Shown here piece after piece: positions 1 through 64,000 of a stretch of DNA of 64,000 bases (the first letter of the stretch is position 1; the number at the start of each line of letters is the position of its first letter). Made by a program: the position numbers and the translations under genes. Under the pieces are notes generated by a model. It worked only from the letters and a program-made list of their open reading frames with translations. It had not been told where the DNA came from and searched no databases. The DNA comes from Lachnospiraceae bacterium (GTDB taxonomy: Bacteria > Bacillota > Clostridia > Lachnospirales > Lachnospiraceae): the NCBI GenBank assembly GCA_017470985.1, contig JAFUXA010000011.1:208567-272566 (forward strand), in the 5' to 3' direction.

Positions 1-1029
1 GTTGCCTATACAATTTATATGTATGAGGATTATCCATCCATTACACCTCGTGCCCATGTGAGATATGTGGAATACCTCTATGTGCCATTTCTCATGGTGC
101 TTATGACCATGTGGGAGCGGAGGGCGATTGATGCTGCGAAAGCGAATGTTACAATGGATAAGCCAACAACAACTGGTAAAACAGAAAATATAATATCAGA
201 TGTGGCTGCGGTTGATAGCAAGAGTGATGCCAGCAAATTAAACTGGCCGGGAATTATCATGGCAGCAGTTTGTTTAGGCGGCATGAACTTCATCTTCAAT
301 GGTTTTAATGGTCAAACCATTGATCATACAACATTATTTTACATGCAGTTATTTGCATCGGAGGGCAAGACATTTAGTCCGATGGCGGCCAATTTATTGA
401 TACTTGCAATTACTGTGGTGACTTTGGTACTGATGGGGTTATATTCAACAGGCAGTCATGGTTTCAATAAAGCTCAAGATACAAGTGGAGAACAAGCTTC
501 TGGCGCTCGAAGCTCGAAAATTGGAAAAACCAAAATATTCTGGGAAATATTTATCACAGGAGCCATAATTATGTCTCTTGGAAACTCAGTGCTGTCTGGT
601 TATATACAATACAAGACTCACACCCACAGTGGACAGGAAACTGCTGAGATTTATGACATTAGAGATTTCGTGAGAAATCATAATGACGACACATTTCTTG
701 TGATGGAATCGGCAGCAGGTGAAGAAATGTTGGATACATTTCTCATGGATTGTGATAATCTAGTATATGCAAGTGAAGGCATATTGTTTGAGCAGGCCTT
801 GCTTGGTGATACAGGAATTGATTTGGATGTGGCTCCGGTCTGGGGCAGAGATGTAACAGGTGGTGTGAATTATGATGACATTAGAGATATAGATTATGTC
901 ATTGTATTTACAGATGTATATGCCTTGAAGGGAGAGGCTGATGTAATTGGCGAGTACCCGGCAAATCAATGTGTGGTATATAAATTGCGAGATACAAGGC
1001 AGTTGCCGATATTTGCTCAGGCACAGTAA
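1..1029 (+). CDS. Polytopic membrane protein, 3' part
   Basis: The frame is open from the first base of the window, so the gene starts upstream; an in-frame ATG at 19 is probably internal. About 342 codons are visible. Hydrophobic segments lie near residues 22-38, 76-96, 125-141 and 178-197, and a hydrophilic tail of about 130 residues follows, probably outside the membrane. This layout is common in large GT-C type glycosyltransferases and other surface-polymer membrane proteins, but no signature motif is visible in this part and the family was not recognised. It ends about 125 bases before glmM on the same strand and no clear terminator lies between them, so the two may be co-transcribed. 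Confidence 0.7.
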   Translation, partial: VAYTIYMYEDYPSITPRAHVRYVEYLYVPFLMVLMTMWERRAIDAAKANVTMDKPTTTGKTENIISDVAAVDSKSDASKLNWPGIIMAAVCLGGMNFIFNGFNGQTIDHTTLFYMQLFASEGKTFSPMAANLLILAITVVTLVLMGLYSTGSHGFNKAQDTSGEQASGARSSKIGKTKIFWEIFITGAIIMSLGNSVLSGYIQYKTHTHSGQETAEIYDIRDFVRNHNDDTFLVMESAAGEEMLDTFLMDCDNLVYASEGILFEQALLGDTGIDLDVAPVWGRDVTGGVNYDDIRDIDYVIVFTDVYALKGEADVIGEYPANQCVVYKLRDTRQLPIFAQAQ

Positions 1030-1154
1030 TTGCTGGAGAAGAAATTATTAGAGAAGTAATTGCCAAAAGAAAAATTGCTGGAAGAATATTTGCTGGAGAA
1101 ATAATTACTAGATACAATAATTTCTAGAAATAATAGATTTAGGAGTGAAATAGA

Positions 1155-2540
1155 ATGGGAAAATATTTTGGAACAGATGGCTTCAGAGGCGAAGCAAACA
1201 TGAATCTTACTGCAGATCATGCCTATCAGGTAGGTAGATTTCTGGGATGGTATTACACTCAGCTCAAGAAGCAGGCAGGAAGTGACGAGCATGCCAAGGT
1301 TGTAATTGGAAAGGATACTAGACTTTCTTCTTATATGTTTGAGTACTGTCTCATTGGTGGATTGGTTGCATCAGGAGCAGATGCTTATATGATGCATGTA
1401 ACAACAACTCCTTCAGTGGCACATATTACAAGTGTGGATGATTTCGACTGCGGTATTATGATTTCTGCTTCTCACAATCCATATTATGATAATGGAATCA
1501 AGCTCTTCAACGGACAGGGCGAGAAGATGGACGAGGAGACAATCAGCTATGTGGAGGCTTACATTGATGGCGAGCTGGAGCTTTTCGGTCAGAAGTGGGA
1601 CGAGGTTCCTTATGCAACTAAGGAAGGAATCGGTAGCACAGTTGATTATGTAAGTGGTAGAAATAGATACATGGGTTATCTGATTTCTCTGGGACTTTAT
1701 AGCTTCAGAGACAAGAAGGTGGCCTTAGATTGCGCAAATGGTGCTTCTTGGAATGTGGCTCGTTCTGTATTTGAGGCTCTCGGTGCCAAGGTACTTGTTA
1801 TCAATGCCGAGCCAGATGGAACTAATATTAATATGAATGCAGGAAGTACACATATTGAGGGACTTACTAAGTTCGTTGTGGAAAATGGTTGTGATTGTGG
1901 ATTTGCATTTGACGGTGATGCTGACAGATGTCTGGCTGTTGATGAGAAGGGCGAGGTAATCACTGGAGATCACATCTTATATATCTATGGCAAATATATG
2001 AAAGAGCGCGGCAAGCTTACTAACAACACAGTAGTTACAACTGTTATGAGTAACTTCGGTTTATACAAAGCATTTGACGCACTTGGAATTGATTATGCCA
2101 AGACAGCAGTTGGTGATAAATATGTATACGAGTACATGACCAAGAATGGTTGCAGAATCGGTGGAGAGCAGAGCGGACATATCATCTTCTCTAAATATGC
2201 TACAACAGGTGATGGAATCCTCACAGCTTTGAAACTTATGGAAGTGTTGTGTGCGAAGAAGTGCAAGATGAGCGAGTTGCACAAGGACTTGGTTATCTTC
2301 CCACAGGTTTTGGAAAATGTGCGTGTAACAGACAAGACTGAGGCCCAGAATGATGCCAAGGTACAGGAAGCTGTAAATGCAGTGGCCGAAGCTCTTGGTG
2401 ATACAGGTAGAATTCTGGTGCGTGAGTCAGGTATAGAGCCATTGGTTCGTGTAATGGTTGAGGCAGAGAGTCATGAGCTTTGTGAGAAATATGTAAAGCA
2501 GGTGGTTGATGTAATCAAGGCCCAGGGCTATGCAGTTTAG
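1155..2540 (+). CDS. glmM: Phosphoglucosamine mutase
   Basis: Converts glucosamine-6-phosphate to glucosamine-1-phosphate, the step before UDP-GlcNAc for peptidoglycan and other polymers; cytoplasmic. The 461-residue protein is close to the family's usual length of about 450. The N-terminus has the GTDGFRG motif. The phosphoserine loop SASHNP has its serine near residue 106. The metal-binding loop DGDADR is at about 253-258, the sugar-binding GGEQSGH follows, and the phosphate-binding loop near the C-terminus reads ESGIEPLVRVM; most relatives have SGTEP there. The start ATG follows TTTAGGAG with normal spacing. A terminator follows at 2641. A broader phosphomannomutase/phosphoglucomutase role is the alternative, but the motif set fits GlmM best. 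Confidence 0.9.
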   Translation: MGKYFGTDGFRGEANMNLTADHAYQVGRFLGWYYTQLKKQAGSDEHAKVVIGKDTRLSSYMFEYCLIGGLVASGADAYMMHVTTTPSVAHITSVDDFDCGIMISASHNPYYDNGIKLFNGQGEKMDEETISYVEAYIDGELELFGQKWDEVPYATKEGIGSTVDYVSGRNRYMGYLISLGLYSFRDKKVALDCANGASWNVARSVFEALGAKVLVINAEPDGTNINMNAGSTHIEGLTKFVVENGCDCGFAFDGDADRCLAVDEKGEVITGDHILYIYGKYMKERGKLTNNTVVTTVMSNFGLYKAFDALGIDYAKTAVGDKYVYEYMTKNGCRIGGEQSGHIIFSKYATTGDGILTALKLMEVLCAKKCKMSELHKDLVIFPQVLENVRVTDKTEAQNDAKVQEAVNAVAEALGDTGRILVRESGIEPLVRVMVEAESHELCEKYVKQVVDVIKAQGYAV

Positions 2541-2640
2541 GTTTGAGCAGATGGATGAAGAAATCATTTGAGTAATCAGTTGTGATTTTAATTATAACGG
2601 ACATTGTAGATGTTTATAAAAAATATTGAAATATTGGAAG

Positions 2641-2680
2641 CTCCGACAGGTCGTGTGACTTGCCGGAGTTTTTTATTATT
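2641..2680 (+). terminator. Rho-independent terminator after glmM
   Basis: A 12-bp stem (CTCCGACAGGTC paired with GACTTGCCGGAG, two imperfect pairs) with a 4-base loop is followed by TTTTTTATTATT. It ends glmM transcription before pgeF. Confidence 0.9.
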
Positions 2681-2701
2681 TATCGCAGGCTAAATGTGAG
2701 A

Positions 2702-2748
2702 TATAATTGGGGCAAATAGATTTTGATTTTATTTGACGTGCGTCAAAT
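2702..2748 (+). promoter_or_regulatory. pgeF upstream region with Crp/Fnr-type palindrome
   Basis: A TATAAT box lies at 2702-2707. At 2731-2748 is an 18-bp palindrome, ATTTGACG-TG-CGTCAAAT, with perfect 8-base arms. Its core TTGAC-N4-GTCAA has the form of a Crp/Fnr-family operator. It sits between the -10 box and the pgeF start at 2766, where a bound protein could block transcription. The regulator is not in this window. No good -35 box was seen; the best hexamer overlaps the tail of the glmM terminator. Confidence 0.45.
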
Positions 2749-2765
2749 ACAGAAAAGAGGATTGA

Positions 2766-3665
2766 GTGAATTATAAAACTGACAATCATGAGATTATAAA
2801 ATTACATACGGGAAATGTGCCATATCTGTACTATCCGAGACTGGAGGAGATTGATTTTATAAAGCATTGTTTCACCACCAGAATGGGAGGAGTGTCAGAG
2901 GGGATTTTTGCAACTCTAAATCTGAGCTTCACCCGAGGGGATGATGAGAATGCGGTTATGGAAAATTATAGAAGGCTGGCTGCAGAGATTGGTTGTGATA
3001 TAGGCGACTTCGTATGTACAGATCAGACTCATACCACCAATGTAATTAGAGTGGGGAAGTATGACAGGGGAAATGGAGTGACTAGACCGAAGCCATATAC
3101 TGATGTGGATGGGCTTGTGACCAATGAACCTGGAGTGGTTCTGTCAACTTTCTATGCTGATTGCGTACCACTATATTTTGTGGATCCTGTTAATAAGGCG
3201 ATTGGATTGTCTCATTCCGGATGGCGAGGCACTGTTCATCGTATGGGTCAGGCTACTATAGAGAAGATGGCCGAGGAGTTCGAGACAAAGCCTGAGGATG
3301 TAATTGCAGCCATCGGCCCGTCAATCTGTCAGGATTGTTATGAAGTGAGCGAGGATGTGGCAGAGGAGTTCGCCAGAGAGTTTGGAGGTGTGAGTGATTA
3401 CAGTGGCGATACCTGTGATGATGGTTGGAAGTTAAAACTACAGGGGCGAGTGGCGGAGATTCTATCATATGGAAATGCACCAGGGAAATACCAGCTTAAC
3501 CTGTGGAGAGCCAATGAGATTGTGTTGGCTGAGGCTGGGGTGAAGAAGGAAAATATTGTCACAACCAATATATGCACCTGTTGCAATCCGAAGGAGCTGT
3601 TTTCCCATAGAGCATCTCACGGTAAGCGTGGCAATCTGGGTGCGTTTATGTATATTAAGGAGTGA
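2766..3665 (+). CDS. pgeF: PgeF/YfiH family purine nucleoside phosphorylase-type protein
   Basis: Member of the YfiH/PgeF family, known as peptidoglycan editing factor and also reported to act on purine nucleosides; cytoplasmic. The 299-residue protein shows the family's three metal and catalytic positions: a His in TDQTHTTNV (about residue 83), Cys133 in the ADCVPLYF motif, and a His in the following SHSGWRGT motif. It also has IGPSI, and the typical C-terminal NICTCCNP and FSHRASHGKRG signatures. The start is GTG at 2766 after AGAGG with a 5-base spacer; no closer ATG exists. It is a single gene between a terminator and the hipBA operators. Confidence 0.88.
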   Translation: MNYKTDNHEIIKLHTGNVPYLYYPRLEEIDFIKHCFTTRMGGVSEGIFATLNLSFTRGDDENAVMENYRRLAAEIGCDIGDFVCTDQTHTTNVIRVGKYDRGNGVTRPKPYTDVDGLVTNEPGVVLSTFYADCVPLYFVDPVNKAIGLSHSGWRGTVHRMGQATIEKMAEEFETKPEDVIAAIGPSICQDCYEVSEDVAEEFAREFGGVSDYSGDTCDDGWKLKLQGRVAEILSYGNAPGKYQLNLWRANEIVLAEAGVKKENIVTTNICTCCNPKELFSHRASHGKRGNLGAFMYIKE

Positions 3666-3689
3666 TGTACTTTTATGACAAATCGTGAT

Positions 3690-3719
3690 ATATTATAGAT
3701 AATATATTATCCATAATAT
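3690..3719 (+). promoter_or_regulatory. hipBA operator 1
   Basis: A 30-base palindrome with one mismatched pair and the core GATAATATATTATC. It carries the same core as operator 2; the two centres are 41 bases apart (about four helical turns), so two HipB dimers could bind on the same DNA face. Confidence 0.7.
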
Positions 3720-3731
3720 GCAAAATAGGCG

Positions 3732-3759
3732 GTTTATAGATAATATATTATCTATAAAC
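3732..3759 (+). promoter_or_regulatory. hipBA operator 2, perfect 28-bp palindrome
   Basis: A perfect 28-base palindrome centred on GATAATATATTATC lies just before the hipB ribosome site (GGAGG at 3760-3764). HipB-type antitoxins repress their own operon through inverted repeats, in E. coli of the form TATCC-N8-GGATA; these sites have the same role by position. The AT-rich core could also contain the -10 box. Confidence 0.75.
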
Positions 3760-3772
3760 GGAGGCTGATAAA

Positions 3773-4054
3773 ATGGCAAGAAGATATATATGGGAAACTC
3801 CAGATGAGATAAATATGGCATTGGCAAATAGAGTTCGAGAGATTCGTAGAAGAAGAGATATTACGCAACAGGAGCTGAGCGAAAAGAGCGGGGTCAGTTA
3901 CGGTTCTCTTAAGCGCTTTGAAAGTACGGGGAATATTTCTTTGATTTCTTTAACCAAAATCGCTGTGGCGTTAGAAATGGAAAATGAGATTCGCCAGTTA
4001 TTTAGTGATGTGACGTACAAGGATATAGAGGAGGTTATTCGTGGAAACAGGTAA
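3773..4054 (+). CDS. hipB: HipB-type XRE-family antitoxin
   Basis: A 93-residue DNA-binding protein. Residues about 17-70 form an XRE/Cro helix-turn-helix, with TQQELSEKSGVSYGSLKRFE as the recognition region. In hipBA modules this protein binds the kinase HipA and represses the operon. The start ATG follows GGAGG with an 8-base spacer. The 3' end overlaps hipA by 14 bases, which implies coupled translation. Two matching palindromes lie directly upstream. Confidence 0.88.
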   Translation: MARRYIWETPDEINMALANRVREIRRRRDITQQELSEKSGVSYGSLKRFESTGNISLISLTKIAVALEMENEIRQLFSDVTYKDIEEVIRGNR

Positions 4055-5159
4055 ACTGGAAGTATATTATCATGACAAACATGTGGGTACTCTTGCGGAT
4101 GCAGCGAATAAAAAAGTGGCTTTTTCATATTCTGACGAATGGCTGAAAGATGGATTTCCGATAAGCCCATTTTCCCTTCCAATAGAAAAGGGAGTTTTTA
4201 TTCCTTCAAATTACAATTTTGATGGGTTGTTTGGTGTATTTGCTGATAGTTTGCCTGATGCCTGGGGGCGACTTCTGTTGGATAGACTATTACTGAAGCA
4301 GGGCGTATCAGATATTGACATGCTAGAACGACTGGCTATTGTGGGAGATAGGGGGAATGGAGCGCTTTGCTATCGTCCGGGAATTGAGGTGAAGACAGGA
4401 ATTGAAAGCAAAGCAGATATGTCGGTAGATGAATTGGCAGAAGCGTGTAGGCTCATTTTGGATGAAAATGACGAAAGCATGTTGGATGATATTTATCGCA
4501 GAGCGGGATCAAGTGGTGGCACAAGGCCTAAGGTGAACCTGGTGGAAGATGGAAGGGTATGGCTTTTGAAATTTCCATCTCATGATGATCCAATCGACAT
4601 TGGCAAGATGGAATATGATTATATGAATTGCGCGAAGAAATGCGGTATTAAAGTGCCAGATTTTAAGCTGTTTTCATCTCGTAAATGTAAGGGATATTTT
4701 GCGAGTGAGCGATTTGACAATGTTGGGGAAGTTAGACAGCATATTCTAACAGCTTCAGCTATTTTAGAGACGGACTATCGAGTGCCAAGTTTGTCCTATG
4801 AGGCTTTATTGAAGCTTACTGGTATAATTTCTGCAAATAATATGGATGAGATTGAGAACATGTATCGTCTTATGTGCTTCAATATTATGTCGCATAACAG
4901 GGACGATCATGGCAAGAACTTTTCATTTGCATATGATGAGGAAAATGATGTTTGGAGCATGACGCCAGCATATGATTTGACATATAGCGAAACATATTAT
5001 GGTGAGCAGACAACATCGGTAAATGGAAAAGGGGTAAATATTACTATTGCTGATATGATTGAGGCAGGTAAAAAAGCATCAATAGTAGAGAGCAAGGCAA
5101 AACGAATTGCTAAAGAAATAGAAGAGATTGTATTTGATGACCTGGGAGAGTATATATAA
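4041..5159 (+). CDS. hipA: HipA-type serine/threonine kinase toxin
   Basis: A 372-residue HipA-family kinase. HipA of E. coli phosphorylates glutamyl-tRNA synthetase and induces dormancy; the target here is unknown. Visible motifs: the Gly-rich ATP loop GSSGGTRPK at 157-165 with Ser158/159 where family members autophosphorylate; the catalytic loop HNRDDHGKNF at 285-294, with Asp288 as likely base and Asn293; and the metal-binding Asp312 in TPAYDL. All key residues are present, so the kinase looks active. The start is GTG at 4041 after a strong AGAGGAGG, inside hipB. The family could also be a non-toxic HipA-like kinase, but the gene order and operators favour a toxin-antitoxin pair. Confidence 0.88.
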   Translation: METGKLEVYYHDKHVGTLADAANKKVAFSYSDEWLKDGFPISPFSLPIEKGVFIPSNYNFDGLFGVFADSLPDAWGRLLLDRLLLKQGVSDIDMLERLAIVGDRGNGALCYRPGIEVKTGIESKADMSVDELAEACRLILDENDESMLDDIYRRAGSSGGTRPKVNLVEDGRVWLLKFPSHDDPIDIGKMEYDYMNCAKKCGIKVPDFKLFSSRKCKGYFASERFDNVGEVRQHILTASAILETDYRVPSLSYEALLKLTGIISANNMDEIENMYRLMCFNIMSHNRDDHGKNFSFAYDEENDVWSMTPAYDLTYSETYYGEQTTSVNGKGVNITIADMIEAGKKASIVESKAKRIAKEIEEIVFDDLGEYI

Positions 5160-5192
5160 TTGAGTTTTTAAAAGGAAAATAGGAGGGGGAGT

Positions 5193-6293
5193 ATGAGAAA
5201 TCATGAAGTAATTGCTGAGCAGAAACTGTTGGATGTGTATGGTGAAATCGCTGAGCCTGGTTGGGCGAGAAAACAGGTGTGGCAGTATGATAGAAGTGAC
5301 ATCAAAGCACCGAAGTTTAGGATTAAAGAATGGGATTACTATCTTATTGTGGGGGATGATTTTGCTGTGGCCACAACAATTTCCGATGATGGTTATGTGG
5401 GGCTGCAATCAGTGTCTCTGCTTGAGCTGGGGGATGAGCCGTGGGAACATACAGAGACTGTGTTAAATGTGTTCCCGATGGGTAAACTTCACATGCCATC
5501 CAATTCATCGGAAGGTGATGTGGTTTATGCAGATAAGAGATTGCATATGAGCTATAAGTTGCGGCCGTTAGGAGGTCAAGAGACTGTTACTGAAGCTGTG
5601 ATTGCGAATAATGAGATGAATGCATCAGGTCTGATTCGTCATATATCGTGTCACTTTGAGAATTTCTGTGACGGCAAACCATTTGACTGCGAGATTGATT
5701 TGGCGCAACCGGATATGGATACTATGGTAATTGCCACACCTTGGGATGAGCGCCATGCCTTCTATTATAACCAGAAGATTAATTGTATGAGAGCCAGTGG
5801 TTGGGCGATGTACGACGGCAAGAGATATGAGTTCAACCCTGATAGAAATTATGGAACTCTGGATTGGGGCAGAGGAGTGTGGACTTATGATAATACCTGG
5901 AAGTGGGGCTCGGGAAATGCAACCGTTGATGGGCATAGTTTTGGTTTCAATATAGGATATGGCTTTGGTAATACAAGTGCTGCCAGTGAGAATATATTGT
6001 TCTATGATGGAGTTGCCCATAAGCTGGATGATGTGACTTTCAATATTCCTACAGATGAAAATGGCAATGATGATTATATGAGTCCATGGACCTTCACATC
6101 ATCTGATGGACGATTCGAGATGGAGTTTACACCGATTTTAGATAGAGCAGCCTGTATGGATTTCAAATTTATTGTCAGTGATCAGCATCAGGTGTTTGGC
6201 AGAATGAGCGGCAAAGCTGTCTTGGATGATGGAAGGGTTATCAATGTGGAAGATATGCTTATGTTTGCTGAGAAGGTGCATAATAAGTATTAG
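5193..6293 (+). CDS. DUF2804 family protein
   Basis: A 366-residue protein of the DUF2804 family, recognised from the N-terminal region with WDYYLI and SDDGYVG and a central region rich in Trp and Tyr (LDWGRGVW, TWKWGSG). The fold is probably all-beta, and no signal peptide or membrane segment is seen, so it should be cytoplasmic. The family has no settled biochemical role; relatives are sometimes linked to lipid or carotenoid-like chemistry, which cannot be judged here. The start follows GGAGGGGG. It lies 33 bases after hipA on the same strand, perhaps by read-through. Confidence 0.75.
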   Translation: MRNHEVIAEQKLLDVYGEIAEPGWARKQVWQYDRSDIKAPKFRIKEWDYYLIVGDDFAVATTISDDGYVGLQSVSLLELGDEPWEHTETVLNVFPMGKLHMPSNSSEGDVVYADKRLHMSYKLRPLGGQETVTEAVIANNEMNASGLIRHISCHFENFCDGKPFDCEIDLAQPDMDTMVIATPWDERHAFYYNQKINCMRASGWAMYDGKRYEFNPDRNYGTLDWGRGVWTYDNTWKWGSGNATVDGHSFGFNIGYGFGNTSAASENILFYDGVAHKLDDVTFNIPTDENGNDDYMSPWTFTSSDGRFEMEFTPILDRAACMDFKFIVSDQHQVFGRMSGKAVLDDGRVINVEDMLMFAEKVHNKY

Positions 6294-6341
6294 ACAATTG
6301 CATATAGTAGAAAACCTACGATGCATGTCAAGAAACTCTGA

Positions 6342-6371
6342 TTGAAGTGGCCCGGAGCTTCTGAATATAAT
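6342..6371 (+). promoter_or_regulatory. Promoter for the DUF3237-like gene
   Basis: TTGAAG at 6342-6347, an 18-base spacer and TATAAT at 6366-6371, placed about 33 bases before the start codon and its GGAGG site. Confidence 0.6.
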
Positions 6372-6403
6372 TGTGACAAGAACTATTATAGGAGGAAGGT
6401 TTG

Positions 6404-6787
6404 ATGGAACATTTAATGGAACTCAATATCGCTATTCGTGAGCCACATGTAGTCAAGGGGAAGACAATGGACATATGCATGATTGACTTTACGGGTACAA
6501 CACAGGGACCACATTTTACAGGAAAGGTAATAGGCACGGGAGTAGATACCCAGAAGATTAGACCGGGACAGCCTATGTTCCTTTCAGCTCGTTATATGTT
6601 GGAGGGTGACGATGCCGTTGGAAATCCTTGCAAGATTTTTATTGAAAATAATGGTGATGATTTCGATAATTGCAAGCCAATGATTATAACAGACTCGCCA
6701 CTGCTGCAGGAGTGGGAGGAAGCAGAACTCAAGGCTACTGTCACACCTGTTGATAGAGGAGTGACTATCAACATATATAAACTGTAA
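6404..6787 (+). CDS. Small DUF3237-like protein
   Basis: A 127-residue cytoplasmic protein. The segment ending in SARYMLEGDDAVGN resembles the DUF3237 family, whose members are small beta-barrel proteins without an assigned reaction. I place the start at ATG 6404, 8 bases after GGAGG, rather than at the TTG at 6401 in the same frame. The gene has its own promoter and is closed by the bidirectional terminator at 6882. The family call is by general resemblance only. Confidence 0.55.
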   Translation: MEHLMELNIAIREPHVVKGKTMDICMIDFTGTTQGPHFTGKVIGTGVDTQKIRPGQPMFLSARYMLEGDDAVGNPCKIFIENNGDDFDNCKPMIITDSPLLQEWEEAELKATVTPVDRGVTINIYKL

Positions 6788-6881
6788 TTTAGAATTGCCC
6801 CATATAATCATTCATTGTGATTGCTGTCATGATTAAATGATTCTTATAATTATTTATCTCTTTGTGTTTATTTACTAAAAA

Positions 6882-6935
6882 ATAGCTATTAAATATTGCA
6901 ACTGATGTTCGCATATTTAATAGCTATCTTTTTTT
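6882..6935. terminator. Bidirectional terminator
   Basis: Perfect 15-bp stem (ATAGCTATTAAATAT at 6882-6896 with its complement at 6913-6927), T-run on the plus strand at 6929-6935 and A-run at 6876-6881 that serves the minus strand. It lies between the convergent DUF3237-like gene and the PocR regulator. Confidence 0.9.
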
Positions 6936-6943
6936 GGCCATTT

Positions 6944-7933
6944 TTAATGTTTATTAAGTAATCTTCTGTAGGATAGAGGTGTCAGACTGGTGTGTTTCTT
7001 GAATACCTTGATAAAATACCCTGTGTCTTCATATCTTAGAGTATCACTGATTTTACTGATGCTTATTCTGCTGTTTTCAAGCATATCCTTGGCATCCTCG
7101 ATCTTAAGCCTCGTTATAAACTCGCTATATCCCTCGTTTAATTCCTTGGCAAATAGACGGCTTAGATAACTTGAACTAATATTGCATGCATCTGCAGTCT
7201 CAGTGAGACTTGGATAATGATGTATGGCTGAGAATATAAAATCTATAGATCTCTTTATAACATCTGATAAGAACGTATACTTACCCTTGGTCATAGCCAT
7301 AATAAGCTGTTTTACCTCAGCATTGTCGCTGCTTGATACAGTGATGTTAGGCTGAACCATTATATCTGACATCTTGTGTGTTACATTTAATAGTTCCTTA
7401 TACTTTGAACCGGCCGAGTTCTGCTCCTGACATACATAAGTTAGGAGTGATGACAGCATCTGTGTTGCTGACTTGATCTGCTGCAGGGAGAGTACAGGCA
7501 ATTTGTTGTATTCTTCCTGGTAATAATTATGTATGCGCTGAGCAATTTTGCTGTTTGGTAGTTGTAGTATGTTTTCAATGTCTTCTGAATCCTCTTTGGC
7601 AATTCTCACCTGACCTGCCATAAGTGATCCGATGTACTGGTGATCAATAACAATAGGAATAGCAATGTCTACTACATCCAAATAACATTTATAGATGTAT
7701 GGTTCATGGGAACGCAATGCTTCAAAACCCCCTCGCGCATCACATTTCTCACAGTATTTATGATATTCCGGGTCATTCCTTACCTTCTTGCAGAAATCAT
7801 GGCATGAACTATGGTGTGTAACAGGTGTTCCGTCATAGTTTACACATACTAATGAAAGCTGCGTGGCAACTGATAGTGAGTCTTGCAATTTCTCCCAATT
7901 GGGATTAGAGACAATAGTCTGTATTTTGGTCAT
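6944..7933 (-). CDS. PocR-domain AraC-family regulator
   Basis: A 329-residue transcription factor. Residues about 10-170 form a PocR-type ligand-binding domain with a Cys-rich core (CHDFC, then CEKC), as in PocR, which senses propanediol or glycerol-type compounds. The C-terminal 100 residues are an AraC double helix-turn-helix (ISSSYLSRLFAKE, then DTGYFIKVFKK). The start is ATG at 7933, directly behind AGGAGGAGG; a longer frame to 7969 would put the ribosome site inside the gene. It is divergent from gldA-dhaKL, so it most likely controls glycerol oxidation. Confidence 0.88.
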   Translation of the reverse strand: MTKIQTIVSNPNWEKLQDSLSVATQLSLVCVNYDGTPVTHHSSCHDFCKKVRNDPEYHKYCEKCDARGGFEALRSHEPYIYKCYLDVVDIAIPIVIDHQYIGSLMAGQVRIAKEDSEDIENILQLPNSKIAQRIHNYYQEEYNKLPVLSLQQIKSATQMLSSLLTYVCQEQNSAGSKYKELLNVTHKMSDIMVQPNITVSSSDNAEVKQLIMAMTKGKYTFLSDVIKRSIDFIFSAIHHYPSLTETADACNISSSYLSRLFAKELNEGYSEFITRLKIEDAKDMLENSRISISKISDTLRYEDTGYFIKVFKKHTSLTPLSYRRLLNKH

Positions 7934-8017
7934 TGTTCCTCCTCCTAGAAAAATGATGTATTTTTGCACTGCAAATAAATACGATTTAAAGTAACTATTT
8001 TTGTTAAAAAAAATGCA

Positions 8018-8069
8018 TTGAATGAATACTCACAACTTGATACGATACAAATAGTTTACAACTAAACAA
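8018..8069 (+). promoter_or_regulatory. gldA promoter and GTTT-N6-AAAC operator
   Basis: TTGAAT at 8018-8023, a 17-base spacer and TACGAT at 8041-8046. Just downstream, at the expected transcription start, lies TAGTTT-ACAACT-AAACAA (8052-8069), a copy of the shared symmetric element of this region. Confidence 0.65.
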
Positions 8070-8110
8070 AAATATTTTCAATCAAATCATTTAGTTGGGA
8101 GGTAAAACAA

Positions 8111-9244
8111 ATGAGAAAAGCATTTATTTGCCCTACAAAATATGTACAGGGCGAGAACGAAATCAGAAATTTGGGATATTTTGTCCAGACATTTGGAGAG
8201 AGTGCACTTTTGATTGCACATCCTGATGATGTAGCTAGAGTTAAGGACAAATTAGACGAGACTTCTGAAAAATTTGGGGTAAGATTTGTAACAAGCAATT
8301 TCACAGGAGAATGTTCTAGACAGGAAGTTGCTAGACTTCAGGAAGTGGCTAAAAAAGAAAATTGTAAATGTACTATCGGACTTGGTGGTGGAAAGGCTAT
8401 CGATACTGCTAAGTGTGTAGCTGAAGGAGAGGCTCTTATTATTGTACCTACTATCGCAGCAACAGATGCACCTACAAGTCATTCTGCAGTACTTTATACA
8501 CCTGATGGAACTTTTGATGACTATGCTTATTTCAAGCAGAGTCCAAGCGTAGTTCTTATTGATACTACAGTTATTGCCAATGCACCTACAAGATTCCTTG
8601 TTTCAGGAATGGGTGATGCTCTTTCTACATTCTTTGAGGCAAGAGCAAATGTTAGATCATTTACCAAGGTAAATGCAGGTCTTCCATGTGGATTCAGAGA
8701 AGGACTATGTGGAGAGGCTAAGGGAACCAAGGCAGCTTTCGCTCTTGCAACACTTTGCTATGAGACACTTCTTGCAGATGGTGTAAAGGCTAAGATTGCA
8801 AGTGATGAGAATGTAGTTACTGCAGCTTTGGAAAATATTATTGAGGCTAATATCCTCTTGTCAGGACTTGGATTCGAGTCAGGCGGACTTGGTGCAGCTC
8901 ATGCTATCCATGATGGATTCACAATTCTTGAGGGAACTCATAAGTATATGCATGGTGAGAAGGTTGCATTCGGTACACTTTGCCAGTTGGTATTAGAGAA
9001 TGCTCCTGAAGAAGAGATTATGGAAGTATTGGAATTCTGCAAGTCAGTAGGATTGCCAGTATGCTTCAAGGATATCGGAGTAGAGTCATACACTCGTGAC
9101 GAAATCGTTGAGATAGCTAAGAAGGCATGTATTTCAGAGGAGTCTATCCATGCTATGCCATTCGAGGTTGATGTGGATATGACAGTATCAGCGATTATCG
9201 CAGCAGATAAGCTTGGTGAAGCTTTCAAAAATGGAAATCTATAA
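8111..9244 (+). CDS. gldA: Glycerol dehydrogenase
   Basis: NAD-dependent oxidation of glycerol to dihydroxyacetone; cytoplasmic, iron-containing alcohol dehydrogenase superfamily, 377 residues (usual about 365-380). The NAD loop GLGGGKAIDTAK is near residues 94-105. The zinc ligands appear as Asp in SGMGDALSTF (about 169), His in GGLGAAHAIHDGF (about 264) and His in HGEKVAFG (about 281). The start follows GGGAGG. It is 18 bases before the dihydroxyacetone kinase gene and forms an operon with it, so dihydroxyacetone is phosphorylated at once and enters glycolysis. Confidence 0.93.
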   Translation: MRKAFICPTKYVQGENEIRNLGYFVQTFGESALLIAHPDDVARVKDKLDETSEKFGVRFVTSNFTGECSRQEVARLQEVAKKENCKCTIGLGGGKAIDTAKCVAEGEALIIVPTIAATDAPTSHSAVLYTPDGTFDDYAYFKQSPSVVLIDTTVIANAPTRFLVSGMGDALSTFFEARANVRSFTKVNAGLPCGFREGLCGEAKGTKAAFALATLCYETLLADGVKAKIASDENVVTAALENIIEANILLSGLGFESGGLGAAHAIHDGFTILEGTHKYMHGEKVAFGTLCQLVLENAPEEEIMEVLEFCKSVGLPVCFKDIGVESYTRDEIVEIAKKACISEESIHAMPFEVDVDMTVSAIIAADKLGEAFKNGNL

Positions 9245-9262
9245 GAAGGTGGTTTTTAGAAA

Positions 9263-11014
9263 ATGAAGAAAATTATCAATAAGCCGGAAACGGTTGTAAT
9301 AGAGATGTGTAATGGTATTGCTATGGCGCATCCAGAATTGGAGTTTATACAGAAGTATAAGATTATCAAGAAAAAAGATGTCAACAAGAACAAAGTCAGC
9401 CTTATATCAGGTGGCGGAAGCGGCCATGAGCCTGCACATGCAGGTTTCGTAGGCAAGGGTATGCTTGATGCTGCTGTGTGTGGAGATGTATTTGCATCTC
9501 CTTCACAGATTCAGGTATATCGCGCTATTGAAGCTACAGCTTCTGATAAGGGAACTCTTCTTATCATCAAGAATTATTCTGGTGATATGATGAATTTCAA
9601 AAACGGAGCAGCTTTGGCAGAGGAAGACGGAATCAAGGTTGATTATGTCAAGGTAGAGGATGATATTGCAGTACAGGATTCACTCTATACTGTAGGTCGT
9701 CGTGGTGTGGCAGGAACAGTTTTGGTTCACAAAATTGCAGGCGCTGCAGCAGAGAGAGGCATGTCTTTGGCAGAAGTGAAGTCTGTAGCTCAGAATGTGG
9801 CAGATAATGTTCGCACAATCGGATTTGCATTTACTTCATGTACAGTACCGGCAGCAGGAAAGCCTACATTTCAAATCGAAAGCGATGAGATGGAGTACGG
9901 TGTTGGTATTCATGGAGAGCCAGGTATCCGCAGAGAGAAGGTAGTATCTGCTGATGAGCTTGCACAGCGTATGGTAAATGCCTTGGCAGAAGAGCAGGAT
10001 TTGGACAAGGAATCTGAGATTACTATTTTGGTAAATGGATTTGGAGCAACTCCTCTTCAGGAGTTATATCTCTTAAATAATGCTGTTCAGAAATTCGTAA
10101 GCGAAAGAGGTATCAAGGTATATCGTACATTTGTAGGAAACTACATGACTTCAATCGATATGGCCGGTGCTTCTGTATCATTCTTGAAGATGAATGACTC
10201 TATGAAGAGCCTCCTTGATGATGTGAGCGATGCTCCTGCATTCAAGGTATCAGGACATGTTGAGAGCATTCCTTACAAGAATATGAAGGCTGAATCAGAA
10301 GAAGACAAGGAAGTTACAGCTGTAATGTCAACTTCTGCAGAATTTGCTCAGGTAAACAATGAGCAGATCTCTCTTAACAACATGGTATACATCGTTGATA
10401 AGATGGCAGAAGTAATTATAGAAAATGAAGTTCCTTTCTGTGAATTGGATTCACATGCTGGAGATGGAGATTTTGGTATGTCTGTTGCCAAGGGATTCAA
10501 GCAGCTTAAGAGAGAATGGAACAAGATTACAGACGATACAATCAATAGCATTGGTGAATTCCTGGGAGAAGCAGGCATGATTATCATGGAATACTGTGGT
10601 GGAGCATCTGGTCCTATCTGGGGTTCAGCATTTAGATATGCTGCAAAGTATGCAGGAGATAAGACTTGTCTTTCAAAGAAAGAGTTTGCTGAGATGCTTC
10701 AGGAAGCTGTTGTTGGTATTCAGACAACAGGTGAGAGATCATTCGGCAGAGGTGCAGTCGTTGGAGATAAGACTTTGATTGATGCCATGGTTCCATGTGC
10801 AGATGCATGGTGCGCTAATCTGGATGATTCTATGGAAAATATCTTTGCTATCGCAGCGGATGCAGCAGTAAAGGGTGCTGATGCAACAGCTGATCATGTG
10901 GCTCACATGGGTAGAGCCGGTACTGTTGGAGAGAGATCTATTGGATATCCTGATGCAGGAGCATATGCGTTGGGAGTTATCTTTACAGAAATCTCAAAGG
11001 CATTGAAGTTTTAA
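9263..11014 (+). CDS. dhaK: Fused dihydroxyacetone kinase DhaK-DhaL
   Basis: Phosphorylates dihydroxyacetone made by GldA. The 583-residue protein fuses two parts. DhaK (about 1-330) has SGGGSGHEP and the substrate-binding His217 in GVGIHGEPG, which links covalently to dihydroxyacetone in the family. DhaL (about 385-583) has the nucleotide-metal loop DSHAGDGDFG, then GGASGP and the GERSIGYPDAGA region. Single-chain fusions of this kind in Citrobacter and eukaryotes use ATP rather than the phosphotransferase system, and no DhaM gene is nearby, so ATP use is likely. Start after AGAAGGTGG. No terminator follows. Confidence 0.92.
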   Translation: MKKIINKPETVVIEMCNGIAMAHPELEFIQKYKIIKKKDVNKNKVSLISGGGSGHEPAHAGFVGKGMLDAAVCGDVFASPSQIQVYRAIEATASDKGTLLIIKNYSGDMMNFKNGAALAEEDGIKVDYVKVEDDIAVQDSLYTVGRRGVAGTVLVHKIAGAAAERGMSLAEVKSVAQNVADNVRTIGFAFTSCTVPAAGKPTFQIESDEMEYGVGIHGEPGIRREKVVSADELAQRMVNALAEEQDLDKESEITILVNGFGATPLQELYLLNNAVQKFVSERGIKVYRTFVGNYMTSIDMAGASVSFLKMNDSMKSLLDDVSDAPAFKVSGHVESIPYKNMKAESEEDKEVTAVMSTSAEFAQVNNEQISLNNMVYIVDKMAEVIIENEVPFCELDSHAGDGDFGMSVAKGFKQLKREWNKITDDTINSIGEFLGEAGMIIMEYCGGASGPIWGSAFRYAAKYAGDKTCLSKKEFAEMLQEAVVGIQTTGERSFGRGAVVGDKTLIDAMVPCADAWCANLDDSMENIFAIAADAAVKGADATADHVAHMGRAGTVGERSIGYPDAGAYALGVIFTEISKALKF

Positions 11015-11069
11015 TTTATGTCTAAGTTGTACTAAAGAAAGAGGAAAATTTTGTTAAAAATCAAAGAAA

Positions 11070-11121
11070 TACTTTGAATTAAAACAAAATGGTTGTAAAA
11101 CAAAATATTGGGTTGTATAAT
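11070..11121 (+). promoter_or_regulatory. Hydrolase-1 promoter with operator
   Basis: Consensus-like promoter: TTGTAA at 11093-11098, 17-base spacer, TATAAT at 11116-11121. Directly upstream is TACTTT-GAATTA-AAACAA (11070-11087), a one-mismatch copy of the shared element; a weaker copy is at 11051-11068. The whole block 11048-11090 is also a loose inverted repeat (ATTTTGTT and AACAAAAT ends). Confidence 0.65.
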
Positions 11122-11172
11122 TAGCGCATACAACTTGATACTTTTCATTCTATTTTTAGGAGGAGAAATGTA

Positions 11173-13002
11173 ATGGAAAAAGTAAAAAGTGTAATGAAGA
11201 AGCTACTGTGTATCAGTATTGTGCTGATGCTGGTAGGTTCAATTGGGGCGGCAGCCTTCATGACTGATTTTGGTAAGATCAGAGTTATTCCAACAGAGTG
11301 GGTTACATCTGCTGGACACAAGATTACTGGTACTATCTATCAGCCAAAGAAGATTAAAGAAGGCGCACAGCTTCCAGCAGTGTTGTGTTGTCATGGTATG
11401 TTCAACAACAAAGAAATGCAAGCATCAAACTATGTAGAGCTTGCCAGAAGAGGATATGTGGTATTGAATATCGATATGTTATCTCATGGTAGCTCAGAAA
11501 ATGTATCTGGTATTGAGGGATGTCTTATGACAGTTAATGAAGCTTTACCATATCTTGCTTCATTATCATATGTCGACAAAGACAGAATTGGTATTACAGG
11601 TCATTCACTTGGGGCGTGGAACTGTAATATGGCAGCTATTATGGCTGCTATGTCAGGACAGAGACTTTACTCAGCAATCTTGCTTCACTGCAAGGATCCT
11701 GAGTACCTTGATCAGGCTGGAGAGAATTATGTAGATCTCTATCAGGATGTTAGCGTTGGTGTTGTTGCAGCTCAGTATGATGAGTTCTTCATGACAATGA
11801 CAGATGAGAATGGTAATCTTACATCTCCAACAGAGTATGTATCTAGTGCCAATGCTCAGTCATTCCTTAACTTCGGTAAGGACATCAGCCAGTGTGAAAA
11901 GCGTACAGATGGTGTTAAATACCATGAGACAATCAACGGTAAGGATGTAATCAGAACTATCTACAGTATGAATCTTACACATGCTTGGGAGCCATTCAAG
12001 ATGCGCGCAAGTGCAGCTACAGTTAATTACTTCAACGAGGTATTTGGAGTAGATACTAAGCTTGATGACAATAATCAGATCTGGATCTGGAAAGAAATCT
12101 TCCAGGGAATCGGCCTCATTGGCTTCTGGTTATTTGTACTTAGCTTCGCTTCAACATTATTATTTACAAAACCATTTGAGTCACTCACTGTAAGTGAGGA
12201 AGTTGCTCCATATCCATTTGAAAAGGTTAACAAAGGATGGTTCTGGGGTGGCACAATTGTAACAGTATTATACGGCGGACTCAGCTTCGTACCTGTTATG
12301 AACCTTATGAACGCATTTACACATCAGAGAGAATTCTGGGCACAGAGTAACACAGCAGGTGTTGGTGTATGGGTATTATCAATCGGTGTAGTTATGCTTT
12401 TGTGTTCATTCCTTGCAATTAAGTTTGGTACTAAGGCAGAAGATGGATTGAATCTCAAGGAGATGGGTGTTGCAACCAATGCCAAGACAATCGGTAAGAG
12501 CATATTGTTCGCTATCGTTGTTACAGCTGCTTCTTATGGATGTGTATTCCTTTCAAATTACCTGTTCAAGGTAGATTACAGATTTGGACTGTTTTGTGTA
12601 AAGGTATTCCAGGCGGACAAGTTATTACTCTTGTTCCCATATGTATTATTCTTTATTGTATTCTTTGTAATTAATTCAATTATGTTGAACACATTGAACT
12701 ACAATGATATGGGCAAGAAGAAGTGGGTAAATATTGTTGTAATGATGATTGTAGCAATTATCCCAATCAGTATTGTAATGCTTCTGCAGTACGGTAAGTT
12801 CTTCACAACAGGATTCATGAGATGGACTGATCCAGGTAGTATGTACATCGTAGGTTTGTATCCAATGTTTGTTATCTTACCTATGGCTACATTAATCAGT
12901 AGAAAGCTTTACAAGCTTACCAAGAATCCATATGTTGGTGCACTTGTAGTTGCAATCCTTTGTACACTTATGAGTGTTGCAAACAACCTTACATGGAAGT
13001 AA
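11173..13002 (+). CDS. Membrane-anchored alpha/beta hydrolase with polytopic tail (paralog 1)
   Basis: A 609-residue protein in two parts. A membrane anchor at about residues 8-30 leads into an alpha/beta hydrolase domain (about 40-300) with the oxyanion strand LCCHGMFNN, nucleophile elbow GHSLG (Ser145), and a late NLTHAWE segment that may carry the catalytic His. The second half (about 310-609) has about seven membrane helices. The catalytic domain is predicted to face outside. It shares this layout with the gene at 19397. A secreted-side ester or amide hydrolase is likely; the substrate is unknown. It follows the gldA-dhaKL operon and has its own regulated promoter. The start ATG follows AGGAGGAG. 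Confidence 0.8.
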   Translation: MEKVKSVMKKLLCISIVLMLVGSIGAAAFMTDFGKIRVIPTEWVTSAGHKITGTIYQPKKIKEGAQLPAVLCCHGMFNNKEMQASNYVELARRGYVVLNIDMLSHGSSENVSGIEGCLMTVNEALPYLASLSYVDKDRIGITGHSLGAWNCNMAAIMAAMSGQRLYSAILLHCKDPEYLDQAGENYVDLYQDVSVGVVAAQYDEFFMTMTDENGNLTSPTEYVSSANAQSFLNFGKDISQCEKRTDGVKYHETINGKDVIRTIYSMNLTHAWEPFKMRASAATVNYFNEVFGVDTKLDDNNQIWIWKEIFQGIGLIGFWLFVLSFASTLLFTKPFESLTVSEEVAPYPFEKVNKGWFWGGTIVTVLYGGLSFVPVMNLMNAFTHQREFWAQSNTAGVGVWVLSIGVVMLLCSFLAIKFGTKAEDGLNLKEMGVATNAKTIGKSILFAIVVTAASYGCVFLSNYLFKVDYRFGLFCVKVFQADKLLLLFPYVLFFIVFFVINSIMLNTLNYNDMGKKKWVNIVVMMIVAIIPISIVMLLQYGKFFTTGFMRWTDPGSMYIVGLYPMFVILPMATLISRKLYKLTKNPYVGALVVAILCTLMSVANNLTWK

Positions 13003-13025
13003 AAATTTAATACAATGTAACCAAT

Positions 13026-13068
13026 TAGCCCCTCCACAAAATCCTTTGAGGAGGGGCTATATATTTTT
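13026..13068 (+). terminator. Terminator between hydrolase 1 and the lipase-like gene
   Basis: A 34-base hairpin with 14 pairs (TAGCCCCTCC arm, one A-A mismatch, 4-base loop) followed by TATATTTTTAT. The lipase-like gene starts 18 bases after the tail with no visible promoter, so partial read-through probably sets its lower expression. Confidence 0.88.
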
Positions 13069-13085
13069 ATAGGAGGTATAAATTT

Positions 13086-14009
13086 ATGTTAAAAGAATTT
13101 GAGTTTAAGTCATTTAATGAGAGGGACATGGTGCAGGCATGGATATATGGTCCTATGTCTGAGCCAAAGGGTATTATCCAGCTTATTCATGGATTTGGCG
13201 AGCATTCAAGAAGATACATTCATATGATCGACAGATTCCTTGAGGCTGATTACATTGTAGTATGTGATGATCATGTAGGTCATGGTAAGACTGCTATCGT
13301 AAATAATAATTCCTGGGGTAACTGGGGTGACAAGGGCTATATGACAATGCGTGAAGATGAACATACATTGACAGGTATTGCTAAGGAGATGTTCCCTGGA
13401 TTGCCATATTATATCTTCGGACATAGTATGGGATCATTTATCACAAGAGATTACATGGCTAATTACGGCGATGAAATCGATGGTGTAGTTATCTGTGGTA
13501 CAGGTAGACCATTCCCTAATGCGGTAAATGTAAAGGAAATGATAAAGGGATTTGTTGATGCCGGTAGAGGTGATTCAACTGATCCGGAGGCAGTTGGTGC
13601 AGTTCTTGGCTGGTTTGCAGACAAGATTCCAAATACTGTTGTTGGTAATGAGTGGGTATGTGGAGATCCATGGGTTCAGAAAGATCATATTGCTGATCCA
13701 TTCAACGCATTTTCACAGCCTATAAGCAATAGAGCTCTATACTACTTCTCAGACATGTGTCTGTGTGTAGACGGCGAAGAATGGGCAAAAAAAGTACCTA
13801 CAGATGTTCCATTCCTCAATATTGCCGGAGATGGAGACCCTGTAGGTGATTTTGGAAATGGTGTTAAGGAAGTAAGTACTTTCCTTGAGAACACAGGCCA
13901 TAGTGTAAAGACAATTCTCTACCCTGGCCGTAGACATGAAATCTTCAATTACAAGGAAATCAAAGACCAGGTAATTGATGATATAATTAGTTTTCTTCAA
14001 ACTTTATAA
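13086..14009 (+). CDS. Monoacylglycerol-lipase-like alpha/beta hydrolase
   Basis: A 307-residue soluble hydrolase of the serine aminopeptidase S33/Hydrolase_4 type. It has the HG loop LIHGFGEHSRRY, the D-x-x-GHG segment typical of monoglyceride lipases, the nucleophile elbow GHSMG (Ser114), a likely acid in AGDGDPVGD, and a C-terminal catalytic His in GRRHEIFN. No signal peptide, so cytoplasmic. In context with glycerol dehydrogenase and dihydroxyacetone kinase, release of glycerol from a glyceride ester is a reasonable but unproved role. Start after AGGAGG. The 3' end overlaps the convergent MarR gene by 23 bases. Confidence 0.85.
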   Translation: MLKEFEFKSFNERDMVQAWIYGPMSEPKGIIQLIHGFGEHSRRYIHMIDRFLEADYIVVCDDHVGHGKTAIVNNNSWGNWGDKGYMTMREDEHTLTGIAKEMFPGLPYYIFGHSMGSFITRDYMANYGDEIDGVVICGTGRPFPNAVNVKEMIKGFVDAGRGDSTDPEAVGAVLGWFADKIPNTVVGNEWVCGDPWVQKDHIADPFNAFSQPISNRALYYFSDMCLCVDGEEWAKKVPTDVPFLNIAGDGDPVGDFGNGVKEVSTFLENTGHSVKTILYPGRRHEIFNYKEIKDQVIDDIISFLQTL

Positions 14010-14487
14010 GTTTGTCGGAACTGTCATGACATAGCGAGTCGTTTAGCACTTTGATTAGATGAGCCATTCTATCTATTTCTTCATCACTCAACTCATCTAA
14101 TTCTTCAAAGAATGAATTAAATAATTCAGGTGCAGCGGTCTCGCTATATTTCTGATATACCTTTCTTCCAAGCTTAGTTGGGCGTAATATAATACTTTTA
14201 TTGTTATTTGCCAATCGATATTTCTCTATAAGACCTTGCTCGATTAAATGCTTGGAAAATAGAGTCATGGCACTTCTAGGTATTCCTACATCATATGCAA
14301 TTTCTGACATAATTCTATTCTCATCATCATGTTCAATGAGACTTTCTAATATCTGTAGCTCCACGCATGTCATATTTGTTGATTCACCAAATGCAGAAGC
14401 GTTGTTGAGAGCTCTATTTACTATATTTGAATGTCTGGCAAGCTCCTTTACTACTCTTCTGTTTCTTCCCATCCATTTTAATTCCAT
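13987..14487 (-). CDS. MarR-family transcriptional regulator 1
   Basis: A 166-residue regulator. The winged helix region spans about 40-130, with a recognition segment around GIPRSAMTLFSKHLIEQGLIE. MarR proteins usually repress nearby genes and release DNA on binding a small, often aromatic or lipophilic acid. It is convergent with the lipase-like gene. The start ATG follows AAAGGAAC on the minus strand, and a promoter is visible upstream. It is a candidate binder of the GTTT-N6-AAAC elements in this region. Confidence 0.85.
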   Translation of the reverse strand: MELKWMGRNRRVVKELARHSNIVNRALNNASAFGESTNMTCVELQILESLIEHDDENRIMSEIAYDVGIPRSAMTLFSKHLIEQGLIEKYRLANNNKSIILRPTKLGRKVYQKYSETAAPELFNSFFEELDELSDEEIDRMAHLIKVLNDSLCHDSSDKLIKFEEN

Positions 14488-14532
14488 TGTTACTATTGTT
14501 CCTTTCTTTTTAATTATTTATTTAACCCCTGT

Positions 14533-14586
14533 ATTATATGCTATTTACGATTCCATTTTACAACATTATAGTTTTAAATAAAAGTT
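14533..14586 (-). promoter_or_regulatory. Promoter of MarR regulator 1
   Basis: On the minus strand: TTGTAA (14558-14563) and TATAAT (14533-14538) with a 19-base spacer. A degenerate symmetric element, TAGTTT-TAAATA-AAAGTT, lies at 14569-14586. Confidence 0.4.
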
Positions 14587-14630
14587 TTTAATTTACAATG
14601 TCTATTAGTTGTTGTTTTACATATTTACTC

Positions 14631-14660
14631 AAAAAATAACTGCCGCAGTGGAAGCGGCAG
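14631..14660 (-). terminator. Terminator of the chemoreceptor gene
   Basis: On the minus strand a 7-bp GC-rich stem (CTGCCGC with GCGGCAG, 7-base loop) is followed by TTATTTTTT. Confidence 0.85.
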
Positions 14661-14697
14661 CTATTTAGGGGAAGAGCGGAGATTTAATTATGAGAAA

Positions 14698-16788
14698 TTA
14701 AATCTTTTCAAACTTATCAATTTCATCGTTTAGATGCTCTGTCACCGCCTGATTGTTCTGCATTTCTGAATCAATATTGGAAATGCTGTCAACCAGATTG
14801 CAAGTATTCTGTGCTGCAGCACTAATACCTGTAGAACTTTCTGATATAGCTGTTGTAGTATTACTGATTAGTTCTGTCATAGATGAGATGCTATTCTTGA
14901 TTTCATCTGACTGTTCCTGAAGTCTGGTCATAATTTCGCGAATATGATAAGCGTCATCTACATAGGTTTCTCCTGTTGTTACCATTGAATTGTAATCAGA
15001 TATAATATCTGTATTCATATATTCCAGGAGAGTGTCAGTGTTGGCTACCAGCTCATTTACCGCATCATTTACCAGAGAAGATACTTCCTGGATGTTGTTG
15101 GCGGTTGTTTTACTGTTGTCAGCCAGCTGTCTAATCTCGTCTGCAACTACTGCAAAGCCCTTGCCTGCTTCACCTGCTCTTGCTGCCTCAATAGAAGCGT
15201 TGAGGGCCAATAAATTGGTCTGACTTGCGATGCTTAAGATGTCATTGGTCAGATCATTGATCTGAGTTACATTCTTGCTGTTCTCGATTGAGAGACGCAG
15301 AGTAGAAGTAATTTCAGATATAACTCGTTGTGTATTTTCCTGACTTCTTGAGGATGTATCCCTCAAATCTACTGCTCTTGAATTCATCTCATTTGAGAAG
15401 CTCAAGCCGTCTTTACTTGAATCAGCAATGACATTTACCTCATCATAGATTGAGTTGATATGTCCCTGAATATCGTCTGTTGTCTGAGTAACTGAATCCA
15501 TACTTGCGGCAAGCTGCTGCATAATAGCAGAGGTGTCTGTTGCCTGCTCATTGGATGACATAATAGATGACATAACCGTCTGAGCTGATTCTGTAAGGGA
15601 TACAGTCTCGTTTTTGATCTTCAAAGTGATTTCCTGTAGCACGGCAGTGTACTCATTTATACAATGTATAATTCTACCGATTTCATCCTTGCGGCCTTCT
15701 GCAAGTCTCAAGGTCAGATCTCCATGTCCGGAAGATATGCCCTCGGTTATGCTTTCCAATTCCTTGGTGGCCTGTACCAGAGGCTTCAGTGTCTGCTTAG
15801 ACAGGATAAATACTATAAATACACCGATCAGAGTGATTATGATTGATACAATAATACCGGCTTTCACCAGGTTGTTGGTGATGGAATTGATCTCGTCCTT
15901 GTCTATGCAATATGCAACTTTCCATCCTGTGGATGCCACGCTTTCGAAGGCTACATACTGATCCTTGCCTGTAATCATAGAAACATAATCTAGAACTCCG
16001 GAATCCTTTGAAAGCATTGTGTTAATCAGGTTGGCCAATCCCTGATAAGATTTGTCTGTCTCTGCAGCAGTGAGAGGATTGATACTTAAATTGATACCTT
16101 CTCCAACAGTTTCAATTATTCCATTCTCATCTGCAATTACGCTACCATTTCCACTTTCACCTATAGCAAATTCAGCTGCATCTGTGTGACCTAGATAATT
16201 ACCTTCCGGATCGATGATAAATGCTTCCACGCCTTCAGGTAACAGATTTCCAAAATCTGAAATTGAAACAGTACCGACTAATGCGCCGGTGATTGTACCA
16301 TTGGCATCCTTTATAGGAACTGCATTGGATACGAATCTTGCCCCATCATTTACTGTTACGATTGGTCTTGTGAAACCTTGTCCTGTCTCCATAGCCTGGA
16401 TAAATGCTTCATCGTTTACCTCATAGAGATTTAGATGCACACCGTACATAGGTAGAGAAGAATTACCTTCTGTATCTACATATAGAAGTGTGGTCCATAT
16501 TCCTACCTGTGCCTCGTCTTCAGCTATTTGGCATCTCTGATCGAATGAATAAGCAGGATCTGTGAATCTCTGATCTCTTGCAAAGCATTCCAGCGTGCTT
16601 ATGTTGGCGCTGAGCTTTAAGTCAATCTGTGAAGAAATCAGACTCGCCTGGGTTTGTAATGAATCTTTTTCCTGAGCCGTAAGACTCGACCGTGAGGAGT
16701 TGATAGATACAAAGGATAGAATTGTACATATCGCTATAACCAGCACAGCAAAAGAAATCATTAGTTTTGTGCTAATACTTTTCTTCAT
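14698..16788 (-). CDS. Methyl-accepting chemotaxis protein with Cache sensor
   Basis: A 696-residue chemoreceptor. Membrane helix at about 9-30, a double-Cache-type extracellular sensor at about 35-300, a second helix at about 308-332, HAMP at about 333-390, and a long coiled-coil signalling domain. The highly conserved hairpin tip for CheA/CheW contact includes [18 protein letters not shown]. Methylation sites cannot be assigned by eye. Cache receptors bind small ligands such as amino acids, organic acids or aromatics. Its place inside the hydrolase and CoA island, with a shared operator, suggests it senses the substrate or product of that pathway. Start after AGGAGG. Confidence 0.93.
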
Positions 16789-16818
16789 AAAAAACCTCCT
16801 AAATACTATATATAGTTG

Positions 16819-16850
16819 ATTATAGCATTATAATGTTTGATTTTAAAGTA
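16819..16850 (-). promoter_or_regulatory. Chemoreceptor promoter with operator
   Basis: On the minus strand TTTAAA (16842-16847), 17-base spacer, TATAAT (16819-16824). The -35 box lies inside TACTTT-AAAATC-AAACAT (16833-16850), a two-mismatch copy of the shared element. Confidence 0.5.
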
Positions 16851-16964
16851 TTTGTATAGAATGTGCACATTATGACAAAAAGTTACGATAAAGGGTGTAT
16901 TATAGTTTGCTCGATAGTAGATTTTTGTCGAAAATGTATATAATCCTCGTGACATCATGACATA

Positions 16965-16995
16965 TTGTTTAAAATAAAACAAAACGCGTTATAAT
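16965..16995 (+). promoter_or_regulatory. Diguanylate cyclase promoter with operator
   Basis: TTGTTT-AAAATA-AAACAA (16965-16982) is a fully symmetric copy of the shared element. TATAAT follows at 16990-16995; the -35 box (TTGTTT with a 19-base spacer, or TTTAAA with 16) lies within the element. Confidence 0.6.
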
Positions 16996-17034
16996 AGTAG
17001 ATACTGAGAATTTGAATAAGGAAAGAAGGTATAA

Positions 17035-18687
17035 TTGAAAATGGTAAAAAGGGGTACGCAAATTGCAATATCTATAATGGCGTTTGTGGTATTGCTGGTT
17101 TTTACATCGAAGATTGGGACGTTTGTCTATAACAATGAGGCAGTGCGTAAACTGGTTACAATTGATTACATGAAGATGGTTTCAAAAGGAGGTCAACTTG
17201 TATCAGTTGAAAGTATGGATGGAAGCGTGGAGGATATGTGGAAAAGCGGTGACATCCGATTTCAGGCTGAGATACCATCTCAAGTGAAGCCCGGTGATAT
17301 GGCGCTGATATATCTGCATAATGCAGATATTGATTTATATGTAATGCATAAGGATGAGGTACTGTCGAGACAGAGGCTTGAAGGAGAGGGATATCATATT
17401 GCAACCTTGCCTGATAACTCTGCAGGCCAGATTATCACCATAGATATTCATAAGAAGGTGAATGGCCCTGAGTGGCAGGTGGCTCCGGTGAGAATGGGGG
17501 GAGTTGGAGCTATTCTGGCTTATCTCATGAGTTACAGCTTCTTGTATATTATTATCGGCATAATACTGTTTACATTGGCAATTGGAGACTGCCTCATATG
17601 TATATTCCAGATATGGAAGAAGAACAAGGATCCCAACATATTCTTCCGTGGAGGTTATAATTTCTGCGTGGGAATGGATGCCATATGTAGAAGCTATATA
17701 TTGTCAGTTTTAGGACTGTCCTACGATGCCAACATGAATATGAAGAAGCTGATACTGGTAATAGCGCCGTTTTTTATGACAGGGTTTGTGAGATATATCA
17801 GGAGGTCTAACAAGAAACTTCAGAAGATAATGAACGTGATTATGTTTACCATGGTGCCGGCGGTGATTACAATGCTGGTGCTATACAAGATAAGACCGGA
17901 ACTCTTTGATATGATATTGCTGCCATATAATATATTTGGCTATGTCATGATGGTATGCATGATTATATATGACATAATGACCATTGAAGGAACCATGCTT
18001 TTTAGTGACAAGATAATATTTGCAGGGCTTGGATTTATAAGCATCTGTGCCAGCTATGATATATTTTCCATTGAGATATACAGACACAAGATGTCCATGT
18101 TTGAGCTGTTGAATAATGAGATGGTTCCTGTGGGATGTCTGGTGCTTACCATATGCGTGTTTATTGCAGTGTATTTAGAAGCTCAGGAGAAATTGAAGAA
18201 GCAGTTGGAGCATGACTTGCTTATGTCCATGGCTTACAAGGATGACCTGACACAGCTGTATAACAGGCGTAAATGTAATGAGATGTTCGAACAGATTAAT
18301 AAGTCCGGTGGCAAATATCATTTCATAAACTTCGATATGAATGGATTGAAGAAGGTAAATGATAGTCAGGGTCATGATAAAGGTGATCTGCTTATCAAGA
18401 CCTTTGCCAAGGCATTGAGGGAAGCTTTTGAAGGTGAGGAAAATATATATCGTATGGGTGGCGATGAATTCCTTGTGATTTTAGATGATACGGATAACGA
18501 GAAGATGGCGGTGTCCATCAAGAGACTTGAGAAGCTTGAACAGGATTACAGCCGCAAGCTTGGAATGGAAATCAAGTCCTCCTATGGTATAGCAGGCAGT
18601 GCTGAAGTGCCAGAATTTAAGAGTGAATCCATATATACTCTGGCTGACAGGCGCATGTATGAGATGAAGAAAACAAGCAATGAGTGA
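17035..18687 (+). CDS. Membrane diguanylate cyclase (GGDEF)
   Basis: A 550-residue protein that should make cyclic di-GMP. Membrane helix at about 10-30, an outside domain at about 40-155, then about seven membrane helices (about 160-380), like receptors of the 7TMR-DISM type. The GGDEF domain occupies the last 160 residues, with DDLTQLYNRR, FDMNGLKKVNDSQGHDKGD and an intact GGDEF signature. The inhibitory RxxD site is absent (E-G-E-E at that position), so product feedback may be weak. The start is either TTG 17035 (5 bases from AGAAGG) or ATG 17041. It is divergent from the chemoreceptor, and both may answer to the same signal. Confidence 0.88.
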   Translation: MKMVKRGTQIAISIMAFVVLLVFTSKIGTFVYNNEAVRKLVTIDYMKMVSKGGQLVSVESMDGSVEDMWKSGDIRFQAEIPSQVKPGDMALIYLHNADIDLYVMHKDEVLSRQRLEGEGYHIATLPDNSAGQIITIDIHKKVNGPEWQVAPVRMGGVGAILAYLMSYSFLYIIIGIILFTLAIGDCLICIFQIWKKNKDPNIFFRGGYNFCVGMDAICRSYILSVLGLSYDANMNMKKLILVIAPFFMTGFVRYIRRSNKKLQKIMNVIMFTMVPAVITMLVLYKIRPELFDMILLPYNIFGYVMMVCMIIYDIMTIEGTMLFSDKIIFAGLGFISICASYDIFSIEIYRHKMSMFELLNNEMVPVGCLVLTICVFIAVYLEAQEKLKKQLEHDLLMSMAYKDDLTQLYNRRKCNEMFEQINKSGGKYHFINFDMNGLKKVNDSQGHDKGDLLIKTFAKALREAFEGEENIYRMGGDEFLVILDDTDNEKMAVSIKRLEKLEQDYSRKLGMEIKSSYGIAGSAEVPEFKSESIYTLADRRMYEMKKTSNE

Positions 18688-18703
18688 TTTTACTCATTGC
18701 TTG
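18674..18703. terminator. Shared convergent terminator inside both stop regions
   Basis: A perfect 12-bp stem (CAAGCAATGAGT with its complement, 6-base loop) spans the stop codons of the cyclase gene and the facing MarR gene. The minus strand continues with TTTTC and the plus strand with TATTTTC. Both proteins end in TSNE because the same palindrome encodes their last codons. Confidence 0.75.
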
Positions 18704-19118
18704 TATTTTCGTAGTTGTTATATATTTTGTAGAACATTCTGATGAATTCATACTGCTCATCCTCACTGAGACCTGCCATGGCCTTGCGATCCAATTCGGC
18801 AAATATAGCTTCTGACTCATCTGCCAGCTTACGACCGTAATCTGTCATATAGATGTGATATTCCTTCTGATTTCGCCCTTCATGACGGCGCTCCACCATG
18901 CCTCGCTTCATCATACCATTTAAGATTGTGGTCAAGGCGCCGGGAGTGAGAAAACACCCCTTGGCCAGTTCTTTCTGAGTGACTCCATTGTGCTTTAGGA
19001 GATATATTAGAACCTTTGGCTGACCGGGAGATAAATCTGAATTTCTGATTTGTTCGTGAAGTATCTGATTGAGCAATGAATAATTTGCTAATAATAAATA
19101 ATGATATCTAGTGTCCAT
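18690..19118 (-). CDS. MarR-family transcriptional regulator 2
   Basis: A 142-residue MarR protein with the winged helix at about 30-105 (TQKELAKGCFLTPGALTTIL recognition region, then the wing with RRHEGRNQKEYHIYMT). It is convergent with the diguanylate cyclase and 280 bases before the second hydrolase, which lies on the same strand. The start follows AAGAGGAAAG. Its own promoter region holds a small palindrome at 19136. Either this protein or MarR 1 could bind the shared element. Confidence 0.87.
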   Translation of the reverse strand: MDTRYHYLLLANYSLLNQILHEQIRNSDLSPGQPKVLIYLLKHNGVTQKELAKGCFLTPGALTTILNGMMKRGMVERRHEGRNQKEYHIYMTDYGRKLADESEAIFAELDRKAMAGLSEDEQYEFIRMFYKIYNNYENTSNE

Positions 19119-19135
19119 AACTTTCCTCTTAATTT

Positions 19136-19151
19136 CTTTAGTTAGTTAAAG
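19136..19151 (-). promoter_or_regulatory. Palindrome before MarR regulator 2
   Basis: CTTTA-GTTAGT-TAAAG, a 16-base inverted repeat 18 bases before the start codon, next to a TATACT -10 candidate on the minus strand. Its position suits autoregulation. Confidence 0.4.
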
Positions 19152-19286
19152 TATACCATTTATAAGTACAGGTTTAAACAATAATATTTCAAATGTCATA
19201 ATATAACGATTAGTTGAATGTCAGGTAAAAATAATACTATATTTAAAGCGGTACAATCGAAGAAAAACAAGATGCTGATAAGAAAT

Positions 19287-19330
19287 AAAAAAGCCGGTGT
19301 GAAAATTGACTTTAGGGCTATCACACCGGC
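19287..19330 (-). terminator. Terminator of hydrolase 2
   Basis: Perfect 10-bp stem (GCCGGTGTGA with TCACACCGGC) with an 18-base loop; on the minus strand it is followed by TTTTTTATTTC. Confidence 0.88.
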
Positions 19331-19396
19331 CTTTCATATGTTAAATGAGAAATGTAACTATCTAAAATATTTATTGAAAAATTCTATGTAATAATC

Positions 19397-21181
19397 TTAG
19401 CCGAGGAATGAAGGACCAAGAGTGTTCTGGCAGATCATACCCATTGTAACAAGGGCGATACTGAAGAACAGACCAGGTATATAACTGTTGGTCTTTTGCT
19501 TCATGTACATTGAGAATCCCATAGCAATACCAAATTCAGGTACTAAGCTTATGAGAATATCCATGAAGAACGCAGCCATGTTGGTTTCGATAAATGGATG
19601 TGTAGTTCTCATTGTGATTTCGTGTACGATGAAGAGCAGAATCAATCCTGCCATACCTGTTACAATTGAGATTACAATTGCAAGACCAGGTCTCTTTGCC
19701 TCCAACTCTTTGTTCTTGCCAAGTGAGCTTGCAGCAAGAAGCAATGAGATAAAGAATGGAGCAAATGAGATGTAATATATTGGGAATGCGCCGATTCTGT
19801 ATTTGCTGAGTGGACGCATACTCATTACCCATACATGTAAGTCTGTCACTGCATACTTGAATAAGAGTAACAGAATCATATAGCCTGCCATAAATATTAC
19901 AGCGCCAAATACAAATGATTTAACGATGTACATAAATGAGAATCCTTCTCCGGTGTTTGAAGTAGCGAAACCGTAGCTTCTTACTGTACCTCCGTTCTTC
20001 TTACCATATACGTTGTGGAAAATCACAAAGAATATAATAAGTGCAATTGTGCCCAGAAGTCCCCATGCGAGGAAACCATTTGCCATAAATCCAATTCTAT
20101 AAATAGATGGTGGCAAAACTTTAGCGCCGTTTCCTGTTCCAGGGAAGAATAGGATAACTGGCAGGAACATAAGAATCAATGTACTAACAATCCACTGTGG
20201 TGAACCTTTCTTGAATCCGGCATCTACATCCTGTTCTGCAGACTCTAAGATGAGGCTGTCAAATGGACCTGATTCAATAAGAACTGCTCCAAGAGTGAAT
20301 AGGAAGATCAATGTACCAATGATTGCAATTGCAAGTCCAACAGGCTTCCATCCGTAGATCATAGATCCAGGAGCAATCTCATGTGGAGCTGGCATTGTCT
20401 TCATAACACATTCAACCATCTTCTTGATGAGCTTAGCGCTGATCTGGTCATCCTGGTGTGTCATGTTGTACATGTACATAACCTTCTGTGTACCATCTTC
20501 CCAGTTGCCGTATTCCTTGCCTACTTCAACCTTGTCTGTCTGGTACATCATGCAGAACCATGGGTCTGTCAAGATGTTGGTTACATCACCGATTCGGCTT
20601 GAGATACCTTCATCATGAGAAGCGATGATTGATACCCAGTTGAAGTTGTATGTAGGTGGAGCATCAGCAAACTGTACGTCTGTGATACAGATCTTAACCT
20701 TGTGATTTAATGCTGTACGGTAGCTGTATAGAGATCCCATAGAGTGACCTGCAATACCGATATTGTCAGCATCAACGAATTTGCTGTTTGCCAGGTAATC
20801 ATAGATTGTACCAAGTTCCATTGTACCTGTAGGAGAAGCCTGATAGTTCTCTTCGATATTGACATCAGTGTCACCGACGCCGGCGTAATCAGCAAGTGCT
20901 ACCACATATCCTCTTCTAGAGAATTCTGTTGCCCAAGGTGAAGCGATATCTGATGGGCAGTCACCACCAGGGCTGATAATCATTGCTGGAGCAGGAGCTG
21001 TTCTAGCATTTTCAGGAATATAGAGCTTTGCTGATACTTCATATCCCTTAGCATCTGTAATTGAGATGCGTTGTACGGTTACATTGCCATTTGTGTCTAC
21101 CTTGTAGGAAATCAGTGCGCCAATGATAATGAGGCAGATTCCTACCAGTAAGCAAATGGCTCTTAACATATTCTTTTTCAA
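19397..21181 (-). CDS. Membrane-anchored alpha/beta hydrolase with polytopic tail (paralog 2)
   Basis: A 594-residue relative of the protein at 11173. It has an N-terminal membrane helix (about 7-26), then an alpha/beta hydrolase domain (about 35-270) with SPGGDCPSD at the oxyanion position, the nucleophile elbow GHSMG, and a late MTHQDD segment likely to supply the catalytic His. A C-terminal half with about seven membrane helices follows. The two proteins share layout more than detailed sequence, which suggests old duplication and different substrates. The catalytic part should be outside the cell. A regulated promoter is visible upstream. Start ATG after AGGAGG. Confidence 0.8.
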   Translation of the reverse strand: MKKNMLRAICLLVGICLIIIGALISYKVDTNGNVTVQRISITDAKGYEVSAKLYIPENARTAPAPAMIISPGGDCPSDIASPWATEFSRRGYVVALADYAGVGDTDVNIEENYQASPTGTMELGTIYDYLANSKFVDADNIGIAGHSMGSLYSYRTALNHKVKICITDVQFADAPPTYNFNWVSIIASHDEGISSRIGDVTNILTDPWFCMMYQTDKVEVGKEYGNWEDGTQKVMYMYNMTHQDDQISAKLIKKMVECVMKTMPAPHEIAPGSMIYGWKPVGLAIAIIGTLIFLFTLGAVLIESGPFDSLILESAEQDVDAGFKKGSPQWIVSTLILMFLPVILFFPGTGNGAKVLPPSIYRIGFMANGFLAWGLLGTIALIIFFVIFHNVYGKKNGGTVRSYGFATSNTGEGFSFMYIVKSFVFGAVIFMAGYMILLLLFKYAVTDLHVWVMSMRPLSKYRIGAFPIYYISFAPFFISLLLAASSLGKNKELEAKRPGLAIVISIVTGMAGLILLFIVHEITMRTTHPFIETNMAAFFMDILISLVPEFGIAMGFSMYMKQKTNSYIPGLFFSIALVTMGMICQNTLGPSFLG

Positions 21182-21247
21182 TGTTAATCCTCCTTTGCTT
21201 GTATCTGTCTGATACTATTTTTTGTTTATATAGTTACATCAATAAGT

Positions 21248-21276
21248 ATTCTAGTATTTTGTTCAAAATCAAACAA
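21248..21276 (-). promoter_or_regulatory. Hydrolase-2 promoter with operator
   Basis: On the minus strand TTGTTT (21271-21276), exactly 17 bases, then TAGAAT (21248-21253). The -35 box is one half of the element TTGTTT-GATTTT-GAACAA (21259-21276), so a bound regulator would exclude RNA polymerase. Confidence 0.65.
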
Positions 21277-21321
21277 TATTGTTTCATTCCAAAATATCAC
21301 GAGGATTTTTATGCAATTTCA

Positions 21322-21396
21322 ACAAAAAAGCGCAAGCCCCTTCAATAAATTGATATATAACTGAGAAATTAGCTATATATCAGGGACTTACGCTTT
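21322..21396 (-). terminator. Terminator of the MFS gene
   Basis: A 15-bp outer stem (21327-21341 with 21382-21396, two G-U pairs) and an 8-bp inner stem (GATATATA with TATATATC). On the minus strand it is followed by TTTTTTG. Confidence 0.85.
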
Positions 21397-21449
21397 CCTT
21401 AGAGTGTTTTTGTAAAAGGTAAATATGTCAATTCTGAATATAACAGAAT

Positions 21450-22730
21450 TTATTTGTTTAGCTGTTTTGCAGGTTTATGGATAAATATAGTTACGACAAA
21501 TCCTGCAATGGTCAATATCAACATCATAAATATTGTAGATAGATATGAATGACTTGCATCGAATAATCTGCCTGCAATTGTAGAGGCAAAGGATGCAATG
21601 ATCAAATTGGTGTTGATAATTGAGAAATTAACCGGATAGTTCTTTCTGCCATAGAAGTCACTAATCAGTGCAGAGTTGGTTGGAGTGATTCCTCCATATG
21701 CAAATCCGCCCAATATGAATCCGATGACCAGAGTGATGACATCGTGATTGGTTATGGCGATGAGAAGTATCAACTCTGCGCCGCAGAATAATATCATGTC
21801 ACATAGCATGGTAAGCTTGTGGCCTCTTTTGTCATATAACAATCCGAAGAAGATTCTGCTGACACCATTACATATTGATATTAATCCTACGATTGTGGCA
21901 ATAGAAGAATCAGATAGAACAGCAGAGCCTACCTGTGTTGCAATTCCACTTCCCTGAGATACAAGGGCCAGACCTGCAGCAGATATTACTATTGCCCATA
22001 GGTAGTAGCAGATAAAGGATGGGTTTCGCAGCATCTCCATAGGTTTGAAGTCACAAGTATTTACAGCCGTGTTGCCGTTTGTGAGTTCACTGGCGTTGTC
22101 AGCGTTGCAGTCATTGGTGTTGCTTTTTGACCTGTTTGAAGAATCACCGCTTTCTGCTATAGCTGTTTTCTTGTTCAGGAATATTGCGCTGACGGCAATT
22201 GCAATTAGACAGCATATGCCAAATATTTTGAATACATTTCTCCAGATATCGCTTCCGTCAGGTGGAGCGATCATGATAAATATTTTGCCAAACAGAAATC
22301 CTGATATTCCAAATCCCATTAGGAGGATTCCGGATACAAGTCCCTGCTTGTCAGGAAACCATGCATTTACAATGCTCAATACAATATTGTATGAAATTCC
22401 TGCTCCTAAGCCGCACAGGGCTCCGAATCCCATATACATAGGAAGTAGTGAACCTGATGCGTAGGTTGAGATGTAGAAGCCGGAGAACATAAGCAGAGCC
22501 GAGGCGATTAGTAATATCTTGTATGACATTCGGGTTGATAATATTCCTGCCAGCATGCATCCTAAGCAGAAGAATATCATGACCAGGGTAAATGTGGTGG
22601 AGAGATCTCCACTGGTCCAGTTTTCATTTGATGCGCCGATGGTTTTGGACATCACTGACCAGGCATAGACAATTCCTGACAAGGCAAGTGTGATGAGACC
22701 CACAAGCACATATTTCCATCTTGTTAACAT
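21450..22730 (-). CDS. MFS transporter, oxalate/formate antiporter-like (OFA) family
   Basis: A 426-residue carrier with 12 predicted membrane helices and a hydrophilic central loop (about 185-235). The N-terminal LSGIVYAWSV and the first-half region with GLGAGISYNIVLSIVNAWFPDKQGL match the OFA branch of the major facilitator family, which moves carboxylates. It is divergent from the CoA-transferase operon and shares its regulatory region, so a carboxylic acid substrate or product of that pathway is its likely cargo. Start after AGGAAC. Confidence 0.85.
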   Translation of the reverse strand: MLTRWKYVLVGLITLALSGIVYAWSVMSKTIGASNENWTSGDLSTTFTLVMIFFCLGCMLAGILSTRMSYKILLIASALLMFSGFYISTYASGSLLPMYMGFGALCGLGAGISYNIVLSIVNAWFPDKQGLVSGILLMGFGISGFLFGKIFIMIAPPDGSDIWRNVFKIFGICCLIAIAVSAIFLNKKTAIAESGDSSNRSKSNTNDCNADNASELTNGNTAVNTCDFKPMEMLRNPSFICYYLWAIVISAAGLALVSQGSGIATQVGSAVLSDSSIATIVGLISICNGVSRIFFGLLYDKRGHKLTMLCDMILFCGAELILLIAITNHDVITLVIGFILGGFAYGGITPTNSALISDFYGRKNYPVNFSIINTNLIIASFASTIAGRLFDASHSYLSTIFMMLILTIAGFVVTIFIHKPAKQLNK

Positions 22731-23164
22731 GTTTCTTATAGTTCCTTTCTAAATAATATTGATTTGTTCGTTACACTCAATTGATATTGATTCCATTTTC
22801 AGATATGCATTTTCAATTGAATGGAGATTTTCTGAGTATCCGCCATTATATGTCTATATGAATTAATTATGTGAGACTAATTACTTTAGGGAGGGTGACA
22901 TATAATGACGGGTCAGATTCGGATATAGTTTATATTAAAACAATATAGTTGTAAATTAAAATTTTAACTAAAACTATATAGGGCATTATATGGGCTTTTG
23001 TTTAATATTGAATTATTGTAGAGAAAATTGACACAATATCTCAAAAAACAACGATTTACAAGGAAAGTAAAGTGGGAAATAGTATATAAATGACATATAT
23101 ATTTACAAAAAAACACCTAGATGCTAATATAGTTTAAAATCAAACAATATACGGAGGTAAAGCT
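22731..23164. promoter_or_regulatory. 434-base divergent regulatory region
   Basis: AT-rich, with no gene. It holds two copies of the shared element: TAGTTT-ATATTA-AAACAA at 22926-22943 and TAGTTT-AAAATC-AAACAA at 23130-23147. Between them is a further inverted repeat (TATAGTT at 22944-22950 with AACTATA at 22972-22978). The rightward promoter is TTTACA at 23102-23107, 17 bases, TAATAT at 23125-23130; the operator overlaps the expected start of transcription. The leftward promoter is probably TTAATT and TAATAT (minus strand, 16-base spacer), overlapping the first element. Confidence 0.65.
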
Positions 23165-24790
23165 ATGGTTAGTATTATTACTGCAAAAGAAGCAGCTGAG
23201 CTTATACCGGATAATGCCACAGTGGGGGTTGCTGGAATGGGATTATCAGGTTGGGCCGAGGAAGTGGCATGTGCCATTAGAGATCGGTTCAAGGAAACAG
23301 GCCATCCATGTGGTCTGAATTTGAAGCAAAACAGTGCTATGGGTGACTGGGGATTCGGAAATCGTTTCTACGGTTGGGAGAGATCCCCTCGTGAAGAAGA
23401 AGATACAGAGCACGGTGCAAGAGGTGTTACCAGATTTGGTGAGGCTGGACCTGGACTCATTAAGAGATGGACCAGTGCTCATATAGGAAGCGCATTTACA
23501 TTGAATGCTCAGACAATGGAGAATCTCATTGATACTCATTGTATTCCACAGGGTGTTTCAATAAATCTCTGGAGAGAAATCGCGGCAGGCAGACCGGGAC
23601 TTCTCACCAAGGTGGGACTTGGCACATTTGTGGATCCTCGTTTACAGGGAGGCAGAATGAATGATTGTCCTGACACAGAGGATGTGGTGAAGTACATGTC
23701 ATTTGACGGAGAGGATTATCTCTTCTATCCATCTTTTAAATGTGATGTGGCTTTGCTTAGAGGAAGTATAGCTGATGAGAATGGCAATATTTCTTTTGAG
23801 AGAGAAAGTGTAATAAATGAAGGATTCTCTGTGGCTACTGCCACCAAAAATTCAGGTGGAATAGTAATTGTACAGGTAGAGTACTTGGCCAAGAAGGAGT
23901 CATTAAATCCCAAGGATATCAAGATTCCTGGTTCACTGGTTGACTATGTGGTTGTTGCCAAGGATCCAATGTCATCATGGCAGGCTGAGGGAACTTACTG
24001 GAATCCATCATTTTCTGGACAGATCAAGGTGCCTCTCAAGGCGGTGAAGCCATTGCCATTTGATGAGAGAAAGGTTGTCTGCAGAAGATGTGCCATGGAA
24101 TTGAAGAAGGGAGATTTGATTAACCTTGGTGTAGGAATGCCTGCAAATATTGCAAGCGTAGTAGCTGAGGAAGGATTCCTTGATGATGTAACTATGAGTA
24201 CTGAAAGTGGTATGGTAGGTGGAATGCCATCTGCTTTGCCAAACTTCGGTAGTGCTTATAATCCGGAGGCGATTATTACACCAAATGAGATGTTTGACCT
24301 CATAAGCGGTGGCGGTCTTGATATGACATGTCTCGGAATCGGTGAGATTGATAAGGATGGTAACAACAATGTAAGTAAGATGGGCAAGCGCCTCACAGGA
24401 CCGGGTGGATTTATAGATATTACATCTGCTACCAAGACGGTAATATTTGCCGGAACTCTTATGGGCAAAGCAAAGCTGAAGGTGGGAGATGGCAAGTTGG
24501 AAATCCTTGAAGAGGGAACTATTCAGAAGTTTGTAGATGAAGTTGGCCAGATTACATTCTCCGGCAAATATGCTCCGGATGATCAGAAGGTACTTTATAT
24601 AACAGAAAGAGCAGTATTTGAACTTATAGATCATAAACTGACTCTTACAGAGATTGCTCCAGGAATTGATTTGGAGCGGGATGTGCTTGCACATATGGGA
24701 TTTGAACCACAGGTATCCCCTGATTTGAAACTTATGGATGAGGAAATCTTCCATGAGACATGGGGCGGCCTTGGGAAATATATTAAGTAA
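23165..24790 (+). CDS. Acyl-CoA:carboxylate CoA-transferase
   Basis: A 541-residue class I CoA-transferase with both alpha and beta halves in one chain, like propionate CoA-transferase and the hydrocaffeyl-CoA:caffeate transferase CarA. The first half has the GMGLSG turn and ENGNISFERE; the second half has LINLGVGMPANI and the catalytic glutamate Glu347 in MSTESGMVGG. It activates an acid by taking CoA from an acyl-CoA end product, which saves ATP. First gene of an operon with the dehydrogenase and Etf genes. Start after CGGAGG. Confidence 0.88.
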   Translation: MVSIITAKEAAELIPDNATVGVAGMGLSGWAEEVACAIRDRFKETGHPCGLNLKQNSAMGDWGFGNRFYGWERSPREEEDTEHGARGVTRFGEAGPGLIKRWTSAHIGSAFTLNAQTMENLIDTHCIPQGVSINLWREIAAGRPGLLTKVGLGTFVDPRLQGGRMNDCPDTEDVVKYMSFDGEDYLFYPSFKCDVALLRGSIADENGNISFERESVINEGFSVATATKNSGGIVIVQVEYLAKKESLNPKDIKIPGSLVDYVVVAKDPMSSWQAEGTYWNPSFSGQIKVPLKAVKPLPFDERKVVCRRCAMELKKGDLINLGVGMPANIASVVAEEGFLDDVTMSTESGMVGGMPSALPNFGSAYNPEAIITPNEMFDLISGGGLDMTCLGIGEIDKDGNNNVSKMGKRLTGPGGFIDITSATKTVIFAGTLMGKAKLKVGDGKLEILEEGTIQKFVDEVGQITFSGKYAPDDQKVLYITERAVFELIDHKLTLTEIAPGIDLERDVLAHMGFEPQVSPDLKLMDEEIFHETWGGLGKYIK

Positions 24791-24805
24791 AGTAAGGAGG
24801 AAGCA

Positions 24806-25948
24806 ATGATACTTTCAAAAAAACATGAATTAATAAAAAGAAATTTCCGTAGATTTGCGGAGACTGAATTCACAACAGAAATCCAGGAAGAACTTGATAG
24901 AAACGGCGGATTTAATTGGGACATATGGCACAAGATTGGCAAGTACGGATTCACTGGCGTGAAGATTCCAGTGGAGTACGGCGGACAGGGTGGAGATTAT
25001 CTCTCATACGCACTGATGAACGAAGAGTTCTGTAGAGTGTGCCCTGTACTTGGTATCTATGCCAACACACCAAACTCTCTTGGTGGTGGCCCACTTCTTC
25101 AGTGTGGAAATGAAGAGCAGAAGCAGAAATATCTGGCTCCTGCAGCAAGAGGCGAGAAGCAGATTGTATTCGCACTTACAGAGCCGGGAGCTGGTTCTGA
25201 TCCTGGTAGTATGACAACCAAGGCTGTAGCTGATGGAGATTACTTCATATTAAATGGTAGAAAGTGCTTCATCTCAGGTGCTCCTGTTGCTGATTATGCG
25301 ATTGTATATGCCAGAACAGATCTGACCCAGAAGGGTGGACGCGGTATTTCAATGTTTATCGTTGATATGAAGTTGGAAGGTGTGTCTTGTGGTAAGCCAG
25401 AGTTGAAGATGGGTATCAACGGATATCCTACAAGTGATATTGTATTTGAAAATGTAAGAGTTCATAAGGATGATTTACTTGGACCTCTTCACAAGGGATA
25501 TGGTGTTGCTATGAAGACTCTCGATGGCGGTAGACTTGGAGTTGCTGCTCAGGCTGTTGGTGCAGCCCAGGGTGCTTTCGAGGAAGCTGTAGCTTATGCT
25601 AAGGGCAGAAAGCAGTTTGGCAAGCCAATCTATTACAACCAGGGAGTAAGCTTCATGCTTGCTGAGATGGCAACAGAGATTGAGGCTGCCAGAAATCTGG
25701 TATATGCAGCTGCTGAGGCCAAGGATAATGATGCGGCAAATGCTGCTACACTTTGTTCTATGGCGAAGCTTTATGCTACAGAGATGGCTAATAAGGTATG
25801 TGGCCAGGCAATTCAGTTGCACGGTGGTTATGGTTATATCAAGGATTACAAAGTTGAGAGATTGTACCGCGATGTGAGAGTTATGACTCTCTACGAAGGA
25901 ACAAGCCAGGTTCAGAAGATTGTAATCTCTAGAGATATATTGAAGTAG
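24806..25948 (+). CDS. Acyl-CoA dehydrogenase / enoyl-CoA reductase
   Basis: A 380-residue flavoprotein of the acyl-CoA dehydrogenase family. It has the FAD-binding FALTEPGAGSDP, the RKQFGKPI segment, QLHGGYGY, and the catalytic base Glu364 in LYEGTSQVQ. With EtfB and EtfA directly downstream and no hydratase or thiolase in the operon, it is more likely to reduce an enoyl-CoA than to serve beta-oxidation. Parallels are caffeyl-CoA reductase (CarC) and acryloyl-CoA reductase. Start after AAGGAGG, 15 bases from the transferase. Confidence 0.9.
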   Translation: MILSKKHELIKRNFRRFAETEFTTEIQEELDRNGGFNWDIWHKIGKYGFTGVKIPVEYGGQGGDYLSYALMNEEFCRVCPVLGIYANTPNSLGGGPLLQCGNEEQKQKYLAPAARGEKQIVFALTEPGAGSDPGSMTTKAVADGDYFILNGRKCFISGAPVADYAIVYARTDLTQKGGRGISMFIVDMKLEGVSCGKPELKMGINGYPTSDIVFENVRVHKDDLLGPLHKGYGVAMKTLDGGRLGVAAQAVGAAQGAFEEAVAYAKGRKQFGKPIYYNQGVSFMLAEMATEIEAARNLVYAAAEAKDNDAANAATLCSMAKLYATEMANKVCGQAIQLHGGYGYIKDYKVERLYRDVRVMTLYEGTSQVQKIVISRDILK

Positions 25949-25963
25949 GAGGATGATAACAAG

Positions 25964-26764
25964 ATGAGAATATATGTATGCGTGAAACAGGTACCGGATA
26001 CATCAGGTAAGGTAGCGGTAAATGATAATGGAACTCTAAACCGTGCATCTATGGCTACAATTATCAATCCTGATGATATGAATGCTGTTGAGGCAGCGTT
26101 GCAGTTAAAGGATGAGTTAGGCTGTCAGGTGACAGTAGTGACTATGGGACCACCTCCAGCAGAAGGTATGCTTCGTGAGCTTATGGCTATGGGAGCAGAT
26201 GATGCTGTATTGGTATCAGGCAGAGAGTTCGGTGGTTCAGATACATTTGCCACATCACAGATTATTGCAGGTGCATTGCACAATCTGGGAATCGGCAAGG
26301 ATGATATTGTATTCTGTGGTCGTCAGGCTATTGATGGAGATACAGCACAGGTTGGACCTCAGATTGCTGAGAAGTTGAATCTTCCACAGGTTACATATGC
26401 AGCAGATATCAAGAAGAAGGGCGATGTACTCTGTGTTAAGAGACTCTTAGAAGATGGATATATGACAATTGAGGTTCAGACTCCATGTCTTATTACATGC
26501 GTGAAGGAGTTAAATGAGCCTAGATATCTGACTGTCAAGGGCGTAATGGAGAATTATGACAAGGATATAGTTGTATTGGATTACGAGGCTTTGAAGGATG
26601 AGGAATTGATTGATGTTGATTCTATCGGTTTGAAGGGTTCTCCAACTAACATTTTCAAATCATTTACACCACCTCAGAAGGGCGCAGGCAGAATGCTTGC
26701 AGGCAGTGTGGAAGATATGTCAAATGAATTGGTAACAGAGCTTCTGAAGAAGCATATCGTATAA
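25964..26764 (+). CDS. etfB: Electron transfer flavoprotein beta subunit
   Basis: A 266-residue EtfB with the N-terminal CVKQVPDTSG and the nucleotide loop CGRQAIDGDTAQVGP, as in the EtfB of clostridial butyryl-CoA and caffeyl-CoA systems. These can use NADH to reduce both the acyl-CoA enzyme and ferredoxin. Whether this one bifurcates cannot be decided by eye. Third gene of the operon; 15-base gap before it and 13 after. Confidence 0.93.
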   Translation: MRIYVCVKQVPDTSGKVAVNDNGTLNRASMATIINPDDMNAVEAALQLKDELGCQVTVVTMGPPPAEGMLRELMAMGADDAVLVSGREFGGSDTFATSQIIAGALHNLGIGKDDIVFCGRQAIDGDTAQVGPQIAEKLNLPQVTYAADIKKKGDVLCVKRLLEDGYMTIEVQTPCLITCVKELNEPRYLTVKGVMENYDKDIVVLDYEALKDEELIDVDSIGLKGSPTNIFKSFTPPQKGAGRMLAGSVEDMSNELVTELLKKHIV

Positions 26765-26777
26765 CAGGAGGTTAGAG

Positions 26778-27881
26778 ATGGCATTTGATAATGAGAGAAT
26801 AGAAGATTATAAGGATATATGGGTGTTCTGCGAGCAGAGAGAAGGCAAGCTTATGAGCACTGATATCGAACTTATCAGCGAAGGTAGAAAGCTTGCTGAT
26901 GAAAGAGGTGCTAAGCTGGTAGGACTCTTGCTTGGAGGCAATGGCATTGCTGACGCGGCACAAGAGCTAGGCGGATATGGCGCTGACAAGGTATATGTAA
27001 TTGAGGATGAGAAACTTGATGTATATACAACAGATGCTTATACCAAGGCAATCTGTGATATGATAAATGATAAGAAGCCGGAGGTATTCCTGGTGGGAGC
27101 TTCTACAATCGGTAGAGATTTGGCTCCTCGTGTGGCTGCAAGACTTCATACAGGTTTGTGTGCTGACTGTACACATCTGGATATCAACATGGATCTATAC
27201 ACAGACTTCCTTAGAGAAGCATCTACAATGGATATTGATAATATGACATTTGATATGGAGGATACTAACCTCAAGATGACAAGACCTGCATTTGGCGGTC
27301 ATATGATGGCTACAATTATCTGTCCTAGATTCCGTCCATGCATGGCTACAGTTCGCCCGGGCGTATTGAAGAAGGCTGAGTTCGATGAGAAGAAGGCTGC
27401 TTCAGTGGTGGTTGAGAAGCTTCAGGTGACATTTGCAGCAGGAGATATCAGAACTAAAGTCCTTGAGGTTGTGAAGGAAGCCCGCAAGATGGTTGATCTC
27501 ATTGGTGCAGAGGTTATCGTATCTGTAGGAAATGGTATCAGCAAGGATCCTGAGAAGGGAATTAAGCTTGCAGAGGAATTGGCAGAGGCTCTCGGCGGTG
27601 GCGTAGTAGGTGCCAGCCGTGCAGTTACAGATGCAGGATGGCTTACAGCTGATCATCAGGTAGGACAGACAGGTAAGACTGTACGCCCTAGAATCTATGT
27701 GGCTCTTGGAATATCAGGAGCTATTCAGCACAAAGCTGGAATGGAAGATTCGGAGATTATCATTGCGGTTAATACTTCAGATGATGCTCCGATTTTCGAG
27801 GTGGCTGATTACGGTCTCGTAGGAGATCTGTATGAGGTTGTGCCGGCTATGATTGCTGATTTACAGGCAAATATTGCATAG
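26778..27881 (+). CDS. etfA: Electron transfer flavoprotein alpha subunit
   Basis: A 367-residue EtfA. The C-terminal FAD domain shows GASRAVTDAGW, the HQVGQTGKTVRP signature, GISGAIQH and a late NTSDDAPIFEVADYGLVGD. The N-terminus is somewhat longer than usual but carries no ferredoxin-like Cys motifs, unlike CarE of Acetobacterium woodii. Start after AGGAGG. Last gene of the CoA operon, followed by a terminator at 27945. Confidence 0.93.
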   Translation: MAFDNERIEDYKDIWVFCEQREGKLMSTDIELISEGRKLADERGAKLVGLLLGGNGIADAAQELGGYGADKVYVIEDEKLDVYTTDAYTKAICDMINDKKPEVFLVGASTIGRDLAPRVAARLHTGLCADCTHLDINMDLYTDFLREASTMDIDNMTFDMEDTNLKMTRPAFGGHMMATIICPRFRPCMATVRPGVLKKAEFDEKKAASVVVEKLQVTFAAGDIRTKVLEVVKEARKMVDLIGAEVIVSVGNGISKDPEKGIKLAEELAEALGGGVVGASRAVTDAGWLTADHQVGQTGKTVRPRIYVALGISGAIQHKAGMEDSEIIIAVNTSDDAPIFEVADYGLVGDLYEVVPAMIADLQANIA

Positions 27882-27944
27882 GAAAGCCTGTGATACTTAC
27901 AACGAATTTATAGTGCAGTGAAATATATAAACTTGATACGAGAG

Positions 27945-27975
27945 AGGCAGGTGCCGGGCTGGGTGCCTGCCTTTT
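27945..27975 (+). terminator. Terminator of the CoA-transferase/Etf operon
   Basis: AGGCAGG paired with CCTGCCT, extended by an inner CC-GG pair, then TTTT. The T-run also serves as start of the next promoter. Confidence 0.85.
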
Positions 27976-28076
27976 GCTTTATATATGAATTGGTGTTATA
28001 ATGCTTCCATATGTATAAAATCGCTAGGACTGCGATTTTGTAAAATAATCATGCTTAGGAACGACATATAAGCATG
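27974..28076 (+). promoter_or_regulatory. Promoter and structured leader of the glf operon
   Basis: TTGCTT at 27974-27979, 17 bases, TATAAT at 27997-28002; the -35 box overlaps the tail of the preceding terminator. The leader then has two hairpins: AAAATCGC with GCGATTTT (28017-28039) and CATGCTT with AAGCATG (28050-28076). They stand before the ribosome site and may act on elongation or translation. Confidence 0.6.
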
Positions 28077-28107
28077 GAAAATGCAATTGAAAAAGGAGAA
28101 AAAGAAG

Positions 28108-29226
28108 ATGCATTACGATTATTTAGTGGTAGGTTCTGGACTGTATGGTGCAGTATTTGCCAGAGAGGCTGTAAAGGCTGGAAAGACTGTAAAGGTTATT
28201 GATAAGAGACCAAACATTGCAGGAAATGTCTACACAGAGGATGTGGAAGGAATCCATGTACACAAGTACGGCGCACATATCTTCCATACTAACAACAAGA
28301 AGGTGTGGGATTACATCACTCAGTATGCTGAGTTCAATAGATTTACAAATTCGCCAGTTGCAAATTACAAGGGAGAGCTTTACTCGCTTCCATTTAACAT
28401 GTACACATTCAATAAGATGTGGGGTGTTGTAACTCCTGAGGAGGCAGCTGCCAAGATTGAGGAGCAGAAGCGCGAGGCTAATATTACAGAGCCTAAGAAC
28501 CTTGAGGAGCAGGCTATCTCACTTGTTGGTACAGATATCTATGAGAAGCTTATCAAGGGTTATACAGAGAAGCAGTGGGGACGTGATTGTACAGATCTTC
28601 CTTCATTTATTATCAAGAGACTTCCTGTCAGACTTACATTTGATAACAACTACTTCAACGCTTTGTACCAGGGAATCCCAATGGGTGGATATACCAAGAT
28701 GGTGGCAAACCTCCTTGATGGAATTGAAGTTGAATTAAATGTTGATTACCTTGAGAATAAGGAAGAACTTGATAAGATTGCTGACAAGGTGGTATACACA
28801 GGTCCAATCGATGCTTACTTCGATTATAAGCTTGGTACACTTGAGTATCGTTCAGTTAGATTTGAGACAGAGCTTCTGGACAAGCCAAACTTCCAGGGAA
28901 ATGCTGCTGTAAATTATACAGACAGAGAGACTCCTTGGACTCGTATTATCGAGCACAAGTGGTTTGAGTTCGGTAAGGATGATGAGGGAAATGATCTTCC
29001 AAAGACTGTTATCTCAAGAGAGTATTCTTCTGAGTGGAAGCCTGGAGATGAGCCATATTATCCTGTAAATGATGAGAAGAATGGTGCATTGTATGAGGAG
29101 TACAAGAAGCTTGCTGAGGGTGAGACAAATATCATTTTCGGTGGTAGACTTGGTGAGTATAAGTACTATGATATGGATGCAGTAATTGCATCTGCACTTG
29201 ATATGTGTGAGAGAGAATTAGCGTAA
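28108..29226 (+). CDS. glf: UDP-galactopyranose mutase
   Basis: Flavoenzyme that converts UDP-galactopyranose to UDP-galactofuranose. The 372-residue protein has the FAD loop VGSGLYGAVFA, the HKYGAHIFHTN motif, YTEKQWG, and a late GGRLGEYKYYDM, as in bacterial Glf (usual length 365-390). I place the start at ATG 28108, 9 bases after AAAAGGAG; the ATG at 28081 lies before the ribosome site. First gene of the galactan operon. Confidence 0.95.
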   Translation: MHYDYLVVGSGLYGAVFAREAVKAGKTVKVIDKRPNIAGNVYTEDVEGIHVHKYGAHIFHTNNKKVWDYITQYAEFNRFTNSPVANYKGELYSLPFNMYTFNKMWGVVTPEEAAAKIEEQKREANITEPKNLEEQAISLVGTDIYEKLIKGYTEKQWGRDCTDLPSFIIKRLPVRLTFDNNYFNALYQGIPMGGYTKMVANLLDGIEVELNVDYLENKEELDKIADKVVYTGPIDAYFDYKLGTLEYRSVRFETELLDKPNFQGNAAVNYTDRETPWTRIIEHKWFEFGKDDEGNDLPKTVISREYSSEWKPGDEPYYPVNDEKNGALYEEYKKLAEGETNIIFGGRLGEYKYYDMDAVIASALDMCERELA

Positions 29227-29227
29227 G

Positions 29228-30265
29228 ATGGAGAAAATATTGTCGATAATTGTGCCGACTTATAATGCGGCACAGTATCTCGACAAGGGGCTGACATCAT
29301 TTATTGTTGATGAGGAGCTTATGAATAAGCTGGAAGTCATTGTGGTAAATGATGGTACTCCTGATAATAGTGTCGAGATAGCTAGTAAATATGTGGCGAA
29401 ATATCCTGATACATTTAGAATCTTGAATAAGGAAAATGGTGGCCATGGATCTGCTATAAATGCAGGCGTGAAGGCTGCAAAGGGTAGATATTTCAAGGTT
29501 ATAGATGCGGATGACTGGGTAGATGCAGAGGGATTTCCTAAATTCATTAGAGCTCTTGAGGGTGTGGACGCCCAGGTGGTTGTGACGCCATATCAGAAAT
29601 ATGATATTAGCAATGGCGCGGTTACGGATATGACTTGTCATCCAACTAGATTTAGACAAAATTATAATATGGGCCAGGTCATGGACCAGTGGCAGCAGAT
29701 ATGTGATGACATGCACTTCTGGGGCATGACATATAATACAGAATTTTATAGAAGCTTAAATTATGATTTGCTGGAAGGCGTATTCTATGAAGATCAGGAA
29801 TTTGCTACAGTTCCGGCAAGTTATGCCAATAAGGTATGCTTCCTTGATATGATGGTATATATCTATAGAATCGGTGATGTGAATCAGTCCGTATTTGGAG
29901 ATACACAGGTTAAGAGGAGAAGTCATCTTGAAGCTGTGCTAGAGGCTTTGTTGAAACAGTATGATAGACAGGCTGATATGCCAGATGGTGGAGATAGATA
30001 CTATCGCAAGAAGACTGCAATGGTAATCACAAGTTACTATCAGATTATGCTTCTAAAGAACCGTGACAAGAAGATGGGGCGTCAGGAAGTGGCTGAGATA
30101 AATGAGATTATAATGGCACAGGCTCCAGATATATATGCTATGGTTGCCAAGAAATGTAAGGGCTTTGTTGCATTTAGCTATATGCATATAAGCAATGATG
30201 CATATGAGAAATGGGCTCCGAAGCTTATTGGGCTTATAAGAAAAGTAAAAGGTCAGAATGTATAA
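29228..30265 (+). CDS. Family 2 glycosyltransferase
   Basis: A 345-residue GT-A fold transferase. N-terminal SIIVPTYNAAQYL, nucleotide-sugar site VNDGTPDNS, acceptor-side GGHGSAINAGVKAAKG and the metal motif DADDWVD are all visible. No membrane helix. In this operon it probably adds the first sugar or a repeat sugar of the galactofuranose-containing polymer at the inner face. One base separates it from glf, and its stop overlaps the start of wzm. Confidence 0.88.
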   Translation: MEKILSIIVPTYNAAQYLDKGLTSFIVDEELMNKLEVIVVNDGTPDNSVEIASKYVAKYPDTFRILNKENGGHGSAINAGVKAAKGRYFKVIDADDWVDAEGFPKFIRALEGVDAQVVVTPYQKYDISNGAVTDMTCHPTRFRQNYNMGQVMDQWQQICDDMHFWGMTYNTEFYRSLNYDLLEGVFYEDQEFATVPASYANKVCFLDMMVYIYRIGDVNQSVFGDTQVKRRSHLEAVLEALLKQYDRQADMPDGGDRYYRKKTAMVITSYYQIMLLKNRDKKMGRQEVAEINEIIMAQAPDIYAMVAKKCKGFVAFSYMHISNDAYEKWAPKLIGLIRKVKGQNV

Positions 30266-31041
30266 TGAAGATATTTAGAGAGATTTACGAATATAGAGAC
30301 CTGGTAAAGGAACTGGTCTCAAAAGATTTGAAGTTGAAATACAGAAGAAGTTTTTTGGGATATGTATGGTCCATACTTAATCCCCTTGGAATTATGCTTG
30401 TAATGGTTATAGTATTTTCCAATATGTTCCGTTGGGATATTAAGTATTATCCAGTATATTTGATTATAGGACAGACAATGTTCAATTACATGAATCAGGC
30501 TACAAGTCATTCTATGTATTCAATATTGGATAATGCTTCATTGCTGAAGAAAATATATATACCGAAGTACATATTTACATTTTCCAAAGTTACAAGTGAT
30601 TTGATGGATTTCATGTTCTCCATGGGAGCTATACTTTTGGTTATGATTGTGACCAGGGTGCCGTTTTCTCTTCATCTGTTTTGGGTGCCGGTTGTGGCAT
30701 TTGAGCTGTATTTATTTGTATTAGGACTTGGATTATTCTTGGCTCAGGCGTCAGTGTTTTTCCGTGATATTCAGTATATCTATGGAGTTATACTTACAGC
30801 CTGGACTTATCTGACTCCAATCTTCTATCCAGAGTCAATGCTTCCTGAGTGGTTGCACTTCCTGGTAGTGAGATTTAATCCAATGTTCTTCTATGTGAAG
30901 CAGATGAGACAATGTATTATCGAACAGGCTAATCCTGATCCTAAGCTTATATTGGCAGGATTTGGTTGTGGCGCGTTGTTTATCCTTGTTGGAGGATTAT
31001 TCTTCAAGAGAAATCAGGGTAAATTTATATTATATATTTAG
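30265..31041 (+). CDS. wzm: ABC-2 polysaccharide export permease (Wzm-like)
   Basis: A 258-residue permease with about six membrane helices. The N-terminus LVSKDLKLKYRRSFLGYVWSILNPL is the family signature (YRRS-LG-W), and the C-terminal part has YLTPIFYPESMLP and NPM near the last helices. It pairs with the ATPase gene that follows. I place the start at ATG 30265 rather than 30211, since the longer form would overlap the GT2 gene without a ribosome site. It exports a lipid-linked polymer made inside the cell. Confidence 0.9.
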   Translation: MKIFREIYEYRDLVKELVSKDLKLKYRRSFLGYVWSILNPLGIMLVMVIVFSNMFRWDIKYYPVYLIIGQTMFNYMNQATSHSMYSILDNASLLKKIYIPKYIFTFSKVTSDLMDFMFSMGAILLVMIVTRVPFSLHLFWVPVVAFELYLFVLGLGLFLAQASVFFRDIQYIYGVILTAWTYLTPIFYPESMLPEWLHFLVVRFNPMFFYVKQMRQCIIEQANPDPKLILAGFGCGALFILVGGLFFKRNQGKFILYI

Positions 31042-31050
31042 GATGAGATT

Positions 31051-31809
31051 ATGGTTGAATATAGTAAATATAATGGACAAGAGTATATGATTGATATTGA
31101 TGATGTCACGGTTAGATTTAATATGGCATCAGAGATAGTTGACAATCTCAAAGAATACTTTATCAAGCTGGTGAAGCATCAGTTAATGTTTCAGGAGTTT
31201 CTGGCTGTAAAGGATTTCAGCTTGAAAATCAAACCGGGTGAAGCATGGGGATTTGTAGGAACTAATGGTGCCGGTAAGTCTACCATGTTGAAACTTATTT
31301 CGGGAATCCTCGAACCGTACAAGGGTAAGGTTACAGTAAATGGTACAATTGCTCCACTTATTGAGCTTGGTGCAGGATTCGATATGAACTTAACAGCGAG
31401 AGAGAATATCTATCTAAATGGTACTTTGCTTGGCCATAGTCGTAAATTTATGGATGAGCATTTTGATGAGATTGTAGATTTCGCTGAGCTTTGGGACTTT
31501 CTTGATGTGCCAATCAAGAATTATTCATCAGGTATGCAGGCTAGAATTGCCTTTGCCATTGCTACAATGGTGCGTCCTGATATATTGATTGTAGATGAAG
31601 TACTTGCTGTTGGAGATTTCAAGTTCCAGGAGAAATGCCATCAGAGAATGCGTGAGATGCTGGATGGTGGTACAACTCTTCTGCTTGTGTCTCATAACAT
31701 AGATGATATTAAAAAATTATGCGATCACGCAGCATGGATTGATCATGGTAATTTGGTTGCAGCAGGTAATGCAGAAGATATCTGTAATAGATATGTGAGC
31801 GAAGTTTAG
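31051..31809 (+). CDS. wzt: ABC polysaccharide export ATPase (Wzt-like)
   Basis: A 252-residue ATPase: Walker A GTNGAGKST, the Tag/Wzt-type ELGAGFDMNLTARENI, signature YSSGMQARI, Walker B ILIVDEVLAVGD, and switch His in VSHN. It lacks the C-terminal carbohydrate-binding domain of O9a-type Wzt, so export is probably not tied to recognition of a chain end by this subunit. Partner of the permease just upstream. Confidence 0.92.
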   Translation: MVEYSKYNGQEYMIDIDDVTVRFNMASEIVDNLKEYFIKLVKHQLMFQEFLAVKDFSLKIKPGEAWGFVGTNGAGKSTMLKLISGILEPYKGKVTVNGTIAPLIELGAGFDMNLTARENIYLNGTLLGHSRKFMDEHFDEIVDFAELWDFLDVPIKNYSSGMQARIAFAIATMVRPDILIVDEVLAVGDFKFQEKCHQRMREMLDGGTTLLLVSHNIDDIKKLCDHAAWIDHGNLVAAGNAEDICNRYVSEV

Positions 31810-31831
31810 TGAGAATTTGTGAGGTATAAGG

Positions 31832-33646
31832 ATGATATATAAAGTACAGAATATTATATTTCCTGAAAATGAGAAGAGTGAATATAAGCCAGAACTTTTT
31901 TATAAAAAAGGAAATCTTGCCTATGATAAGGTGTCATGTAAGGCTTATATTGCTAAATATATGACAGTTGATTTTTCTACTTATTTTAATTCCTTTTCAT
32001 ATGTGAAATGGAATAAATATACAAATATGAAGTCGGTGGAACTTCATCTAACCATAAGTGGCGATTTTTCTATTAGATTATTTGGTTATAAGGATACAGA
32101 GGGATGTGTACAGCAATTTGAAATTGCCGAGCAAAGAGTACAGAACGATGAGGCGCGTGAGGTGGTTTTGAAGTTCGGTGATACCGATTGCGATATCCTT
32201 GCTTTTTCCATTACTACATTTAGCGATTGCGTGTTGGAAAATGGTGGCTATTATATTGATAATGACGCTGAATTAAATGATGTAAGATTAGCACTTGCTA
32301 CTACAACATTTAAGCAAGAGCATTATATTATCCCTAATGTAGAAAACATTAAGAAGCATATTATTAATAGCAATGAAGATATTGCGAAGAACTTTGAGGT
32401 CTTTGTAATTGATAATGGTCGTACACTTGATGTTAATCAATTTGAATGCGACCAAGTGAGGGTTGTTCCGAATCCTAATGCTGGCGGATCAGGCGGCTTT
32501 TGTCGTGGAATGATGTGCGCTATTGATTCACCAAATAAACCTACACATCTACTACTAATGGATGATGATGTAATGATTATTCCAGAATCTATTATCCGTA
32601 CTTATAATTTGTATCGTTGTGTAAATGATGAGTGGAAGGATGCATTTGTCAGTGGAGCTATGCTTTCATATGAGAAGATTGTATGGCAGGAAGAGGACAT
32701 GGGCTATGTGGTAGATGAAGGACTGTTCGCACCAGTCAAGAAGCCTATGAATATTTCAAAAATACAGTATATTGTGAAGAATGATGCGTATCATTGGGAA
32801 ATGCATGAAAATACATATGCTCCATGGTGGTATTGTTGTATCCCTATGAAATATGTGAGAAATGATAATTTACCACTTCCTCTTTTTGTTCGCGGCGATG
32901 ACTCTGAGTTTAGTATCAGAAATCACTGCAAGATTATGACAATGAATTCTATTGGCATTTGGCACAAGGGATTTGCAGCTAAGCATTTCGCTTCAAAGGA
33001 ATATTATCAGGTATATAGAAATGCATTTATTGCACAGGCTATATCTGGGGAATTCCAAAATGCCCGCTTCATTGATAATCTGAGAAAGTATTTTAATACA
33101 GAAATTAATAGATTGAATTATGTGGCTGCGAATCAGTTATGCGATGCTCTTGAAGATTATCTTAAGGGTCCTAGTGTAATTGAAAACAATAATGGCGCTG
33201 AGATGATGATGGCTGAAGGTAAGAAGAATGAAGTGCTTAAATCATTTGATGAGCTTGGATTGAATATTGATTTGGAAAGTCTATATGAATGGAAAGAACG
33301 TAGCTTTATGCAGAAAGTAGTTATGAAAATAACTCAAAATGGTCATAAATATTTACCAAGTAGATTTTTGAAGAATGAGCCGGGGGTACTTCCTTTTGAC
33401 TTGTATACATGGTTCCCTCAGAAATCATATCGCAGAAAGACTGTTATTGCTGTTAGTGAGTTGGATAGGACGGCAGTTGTACGTCATATGGATAAGAATG
33501 AATACAAGAAGGTTATGGCTAGATGGAATTCGCTTGTAAATAGATTCAATGCAGAGGGCGGCGAGATTGCTGCACAATATGCTGCAAACAAGGCTAGATT
33601 TACTTCGAGAGAATTTTGGAATAAGTATTTAGAGATTGAGGAATAA
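31832..33646 (+). CDS. GlfT2-like galactofuranosyltransferase
   Basis: A 604-residue processive transferase. An N-terminal beta-rich domain (about 1-150) leads into a GT-A domain with VIDNGRTLD, the PNPNAGGSGGFCRGM segment, and the triple Asp D244-D246 in LLLMDDDVM. Later come WWYCCIP, RGDDSEFSIR and the catalytic-side HKGF. This is the layout of mycobacterial GlfT2, which polymerises galactofuranose from UDP-Galf, and glf lies four genes upstream. A helical C-terminal part completes it. Confidence 0.87.
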   Translation: MIYKVQNIIFPENEKSEYKPELFYKKGNLAYDKVSCKAYIAKYMTVDFSTYFNSFSYVKWNKYTNMKSVELHLTISGDFSIRLFGYKDTEGCVQQFEIAEQRVQNDEAREVVLKFGDTDCDILAFSITTFSDCVLENGGYYIDNDAELNDVRLALATTTFKQEHYIIPNVENIKKHIINSNEDIAKNFEVFVIDNGRTLDVNQFECDQVRVVPNPNAGGSGGFCRGMMCAIDSPNKPTHLLLMDDDVMIIPESIIRTYNLYRCVNDEWKDAFVSGAMLSYEKIVWQEEDMGYVVDEGLFAPVKKPMNISKIQYIVKNDAYHWEMHENTYAPWWYCCIPMKYVRNDNLPLPLFVRGDDSEFSIRNHCKIMTMNSIGIWHKGFAAKHFASKEYYQVYRNAFIAQAISGEFQNARFIDNLRKYFNTEINRLNYVAANQLCDALEDYLKGPSVIENNNGAEMMMAEGKKNEVLKSFDELGLNIDLESLYEWKERSFMQKVVMKITQNGHKYLPSRFLKNEPGVLPFDLYTWFPQKSYRRKTVIAVSELDRTAVVRHMDKNEYKKVMARWNSLVNRFNAEGGEIAAQYAANKARFTSREFWNKYLEIEE

Positions 33647-33650
33647 GAAG

Positions 33651-35078
33651 ATGAAGAAGATTTTGTTTTACAACTGGATTCAATTTGACGACGAGAAGAA
33701 TCGTGGCGGTGGAGTAACTATTTATCAGAGAAATATTATCAATGCCTTTGCTGCAGATGATGATTATGAAGTATATTTCTTGAGCTCAGGTAGACATTTT
33801 AGTCCTAAGCGTAAAACATATTATGTAAAGACAGAAAATAATCTCGGTGATAAGTGTCATTCTTATAAAATTATTAATTCGACAATTTTAGCACCATCAT
33901 ATATGCAGTTTTATGATGTTGCAGCATATTATAATGATACTAAGATGTATGAGGTTTTAAAGAAGTTTATTCAGGAAGTAGGACCGTTTGATACTATTCA
34001 TTTCAATAACTTCGAGGGACTTACAACCAATGTAATGAGAATAAAAGAGGATTATCCTGATACTAGAATAATCTATTCTATTCATAATTATTTCGCATTC
34101 TGTCCTCAGGTAGGTCTGTGGTACAAGAATCATGCAAATTGTAAGGCAGAGCATTTCAATAATGGTGAAGGCTGTACAGATTGTTCGGAATGGATTAATA
34201 GAAAGGCGCAGAGAACATATGGTGAGGCTGAGTACATGCTTACATCTCTAGGATTGCCTGCTGAGACTAAAGCACAGCTTGCGCTTACAAGAATTATGCG
34301 AGCTCCTCAAATTATTGAGCAAAAGATTAAGAAACCAGAACGAGGTGCTGTGCAGACATGGTCTACCGCAGATGAGTATGTGAAATTCAGACAAAGTAAT
34401 GTTGATAATTTGAATAAATATTGTGATTGCGTAGTTGCTGTATCTGATAGAGTGGGTGAAATTGCTGTTGAGATGGGTGTAAATCCTGATAAGGTAAAAA
34501 CTCTCTATATCGGAACAAAGTTTGCTTCAGAACAAAAACCAGGAAAGGTTTGGACTGGAGATAAGTTGAATATTATATATATGGGATTCCCTAGAGATGA
34601 CAAAGGATTTTTCTTTTTAGTAAATACGTTGTATAATATAGATGAGAATCTCGCTAAAAAGATTAATGTAACATTCGCAACTAAGACGGATGATGAGGGC
34701 ATCATTAATTGGATTAACGGATTAGGCGAGAAGTTTAATTCTGTTAAATGGATTAATGGATATACTCATGATAATTTAAATGATATTCTTGCAGATCAAG
34801 ATTTAGGTATTGTACCTATTCTGTGGGAAGATAATTTGCCACAGGTTGCAATTGAAATGGCGGCGAATGGTGTGCCAGTATTAACAGGTGATTTGGGTGG
34901 AGCTAAGGAGCTTAGTGATTCAAAAGAGTTTGTCTTCGAAAGTGGTAATGCAGATGAATTCGAAGCAAAGTTGAAGGCTATAGTAGAGACTCCAAATCTG
35001 ACACAGAAGTACTGGGATGGTTATCATAAATTAACTACAATGGATAAGCATATCCAGCAGTTGAAAGAAATATACTGA
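33651..35078 (+). CDS. Family 4-type glycosyltransferase
   Basis: A 475-residue GT-B fold protein. N-terminal NRGGGVTIYQRNIINAF, then SIHNYFAFC, and in the C-terminal nucleotide-sugar half IYMGFPRDDKGF, followed by GIVPILWEDNLPQVAIEMAANGVPVL, the GT4 E-x7-E region. A cluster of Cys (CPQ, NCKAEH, CTDC) in the middle may be structural or metal-binding. I use the ATG at 33651, 9 bases after GAGG; an upstream TTG in frame at 33636 is less likely. Follows the GlfT2-like gene by 4 bases. Confidence 0.82.
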   Translation: MKKILFYNWIQFDDEKNRGGGVTIYQRNIINAFAADDDYEVYFLSSGRHFSPKRKTYYVKTENNLGDKCHSYKIINSTILAPSYMQFYDVAAYYNDTKMYEVLKKFIQEVGPFDTIHFNNFEGLTTNVMRIKEDYPDTRIIYSIHNYFAFCPQVGLWYKNHANCKAEHFNNGEGCTDCSEWINRKAQRTYGEAEYMLTSLGLPAETKAQLALTRIMRAPQIIEQKIKKPERGAVQTWSTADEYVKFRQSNVDNLNKYCDCVVAVSDRVGEIAVEMGVNPDKVKTLYIGTKFASEQKPGKVWTGDKLNIIYMGFPRDDKGFFFLVNTLYNIDENLAKKINVTFATKTDDEGIINWINGLGEKFNSVKWINGYTHDNLNDILADQDLGIVPILWEDNLPQVAIEMAANGVPVLTGDLGGAKELSDSKEFVFESGNADEFEAKLKAIVETPNLTQKYWDGYHKLTTMDKHIQQLKEIY

Positions 35079-35104
35079 TAATGAGATGAGAAAGGGGGAA
35101 CTTT

Positions 35105-37336
35105 ATGAGAAAGAATGTGATAGTTAAAACCATACTTGCTACAGTTTTTGCATTTGCATTTTTATGGTTAGCTATTCCAGCAGAAGATGTTCATGCTAGT
35201 TATACTGGGATGATTTATTGGGACAATCAGTGGCGCTATATGAAAAATGATGCTATTGATTGGAATTATACCGGAATGGCTAATAATGAGTATGGTTGGT
35301 TTTATTTCAAGAATGGCGTGCTGGACTGGAACTATAATGGAATGGCTAATAATGAGTATGGTTGGTGGTATTATCGAAACGGCGTGCTGGACTGGAACTA
35401 TACCGGAATGGCTAATAATGAATATGGTTGGTGGTACTACAAAAACGGTCAATTAGACTGGAACTATACCGGAATGGCTAACAATGAATATGGTTGGTGG
35501 TACTATCAAAACGGTCGTTTGGACTGGAACTATACTGGGATGGCTAACAATGAATATGGCTGGTTTTACTATGTGAATGGTCGAATGGATTTTACTTATA
35601 GGGGAATGGGCTGTAATGAATGGGGCTGGTGGTATTTTATTGATAGTACGTTGATTCCACAGTATACCGGAGTGGGTATTAATGAGTATGGTAAATGGTA
35701 TTATCAAAATGGCCAGATTGATTTTAACTATAGTAAGATGACATGGCTAGATGGATATGGTTGGAAGTTTGTGCGTAATGGTCAAGTAGATGAACATTAT
35801 ACAGGATTAGCAACCAATGAATATGGAACATGGTACTTTAGTGATGGAACAATAGTTGATATTGATACTGGGGCTCAATCTGCTTTTACAGGAATGGCAA
35901 CTGATGAAAATGGAAGATGGTATTATTTGAAAAATGCGGTTATTGATCCAGACTATACTGGAATGGCTGAAAACGAGTATGGCTGGTGGTATTTTAAAAA
36001 TGGCCAGTTGGATTGGAATTATACTGGAATAGGGAGAAATCCGTGGGGCTCATGGTTCTATAGAAATGGTAGAATAGCTTTTGATTATACTGGTCAATAT
36101 ACCGATGGTAATGTTACCTATACTATTACACAAGGTGCTGCTGTTGCTAATGAGTCTCGCAATTTGTTGCTTGGAGTTTTCTATAATTCAAGAGAGGATA
36201 CCTCTAATACATTATATGTTTCGTTTGATGGGTATACTTTTTATTCATTAGGTGAAGCTTATAGTGATGCTGACAGATATGGCGATGAAACACAACCTTT
36301 AGCTGATTTGGCGACAGTTAGTCCGTCTATAGTGTTACAACCATCGGATGGCGATTATTATACTTATTACAATACAATGAATGTTTTTTGCCCAAGAGAT
36401 ACAAATATCTTTTATAAAGATGGGTATTTTTGGTTAGCAGGAACAGCAAGAGGTACTGAAGCAAATAATAAAAAAATGGTTCCTTCTTTTGCCTTTTCTA
36501 AGGACTTGGTTAATTGGAGCTATATGCTTTTAGGTACAGATAATGATGCGGGAATAAATTATAATGTTGAGATGGATAAGTGGCTTGAACCAAGTCAGTT
36601 GCCACCTGCAAGTAATACTGCGGGAGGCTATGATGCCGTAGCTGGTGATACTTTAGTTGATGATGATGGAACGATTTGGTATGTTGTATCAACTGGATGT
36701 TATACCGATGATCATGGCAATAGATTAGCGCCATATCTTATAAAAGTGACTGATTTAAGTGTCATTAATGATAATGTAACTTCAATTTACGATAAAATAG
36801 ATAATTCTAATTTTAACGTAAAATATGGACCGATGGTTGCAATTAATTTACCGTTGGATAAATACAATATTGATAAGTATTGGGATCATGGAGATTGTGA
36901 TTATGATGGTTCCTTGTATAAAAAAGATGGCGTATATTACTTCGTGGTACAACACAGCGGAGAGGTTGTGCATCTTTGGCGTATAAATGATTTGAACAAT
37001 GCTAGTAATCCTGATGCTTGGACGTTGGTAAACCAAAACGTCATATATGGATCGGAAGGACCATGTATTGTAGAATTTAACGGTACAACTATTATATATA
37101 GTGATAGATATGTTAACTGGAACCATTATGATATGTGGGGCGATGATTTTGGCATGATTGCATCAACCGCTGATAGTTTGGTAAATGGTGGAAAAGAATA
37201 TGAAGAAACAGAAAGATTATTCTTGAAAGATGCTAATGGCAAATCGATACCTGCCAGACATGGTAAGGTGATTGCATTGCATGATGATGCAGCAATAAAT
37301 ATTGTTTTAAATAGATATCATAGTATGGGATATTAA
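35105..37336 (+). CDS. Secreted GH43-like protein with 22-residue tandem repeats
   Basis: A 743-residue exported protein. Signal peptide at about 1-31 (hydrophobic LATVFAFAFLWLAIP, then ALA-like cut before HASY). Residues about 40-345 are repeats of about 22 residues with the pattern DWNYTGMANNEYGW, similar in style to the wall- or glucan-binding repeats of Gram-positive bacteria. The C-terminal part (about 360-743) looks like a five-bladed GH43 beta-propeller: Asp432 in CPRDTNIFY, an Asp in DCDYDGSLY, and the catalytic-type Glu651 in GSEGPCIVEF. It may trim or bind the exported arabino- or galactofuranose-type polymer. Operon position supports this. Confidence 0.78.
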   Translation: MRKNVIVKTILATVFAFAFLWLAIPAEDVHASYTGMIYWDNQWRYMKNDAIDWNYTGMANNEYGWFYFKNGVLDWNYNGMANNEYGWWYYRNGVLDWNYTGMANNEYGWWYYKNGQLDWNYTGMANNEYGWWYYQNGRLDWNYTGMANNEYGWFYYVNGRMDFTYRGMGCNEWGWWYFIDSTLIPQYTGVGINEYGKWYYQNGQIDFNYSKMTWLDGYGWKFVRNGQVDEHYTGLATNEYGTWYFSDGTIVDIDTGAQSAFTGMATDENGRWYYLKNAVIDPDYTGMAENEYGWWYFKNGQLDWNYTGIGRNPWGSWFYRNGRIAFDYTGQYTDGNVTYTITQGAAVANESRNLLLGVFYNSREDTSNTLYVSFDGYTFYSLGEAYSDADRYGDETQPLADLATVSPSIVLQPSDGDYYTYYNTMNVFCPRDTNIFYKDGYFWLAGTARGTEANNKKMVPSFAFSKDLVNWSYMLLGTDNDAGINYNVEMDKWLEPSQLPPASNTAGGYDAVAGDTLVDDDGTIWYVVSTGCYTDDHGNRLAPYLIKVTDLSVINDNVTSIYDKIDNSNFNVKYGPMVAINLPLDKYNIDKYWDHGDCDYDGSLYKKDGVYYFVVQHSGEVVHLWRINDLNNASNPDAWTLVNQNVIYGSEGPCIVEFNGTTIIYSDRYVNWNHYDMWGDDFGMIASTADSLVNGGKEYEETERLFLKDANGKSIPARHGKVIALHDDAAINIVLNRYHSMGY
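35258..35587 (+). repeat. Five 66-bp tandem repeats
   Basis: Five consecutive near-identical 66-base units (starts 35258, 35324, 35390, 35456, 35522) inside the repeat domain of the secreted protein, each coding 22 residues that begin DWNY. Further, more diverged units follow to about 36100. The close identity would allow copy number to change by recombination. Confidence 0.9.
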
Positions 37337-37354
37337 TATTTTGATATAGAAATG

Positions 37355-37384
37355 AGGCACAAAAGCAAATGCTTTTGTGCCTTT
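37355..37384 (+). terminator. Terminator of the glf operon
   Basis: A 13-bp perfect stem, AGGCACAAAAGCA with its complement, separated by two bases, followed by TT and an AT-rich tail. Its T-run is short, so some read-through is possible. Confidence 0.75.
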
Positions 37385-37465
37385 AAATTGAAATGCTTTT
37401 TGTGTACTAAAATGACTCGTACATAATTGTGTACAACATGAATAATGATGGGATGAATACTAAAT

Positions 37466-38494
37466 ATGAGAGAAAGAGTGACATGGTTAGATGTAGCCAA
37501 GGGTGTAGGTATGCTTTTGGTGATAGTAGGACATACAGTTGGAGGAAATATACGTGGCGAAATGACGAGGGGAATCATTTATTCATTTCATATGCCCTTG
37601 TTTTTTATTCTTGGGTGTATAACGATGAGATTCTCATCTACTCAAGAAGAATTATTAACTCGTTCTTTAAAACAAATTAAAAAGATAATAATTCCTACAA
37701 TGTTTGCATATTTGTTTAATGTGATACTAAGTTGTATTGTGTTTAATGAAGATGCTGTATCTATTGCTTTTTTTAGAGATGTAATATTTATGATTTTATT
37801 TTCGAGTGCAGGACCATTATTATATGCCGGAATGCAAGTGCCAGGTTGTGGAGTGCTATGGTTTATGTTTGTGTTTGTTCTCGGAAGGATAATGATGGAT
37901 ATATTGCAATTGAAGATAAAAGATAAATGGATACAGTTCATAGTTGTATTATTATTATGTTTTTCTGGAATGGCATTAGGTGAAAAGAGCTGGGCATGTT
38001 TATCTATGGATGTTACGTTGGGCACATTGCCATTGTTTTGGTTTGGTTATTTATGGAAAGATAAATTAAATAATAAGTTTTCGCTTAAAATATTATTGAT
38101 TTCGGGTTTGGTCTTTATAGTATCATTGTATTTTACTTTTCCAAATCTGGAACAAAGAACATATATGGAGGTGGGAATTAGAAATTATGGAGTTTTTCCA
38201 ATTTCATATTTTTCTGCTGTTGCGGGAGTTGTTGTTTTGTCTGAGATTAGCATGCTGATTAGCAATAATAAAATTTTTACATGGCCTTTACAGTTAATAG
38301 GTAAGTATTCGATGTATTTGTTTTTTATACACTTCTTTGATCAATATTGGGAGTTTGTTTGGAGAGTTGAAGGTCGACAATTTGTTACTTCCATTAGAAG
38401 AATAATTGCGGATTTGTTTGTTTTGATTTTAGTTGTTGGTGTTAAAAAGGTTAAAGATAATTGTATTATTAAGCATAGAAAGTTATTGTTTTAA
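37466..38494 (+). CDS. Acyltransferase family 3 membrane protein
   Basis: A 342-residue protein with about ten membrane helices. The N-terminus WLDVAKGVGMLLVIVGHT carries the D and H of the acyltransferase-3 (OafA/NodX-like) family, and the first loop has the Arg-rich segment expected. Such enzymes O-acetylate or otherwise acylate surface sugars. The ribosome site is weak. A cluster of TGTAC/GTACA elements at 37403-37434 precedes it and may be regulatory. It is the first of three such acyltransferases in the window. Confidence 0.82.
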   Translation: MRERVTWLDVAKGVGMLLVIVGHTVGGNIRGEMTRGIIYSFHMPLFFILGCITMRFSSTQEELLTRSLKQIKKIIIPTMFAYLFNVILSCIVFNEDAVSIAFFRDVIFMILFSSAGPLLYAGMQVPGCGVLWFMFVFVLGRIMMDILQLKIKDKWIQFIVVLLLCFSGMALGEKSWACLSMDVTLGTLPLFWFGYLWKDKLNNKFSLKILLISGLVFIVSLYFTFPNLEQRTYMEVGIRNYGVFPISYFSAVAGVVVLSEISMLISNNKIFTWPLQLIGKYSMYLFFIHFFDQYWEFVWRVEGRQFVTSIRRIIADLFVLILVVGVKKVKDNCIIKHRKLLF

Positions 38495-38502
38495 GGGAAG
38501 AT

Positions 38503-39539
38503 ATGAATGTTTTGATTATTGGGAATGGGTTTGATTTAGCTCATGGCTTAAAAACAAGTTATATGGATTTCTTACAATTATGCCTCCTTGCAAAAAGTGA
38601 GAATGTAAAATGGAATAATGAAGAATTTGTTATAGCGGAAAGAATTAAAAAGCAAGAAAAATTCTTGAATGTTTTCTGACGAGTATTGATAAAGAGTTAT
38701 GGAATCAATTTTGTGGTAATGTTTCGAAAAACTTTTGGGTTAAATATTTAGAAAAAAGAAGATCTTCAATGGAAGAAAAGTGGATTGATTTTGAAGATGA
38801 GATAAGACGTTTTTTGCTACTTGTTTATGATAATCAACAACGGGTGAAAGGCGACAAGGTCACATATTCTAGAGAGGATGATGAAGATGTTATTGCTTTT
38901 TATGATACATATAATTGCTTGAATAAGAATTATGGATATGTCTATACAAAAATAAAAGATCATTTAGATAAATTGCTAAAGGGATTTGAGATTTATCTGG
39001 ATGTATATATTAATAATTGTGAAATAATACCAAAAGCTTATTTTAATAATAAAAAAATTGATCATGTTTTATCGTTTAATTATACGGTTACATACACAGA
39101 AAGGTATAATGCTGATGTTGATTGTTGTTATATACACGGTAGAGCGAATCTTAAATCTAAGAAAAATAATATGGTGCTGGGATTTGATAATCAGTTTTTT
39201 AAGACTGAAGATATAGTCCCAGAGTTGATTCCTTTTGAGAAGTTTTATCAACGTGTAGTGATGAGGACGGATAATCAATATCTAGACTGGCTTGAAGAGA
39301 TTGAATATACAGGGATTCATAACGTTTACATCTATGGACATTCGCTTGGAGTTACTGATGGAGATGTGTTAAAAAAGTTTTTGTTGGCAAAAAATGCAAA
39401 AGTACATATATATTATTATGACGAAAAAGATAGAGCTGAAAAGATAAAAAATATGGTTCTTGTTATAGGAGCAGATAATGTAATAAAATATACTGGTGGA
39501 AAGAATCCTAAAATTGTATTTGAGACAGATGAGCGATAG
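38503..39539 (+). pseudogene. abiH: AbiH-family abortive infection gene, frameshifted
   Basis: The first frame, ATG 38503 to TGA 38679, encodes MNVLIIGNGFDLAHGLKTSY, the AbiH signature. The other frame is open from 38649 to 39539 and continues the same family (WIDFEDEI, then LSFNYTVTY and YIYGHSLGVTDGD near the C-terminus). The two overlap at 38649-38676, so one lost base or two gained would restore a protein of about 345 residues. The region has AAAAAG and AAAAA runs. AbiH proteins give phage resistance by abortive infection. A sequencing error or programmed frameshift are alternatives. Confidence 0.8.
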
Positions 39540-39741
39540 GCGATTATTGGTTATTTCACGATTAAGTTTCTGTTGATATCAATCTGACAAAGAGATATTA
39601 TTTATGGTAGAATGTTTTTGAGTTTTATGATGTGAAACCAATATATATGATGCTTGATTGTGAATAAATGATAAGAAAATATCAGGTGCCAAATCTGTGG
39701 ATAAAATGATTAGCTATATATTATCTGCTTGGTTTGAAATA

Positions 39742-39750
39742 TGGTATAAT
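39742..39750 (+). promoter_or_regulatory. Extended -10 promoter of the chaperone triad
   Basis: TGG-TATAAT, an extended -10 box, lies 28 bases before the first gene of the triad; there is no good -35 box. Confidence 0.45.
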
Positions 39751-39777
39751 AAAGTATAAAAAAGGAATGATGATAAG

Positions 39778-40242
39778 ATGGAGGGTTTTCCAGAGGGGCT
39801 AGAATATTATAAACGATTCCCGATAGACTTGAGAACGGCGTTGATTGAAAATATAGTGACATTTCCAGAAACTTTGCAACAGGAGTATGAAGAACGGGTT
39901 GTATATAGGGCTATAAAGTACAATTCTAAAAAAACATGTATAGATCAATCTGATTTTGCGTCATATATCGAAAAAAGAGCTGAAAATCCAATGATACCTG
40001 TTGATGATTCGAATATATCGAGCTATAGTTGTTCTTGCTATATGGATTTGGACAAACTACATATATTTACAAAGTTTCCAACTAAAAATAAAGCTGTTGC
40101 AAAGGGGAGTATTTGCGATGAGTTAGGACCTGTTGTTATTGACAAGAAGAGATCGCATGTTGATTGGTTTTTGTTTGAGGGAGTAGACCCTTCAGATAGA
40201 TTTGAGGTGATAGAAAAATGGGAAAAGAGTGGATATCATTAA
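39778..40242 (+). CDS. Uncharacterised first gene of a SecB-like chaperone triad
   Basis: A 154-residue soluble protein that I do not recognise at family level. It has VVYRAI near residue 42 and, 45 residues later, a Ser/Cys-rich SSYSCSCY segment, then CDELGPVVIDKKRSHVDWFLFEG. An Arg followed by a serine-rich strand and a late Glu is loosely like the R-S-E layout of ADP-ribosyltransferases, but this is a weak hint. It overlaps the next gene by 25 bases. As first gene of a unit ending in a SecB-like chaperone, it could be the toxin of a toxin-antitoxin-chaperone module. Confidence 0.6.
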   Translation: MEGFPEGLEYYKRFPIDLRTALIENIVTFPETLQQEYEERVVYRAIKYNSKKTCIDQSDFASYIEKRAENPMIPVDDSNISSYSCSCYMDLDKLHIFTKFPTKNKAVAKGSICDELGPVVIDKKRSHVDWFLFEGVDPSDRFEVIEKWEKSGYH

Positions 40243-40823
40243 AAGAAACGGGACAATTATATTTAGAAAAGATTTTATTGACATTTGATATACCGATTTT
40301 GTTTGTTTGTAAAGACTATGAAAATAGAAGATATTTATGCTTGAATGTGGACGAAGATACAGGGAAGACCGTGATTGCGCAGGTGTATACGGAACAGTTG
40401 AAAGATATGTTAGAGGATAAAGTGCCGATGGAAGCAGTTTTTAGAAATGCTGTAAAAGGTGATGTGATTATAGCAGAGTATAATACTGATGATTGTGAAA
40501 TTGTTTCGCATAATGAAGCGGCAATGTGCATGTCAAGTGATTTGCTCCCTAAAAAGGGAGCTTGTTTTGAACTTCGAAATGATGAATTGGATGAATATAT
40601 TTCTTATCTTAAAAAGCAGAGGATAAAAGTAGATGTAGGAAGCTATTTTACGGGAAGATTGTTAGAGATTGTCAATGTTTCTGACGCAGCTTTTATGAAG
40701 AAATTTGTTTTGAATGATTATAAAAAAAAGAATATTGAGCACGTTATAGATAAGATTGTTCTAGGGGAACCACATGAGAACTGCGTGTATACCGTTAACA
40801 AAGGGAATAGAATGATAGCTTAG
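40218..40823 (+). CDS. Uncharacterised second gene of the triad
   Basis: A 201-residue soluble protein. Its N-terminal part (LEKILLTFDIPILFVCKDYENRRYLCLNVD) resembles a small domain seen in several Firmicutes proteins of unknown role, possibly DUF6575; I am not sure of the number. The C-terminus is charged and ends HENCVYTVNKGN. It starts inside the preceding gene after GAGGTGAT and is 11 bases before the SecB-like gene, so all three are translated together. In a toxin-antitoxin-chaperone model this would be the antitoxin, with a C-terminal chaperone-dependence tail. Confidence 0.6.
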   Translation: MGKEWISLKETGQLYLEKILLTFDIPILFVCKDYENRRYLCLNVDEDTGKTVIAQVYTEQLKDMLEDKVPMEAVFRNAVKGDVIIAEYNTDDCEIVSHNEAAMCMSSDLLPKKGACFELRNDELDEYISYLKKQRIKVDVGSYFTGRLLEIVNVSDAAFMKKFVLNDYKKKNIEHVIDKIVLGEPHENCVYTVNKGNRMIA

Positions 40824-40834
40824 GAGGCTTATTG

Positions 40835-41209
40835 ATGAAACGGGTAGAATCTGTATTAAAATTAAACGCATTAGTGTTTGATAAGATATATTTTGAACGA
40901 AATGGTATGAAAAATGATGAAAAATTAGAATTGTCTTTTTCAGTAAGTGTAGGAACGAATATAACAAATCAGAATGAAAAAAAAGTTTCGTTGTCGGTAA
41001 AAGGGAACAAAGCTGAGGAATATGTGTTTGAAGTTCAGGCGACAGGTTATTTTACGTATGAAGGTGATAGCGATGATGCGATTATACAACAAAATGCAGT
41101 TGCAATTGTGATGCCCTATGTACGAAGCGAAATTTCGTTATTGACTGCACAGCCAGGTGTTGAGCCTGTTGTTTTACCACCGTTTAATATTGTTGAAATG
41201 ATGAAATGA
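40835..41209 (+). CDS. SecB-like chaperone
   Basis: A 124-residue SecB-family protein. The diagnostic C-terminal part reads AVAIVMPYVRSEISLLTAQPG and then VVLPPFNI; E. coli SecB has FPYARECI and LAPVNF in the same places. Gram-positive bacteria normally lack housekeeping SecB, so solitary SecB-like genes there usually belong to toxin-antitoxin-chaperone modules or mobile DNA. I use ATG 40835, 7 bases after AGGAGG, rather than TTG 40832. It is the last gene of the triad, followed directly by the IS21 remnant. Confidence 0.78.
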   Translation: MKRVESVLKLNALVFDKIYFERNGMKNDEKLELSFSVSVGTNITNQNEKKVSLSVKGNKAEEYVFEVQATGYFTYEGDSDDAIIQQNAVAIVMPYVRSEISLLTAQPGVEPVVLPPFNIVEMMK

Positions 41210-41404
41210 TCAACAATAGGTGGAACGTAGTGCGTCCGATTTATAAAAAACCATTCTTGCAAGTTTATAAGAATTATAATAGGGCCTCCAAAGTTTAGTG
41301 GGGTTTCCCAATCTTTAGTAGGGTCTGTTAGTAGGGTTTAGCCTGGGAAACTGCTGTCTTTAGTAGGGGCGGTCAGTAGGGTCTATTGAAAATAAGTGAA
41401 ATTG

Positions 41405-41442
41405 AACGGGAGTAGGTCATTTCAACATGACCTACTCCCGTT
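41405..41442. terminator. Hairpin at the IS21 remnant end
   Basis: Perfect 16-bp stem with a 6-base loop between the repeat cluster and the istB remnant. It probably stops transcripts that would enter or leave the element; no long T-run on the plus strand beyond TTT. Confidence 0.6.
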
Positions 41443-41464
41443 TACATGCAACGAAATATCAGTT

Positions 41465-42085
41465 TTAGTCTTCCATATCAAAGTAAGTAACAGGGTTATA
41501 ATCCGGAGTCGCGTTGATGACGGGGTTGTTTCTTGTTGCGTAAAGGAATCTGGTACGGAAATGTTCGAAACTGTAAATGTCAACATTAAAATGTTTAAAA
41601 GTTCCAAAGTAAAAATGTAGTTTTTTTACCGATCTATTTTTTGCTGTTGATTTATACTTAAAACTGACCCAGGGAGGGTGCGGACAAAATCCTGGACCAA
41701 ATAGGAGGTTGGCTCCAGTTTTATCAACTGGGAGGTATCCTATTTCATCGATGATAAGCAGCTTATATTTAGCAAAGTGCTTTAATCTGGCATCAAGCCT
41801 ATTCTCGTCATGCGCTTTTCTAAGCGTTTGAATAAGATCATGACAGGTAATAAAATATGTAATATTTCGCTTTTTAGCTGCTTCAATTCCAATAGCAGTA
41901 GCTAGGCGTGTTTTTCTGGTTCCAGGAGTTCCAAAGAAAAGGATATTTTCTTTTTGTTCAAGGAAATGCAAAGATGCTAAGTCTTTTATTTCAGCTTTAT
42001 TTACAGTTGTTTGAAAATGATAATCGTATTCATCAATTGTTTTTATATACGGAAAATGTGAAACGCTGATTTGAAAGTGAGCCAC
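41465..42085 (-). pseudogene. istB: IstB remnant with internal deletion
   Basis: Residues about 10-130 of this frame match the IstB helper ATPase (TIDEYDYHFQ, ATAIGIEAAKKR, LLIIDEIGYLPVDKTGANL). The Walker A loop reads GTPGTRKT instead of GPPGTGKT, which should weaken nucleotide binding. The true N-terminus is missing, and after GANLLF the frame jumps to unrelated sequence (GPGFCPHPPW), so the C-terminal half of IstB was deleted. Not functional. Confidence 0.8.
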
Positions 42086-42118
42086 TTGAGTAAGCGGTAT
42101 TAATTTAAGGCGGTACTT

Positions 42119-42331
42119 ATGGTTTGCCGTTTACTATTCTTGGTAGTATTATTGCTGATTGGAAGTGTTACGCCTATTCATGAATTTATGCGAACCGGAA
42201 TAAATACAAATTATACAATACAAACTGAACAGGAATTAGTGATTTTTGAACCAGAAAATGAGATAATGGGAGCTCCTAATTTCTCGTCGGATATAAGTGA
42301 TAATTATTTCTATAGATATTTATCGAGATAA
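42119..42331 (+). pseudogene. 3' fragment of a copy of the membrane protein gene at 60219
   Basis: The 70-residue frame matches the last 60 residues of the protein ending at 61691: ITPIHEL against VTPIHEF, YTNEHI against IQTEQE, GHNFSGKSGDNFFFKCLGR against APNFSSDISDNYFYRYLSR. Both end at the same residue. It starts right at the IS21 remnant and has no ribosome site, so it is a truncated, decayed copy left by a rearrangement. Confidence 0.78.
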
Positions 42332-42389
42332 ATGTATGGATAGAAGTATATATTGGCACGGAAATTAGACTTGTTGTAATTAAGTGGCT

Positions 42390-42420
42390 TTGAAAAAATG
42401 CTGAAATAGTATATACTATT
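42390..42420 (+). promoter_or_regulatory. Promoter of the second polysaccharide operon
   Basis: TTGAAA at 42390-42395, 16 bases, TATACT at 42412-42417. The -10 box lies inside a perfect 16-base palindrome, AATAGTATATACTATT (42405-42420), a possible operator. The first gene starts 28 bases later after AAAGGAG. Confidence 0.6.
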
Positions 42421-42448
42421 AACTAGTGTAAAAAGGAGACAACATAAA

Positions 42449-44275
42449 ATGAGAGTGAAAATTTCTGATTATATTGCTGAGTTTTTAGTAGAGCAAGGAA
42501 TAAAGTATAACTTTACAGTGCCTGGAGGAGGTGCGATGCATCTAAATGTGTCATTAGGCCATCAAACAGGAATGACAAATATATTTGTACAACATGAGCA
42601 AGCTGCGTCAATAGCGGCAGAGGCATATTATAGGCAAAGTAATGAGTTGCCATTAGTTTGCTGTACAACAGGCCCGGGAGGAACAAATACTCTTACAGGA
42701 GTGTTGGGAGCATGGTTAGATAGTATTCCAATGTTAGTGATATCTGGGCAAGTTAAATATCAGACTACGGTTCGAAGCACTGGATTACCAATGCGAGTAT
42801 TAGGTGATCAAGAATTTGATATCACACCTGTTGTAAAACCTATGACAAAATATGCTGAAATGATAACACGACCAGAATTAGTGAAATATCATCTACAAAA
42901 GGCTTTGTATTTGGCAAAGAATGGAAGACCGGGACCGGTGTGGTTGGACATTCCTTTGGATATACAGTGGGCGTATTTCGATACTGACGATTTTATTGAG
43001 TTTGATGAGACTGAAGTTCAGAATACTAATGCAAGGCCTGTTTCTGACGCGACTTTAGATTTGATAATTGATAAAATAAAAAATGCGAAGCGACCAGTTT
43101 TTTATTCTGGTGTTGAAATAAGAACAGATGGTGCATTTGATGAGTTTAAAGAAGCTGTGGAAAAATTGAAAATTCCAGTAGTTACAAGTTTTGATGGAAT
43201 AGATTTAATGACAGATGATGATTATTATTATGTTGGGCGAGCAGGAGATGTTGGGAATAGATACGGAAACTGGGCTGTTCAAAATGCAGATTTTGTTTTA
43301 ACAGTGGGGAGTAGATTAGGAATGAGACAGGTTGGGCATACACCTGAATCTTGGGCGAGAGAAGCTTTTGTAGTAATGGTTCATCCTGATCCAATGGAAG
43401 TTACAAAGTTCAGAGTTCATGTAGAACTTCCTGTTAGAAGTAATCCAAAAGAGTTCTTAAGAAAATTATGTGATCGAATTGATGACACTTTAGAAGAAAA
43501 AACTGAATGGCTCACAAAATGTAAAGAATGGATGAGAGATTATCCGGTTGTTTCTAAGGAAAGACATTATAATAAAGATGGTTTGGCAAATGCTTATTGT
43601 TTTATGAATGAAGTTAGCAAGGTCGTAAAGGAAGATACACCGATTGTGTCTGCTAATGGAAGTGCATGCGTTGTAGGGGCAAATGCATTTGTGTTGAAGA
43701 AGGGGCAACGTTTTATTTTAAATAGCGGAGCTGCAAGTATGGGGTATGACTTACCGGCGGCTGTGGGTGCTTGTTTTGCGGCAGATAACCATGAAACTGT
43801 TTGTATGTCTGGTGATGGAAGTATACAGATGAATTTACAAGAACTTCAAACAATTGTATTTCATAAACTTCCTATTAAAATATTTGTTATTAATAATGGT
43901 GGTTATCATTCGATGCGACAAACTGAGAATAACTTGTTCCCAGATGTATCTAATATAGGTGTTGGACCTGAAACAGGGGATTTATCATTTCCATCTATGG
44001 AGAAAATTGCAAACGCATATGGAATACCGTATTGCTCGATAGATAACAATATGGATATGCCAGAAAAATTAAAAAAATTTATGGAGATAGATGGCTATGG
44101 AATGTGCGAAATATTTGTAGATACCAATCAAAAGTTTGAGCCAAAGCCTTCCGCAATGAAATTGCCGGATGGAACTTTAGTATCTCCTCCGATGGAAGAT
44201 ATGGCGCCATTTTTACCTCGAGAAGAATTAGAAAAAATAATGATTATACCATTAATGAATGATTGGGAAAAATAA
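42449..44275 (+). CDS. Thiamine-diphosphate enzyme, acetolactate synthase-like
   Basis: A 608-residue three-domain ThDP enzyme. N-terminal PGGGAMHL and the catalytic Glu in VQHEQAASIAAEAY, the TTGPGGTNTLTG turn, a central domain, and the cofactor-binding GDGSIQMNLQELQ with NNGGYHS about 28 residues later. Relatives make or break C-C bonds next to a carbonyl, for example acetolactate synthase, the cyclitol hydrolase IolD and YerE, which adds a two-carbon branch to a CDP-sugar. First gene of the unusual-sugar operon; acceptor unknown. Its stop overlaps the start of the next gene by one base. Confidence 0.85.
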   Translation: MRVKISDYIAEFLVEQGIKYNFTVPGGGAMHLNVSLGHQTGMTNIFVQHEQAASIAAEAYYRQSNELPLVCCTTGPGGTNTLTGVLGAWLDSIPMLVISGQVKYQTTVRSTGLPMRVLGDQEFDITPVVKPMTKYAEMITRPELVKYHLQKALYLAKNGRPGPVWLDIPLDIQWAYFDTDDFIEFDETEVQNTNARPVSDATLDLIIDKIKNAKRPVFYSGVEIRTDGAFDEFKEAVEKLKIPVVTSFDGIDLMTDDDYYYVGRAGDVGNRYGNWAVQNADFVLTVGSRLGMRQVGHTPESWAREAFVVMVHPDPMEVTKFRVHVELPVRSNPKEFLRKLCDRIDDTLEEKTEWLTKCKEWMRDYPVVSKERHYNKDGLANAYCFMNEVSKVVKEDTPIVSANGSACVVGANAFVLKKGQRFILNSGAASMGYDLPAAVGACFAADNHETVCMSGDGSIQMNLQELQTIVFHKLPIKIFVINNGGYHSMRQTENNLFPDVSNIGVGPETGDLSFPSMEKIANAYGIPYCSIDNNMDMPEKLKKFMEIDGYGMCEIFVDTNQKFEPKPSAMKLPDGTLVSPPMEDMAPFLPREELEKIMIIPLMNDWEK

Positions 44276-44931
44276 TGAAAAAATATTCGGCGGTTTTATT
44301 TGATTTAGATGGAACATTATTAGATACAGGGAGCGGCATAAAGAAGGCTGTATGTAAAAGCTTGGATGATATTAAATATGAGATACCAAGTGATGAATTG
44401 TTGTCAAAAATGATTGGACCTCCGCTTAAAAATGGTTTTATAGATGTTATTGGAATTCCTGAAGAATTAGCGAATGTTGCAGTAGATAACTATAGATATT
44501 ATTACGAAAATGAAACTATGCTTGATGCGAAGATATATCATAATATTTTGCAATTGCTTGAACTAATAAAAATAAAAGAGATGCCGATGGGAGTTGCGAC
44601 GTCTAAACCAGAGAAATTTGCGGTGCCAATTTTGGAGCATTTTAATATGTCTCGATTTTTTGAGAACATAACAGGAAGTTCGCTTGATGGACCCCAAAAG
44701 AGCAAATCAGAACTGATAATAGAGTGCGCTAGGAAAATGGGTATTTCAAATCTACAAGAACTTATATATATTGGCGATAGAGGTTCTGATATAAGTGCGG
44801 CGAATTCTTTAAATGTCGACAGTGTAGCTGTATATTGGGGATATGGTTCACGAGAAGAACTTAATTTAGAAAAGGCGACGTATTATGTAGATACTGTTGA
44901 TGACTTGATTGATTTAATGAATGAGGAATAA
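44275..44931 (+). CDS. HAD-family phosphatase
   Basis: A 218-residue hydrolase of the phosphoglycolate-phosphatase-like HAD group. It has motif I DLDGTLLDT, motif II ATSKP, a lysine in SKSELI, and motif IV IGDRGSDISAA. The start is ATG 44275, overlapping the previous stop; an in-frame TTG at 44263 lies upstream. In this operon it probably removes a phosphate from a sugar or cyclitol phosphate intermediate. Confidence 0.87.
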   Translation: MKKYSAVLFDLDGTLLDTGSGIKKAVCKSLDDIKYEIPSDELLSKMIGPPLKNGFIDVIGIPEELANVAVDNYRYYYENETMLDAKIYHNILQLLELIKIKEMPMGVATSKPEKFAVPILEHFNMSRFFENITGSSLDGPQKSKSELIIECARKMGISNLQELIYIGDRGSDISAANSLNVDSVAVYWGYGSREELNLEKATYYVDTVDDLIDLMNEE

Positions 44932-44937
44932 TGTAAT

Positions 44938-45621
44938 ATGGAATTGAATCTAAAAGGCAAAACTGCATTTGTTACAGGGGCGAGTCGAGGAATTGGAGCA
45001 TCTATAAAAAGAACGTTGGAAGAGTGTGGTGCTAATGTGATTGCTCCAACTCGAAGTGAAATGGATTTGTTGTCTAAAGAATCTATAAAAAAGTATTTCG
45101 ACAAGAATAATAATTTGAAAGTTGATATATTTATTCATTGCGCTGGGATTAATTTGCTGGCCGGAATACAAGAAATAAGTGATGAAATAATTGAAAATGT
45201 TTTTCAGGTAAATGTTTATTCTGCTATTCAGATATTGAAATATTTATCAAGTGATATGGTTGAAAAGAAAAACGGGAAAGTTGTTCTTGTTTCTTCATTA
45301 TATTCAATTGTATCGAGAGAACGACGTATTGCATATAGTGCGTCTAAAAATGCTTTAACAGGTTTTATGAAGTCAGTGGCTATTGAATTGGGTAAAGATA
45401 ACATACTAATTAATTCAATCGCTCCCGGCTATGTTATGACGGAAATGACAAAAAAGAATCTTTCAGAGGAAGAGATAAAGAATATTGAAAACAGTATTCC
45501 GACCGGAAGATTTCAAACAGAAGAAGATATAGCTTCATTAGTGGCATTTTTATGCTCGGATTATAACCAAAGTATTACAGGACAATTAATTGCTGTTGAT
45601 GGTGGATTTACTTGTAAATAG
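44938..45621 (+). CDS. Short-chain dehydrogenase/reductase
   Basis: A 227-residue classical SDR: cofactor loop TGASRGIGASI, HCAGINL, catalytic Ser in VLVSSLYS, the YSASK catalytic pair, and the C-terminal GQLIAVDGGF signature. It should reduce a ketone on the sugar or cyclitol intermediate, or oxidise an alcohol, with NAD(P). Six bases after the phosphatase gene; 12 bases before the cyclase gene. Confidence 0.9.
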   Translation: MELNLKGKTAFVTGASRGIGASIKRTLEECGANVIAPTRSEMDLLSKESIKKYFDKNNNLKVDIFIHCAGINLLAGIQEISDEIIENVFQVNVYSAIQILKYLSSDMVEKKNGKVVLVSSLYSIVSRERRIAYSASKNALTGFMKSVAIELGKDNILINSIAPGYVMTEMTKKNLSEEEIKNIENSIPTGRFQTEEDIASLVAFLCSDYNQSITGQLIAVDGGFTCK

Positions 45622-45633
45622 AGGAGGAAAGTG

Positions 45634-46698
45634 ATGGATACAATAAATATTAGTTCTAGATTATATGATTATAGCGTAGATTTCGTAGAATCATTTGACA
45701 AGAAATTAGAAGAATTTGATGAAGCGACAGTTTATGTGATTGATTCTAATGTCTACGATTTGTATAAAGAGAAGTTTAAAAATCTTGATATGAAAAAAAT
45801 ATATCTAATGGAAGCAGTAGAGCATAAAAAGAACATGGACACTGTTTTAGATATAATTTCATTTTGGCAAAAATTGGGAGTGAGAAAGAATTGGAAAGTT
45901 GTATGTTTTGGTGGAGGTATAACTCAAGATGTAACAACAATCGCTGCTAATTTATTTTTGAGAAATATTGATTGGTACTTTTTCCCGACAACATTGCTGT
46001 CGATGAGTGATTCTTGTATAGGTGGAAAGTGCGGAATTAATTTAGGTGCCTACAAAAATCAAATTGGAGTATTTTATCCACCTAAGAAAATATTTATTGA
46101 TGTTAATTTTGTTAAAACGTTGACTGATGGTGATTATTTAAATGGCTGGGGAGAAATATTAAAGTTTTCATTAACAAGTGATAAGCGGTTTTATGAAGAT
46201 TTAAAGAAAGAGGAACAGTATATTCCTTGTGAAAGGATTGCTGATTATATTCATAGGGGACTGTATGTTAAAAAAGTTGTTATTGAAGAAGACGAGTTTG
46301 AATCTGATTTGAGACGAGTTCTTAATTATGGACATACATTTGGACATGCCTTAGAAGCATATACCGATAATGTCATACCTCATGGTAAAGGCGTGATTTG
46401 GGGAATTGATGTTGTAAATTATATTGCAGCAAAAGAAGGATTGATTTCAGAAGAGTATTACTATGATATTAAGCGATTGATAAAAGAAGCATTTTTGAAG
46501 GAAGAAGTAGAAGTGCAAAATGCAGATGAACTTTTTGAAATCATTAAAACAGATAAAAAGGTGAAGGATAATATTATGAGTTTTGCGATGTTAGATGGTG
46601 AAAGCCATTTGATTGTTTATCCGATGCCTATAGATTCAAAATTGAATCAATTATTTAAGGAGTATTTAAAGGAAACACATGAATACTATAACAATTGA
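45634..46698 (+). CDS. Sugar-phosphate cyclase (dehydroquinate synthase-like)
   Basis: A 354-residue member of the family that includes dehydroquinate synthase, 2-deoxy-scyllo-inosose synthase and 2-epi-5-epi-valiolone synthase; these turn an open sugar phosphate into a six-membered carbocycle. Visible: FGGGITQDV (NAD), PTTLLSMSDSCIGGKCGIN, GEILKFSL (metal Glu and Lys), RRVLNYGHTFGHALE and PHGKGVIWG (metal His). All core ligands are there, but DHQS positions such as the AEVIKYG segment differ. A shikimate role is unlikely because no aro genes are near. Start at ATG 45634, 6 bases after GAGGAGG. Confidence 0.85.
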   Translation: MDTINISSRLYDYSVDFVESFDKKLEEFDEATVYVIDSNVYDLYKEKFKNLDMKKIYLMEAVEHKKNMDTVLDIISFWQKLGVRKNWKVVCFGGGITQDVTTIAANLFLRNIDWYFFPTTLLSMSDSCIGGKCGINLGAYKNQIGVFYPPKKIFIDVNFVKTLTDGDYLNGWGEILKFSLTSDKRFYEDLKKEEQYIPCERIADYIHRGLYVKKVVIEEDEFESDLRRVLNYGHTFGHALEAYTDNVIPHGKGVIWGIDVVNYIAAKEGLISEEYYYDIKRLIKEAFLKEEVEVQNADELFEIIKTDKKVKDNIMSFAMLDGESHLIVYPMPIDSKLNQLFKEYLKETHEYYNN

Positions 46699-47998
46699 TT
46701 GTGGTGCAAGTTTTTTAAAAGGCGCTATTTTCGAGGATAATTGTTTAATTAAAACGGTGATAGGATCGTCTCCGATTGTTCATAAAAATGAGCCGATAAC
46801 AGATACAATACAGATTGATGAGCTGGTGAGAAATGTTGAGGCCATGATTATAGAGTTGTCAGATGGCTTAGATGGTTTTAAGTTGTGTATGTCAAATGAA
46901 ATGCATGGATTTTTGCTGTCTGATGAAAAATATAATCCATTAACAGATTATATTTCATGGCAAAAGGAATATGGTAATATCATGGTTGACGGAGCAACTT
47001 CGAAAGAGTATTTCTGTAATAACACATCAGAAGACGCAAGATTAAAAACTGGAATGCCTGTTCGCGCAGGTTTACCTTCCTGTAATTTAACCTATTTGGT
47101 TAGAAATGGAATTATTGGTGAGTCTATTAATGTTATTAAATTTTGGACATTAGGAGATTATGTTTTAAGCAGAATATTTAAATGTGACATGAAGTGTCAT
47201 TTATCAAATGCTGCGGCAACAGGATTGCTTGATTTAACTACTGGAAAATGGAATGACGAATTGATTAATGTTGCAGGCTTAAGAAACATTGTTTTTCCTG
47301 AAATTGGAGATTCGTCTATTATGGTTAATTGGAACCAAAAAGATGTAATCGTTTGTCCCGCTATAGGCGACCAACAAGCTGCGTTATTAGGTAGTGATTT
47401 TGTAAGGGCTAATGATTTGTCATATAACCTAGGGACTGGATCTCAAGTGAGTGTTATTACAGATACTTTAGAGTTGTCAAATGATTATCAAATTAGACCT
47501 TATTTTGATGGGAAATATATAAAAACAGTGCCACATATTCCATCTGGACGAGCACTTAATGTATATATTCGTTTTATTGAAAATATTTTATTGGAATTTG
47601 GTTGTGATGTAGATAGTGATGAGATATGGAAGGTTGTTATTGCTAATGCTAGCGAATGTCAACATAGTAATTTGAAAATTGATATGAGTTTTTTTGAGAA
47701 TCCATTATCAGAAAAAAACGTAGGTTCTATTGATAATATTGGTGAATATGATTTAACCTTATCAAGTTTGATGGCAGGGGTATTTGAATCAATGTCTGAT
47801 AATTATATCAGAGCGCTGTTCAAAATAGGCGTAGCGGAGATTTCATTTAATAGAGTGATTTTTTCTGGTGGAGTTGCTAGAAAAAATAGACTGTTAAGAG
47901 AGTTAATCTTAGGCAAGATGAATTATGACGGTATAGTTTTAGTTGCTGAAAATGAAACAATGTTAGGATTAAAAAAATATGGAGAGTTAATAAAATGA
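46679..47998 (+). CDS. FGGY-family carbohydrate kinase
   Basis: A 439-residue kinase of the xylulokinase/sedoheptulokinase superfamily. N-terminal phosphate-binding DCGASFLKGAIF, CMSNEMHGF, the catalytic-side IGDQQAALLG, and the adenosine-binding YNLGTGSQVSV plus SGGVARKNRL near the end. Shorter than many FGGY kinases (about 480-500) and closest by feel to sedoheptulokinase. It overlaps the cyclase gene by 20 bases. A seven-carbon ketose phosphate made by such a kinase would be a fitting substrate for a cyclase of the valiolone type. Confidence 0.85.
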   Translation: MNTITIDCGASFLKGAIFEDNCLIKTVIGSSPIVHKNEPITDTIQIDELVRNVEAMIIELSDGLDGFKLCMSNEMHGFLLSDEKYNPLTDYISWQKEYGNIMVDGATSKEYFCNNTSEDARLKTGMPVRAGLPSCNLTYLVRNGIIGESINVIKFWTLGDYVLSRIFKCDMKCHLSNAAATGLLDLTTGKWNDELINVAGLRNIVFPEIGDSSIMVNWNQKDVIVCPAIGDQQAALLGSDFVRANDLSYNLGTGSQVSVITDTLELSNDYQIRPYFDGKYIKTVPHIPSGRALNVYIRFIENILLEFGCDVDSDEIWKVVIANASECQHSNLKIDMSFFENPLSEKNVGSIDNIGEYDLTLSSLMAGVFESMSDNYIRALFKIGVAEISFNRVIFSGGVARKNRLLRELILGKMNYDGIVLVAENETMLGLKKYGELIK

Positions 47999-48927
47999 AA
48001 AAGATAGCGATAATTGGTGCCACGGGTGCAATTGGGACGGCTGTGATAGATTCGTGTATAAATAGGGGGACGGAAGTTTATGTTTTTGTACGCAAAGAAT
48101 CTAAAAGAGTGTCAAGGATTCCAAATAATGAGTTGGTACATATTGTGAATTGTGGTATGGAAGAAATGGATGTGTTTGATGAAACATCACTTCCTAATAT
48201 AGATGCGTTTTATTTTTTTGCATGGAAAGGAACTCATGGCACCGATGCACGAAATCAAATGTATGATCAGATAGAAAATATTAAATATGCAATAGATGCT
48301 GTTCATTTAGCGCATCGTTTGGGCTGTAAAACATATGTTTATGCTGGTACACAAGCTGAATATGGCAGGATAGAGGGCGTGATTAGTCCAGATACTCCTT
48401 GTAATCCGGAAAATGGATATGGAATAGCCAAACATAGCGCCGGACAGATGACACAAATTGAGTGTGGAAAATATGGAATCAAACACGTATGGGGTAGGAT
48501 TGTGAGTACTTATGGACCACGTGATGGAGATAATTCAATGGTATCATGCGCAATAAGAGACTGCTTGAATGGTAACACTCCTAAATTTACATTAGGAGAG
48601 CAAATATGGGATTATTTATATAGCGGTGATGCCGGTGAAGCTTTTTATCTCATGGGAGAAAAAGGTAGAAATAATGCAATTTATATTGTTGGAAGCGGAA
48701 AAACAAAAACACTTAGAGAATATATAGAAATTATATGTAAAAACGCAAATCCGGAAGTTACACCGATTTTTGGCGCTGTCCCATATATGGATAAGCAAGT
48801 GATGCATTTACAGGCGGATATCTCATCGTTGAGTGAAGATACAGGATTTAGACCAAAAGTTGATTTTGAAACAGGTATTATAAAAACAATAGAGTGGTTT
48901 GAAAAATTCGGAAATAGAGGAGAGTAA
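47995..48927 (+). CDS. Extended SDR, nucleotide-sugar epimerase/dehydratase-like
   Basis: A 310-residue NAD-dependent enzyme. N-terminal IGATGAIG, YAGTQAEYG, the catalytic Tyr-Lys pair in GYGIAKHSAG, then GRIVSTYGPRDG and DYLYSGDAGEA. This is the UDP-/CDP-sugar epimerase fold; the exact step (epimerase, reductase or dehydratase) is not clear. It overlaps the kinase gene by 4 bases (ATGA), so translation is coupled. Confidence 0.88.
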   Translation: MKKIAIIGATGAIGTAVIDSCINRGTEVYVFVRKESKRVSRIPNNELVHIVNCGMEEMDVFDETSLPNIDAFYFFAWKGTHGTDARNQMYDQIENIKYAIDAVHLAHRLGCKTYVYAGTQAEYGRIEGVISPDTPCNPENGYGIAKHSAGQMTQIECGKYGIKHVWGRIVSTYGPRDGDNSMVSCAIRDCLNGNTPKFTLGEQIWDYLYSGDAGEAFYLMGEKGRNNAIYIVGSGKTKTLREYIEIICKNANPEVTPIFGAVPYMDKQVMHLQADISSLSEDTGFRPKVDFETGIIKTIEWFEKFGNRGE

Positions 48928-48929
48928 AA

Positions 48930-50546
48930 ATGAAAAAAAACATACAGTTGTTAGATTGTACATTGCGTGATGGTGCGTATATTTGTGATTCGAGATTTGG
49001 AACACCAGCTATCAAAGGCATTATAAAAAAGATGGCTGATGCAAATGTGGATATTATTGAATGCGGGTGGTTAAAGAATCAAGAGCATGTTCCTGGAACA
49101 TCTTTTTTTCATGTTCCGTCAGATTTGGAAAAATATATAATCGGAGGTAAGTCTCCATATTCGACATATGTGACAATGATAGATTGGGATAGATATGATT
49201 TGGATTATTTACCTGAGTGCGATGGAAAGTCTATTGATGCTATTAGAGTTGTGTTCCCTCACGGAAAGCATGTAGAAGGAATTGAAGTTGGTAAAAAGAT
49301 TGCTGAAAAAGGATATAAAGTATATTTTCAGGCTGCAAATACTTTGGCATATTCAAATGATGATTTGATAGCACTTGCAAAATGTATTAATGAGGCAAAA
49401 CCAGTTGCGCTTTCTGTTGTAGATACTTTTGGCGCAATGTATTTTGAAGATTTAGAAAGAATAGTTTCTGTTCTTGATAAAGAATTGAATAATGACATTA
49501 TGTTAGGTTTTCATTCCCATAATAATCAGCAGTTGTCATTTGCATTAACTATGCATTTTGTTGAGTTGCTAAATAGTACAGGACGAGGAATTATTGTAGA
49601 TTCAAGTTTATGCGGAATGGGAAGAGGTGCTGGTAATGCAACAACAGAGCTGGTGGTATCTTATCTTAATAAAAAACATCAGTGCAATTATGACTTGAAT
49701 ATTATTCTTGATGCAATTGATCAGTATATGGGGGTTTTTCATGAGAAATATACCTGGGGGTATTCTACTCCATACTTTATTGCTGGAATGTATTGCTGTC
49801 ATGTAAATAATATTGCTTATTTATTAGATAATCATAGAACTAATGCACAGGACATGAAAAATATTATTGAGTCGTTGTCTCCTGAAGATAGAAAAAAATA
49901 TGATTATGATTTGTTGGAGTCTAAATATGTCGAAAACCAAAATAGAATTGTTGATGACGAGAATGCACTTGAACAATTGGCAAATGAAATTGGGAATAGA
50001 AAGGTTTTGCTAATTGCTCCGGGTAGAACTACAATTGATTGTAGAGATGATATAGAGGCTTTTATTGAAAAGGAGAATCCTATTGTTATTGGAGTCAATG
50101 CGATAAATAAGAACTATTCTATGGACTACTTGTTTATGATAAATCGTGCAAGATATGAGTATGCAAGAGATGTATATCCTGAAGAGTTTAATAAAGTGAA
50201 AAAAATCCTTTTGTCAAATATTCATACAGAATCATCTGAAAATGAGATGGTTATTAATTATAATAGAGTAATTAAACGTGGATGGAAACATTTTGATAAT
50301 GCTGTAATAGATTGCTTGAGACTGCTTGCATCTATTCATGTTAATAATGTTGCTTTGGCAGGATTTGATGGTTTCAAGACAAAGTATAATGAAAGTTATG
50401 CAGATGCCTCATTGCCTACTTTAAATACTGATGGTAAATGGGAAGATTTAAATGTGGAAATTAAACAAATTTTTGCTGATTTTCTAGAAACAAGTGGTGT
50501 AGATATGCAAATTCAGTTTGTAACAGACAGCGATTTTGAAAGATAG
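48930..50546 (+). CDS. DRE-TIM aldolase/lyase fused to a Rossmann-like domain
   Basis: A 538-residue two-domain protein. The N-terminal part (about 1-310) is an HMGL-like TIM barrel: DCTLRDGAY with the metal Asp, VVDTFGAMY, the metal His pair in GFHSHNN, and SLCGMGRGAGN. Relatives such as 4-hydroxy-2-oxovalerate aldolase split or join pyruvate and an aldehyde. The C-terminal part (about 350-538) begins KVLLIAPGRT and has GVNAIN and LAGFDGF; it recalls DUF115 or CMP-sugar-handling folds, but I cannot assign it. It starts 2 bases after the previous stop. A role in extending a sugar chain by C-C bond formation is inferred. Confidence 0.78.
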   Translation: MKKNIQLLDCTLRDGAYICDSRFGTPAIKGIIKKMADANVDIIECGWLKNQEHVPGTSFFHVPSDLEKYIIGGKSPYSTYVTMIDWDRYDLDYLPECDGKSIDAIRVVFPHGKHVEGIEVGKKIAEKGYKVYFQAANTLAYSNDDLIALAKCINEAKPVALSVVDTFGAMYFEDLERIVSVLDKELNNDIMLGFHSHNNQQLSFALTMHFVELLNSTGRGIIVDSSLCGMGRGAGNATTELVVSYLNKKHQCNYDLNIILDAIDQYMGVFHEKYTWGYSTPYFIAGMYCCHVNNIAYLLDNHRTNAQDMKNIIESLSPEDRKKYDYDLLESKYVENQNRIVDDENALEQLANEIGNRKVLLIAPGRTTIDCRDDIEAFIEKENPIVIGVNAINKNYSMDYLFMINRARYEYARDVYPEEFNKVKKILLSNIHTESSENEMVINYNRVIKRGWKHFDNAVIDCLRLLASIHVNNVALAGFDGFKTKYNESYADASLPTLNTDGKWEDLNVEIKQIFADFLETSGVDMQIQFVTDSDFER

Positions 50547-50552
50547 GAAATT

Positions 50553-51512
50553 ATGAAAAAGATATCTGTGATGACCCCTGTATATAATGAAGAGGGGAAT
50601 ATTAATAATTTATATAATGCGGTTAAAGAACAGTTTGATAAGTTGCCACAATATGAATATGAACATATTTTTATAGATAATTATTCGACTGATGGATCAC
50701 GTGAAATTCTTAGAGATATTGCTAGGCGTGATAAGAAGGTAAAGGTGATTTTTAATGCTAGGAACTTCGGACCTAATCGCTCCGGTACTTATGGAATGTT
50801 GCAGGCAACGGGAGATGCTTTGATATGTATTGTATGTGATTTGCAGGATCCACCATCTATGATTCCTACATTTCTTGAAAAATGGGAAGAGGGATATAAG
50901 GTTGTAATGGGACAGAAAACTAGTAGTAAAGAAAGTCCTATAATGTATGGTGTTCGTAAATTATATTATAAGATAATTAATGATTTGGCTGAGACTGAGC
51001 AGTTGCCAAATGTAACGGGCTACGGTTTGTTTGATCAAGAAGTTCTTGAAACTATTCGCTGGATGGATGACCCAGATCCATACATTAGAGGTCTAGTAAC
51101 ACAGCTTGGATACAAATATTGTACTGTAGAATATACGCAGTCTGCTCGTACAGAAGGAAAGTCTAGCTATAACTTCTTTAGGTATTTCGATTTTGCTATG
51201 ACAGGTGTGACACACGTGTCACAGAAGCCGTTAAGACTCGTTACTTTCGCAGGTATGTTTTTTGCAATTATTAGTTTTATTGTTGCGGTCATTTACCTGT
51301 TTTGGAAATTGCTAAATTGGAATAGTTTTTCAATGGGAACAGCGCCTATATTAGTTGGAATGTTTTTCTTGGGATCGATTCAACTCGTTGTTGTGGGTGT
51401 GATCGGAGAGTATGTGGGAGCTATTCTTACAAAAGTGACAAAACGCCCAATGGTTGTTGAGGAAGAAAGAATTAATTTTGAGGATAAAAAGGCGGAGGAT
51501 GAACAAATTTGA
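50553..51512 (+). CDS. GtrB-like polyprenyl-phosphate glycosyltransferase
   Basis: A 319-residue GT2 protein of the dolichol-phosphate mannose synthase/GtrB type. N-terminal TPVYNEEGNI, DNYSTDGS, the acceptor segment NARNFGPNRSG, metal-binding DLQDPP, and the TEGKSSYN motif before two membrane helices (about 230-255 and 268-292). It charges undecaprenyl phosphate with one sugar at the inner face. With GtrA (59621) and the GT-C enzymes downstream it forms the classic three-part system for decorating a polymer outside the membrane. Confidence 0.9.
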   Translation: MKKISVMTPVYNEEGNINNLYNAVKEQFDKLPQYEYEHIFIDNYSTDGSREILRDIARRDKKVKVIFNARNFGPNRSGTYGMLQATGDALICIVCDLQDPPSMIPTFLEKWEEGYKVVMGQKTSSKESPIMYGVRKLYYKIINDLAETEQLPNVTGYGLFDQEVLETIRWMDDPDPYIRGLVTQLGYKYCTVEYTQSARTEGKSSYNFFRYFDFAMTGVTHVSQKPLRLVTFAGMFFAIISFIVAVIYLFWKLLNWNSFSMGTAPILVGMFFLGSIQLVVVGVIGEYVGAILTKVTKRPMVVEEERINFEDKKAEDEQI

Positions 51513-53176
51513 AGACTAAAATAAAAAGTATTAAAGATTCTTATATATTTAGAACAGCAGTTTTTTTTATATTAATCTTAATCACTTTGCTTTTGATTTT
51601 TAAAAATGATTTGTTTTACAATTATAATGTCGTGGATTCAAAAGTTCTTGAACCTCATAATTATGTTGGATATGAAATGATTGATGGACAATATGTACCA
51701 CAAGGTGATGCCTATATTTATATTGATGGGTATAATGCTAATATAAATGAATCATGCATTTTTTTTGAAAAAGATTTACAAGAGGCACCTCAAATAGAAT
51801 TGACATATTATATTTTGGGTGAAAATGGTGTTGAAGAAAAGCTGGTTGAGACCAAAAATGTTCGTAAAAATTTTCATGAGATTCAATTTCATTCAGATCA
51901 GTATAGTATCAGTGCAATAAAAATAAGAACTCTTTCGGAAGATGGCACGTATTATCTTTCGCTTCCAAACATAGTTGTAAATATTTATAGTAGAAGTTTT
52001 TGCCTATTAAAAAAAGATTTAAAGTGGGTAGCTAAAATTATGTTGCTAGCCTTTGTTTCACTAATAATTTCTGCTTTTGTTATGTATCCCCAAAAAACTG
52101 ATAAGATGGTTAAAACTGAGCGGAAATCAAACCTTGAACTATTGCGAGTGATTTGTATGTTGGCTTTGATAGGTCATCATTTAGCTGTACATGGAGGTGC
52201 TTTAACTATAGATGAGACTCAGCCATATTATATTATAGGGACTTTTTTTGTTCCTATAGGTAGGATTTGTTTTATAGCATTTATTGCATTAAGTATGTAT
52301 TTTTTAGTTGATATGGACTTTAGTGCAAAAAGATTTTTGAAAGTATGGATGCAAGTGATTGCTTATTCGGTTTTGTTGACTGTAGTTGCATATTTTATGG
52401 GGGCAAACATAAAAGGGACCGATTTTATTAGTAGTTTTTTTGTAATGATAGGTAATAATCATGGATTTGCAGCAAGCTATCTTATTTTTTTGCTTTTGCA
52501 TCCGTTTGTACAGAAACTTACTAAGAATCTATCGAAGAAAAATGTTATTTTGCTTATTGTAATACTTGCATGGATACAGGTGGCTTCTGGAATAATGAAA
52601 ACTATTTGCGGATATGACCAACCGGTGCATTCAGAGGTTACATTGTTTGTGTTATGTTATATGATTTCCTTATACCTAAAAAAATGGCCTTTCCAGTTAT
52701 TGTATAACAATAAGTTTTTGTGTTCTATGTTTGTTTTTATTTACTCTATAGCTATAATTTCGAGGATGAACTATAGTGGTGATGGATTAAATGTAATAAA
52801 AACTATACTTGGTTATTTATGTGGTGATGCATCGGCTGTAATATCGATACTTGGTGGATATTTGTTGTTTTATCTATTTTATAATTTAAAAATTGAACGG
52901 AATAATATGATAAATAAACTTGCAACTGTCACCTTTGGGATATTGTTAATTCATGATCATAATTTTTTGAGACAATTGTTTTGGAACGAATATATTCGTA
53001 CACAAGACATATTTAATTATTCGATGAATGGTATTCGATTTTTTGTTGATATTATATTAATTTATTTTGTGCTTGGTATGATTGATTATATTAGACAAAA
53101 TATATTTGAAGTTAGATTAATTAAGTCAGATAGATTTAAGATAATAAGTGAGAAAATAGATGGAATATTTAAGTGA
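51509..53176 (+). CDS. Acyltransferase family 3 with N-terminal outer domain
   Basis: A 555-residue membrane protein. A helix at about 15-32, an extracellular beta-type domain at about 40-165, a second helix, then an acyltransferase-3 domain from about 205 starting KSNLELLRVICMLALIGHH, with about ten helices. The added outer domain might hold the sugar acceptor. The start is TTG, overlapping the previous stop by 4 bases, 10 bases after GGAGG. The end overlaps the next gene by 17 bases. Confidence 0.82.
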   Translation: MKTKIKSIKDSYIFRTAVFFILILITLLLIFKNDLFYNYNVVDSKVLEPHNYVGYEMIDGQYVPQGDAYIYIDGYNANINESCIFFEKDLQEAPQIELTYYILGENGVEEKLVETKNVRKNFHEIQFHSDQYSISAIKIRTLSEDGTYYLSLPNIVVNIYSRSFCLLKKDLKWVAKIMLLAFVSLIISAFVMYPQKTDKMVKTERKSNLELLRVICMLALIGHHLAVHGGALTIDETQPYYIIGTFFVPIGRICFIAFIALSMYFLVDMDFSAKRFLKVWMQVIAYSVLLTVVAYFMGANIKGTDFISSFFVMIGNNHGFAASYLIFLLLHPFVQKLTKNLSKKNVILLIVILAWIQVASGIMKTICGYDQPVHSEVTLFVLCYMISLYLKKWPFQLLYNNKFLCSMFVFIYSIAIISRMNYSGDGLNVIKTILGYLCGDASAVISILGGYLLFYLFYNLKIERNNMINKLATVTFGILLIHDHNFLRQLFWNEYIRTQDIFNYSMNGIRFFVDIILIYFVLGMIDYIRQNIFEVRLIKSDRFKIISEKIDGIFK

Positions 53177-55304
53177 TAAAAGACATATATTAAAAAAAAC
53201 ATATGCGTTGTTATTTGTGCTGTTTTTTTCTACATTATTAAGTTGCTTTTTTATGAATAAGACTTTTTTTACAGCAGAAGGATGGTATAGTTATTATGCA
53301 AAATTAATAAATACAGGAGGGGTTGTATATAAAGATTTTGAATATTTATTTACACCTTTGTACATGTACATTATTGCATTAGTTACAAAAATTTTTGGCA
53401 CAAATATTATTGTGTTGAGAATAATGGGGGTATTAGTTTTTGACATTATTGCTGTATTGATATTTTTAATATGTAAAAATTTGTTTAAAGATTATATTGC
53501 GGCATTAGTGTCCATAGTAGGTGTTTTTTATTTTCAGTCTGACAATTATCAGGTTTTTTATGATTATGTTCGAGTGATGGATATTTTTAGCTTTTTGTCT
53601 GTTTTTCTAATGCTTAAGTTTTTGTTTACGACAGATAAATTGGGGAAAAAAGTAGTATATATTGTATTATGGGGATTGACTAGTGCATGTTATTTTTTGA
53701 TAAAACAAAATATGGGCGCTTTATCAACTGTATATTATATAGGAGTGATTATATTTTGCGGTTTTTTTATGAGGCAAAAGGTAAAGACAGTGCTAAAATA
53801 TGTGTTGTGCTTTTTAGTTTCTTTTTTGGTGCCTATATTAGTATTTTGTGCTTTTATGTATAAGCAAGATATGCTACAGATAATGTTTCAATCTGTTTTT
53901 ATGAATGCGATTGGTGCAAAAGGCGGATTGGCTGTGATTTTGTTTAGGTGGATAGGTAATGTTCTACCGGAATTAATTAAAGTGTTGCCATATGCAATTT
54001 GTTATATAGCTTTATGCATATGTTTTGAAATGATTTCAGGGAAATATTTAGACAAAAAAATAAAAGTGAAAAGTGTAGAATTATTATTTGTTGGCATAAT
54101 ACTGTTTATTGGCATTATATTAATAATAGTAAATGAAAATATAGGAATTTTTATATCATCTCAAGATAGATTGAAGCCTATTATAATTTTTACACTTGAT
54201 ATTTTTATAATTATATATGAAATGATAAAACTGATATCGGATTTTAAGAATAAAAATGAAGTTGATTTGAAAAATATATCATATGTAATAGTTGGAGGTG
54301 CTTTTTTTGCTATAACTTATGGAGCTGGTATGTCAGGCGGCTTGTCTATTGGTGAATCTGGAATAGGTATTGCATTTGTTATAGGATATTTGATAAATAA
54401 AATCGAGTTTATAGGGGGAATAGTTGCTAGAGGCTTTGCGTATTATTTTTGTATTATGTCATGTTTGACATCTATGGCTATAAAAGTGATTGCGCCAAAT
54501 CAATGGTGGGGTATCAATGAGGAGAGCATTTATGAAATGAAGTACGAAACTGATATTCCAATATTAAAGGGAATAAAAGTGTCAGAAAGTGAAAAAAAAA
54601 TGTATGAAGGTATTTGTGAAATCGTGAATGAAAATACCACTGAAGAGGATAGTATTTATTGTTTCCCACATATTCCTATAATATACGAAATGACTAATAG
54701 AATGGATCCTGGAGTTTATGGTAAAGTTCAATGGTTTGATGTATCAGATAATGAAACATTAAAAAAGGATACAGAAATCATTTCTGAAATGAAGCCTAGA
54801 GTTATTATTATATATAATTTAAAAGATAGTACATACGAAGGTCATGAGGATTTATTTAATTATGGTGAGTTATCTGGAACTAGATATATGCGCGATTTTT
54901 TATATGAATTTGTGAATACAGAAAACTATAGATATGAGGGGACATTTATATCTGCGGATAATAATATTTCCGTTTATGTAGTGGATGATAAAAAGACTGA
55001 TCGTTTGGCAAATCTTTATGAAGGTACGGGGACGAAAAATGATCCATATATTATTCGTGATGACACAGATTTAGTAAATTTGTCTATGTTGGTAAATCAG
55101 AATGAAAACTTAGATGGAATATATTTCGAACAGCAAAATGATATAAGTTTAAAGAATGTTTGGTGGATCCCGATTGGATTTAATGAAAATAAAAGTGAAT
55201 TTATATATAATTTTAATGGAAAGTATGTATATGATATAAATAATTGTGATATTAATTATAGTAATATATATAAGAGCATTAATAAATCATACTCAAGTCA
55301 ATAA
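53160..55304 (+). CDS. GT-C type membrane glycosyltransferase with C-terminal outer domain
   Basis: A 714-residue protein. It has about 11 membrane helices in the first 450 residues and, in the first outer loop, FTAEGWYSYYAKLINTGG, as in GT-C enzymes that use polyprenyl-phosphate sugars, where an acidic residue follows the first helix. A soluble outer domain follows (about 460-620). The last 90 residues begin GTGTKNDPYIIRDDTDLVNL and go on with WWIPIGF, which resembles the first turns of GLUG-type beta-helix domains. The ribosome site is weak and translation is probably coupled to the overlapping upstream gene. Confidence 0.75.
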   Translation: MEYLSDKRHILKKTYALLFVLFFSTLLSCFFMNKTFFTAEGWYSYYAKLINTGGVVYKDFEYLFTPLYMYIIALVTKIFGTNIIVLRIMGVLVFDIIAVLIFLICKNLFKDYIAALVSIVGVFYFQSDNYQVFYDYVRVMDIFSFLSVFLMLKFLFTTDKLGKKVVYIVLWGLTSACYFLIKQNMGALSTVYYIGVIIFCGFFMRQKVKTVLKYVLCFLVSFLVPILVFCAFMYKQDMLQIMFQSVFMNAIGAKGGLAVILFRWIGNVLPELIKVLPYAICYIALCICFEMISGKYLDKKIKVKSVELLFVGIILFIGIILIIVNENIGIFISSQDRLKPIIIFTLDIFIIIYEMIKLISDFKNKNEVDLKNISYVIVGGAFFAITYGAGMSGGLSIGESGIGIAFVIGYLINKIEFIGGIVARGFAYYFCIMSCLTSMAIKVIAPNQWWGINEESIYEMKYETDIPILKGIKVSESEKKMYEGICEIVNENTTEEDSIYCFPHIPIIYEMTNRMDPGVYGKVQWFDVSDNETLKKDTEIISEMKPRVIIIYNLKDSTYEGHEDLFNYGELSGTRYMRDFLYEFVNTENYRYEGTFISADNNISVYVVDDKKTDRLANLYEGTGTKNDPYIIRDDTDLVNLSMLVNQNENLDGIYFEQQNDISLKNVWWIPIGFNENKSEFIYNFNGKYVYDINNCDINYSNIYKSINKSYSSQ

Positions 55305-55399
55305 GGTAGAATGTTTGAAGTTCATTTTATGGATTGAGAGTGATGCGATAAAATACATAGTATATATGAGTTGAAAATATAATTATCTTAGGGAGAAAA

Positions 55400-56635
55400 A
55401 TGAAAAGTAAATTAAAAGATGACGCAATACTAAAAATAAGTATGATAATTATAGGGACAGGTACAATTATTTATTGGTTGATAATGATAGTATCGCGAGG
55501 AGAATTACTTACAACATATTTCGTGAATGATACAACTAATACATATATGGATTATTTTAATATGTTGGCTAACGTATCTGATCTTGACCCGTATAAAACG
55601 TATGCCAATTACCCACCACTTGTTTTTTGCTTTTTGCGCGTAATGTATCATATGCTGCCCATTATGCCTGGTGGGGATGATGGTTTTATCTTACGAAACT
55701 ATGAACCAGCACAATTAGGGTATATCTTATTTATAATAACAGTTTTATTTTGTTTTATTGTACTGACTTCAACTTGGATAAAAAATGATGATAAATATAA
55801 GTGGATGTATACATTCTTATTGCTCACATCAGGACCAATGATTTTTACTATAGAGAGAGGAAATTTTATTATAGTTGCATTGATAGCAGTAATGTTTTTT
55901 CTACGCTACTATGATAGTGACGATATAAAACTAAGGATTTTGGCATATATAGCATTATCTGTTGCGGCAGCAATTAAAACATATCCGGCTGTGTTTGGCT
56001 TGTTCGTAGTAGACAAACGTCGCTGGAAAGAAGTTTTCTTTTTAGTGGTGAGCGGGGCGATAACATTTTTTGCTCCTTTTATGGCTTTTGGAGGGAAAAG
56101 AGATGTTATCAGGATGTTCCAAGGGATTATGATTTCAAGTGGAGACCAGGCTACTATAGGTTCAAATTATAATTTTTCATTAGTTAATTTAAGAAATATG
56201 ATTTTAGAAATATTTAATATTAATTTGTGCTTAAGTGATTTGTTTTTTCAACTTGGCGGATTAGTCATTAGTGTAATTATGTTTATGTTGGCGGATGAAT
56301 TTTATAAAAAAGTAATTGCATTAACGCTGATGTGCATATGGACACCGGCATTTAGCTATACATATATGCTTGTATTGTTTATACCTATTTTATTAATTTT
56401 ATGTACTAAAAATAATACGAGCAAAATTGATTACTTTTATGGCATGTGCTTGTCATTTTTATTATGCCCAATCGCATTACCGTTTGTATTTGAAGAATCA
56501 ATTTATAAGTTCCCAATATCGTATAGTACCGCAATTTTAAATATAATATTATTAGTGATGGCTGGTGTTTTGTTAGTGGATGTGATGTCAAATAAATTGA
56601 GAATAATCAAAACATGTAAGGTGGATAATGCTTAA
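55400..56635 (+). CDS. GT87/DUF2029-like membrane glycosyltransferase
   Basis: A 411-residue protein with about ten membrane helices. DPYKTYANYPPLV in the first large loop and AAIKTYPAVFGLF in the middle are characteristic of the DUF2029/GT87 group, polyprenol-phosphate-sugar dependent transferases acting outside the membrane. The start follows AGGGAG. A 95-base gap precedes it; no convincing promoter or terminator lies there. It overlaps the next gene by 8 bases. Confidence 0.8.
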   Translation: MKSKLKDDAILKISMIIIGTGTIIYWLIMIVSRGELLTTYFVNDTTNTYMDYFNMLANVSDLDPYKTYANYPPLVFCFLRVMYHMLPIMPGGDDGFILRNYEPAQLGYILFIITVLFCFIVLTSTWIKNDDKYKWMYTFLLLTSGPMIFTIERGNFIIVALIAVMFFLRYYDSDDIKLRILAYIALSVAAAIKTYPAVFGLFVVDKRRWKEVFFLVVSGAITFFAPFMAFGGKRDVIRMFQGIMISSGDQATIGSNYNFSLVNLRNMILEIFNINLCLSDLFFQLGGLVISVIMFMLADEFYKKVIALTLMCIWTPAFSYTYMLVLFIPILLILCTKNNTSKIDYFYGMCLSFLLCPIALPFVFEESIYKFPISYSTAILNIILLVMAGVLLVDVMSNKLRIIKTCKVDNA

Positions 56636-57725
56636 GAGAAAAATGGGTAATAGAAGATATAACTATATGATAGACTTTATGAAATGTGTAGCCATGCTAT
56701 GCGTTGTGTCGTTGCATGTGGGGATAATAGCAGAAACAGTTTGTGGATTTGAATATAGTGAGAAAACGTGGATATTTAAAACGCCAGCGTGGTCTGCAGT
56801 ATGGATTTTTTTCACATTAAGTGGAGCGCTTAATGGAATATCATTTTATAATGAAAAATATACGTTTGATAAAAAAGGATTAATACAATTTTATAAATCG
56901 AGAATATTTAAAGTGCTTATTCCTACATTGATATATATATTATTGGCTGTATGTCTTATTGATTTAAAAGCTGTTTTAGATAATCCGATTGTTATTTTAA
57001 AAGTATTAACGCTTAGTTATTATAATAATCCAGCGATAACTTCAATTGGAGCAACCTGGTATGTTTTTGTATTAATAAAGTTATATATAATTGCGCCTTT
57101 AATAGCATATTTCGTTCATATGTTAATGGATGGGAGAACAATTAGAAGACATGTTGTAGTTATAATATTAATTGCTTTAATAGGGTGTTGTTTTAGGATT
57201 TTAACATATAAGTTAGGGATACCATGGGGGATGATATATGTTCCATGGTATATGAATCTTGACCTGTTTGTCTCAGGAATGGTTGCAGCACATTCCTGTA
57301 AATGCTGTAATAGTAAAAAGGATAATGGTTTAATAAAACCTACTTGTGGGATTGTTTTTTTTATTACACTCATAGTTATAAACATAAGAATATATTATAT
57401 TGCGGATGAAAACGTGACTGCAATGTTCTTGTATCAGTATATATTTCCTACAATATGGTTGATGTTTGTTTGTGTATATTTTATGATGTACATTGATTGC
57501 GATTTTTCTCAAGGATTTTTGATAAAAGGTGTAGAAAAACTAGCTCAAGTTTCATTCTATATTTATCTTGTACATTCAATGGTGGCGCAGCAAATTGCAC
57601 CATATATTGCAATAGAATCAGTCAATAAGAGATATATTGTTTTATTATTAATAACATTTTTGATTTCATTATGTTTAGCTGTGGTTATGTATCGTGCAGT
57701 TAATTATCAAAGGAGGGAAAAGTGA
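56628..57725 (+). CDS. Acyltransferase family 3 membrane protein
   Basis: A 365-residue protein with about ten membrane helices. The N-terminal YMIDFMKCVAMLCVVSLHV supplies the family's Asp and His, and the first loop has the expected SGALNG turn. Third acyltransferase of this kind in the window, so the surface polymer probably carries several acyl groups. It overlaps rfbF by 4 bases. Confidence 0.83.
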   Translation: MLKRKMGNRRYNYMIDFMKCVAMLCVVSLHVGIIAETVCGFEYSEKTWIFKTPAWSAVWIFFTLSGALNGISFYNEKYTFDKKGLIQFYKSRIFKVLIPTLIYILLAVCLIDLKAVLDNPIVILKVLTLSYYNNPAITSIGATWYVFVLIKLYIIAPLIAYFVHMLMDGRTIRRHVVVIILIALIGCCFRILTYKLGIPWGMIYVPWYMNLDLFVSGMVAAHSCKCCNSKKDNGLIKPTCGIVFFITLIVINIRIYYIADENVTAMFLYQYIFPTIWLMFVCVYFMMYIDCDFSQGFLIKGVEKLAQVSFYIYLVHSMVAQQIAPYIAIESVNKRYIVLLLITFLISLCLAVVMYRAVNYQRREK

Positions 57726-58498
57726 AAGTAGTATTATTAGCAGGAGGGTTGGGAACAAGAATATCAGAAGAATCTGAATTCAAACCAAAGCCAATGATTG
57801 AAATTGGTGGTATGCCAATTTTGTGGCACATTATGAAGGAGTATTCTTATTATGGATTTAATGAATTTGTAATATGTGCTGGATATAAGCAACAGATGAT
57901 TAAGGAATGGTTTAGGAATTATTTCTTATTTACATCTGATATTACATTTGATCTAACAGAAGAATATAAGATGGAAGTACATGATAAGCATACTGAACCA
58001 TGGAAAGTAACGGTTGTTGATACAGGACTTGGAACTATGACAGGTGGACGTGTTAAGCGTATTCAGAAGTATATTGGTGATGAACCATTTATGCTTACTT
58101 ATGGCGATGGTGTTTGTGATGTTAATATAAAGGAACTGTTAGACTTTCATCAAGAACATGGTAAGATTGCAACTCTTACATCCGTTGTTATGGAACAGGA
58201 AAAGGGAATCCTTGATATTGATGAAGATAATTCAGTTAGAGCATTTAGAGAGAAGAGCCAGTTAGATGGTTCTCCTATTAATGCGGGGTATATGGTCCTT
58301 AATCCTGAGATTTTCAATTATATTGACGGAGATGATACTGTTCTAGAGAAGAAACCATTAGAGACTATAGCTCAAAATGGTGAATTAATGTCATATAATC
58401 ATACTGGTTTTTGGCAGTGTATGGATACTAAAAAAGAAAAAGAAAAGCTTGAAAAGCTGTGGGCAAAAAATATGGCGCCTTGGAAAAAATGGGATTAG
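57722..58498 (+). CDS. rfbF: Glucose-1-phosphate cytidylyltransferase
   Basis: Makes CDP-glucose from CTP and glucose-1-phosphate. The 258-residue protein has the nucleotidyltransferase loop LAGGLGTRISEE, KPKPMIEIGG, the metal site TYGDGVCDV, and FWQCMDTKKEK near the end; length matches RfbF/DdhA. The start is GTG after AAAGGAGG. With the dehydratase that follows it gives CDP-4-keto-6-deoxyglucose. Its codon use is closer to the glf operon than to the genes just before it. Confidence 0.94.
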   Translation: MKVVLLAGGLGTRISEESEFKPKPMIEIGGMPILWHIMKEYSYYGFNEFVICAGYKQQMIKEWFRNYFLFTSDITFDLTEEYKMEVHDKHTEPWKVTVVDTGLGTMTGGRVKRIQKYIGDEPFMLTYGDGVCDVNIKELLDFHQEHGKIATLTSVVMEQEKGILDIDEDNSVRAFREKSQLDGSPINAGYMVLNPEIFNYIDGDDTVLEKKPLETIAQNGELMSYNHTGFWQCMDTKKEKEKLEKLWAKNMAPWKKWD

Positions 58499-58517
58499 TA
58501 AAGGTGGATTATTATTA

Positions 58518-59624
58518 ATGTTTGATATATCATTTTATAAAAATAAAAAAGTGTTAATAACAGGCCATACCGGATTTAAGGGCTCATGGATGTGTCAGCT
58601 TCTTGTTATGGCAGGAGCTGATGTTACAGGATATGCTCTTGAAGCGCCTACTAGTCCTTCTTTGTTTGATATGCTTGGTCTAGATAAGAAGATTAATTCT
58701 ATTATTGGTGATGTACGAGATTTGAAGCATATGCTTGAGGCTTTTGAAACTGTACAACCTGAAATTGTAATTCATATGGCAGCCCAGCCATTGGTGCGAG
58801 AGTCATATCAGGAGCCTGTATACACATATGAGACAAATGTAATGGGAACAGTTAACATTCTTGAATGCGTCCGTAAAGTTAATTCGGTAAAGTCATTTCT
58901 TAATGTGACTACGGATAAGGTATATTTAAATAGAGAGTGGAATTGGGGATATCGTGAAAATGAGGAGTTAAATGGATTTGATCCATATTCTAATTCTAAA
59001 TCTTGCTCAGAATTAGTTACAAGTTCTTATAAGAATTCATTTTTTGGTGGCGATTCTGGAGTTATGCAGGGTAACGGAATCGGTGATGAAAAAGGGCGAG
59101 TCGTTGCTATTTCAACAGCACGAGCAGGTAATGTTATTGGTGGTGGAGATTTTGCGACAGACAGAATTATACCGGATTGTGTTCGCTCCGCTGAGAAGAA
59201 TGTTGATATTGTAGTTAGAAACCCATTTTCTACACGACCATATGAACATGTTTTGGAGCCAGTTGTTGCATATCTTATGATTGCACAGGCTCAGTATGAT
59301 GATATATCATTTGCTGATAATTATAATGTTGGACCAAATGAGACAGATTGTTGGACTACAGGAGATTTGGTTAGCTTATTCTGCAATAAATGGAATGAAT
59401 TTACCGGCGATAACATACAATGGATTAATAAGCATGATGGTGGCCCTCATGAGGCTAATTTCTTGAAACTTGATTGTTCTAAGTTGAAATCTAAATTTGG
59501 TTGGGAGCCACGATGGAATGTTGAGACAACAATGGAAAAGATTGTAGAGTGGTCAAAAGCATATATAGATGGCAATGATATTGTTGAGGTTACAGAAAGA
59601 CAGATTAAAGAGTTTATATCATGA
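58518..59624 (+). CDS. rfbG: CDP-glucose 4,6-dehydratase
   Basis: A 368-residue extended SDR: cofactor loop ITGHTGFKGSW, HMAAQPLVRESY (family hallmark), TTDKVY, the catalytic YSNSK pair, and RAGNVIGGGDFATDRIIPD. It converts CDP-glucose to CDP-4-keto-6-deoxyglucose. I start at ATG 58518 after AAAGGTGG; the longer frame from 58449 is an out-of-place overlap with rfbF. No later enzymes of the known CDP-dideoxyhexose route (PLP dehydrase, reductase) are present here, so the keto sugar must be finished by other genes, perhaps those at 42-50 kb. Confidence 0.93.
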   Translation: MFDISFYKNKKVLITGHTGFKGSWMCQLLVMAGADVTGYALEAPTSPSLFDMLGLDKKINSIIGDVRDLKHMLEAFETVQPEIVIHMAAQPLVRESYQEPVYTYETNVMGTVNILECVRKVNSVKSFLNVTTDKVYLNREWNWGYRENEELNGFDPYSNSKSCSELVTSSYKNSFFGGDSGVMQGNGIGDEKGRVVAISTARAGNVIGGGDFATDRIIPDCVRSAEKNVDIVVRNPFSTRPYEHVLEPVVAYLMIAQAQYDDISFADNYNVGPNETDCWTTGDLVSLFCNKWNEFTGDNIQWINKHDGGPHEANFLKLDCSKLKSKFGWEPRWNVETTMEKIVEWSKAYIDGNDIVEVTERQIKEFIS

Positions 59625-60163
59625 AAACAATTGGAGAGTTTGTATGGGGCATCATTGAAGCTATAGCAATATGGTGCCTCAGACTTTTATTTAAGATAAT
59701 ACATAAAGAATTGACAAAAGATGCAGAAGAGGCTTTTATTCAATTTGTAAAATTTGGAATCGTTGGATTAAGTAATACTATTATTTCTTACATATTATAT
59801 TCTGGATCTCTATTAATTTTTAAAAAACTGGGATTGCTTGATAATGAAATGCCTATTTTGGGGAAATTAGACTATCTGATGGCACAGGTAATAGCGTTTG
59901 TTCTGTCTGTGGCTTGGTCATTTTATTGGAATAATAAATATGTCTTTAAGGTACAAGACGGCAAACATAGAAAGATATTGCCAGCATTATTGAAAACATA
60001 TGTTTCATATTCGTTTACTGGATTGTTTTTAAACACATTTTTACTAATACTTTGGGTACAAGTTTTGGGAGTAAATGAATTTGTTGCTCCTATTATAAAT
60101 TTGTTGATTAGTGTACCATTAAATTTCATTATAAATAAATTGTGGGCTTTTAAGACAAATTGA
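59621..60163 (+). CDS. GtrA-family membrane protein
   Basis: A 180-residue protein with four membrane helices and the GtrA signature FVKFGIVGLSNTIISYILY, plus a C-terminal NFIINKLWAFK. GtrA proteins are thought to help polyprenyl-phosphate sugars cross the membrane. It partners the GtrB-like gene at 50553 and the GT-C genes. Overlaps rfbG by 4 bases. Confidence 0.88.
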   Translation: MKTIGEFVWGIIEAIAIWCLRLLFKIIHKELTKDAEEAFIQFVKFGIVGLSNTIISYILYSGSLLIFKKLGLLDNEMPILGKLDYLMAQVIAFVLSVAWSFYWNNKYVFKVQDGKHRKILPALLKTYVSYSFTGLFLNTFLLILWVQVLGVNEFVAPIINLLISVPLNFIINKLWAFKTN

Positions 60164-60218
60164 TTTTCAGTATTGTGATTAAATAAGTATAGCATAGATC
60201 TATTAGGAGAGTTGAGGC

Positions 60219-61691
60219 ATGTCATTGAAAAAACACAGTGTTCTTTATTTTTTATCATTTTTATATGTGATTATTCCAGTTAGTATTTTCCTTGTGGGAT
60301 ATTGCAAGTGGTATATTGCTGTCATTAGCTTATGCGTATTAGCACTTTCACTTTTTAATATTTTCAAAGATTGTTTTGGAGATATTGCTTCATTTGCCAA
60401 GGTTAATGTGGATGATAGTAGATTTGATATTGAGAGATTTCTTATAGTATCACTGATTGTGGCGTTATGGGTATATTTTTCTGGGATAGGTGCTTTTGTA
60501 TACCAGACTAGTGATCATACTTGTAGAAATACTATTTATGAGATGCTTGTTAATTATTCATGGCCTGTTTCTAATAGTGATGGAAGAACTCTTATATATT
60601 ATATAGGATTCTGGTTGCCATCAGCGCTGTTTGGCAAAGTAGCTGGAATTGGAGTTGGATATTGTGCTCAAGCTTTATGGGCATGGTGCGGGATTATGCT
60701 CTTTTATTATCTGCTATGCCAGTGGATTGGCGAAGTGAAGATTTGGCCACTTGTAGTATTTATAGGTTTTAGCGGATTAGATATTATTGGATATTTCTTT
60801 TCGGGCAGAGATATGTCTCTTGTGTGGGGAGATAATGCTTTAGAGTGGTGGAGCTATTGGCAATTTAGTAGTTTTACTACGCAACTGTTTTGGGTGTTTA
60901 ACCAGGCTTTGCCAGTATGGATTGCTCTTATGCTTATTATGAACCAGAAGAGGAATAGATATGTAGTGCTTATTTTGGGTAGTACTTTGCTTTGCAGTAC
61001 ATTTCCATTTGTGGGACTATTGCCTTTTGCTGCCTATGTAGTATTTGTTCAGTGGAATAAGTATGTTGAGAAGGCCGGAGATAAATCTGCGAAGATTAAG
61101 CTTTGGTTTAGAGATACATTTACATTTGCCAATGTAATAGGTGGTGGACTGACAGGTATTGTATCGTTCTTGTATTTGCGCGGTAATGAATCGGGAATGA
61201 ATGTTGCTTCAAATGTCGCCGGTGAAAGCAGTGCAAAGGCTAAATTGATGATGTATATAGTATTTATAATTGTTGAGGTAGGAGTGTACTTCGCACTGTG
61301 TTATAAATACCATAAGAAAAGTCTGTTGTATTGGATTTCATTTATATGGTTGTGTATCTGCCCTGCGGTTGTCGTTGGTTTTGGTCAGGATTTCACAATG
61401 AGAGCTTCGATACCAGCTCAGGTGATATTGTGCTTATTTGTTATAGATACATTGCGCCAGTCTAATAGAGCAAGGGATTATTTGTTGCGGAATTTGCTTA
61501 TAGTGACATTGTGTATAGGTGCGATTACGCCAATACATGAGCTGTATATGGCAACATCTCAGACTTCGATTAGATATTATACAAATGAACATATTGCGGC
61601 AGTTAATGTTGATGATGATCATATACTATATGGGCATAATTTCTCCGGGAAGAGTGGAGATAATTTCTTCTTTAAGTGTTTGGGAAGATAG
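60219..61691 (+). CDS. Large polytopic membrane protein of the polysaccharide operon
   Basis: A 490-residue protein with about 11 membrane helices and a short C-terminal tail. I do not recognise the family. Outer-loop features include GAFVYQTSDHTCRN after an early helix and SNSDGRTLIYYIGFWLPS, which recall GT-C enzymes or polymerases, and FGQDFTMRASIPAQV further on. A decayed copy of its last 60 residues lies at 42119. The start follows TAGGAGAG. It ends the operon; a terminator follows at 61701. Confidence 0.72.
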   Translation: MSLKKHSVLYFLSFLYVIIPVSIFLVGYCKWYIAVISLCVLALSLFNIFKDCFGDIASFAKVNVDDSRFDIERFLIVSLIVALWVYFSGIGAFVYQTSDHTCRNTIYEMLVNYSWPVSNSDGRTLIYYIGFWLPSALFGKVAGIGVGYCAQALWAWCGIMLFYYLLCQWIGEVKIWPLVVFIGFSGLDIIGYFFSGRDMSLVWGDNALEWWSYWQFSSFTTQLFWVFNQALPVWIALMLIMNQKRNRYVVLILGSTLLCSTFPFVGLLPFAAYVVFVQWNKYVEKAGDKSAKIKLWFRDTFTFANVIGGGLTGIVSFLYLRGNESGMNVASNVAGESSAKAKLMMYIVFIIVEVGVYFALCYKYHKKSLLYWISFIWLCICPAVVVGFGQDFTMRASIPAQVILCLFVIDTLRQSNRARDYLLRNLLIVTLCIGAITPIHELYMATSQTSIRYYTNEHIAAVNVDDDHILYGHNFSGKSGDNFFFKCLGR

Positions 61692-61700
61692 GATGAATAT

Positions 61701-61735
61701 AAAAATCACTGTTTTTGAAAAAACAGTGATTTTTT
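61701..61735 (+). terminator. Terminator of the second polysaccharide operon
   Basis: A 15-bp stem (AAAAATCACTGTTTT with its complement) with a 4-base loop and T-run. Symmetric A- and T-runs make it work in both directions. Confidence 0.88.
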
Positions 61736-62047
61736 ATATCATAGCATGTGCGATTTACACATAAATTTTGATATAGAATGGAGGAATCTTTTGCAGAAGA
61801 AGCAATTTTCATCCATTTGTAAAACCTGTGTAAAATGTTTGTGAATTTTCAGAAAACCATATATCAATTCATGCAATTGCGTGTTATTATGGGTGCTAAG
61901 TATAAATCAACAGTTGGTAGATGATTTTGAAGAACGCTTTCCAGAATATAGATTATATAAGAAAGAAATTTGTTGGTATAAATCTATTTAAAGCGAGCAA
62001 AAAGCTTTATTGTGTAGTTTGAAATCAAAGCTGATAGAGGAGGAAAA
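61736..62047 (+). other. Intergenic stretch with a possible gene remnant
   Basis: About 310 bases without a supported gene. A GTG-started 32-codon frame at 61893-61991 has protein-like content (DDFEERFPEYRLYKKEICWY) but no ribosome site; it may be a remnant. The ribosome site of the next gene (AGAGGAGG) is at its end. Confidence 0.4.
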
Positions 62048-62452
62048 ATGTATATGAAAAAAGAAGATACTTATGATTTTCTGCTTAGAGCGGCTATACC
62101 AAGTATTGATGATTCTAAAAGACTGCCAGAAGATTTGAGGAGGGAACGAGGAAAGAAAAAGGAAAATGGTATTAATGTTATAGCGTTATTTCTTTACACA
62201 ACGATTACAGATTATTTAGGTGAGCTATCTTCGGAATATTTGATAAATGAATTGTTGAATAAATATGAGGATAGCGGGATTGGAGTCATTCAAAAACTTG
62301 TGAATATGACACTTAAATATATGTTAATTTTACAATTGTTTGATAGGCTCGATGGATATATAATAGCGGAATCATCATGTGATTGTCCGCTGGATAGTAG
62401 AATATCGGATTCATTAGGCATGAGTGATTTGAAGTGGACAAAAGATTTTTAA
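62048..62452 (+). CDS. Hypothetical protein
   Basis: A 134-residue soluble protein that I do not recognise. It is rich in Asp, Lys and Leu, begins MYMKKEDTYDFLLRAAIPS, and has a helical middle part (SSEYLINELLNKYED) and a Cys pair in SSCDCPLDS. No membrane segment or signal peptide. It has a strong AGAGGAGG site, which supports real translation. It lies before a stretch of gene remnants, so it may belong to a decayed accessory or toxin-antitoxin cassette. Confidence 0.5.
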   Translation: MYMKKEDTYDFLLRAAIPSIDDSKRLPEDLRRERGKKKENGINVIALFLYTTITDYLGELSSEYLINELLNKYEDSGIGVIQKLVNMTLKYMLILQLFDRLDGYIIAESSCDCPLDSRISDSLGMSDLKWTKDF

Positions 62453-62663
62453 TGCTAGTAATAGGGAAGAGTCAAAAAAGAATTACGATATTATACAGGG
62501 GAAAATAGCAAAAAGGCAAAAGGGTCAAAGCAAGCTGGCTTATGATTTTGCTAATTGGCAGAGCTTTTAGTTGATCATTATTTAAAGCAAATGCTATATC
62601 AAATCGATGGGAGCTTTATATTAGATTTGACTGTGATACGTATACATGAATAAGGAGCAAGAT
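62453..62663 (+). pseudogene. Possible gene remnant
   Basis: In one frame from the end of the previous gene runs NASNREESKKNYDIIQGKI, then AYDFANWQSF and a stop near 62570, with no start codon or ribosome site. Protein-like but very short; probably debris of a small accessory gene. Confidence 0.3.
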
Positions 62664-62872
62664 ATGATTGAATATATCGATTATGATGGAATGAAAGAGT
62701 ATTTCACACATGCAGTTAAATATGGTTGAAAAGACAAGGGAATATTAGCCTAACTAAGACTCATGAATTAGTACATATGACGCTACATCCTGAGTATGAA
62801 TACATCCGGCCTGATGAATTCTTTGTGGTGGAGATGCGGAGGTTGTTGGATGATAAACGGAGTCATACTTGA
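62664..62872 (+). pseudogene. Small frameshifted gene
   Basis: ATG 62664 follows AAGGAGC and encodes MIEYIDYDGMKEYFTHAVKY before a stop at 62727. A second frame takes over at about 62729 and continues KRQGNISLTKTHELVHMTLH to a stop at 62870. Together they read as one protein of about 69 residues broken by a frameshift. The family is unknown. Confidence 0.45.
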
Positions 62873-63082
62873 TAAAATGAAAGAGATACATCTGGATAAA
62901 AAGATGTTATAATAAAAGTAAGATAAGGTATTAATGTTTATGCCTATCTTGAAATGTTAATATAATTTTGATAAAATATCTACCATATTTGTCGATATGA
63001 TTAATATAAGGTATTATTTGAATAAAAGAAGAAAATAATTAGAGTCGAAATGGATATTGAAGTTTTAGTAGGAGGTATATGT

Positions 63083-63247
63083 ATGTATAAAGAGATGGCG
63101 TATACAATAAGACCTGAAAAAACGAACGATTTTTTAAAAAAATTATATTCCACATCAAAGGGTAAAGATGATTGGAAGAACATTAAAAATGAATCGAAAG
63201 TAATTGACAAGAAAAGATTAGATGCATTATTCAAGGACAAGAAATGA
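63083..63247 (+). CDS. Small partner protein of the GNAT enzyme, possible antitoxin
   Basis: A 54-residue charged protein, MYKEMAYTIRPEKTNDFLKK at the start and KRLDALFKDKK at the end. The start ATG 63083 is 7 bases after GGAGG; the frame from 63050 lacks a ribosome site. It overlaps the acetyltransferase gene by 4 bases. Gene pairs of this size and order are typical of toxin-antitoxin units, and the C-terminal tail could wrap the enzyme, but there is no recognised DNA-binding domain. Confidence 0.55.
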   Translation: MYKEMAYTIRPEKTNDFLKKLYSTSKGKDDWKNIKNESKVIDKKRLDALFKDKK

Positions 63248-63822
63248 GTTTTGAATGGATACCAATAACTTCTGAATTAAAGGAATGTATTAATGATTTT
63301 GATTGCGGTGAATACGAATTTAATGTTTTCATAAAGGAAAAAGCTCTTGATTGGATGAAAGAGGGATATGCAGTTACATATGTCGCAGTGGATGACGATG
63401 AAATGAAGAATGGAAATATTAACCGTATTTATGCATACGCATCTATAAATGCAACGGGATTAATGTATAATGATGGCCCAACTAAGTATTTGTCATGCGC
63501 GGAGATTCGTATGTTTGCGGTATCACGCTTTTTGAGGGGAACTGAGGCGGTAGATATCGATGGAAAAAGATATAGTTATAAAATTTTTCAGACTTTGATG
63601 CAAGAAATATATCATATATCTACTTCTACAATTGGATTTACGGCAGTGACATTGAATTCAAATACTAATGGACTTCAGCTGTATAAAAAATTTGGGTTCA
63701 TTGAAACTAATGAGTATTTGTTGCCAGAAGAGGAAGAAAAATTGGATATAGAAGGGTGTATTCCATTAGTTTTTTCATTAATTAGTAGTGATGCATTGGC
63801 TAAAATATTTGTTGAGGAATAA
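63244..63822 (+). CDS. GNAT acetyltransferase, TacT-like
   Basis: A 192-residue acetyltransferase. The N-terminal DFDCGEYEFNVFIKEKA has the FDCG pattern of TacT/AtaT-type toxins, which acetylate aminoacyl-tRNA. The centre has EIRMFAVSRFLRGT, an acetyl-CoA binding beta-strand and loop, and the end NTNGLQLYKKFGFIET, the usual GNAT closing motif. Coupled by ATGA overlap to the small gene before it. An ordinary protein or metabolite acetyltransferase is the alternative. Confidence 0.75.
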   Translation: MSFEWIPITSELKECINDFDCGEYEFNVFIKEKALDWMKEGYAVTYVAVDDDEMKNGNINRIYAYASINATGLMYNDGPTKYLSCAEIRMFAVSRFLRGTEAVDIDGKRYSYKIFQTLMQEIYHISTSTIGFTAVTLNSNTNGLQLYKKFGFIETNEYLLPEEEEKLDIEGCIPLVFSLISSDALAKIFVEE

Positions 63823-63862
63823 AAAGTTACTGTTTTTATAAAAACAGTGACTTTTTGTTTTT
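63821..63862 (+). terminator. Terminator after the GNAT gene
   Basis: Stem AAAAAGT-T-ACTGTTTT with AAAACAGT-G-ACTTTTT (63821-63856) then GTTTTT. It overlaps the stop codon and resembles the terminator at 61701. A group II intron begins directly after the T-run. Confidence 0.85.
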
Positions 63863-64000
63863 GTGCGCCTAGCGGCGCACGTTTCTAACGGGTTAAAGTC
63901 CCGAATCCGCCCGGTAGTGGGAAGGATATAGCCGAAGGCAAGGGTGTCCATCGCGAGGTGGAATCTGAAGGAAGCTGGATGTGGGGAACATACTAACCCA
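63863..64000 (+). mobile_element. Group II intron, 5' end (cut by window)
   Basis: Begins GTGCGCC, the bacterial group II intron start, with a closing stem GTGCGCC-TAGC-GGCGCAC. Domain I hallmarks follow: ACGGGTTAAAGTCCCG, CCGGTAGTGGGAAGG and GGAATCTGAAGGAAGC. The rest, including any reverse transcriptase gene, lies beyond the window. Insertion just after a terminator hairpin is the habit of class C introns; the class cannot be fixed from this part. Confidence 0.82.

Follow-up and report, generated by a model that had tools for sequence, protein, structure and literature searches.

A conserved Lachnospiraceae operon, probably for an unusual branched sugar of the cell surface

Carbocyclic monosaccharides are rare in bacterial surface polymers, and their biosynthesis is largely unassigned. 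For the O-antigen sugar bradyrhizose, the published account calls the genes unknown and proposes an 11-gene cluster (PMC4743980). A run of genes in a bacterium of the gut-associated family Lachnospiraceae raises the question of which sugar is made when a branched-sugar operon also carries a shikimate-like ring enzyme, a combination that we did not find described in the literature. Our analyses of the window, the whole stretch of 64,000 nucleotides that contains this run, suggest that the product is probably an unusual branched sugar for the cell surface.

The gene run and its recurrence

The features of the run, all on the plus strand, are as follows:
42390..42417, +, promoter-like TTGAAA-16-TATACT upstream of the first gene (10/12 matches)
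42449..44275, +, ThDP-dependent C-C lyase/ligase, YerE-like (JanthE-like), by domains, PDB match, tree and motifs
44263..44931, +, HAD-family phosphatase, by domain and NCBIfam matches; translation may instead begin at an internal ATG (44275)
44938..45621, +, classical SDR oxidoreductase, by domain and NCBIfam matches
45631..46698, +, sugar-phosphate cyclase (CYC), in a clade of its own and with an active site of DHQS type, by NCBIfam, tree and active-site residues
46679..47998, +, FGGY-family kinase (KIN), by FGGY_N domain and conserved catalytic Asp
47995..48927, +, extended SDR (NAD-dependent epimerase/reductase), by Epimerase domain
48930..50546, +, DRE-TIM pyruvate-type aldolase with a C-terminal domain (ALD), by motifs, domain alignment and AlphaFold model
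50553..51512, +, GT2 polyprenyl-phosphate sugar transferase, PgfS/ArnC-like, by Glycos_transf_2 domain, NCBIfam and relatives in other loci
51509..53176, +, membrane acyltransferase (Acyl_transf_3), by domain match
53160..55304, +, large membrane protein, GT-C-like (weak PMT_2 match, 23.8 bits, below the cut-off of 26.1)
55400..56635, +, GT87 membrane glycosyltransferase, by domain match
57722..58498, +, RfbF glucose-1-phosphate cytidylyltransferase (TIGR02623, 379 bits, cut-off 300)
58518..59624, +, RfbG CDP-glucose 4,6-dehydratase (TIGR02622, 433 bits, cut-off 278)
59621..60163, +, GtrA-type membrane protein (PF04138)

The seven open reading frames at 42449-50546 are all intact and on the same strand, where the preliminary description had placed them, and its account of overlapping or closely spaced genes followed by a GT2 gene is borne out, with junctions of -13, +6, +9, -20, -4 and +2 nt, then +6 nt to the GT2 gene, and with the catalytic motifs kept. 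In gene order the families are ThDP (PF02775/02776/00205), HAD_2, classical SDR, DHQ_synthase with DHQS_C, FGGY_N, extended SDR (Epimerase), HMGL-like and Glycos_transf_2. The run extends beyond 50546 to RfbF, RfbG and GtrA with a largest gap of at most 95 nt, and the promoter-like element ahead of it is weak, the region having 109 such sites against 114.9 in shuffles. The polyprenyl-type lipid transferase proposed earlier agrees with the GT2 relatives, 45-46% identical, in four related clusters; its description as GtrB-like was not confirmed, the closest NCBIfam models being PgfS (208 bits, cut-off 500) and then ArnC (128 bits, cut-off 529), both scoring below cut-off, and a GtrA-type membrane protein lies further along the run.

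A cyclase of this type occurs at six loci (the window and five other genomes or MAGs) with 60-83% identity, and beside it, wherever the contig reaches, lie the ThDP enzyme (6/6), the kinase (5/5) and the aldolase (4/4). The association of CYC with these three partners extends to a second genus of the family (G188) and to a different class (family f62). On the co-occurrence check proposed in the preliminary description, the grouping is beyond chance, since five further genomes or MAGs have the cyclase next to these partners, and the idea of a conserved unusual-sugar operon is supported. The cassette is a compact, conserved and testable Firmicutes gene set in which a separate sugar-phosphate-cyclase clade is combined with branching of the YerE type. 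Across a presence table of 14 loci, RfbF was found at 9, RfbG at 7, RfbH at 9 and ALD at 12, the two loci missing ALD (L052 and L115) being contigs too short to show it. The classical SDR has a copy in L052 (57% identical), and relatives of the extended SDR are found in L108, L109, L113, L114 and L121 (45-52%) and in L112 and L126 (32%).

A YerE-like enzyme among CDP-glucose genes

The ThDP enzyme keeps the GDG motif and the HEQ glutamate, and its best PDB match is 8rph, which aligns with query residues 2-599 at 399 bits, followed by an acetolactate synthase at 235 bits. The PDB listing gives no enzyme name for 8rph, which we take to be JanthE from its CDG motif. JanthE is described with a CDG motif, YerE-like enzymes as acting on CDP-keto sugars and ketones, and ErwE as preferring hydroxylated 2-oxo acids (PMC12247030). 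Enzymes of the YerE/ErwE/JanthE type branch CDP-keto sugars at carbon, as for yersiniose and erwiniose, and MMAR_2332 does so for caryophyllose. The window shares with these systems the type of ThDP enzyme, CDP-glucose genes in the run, an extended SDR and a lipid-type transferase; it differs in the canonical GDG motif of its ThDP enzyme, in place of the CDG of the JanthE-like 8rph, in the added aldolase, kinase and cyclase, in having no RfbH over cut-off in its own genome, and in its Lachnospiraceae host.

RfbF and RfbG share the run with the ThDP gene, and the ThDP relatives are usually found with RfbF/RfbH. For example, among the eight loci with the ThDP enzyme that carry neither CYC nor KIN, RfbH is present in seven and RfbF in six, L111 having neither. 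The ThDP enzymes of two cyclase-free, RfbH-bearing loci (L121 and L126) are 50-51% identical to that of the window and group with it, L052 and L115 at 88/93. The window ThDP enzyme resembles YerE-like branching enzymes, and it is likely that it branches a CDP-keto-sugar. Since no RfbH scored over cut-off in the window's own genome, which is missing 11%, either the 3,6-dideoxy substrate of YerE-type enzymes is absent or its gene lies in the missing part. TIGR02622 (RfbG) was detected in just three of the five cyclase-bearing genomes; in G188, RfbF and RfbH sit on a different contig, and in G1110 (83% complete) no RfbG or RfbH passes the cut-off.

Cyclase, kinase and aldolase

The preliminary description proposed a cyclase dedicated to the unusual-sugar operon, and the model scores agree with this. 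All six CYCs have as best NCBIfam model TIGR04425, an AroB-related putative sugar phosphate phospholyase (cyclizing), at 319-337 bits, below its cut-off of 400, and no member above that cut-off was found among 61 genomes. On the aroB model TIGR01357 they reach 241-256 bits (247 for the window), below the cut-off of 305, whereas the separate AroB of the same genome (L001) scores 381. The EEVS reference L064 shows the opposite order, with aroB (226) above TIGR04425 (174). In a 37-row tree the six CYCs form one clade (100/100) with a long stem (3.74), and a 97/92 branch sets this clade apart from the order's 19 AroBs. The tree thus does not refute the preliminary description on the point that it named, a cyclase falling inside true dehydroquinate synthases; with respect to six plasmid-borne AroBs of other groups the position of CYC depends on a weak 74/45 branch, the deepest split, which puts CYC on the side of EEVS, EboD and L067. 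The 25 AroBs in this tree do not themselves form one clade.

The active site of CYC is close to that of AroB, its carboxylate side included, with 15 of 16 positions the same in all six proteins, T153 replaced by Cys and the metal residues kept; unlike AroB, CYC belongs to an operon with ThDP enzyme, kinase and aldolase. It also differs at 15 near-fixed columns (at least 22 of 25 AroB rows and at least five of six CYC rows), and 10 of these columns fall within residues 86-134. Among the retained residues are K250, R264, N268 and H275 (A. nidulans numbering). EEVS and DOIS are of the same protein family with the same metal ligands, but the EEVS reference (n=1) has M, S, D and P at these four positions and the DOIS reference L063 (n=1) replaces R264 and N268, as does the EboD reference. 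Retention of the DHQS residues, R264 and N268 included, indicates a DAHP-like 2-keto acid substrate, and we slightly favor this carboxylate-bearing type of substrate as the predicted one.

KIN keeps the MHG and GDxQ motifs. It had been described as a sedoheptulokinase-like FGGY kinase, of which the FGGY part holds; FGGY_N alone was recognized, glycerol kinase leads the NCBIfam models with 44 bits (cut-off 590), and the match is to generic FGGY with no sedoheptulokinase signal, in a comparison that included no sedoheptulokinase reference.

ALD has its aldolase domain at residues 1 to about 290, with CTLRDG in 22 of 22 sequences and HxHNN in 21, the remaining one having HxHEN, and its AlphaFold model has a mean pLDDT of 91.0. 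The domain aligns over about 1-290 with 4-hydroxy-2-oxovalerate aldolase and the putative aldolase of PDB 3dxi and shares their DRE-TIM motif; unlike these, ALD has an additional C-terminal domain of about 200 residues, to which no family was assigned, and it falls below the cut-offs of TIGR03217 (70 bits against 286) and PRK08195 (85 against 229). Its distant relatives are informative. A KdsB- or PseF-type cytidylyltransferase lies within the fetched region at all 11 loci examined (typed by NCBIfam in six and by eye in five), of which the first six comprise three that pass the KdsB cut-off and three that are PseF-like with 61-68 bits against a cut-off of 206, and a Leisingera plasmid has ALD, KdsB and HAD annotated consecutively. 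This neighborhood suggests that ALD may make 3-deoxy-2-ulosonic acids, and the two-domain protein is a candidate pyruvate-dependent source of them. True KdsA is over cut-off in only one of the 11 genomes, and such a role, if true, would account for the KdsB/KdsC-type genes of genomes that lack KdsA. On the other hand, a strong NeuB on another contig in six of the 11 could serve those cytidylyltransferases in place of ALD. In the ALD tree, loci with and without a cyclase are mixed, which makes it probable that ALD has the same role where the cyclase is absent and need not feed CYC.

A proposed route and its alternatives

The best reading is a CDP-6-deoxyhexose C-branching operon with an aldolase-kinase-cyclase branch to a dehydroquinate-like carbocycle, for which we infer the substrates and the join of the two halves. 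That the operon builds a nucleotide-linked C-branched 6-deoxyhexose and, by a side branch, a carbocyclic sugar acid is quite possible, if somewhat short of an even prospect. RfbF and RfbG, both intact, would provide CDP-4-keto-6-deoxyglucose, and the ThDP enzyme would decarboxylate a 2-oxo acid and add the acyl carbanion to the C4 ketone, a reaction that YerE and ErwE carry out with the 3-deoxy analogue. The aldolase would join pyruvate and an aldose into a 4-hydroxy-2-oxo (3-deoxy-2-ulosonic) acid; in the CYC sub-group only, the FGGY kinase would phosphorylate its terminal hydroxyl and the cyclase would turn the phosphorylated acid into a 3-dehydroquinate-like carbocycle. Because the cell already has AroB, this carbocycle would be a stereoisomer or homologue of 3-dehydroquinate. 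The branch would mimic the first two steps of the shikimate pathway, but starting from pyruvate; this order of action (aldolase, kinase, cyclase) is somewhat unlikely taken by itself. The SDRs would modify carbonyl groups, while transfer of the sugar to a surface glycan by way of a polyprenyl carrier would fall to the GT2, GtrA and GT-C-type proteins. Being no 2-oxo acid, a DHQ-like product cannot serve as the ThDP donor, which counts against this reading. It is rather unlikely, though conceivable, that the pyruvate-based copy of two shikimate steps yields a carbocyclic sugar acid of a new kind, and that this acid, together with a CDP-deoxyhexose branched by the ThDP enzyme, ends up on wall glycans or perhaps, in the Dorea MAG, on flagellin. 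Such a route to surface sugars, if true, would lie outside the sugar-phosphate-cyclase routes known to us.

Alternatively, CYC could be no more than an additional, divergent dehydroquinate synthase that yields ordinary DHQ, with the remaining genes forming a yersiniose/erwiniose-type branched-sugar operon and no new carbocycle. The nearly full DHQS active site would suit this, as would the weak branch that alone separates CYC from AroBs outside the order, and the occurrence of the ThDP, ALD, RfbF and RfbH set without CYC/KIN at L108, L109, L110, L112, L113 and L126. We nevertheless consider it unlikely, as AroB over cut-off is already in the cell, CYC has its replacements at near-fixed columns and a long stem and travels with its partners in G188 and family f62, and the kinase would be left with no role.

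It is quite unlikely that the kinase acts after the cyclase, with CYC using an existing phosphate (DAHP or an ALD product of a phosphorylated aldose) and KIN phosphorylating the carbocycle for transfer. A cyclitol kinase does act after the cyclase in acarbose-type pathways, and HAD genes near ALD in the cyclase-free loci L108, L113 and L124 suggest that ALD may use phosphorylated aldehydes; HAD is, however, missing near CYC in L051 and L114 (the contigs of L052 and L115 are too short), and RfbF is the sole nucleotidyltransferase recognized in the run by domain and NCBIfam searches. A late role for both proteins, in which KIN phosphorylates the ThDP-added side chain of the CDP sugar and CYC closes a ring to give a bradyrhizose- or caryose-like sugar of bicyclic or spiro form, would be in keeping with CYC/KIN as an addition to an otherwise complete branching set and with the chemically sensible order of chain, phosphate and ring, yet it appears very unlikely, the carboxylate-side residues being kept where decarboxylation leaves no carboxylate and the buried DHQS pocket being a poor fit for a CDP sugar. 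Least probable is the heptulose route of the preliminary description (kinase to a sedoheptulose-type phosphate, valiolone-type cyclitol by an EEVS-like cyclase, ThDP or aldolase extension and polyprenyl phosphate loading), for which the 20-nt overlap of kinase and cyclase genes and the side taken in the weak deepest split speak, but against which stand the four residues that the EEVS reference replaces, its reversed score order, the ROK-family rather than FGGY gene that follows it and the KIN matches. The YerE-like ThDP enzyme, RfbF and RfbG in the run and the ALD relatives pointing to 3-deoxy-2-ulosonic acids are additions to that description.

Layout and distribution of the cassette

The seven genes of the operon lie where the preliminary description had placed them, at the same coordinates, on a single strand and with junctions of -20 to +9 nt. 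The operon and its surroundings, with Pfam families in gene order, are as follows.

28081-37336: surface glycan locus preceding the operon, with genes for a UDP-galactopyranose mutase (Glf) and an ABC exporter (these by eye), a Glft2_N-domain protein, a group 1 glycosyltransferase and a choline-binding-repeat protein
38769-39539: AbiH abortive-infection domain protein within the polysaccharide region of the window
41465-42085, - strand: incomplete reading frame for an IS21-type IstB ATPase immediately ahead of the operon, probably left over from an insertion sequence
42390-42417: promoter-like sequence ahead of the ThDP gene, of a kind no more frequent than in shuffled sequence
42449-50546: ThDP enzyme, HAD, SDR, DHQ synthase (both halves; the cyclase, CYC), FGGY (N-terminal half only; the kinase, KIN), extended SDR (eSDR), HMGL-like aldolase (ALD); then GT2
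Further genes on the operon strand: acyltransferase, GT-C-like protein, GT87, acyltransferase, RfbF, RfbG, GtrA

The largest gap in the run as far as GtrA is 95 nt, and RfbF and RfbG score over their model cut-offs (TIGR02623, 379 bits against 300; TIGR02622, 433 bits against 278). The window genome (2.38 Mb, 35 contigs, 88.8% complete) carries a second AroB, of the ordinary type, on a different contig.

The cassette is real, conserved, and unusual. Of 299 family genomes, 15 had a kinase match at E <= 1e-20, the close ones being the window's own and G188 (47%) and the other 13 lying at 25-32%; in the phylum sample, 4 of 398 genomes matched, namely its own, G680 (47%), and two at 25%. Two loci came from a scan of genome contigs, one in a Dorea MAG (L051, counted as one locus with G188:C2) and one in an Erysipelotrichaceae MAG (L052). 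The cyclase was found in 3 of 189 genomes of the family of G680 (G680, G1141, and G1110), whose order comprises the same 189 genomes, and in a class sample only in the window itself (1/381). With so few matches in the kinase, contig, and cyclase searches, the cassette is rare and patchy. The co-occurrence of its core genes is conserved wherever the contig reaches: the ThDP enzyme adjoins CYC or lies within 2.2 kb of it in all six cyclase loci, KIN is near CYC in 5/5 (the contig of L115 stops after CYC), and ALD in 4/4 (those of L052 and L115 stop too early). Pairwise identities are 60-83% for CYC (6 rows), 62-88% for ALD (4 rows), 47-81% for the ThDP enzyme (6 rows), and 43-71% for KIN (4 rows). 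HAD, SDR, and eSDR vary across these loci, and L051 and L053 have extra genes for a VOC protein, an FkbM-type methyltransferase, an epimerase-family protein, and a radical SAM/SPASM protein. No paper on this gene set was found in an open-access library, to which the search was confined.

A cyclase apart from the AroBs of the order

The top NCBIfam model for all six CYCs is TIGR04425, at 319-337 bits and under its cut-off of 400, and the aroB model gives 241-256 bits, under its cut-off of 305; by these cut-offs, the clade belongs to neither family. The order of the two scores is reversed in seven reference rows, for which aroB scores above TIGR04425. These rows comprise the window genome's own AroB, another AroB, L067, and rows taken as aminoDHQS, EEVS, DOIS, and EboD, the labels aminoDHQS (L066) and EboD (L065) being inferred from neighboring genes, since the records read "iron-containing alcohol dehydrogenase" and "3-dehydroquinate synthase," respectively. 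In a 37-row tree, the six CYCs form one 100/100 clade on a stem of 3.74, separated by a 97/92 branch from 19 AroBs of the order. The branch between CYC and six plasmid-borne AroBs is weak (74/45), so that the exclusion holds for the AroBs of the order only; the 25 AroBs do not form a single clade, and several references sit on long branches. The case for setting CYC apart from the AroBs is carried by the profile scores and by residue replacements: 15 columns near-fixed in AroB (at least 22/25) are fixed otherwise in CYC (at least 5/6), 10 of them within residues 86-134.

At 16 active-site positions, whose numbering and roles we take to be those of the A. nidulans enzyme, CYC agrees with AroB at 15, including Lys-250, Arg-264, Asn-268, and His-275. 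These four are Met, Ser, Asp, and Pro in the one EEVS reference; Arg-264 and Asn-268 are replaced in the one DOIS reference, and Lys-250, Arg-264, and Asn-268 in the EboD-labeled row. The row taken as aminoDHQS, the substrate of which still has a carboxylate, retains all four. On these observations, we read CYC as a putative distinct cyclase that would still bind a DAHP-like 2-keto acid. The valiolone-type (EEVS-like) cyclase of the preliminary description finds no support in these residues or in the profile scores, judged against a single EEVS and a single DOIS reference, and we do not adopt it as the leading reading. Among the references, the L067 cyclase (3893-5008, on a Streptomyces microflavus plasmid) has Ala at Arg-264 and Gln at Lys-356 and adjoins a hypothetical protein and a flavoprotein, unlike every other reference compared.

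The aldolase and its relatives

ALD has two domains, a DRE-TIM aldolase and a C-terminal one of no assigned family, and AlphaFold models it with confidence (mean pLDDT 91.0, pTM 0.89). Relatives at E <= 1e-50 occur in 52 of 392 genomes of the order; 20 regions were fetched for context, 18 of them for ALD matches. The six close ALDs (61-65%) all lie near a ThDP enzyme, five also near RfbF and RfbH, and the same neighbors accompany the more distant ALD of L126 (35%). All 11 remaining distant ALDs (L116-L125 and L127) have a KdsB- or PseF-type cytidylyltransferase within the fetched region. Six of these were tested with models, KdsB being over a cut-off in L116, L122, and L123 and PseF-like matches in L118, L121, and L124 reaching 61-68 bits, short of their cut-off (206 bits); the other five were assigned by eye. 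A KdsC-type phosphatase is present in 6/11 of these loci (three exceed the YrbI-family cut-off, and the rest were recognized by eye).

Two-domain aldolases, we infer, make 3-deoxy-2-ulosonic acids from pyruvate, and those near KdsB- or PseF-type genes (L116-L125, L127, and L129) are possibly an unrecognized pyruvate-dependent 3-deoxy-2-ulosonic acid synthase. That ALD replaces KdsA is borne out in part only. KdsA (TIGR01362) is over its cut-off in one of the 11 genomes, with weak matches (107-135 bits) in four more, and the low Pfam cut-off for NeuB (PF03102) is exceeded in 10, strongly in six (222-325 bits, always on contigs other than that of ALD) and weakly in four (33-44 bits), at the same positions as the weak KdsA matches; we take these double matches to be DAHP synthases. 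Counting strong matches only, neither KdsA nor NeuB is found in 4/11 (G941, G800, G166, and G030). ALDs from cyclase-bearing and cyclase-free loci are interspersed in the tree, which argues that the ALD product is independent of the cyclase. On plasmids, an aldolase, KdsB, and HAD are consecutive by annotation in Leisingera (L129); RfbH, a split transketolase, and a one-domain aldolase stand in a row in Desulfobaculum (L130, 4837-9005), where the transketolase may take the branching role; and a one-domain relative in Priestia has surroundings without sugar genes.

The ThDP enzyme, the kinase, and a possible pathway

The solved structure nearest to the ThDP enzyme, 8rph (399 bits; second best 235), carries a CDG motif and is listed without an enzyme name; we take it to be JanthE. 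In one source, the CDG motif is ascribed to JanthE, YerE is described as transferring an acyl group onto CDP-3,6-dideoxy-4-keto-glucose and also onto other ketones, and ErwE as favoring hydroxylated 2-oxo acids (PMC12247030). GDG is kept in 14/14 ThDP rows, and the HEQ glutamate in all 13 rows reaching that region. Eight ThDP loci lack CYC and KIN, with RfbH in seven and RfbF in six (L111 has neither), and the ThDP enzymes of cyclase-free L121 and L126 cluster with those of the window, L052, and L115 at 88/93; the function of the enzyme is thus probably independent of the cyclase. RfbH is over its cut-off in 10 of 13 genomes, the exceptions being the window genome, G841, and G1110, and RfbG is over its own in 3 of 5 cyclase-bearing genomes. 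A plasmid search with the ThDP enzyme at a strict E of 1e-60 returned nothing.

For KIN, Pfam reports FGGY_N alone, and the best matches of its profile among solved structures are gluconate and glycerol kinases; its MHG and GDxQ motifs are invariant, which suggests that the enzyme is active. The distant FGGY kinases (15 genomes at 25-32%, 13 from the family and two from the phylum) were dropped as a guide to substrate, CYC, ThDP, and ALD matches being present in none of the nine contexts fetched.

In the scheme that we propose, ALD would yield a 2-keto-3-deoxy acid, KIN would add a terminal phosphate, and CYC would close the phosphorylated acid into a DHQ-like ring; the chemistry of this order fits the retained cyclase pocket, and the scheme is coherent, if unproven. 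The ThDP acceptor could be either the CDP sugar or the ring ketone. The more general proposal, a surface sugar of carbocyclic or branched type, is supported, and relative to YerE-type CDP-sugar branching, the cassette is filed as a variant that adds a separate cyclase clade. In the Dorea MAG, the cassette (L051, 16228-21306) and, on another contig, RfbF and RfbH (L132) both adjoin flagellar-type genes, recognized by eye, which suggests flagellin glycosylation in that organism.
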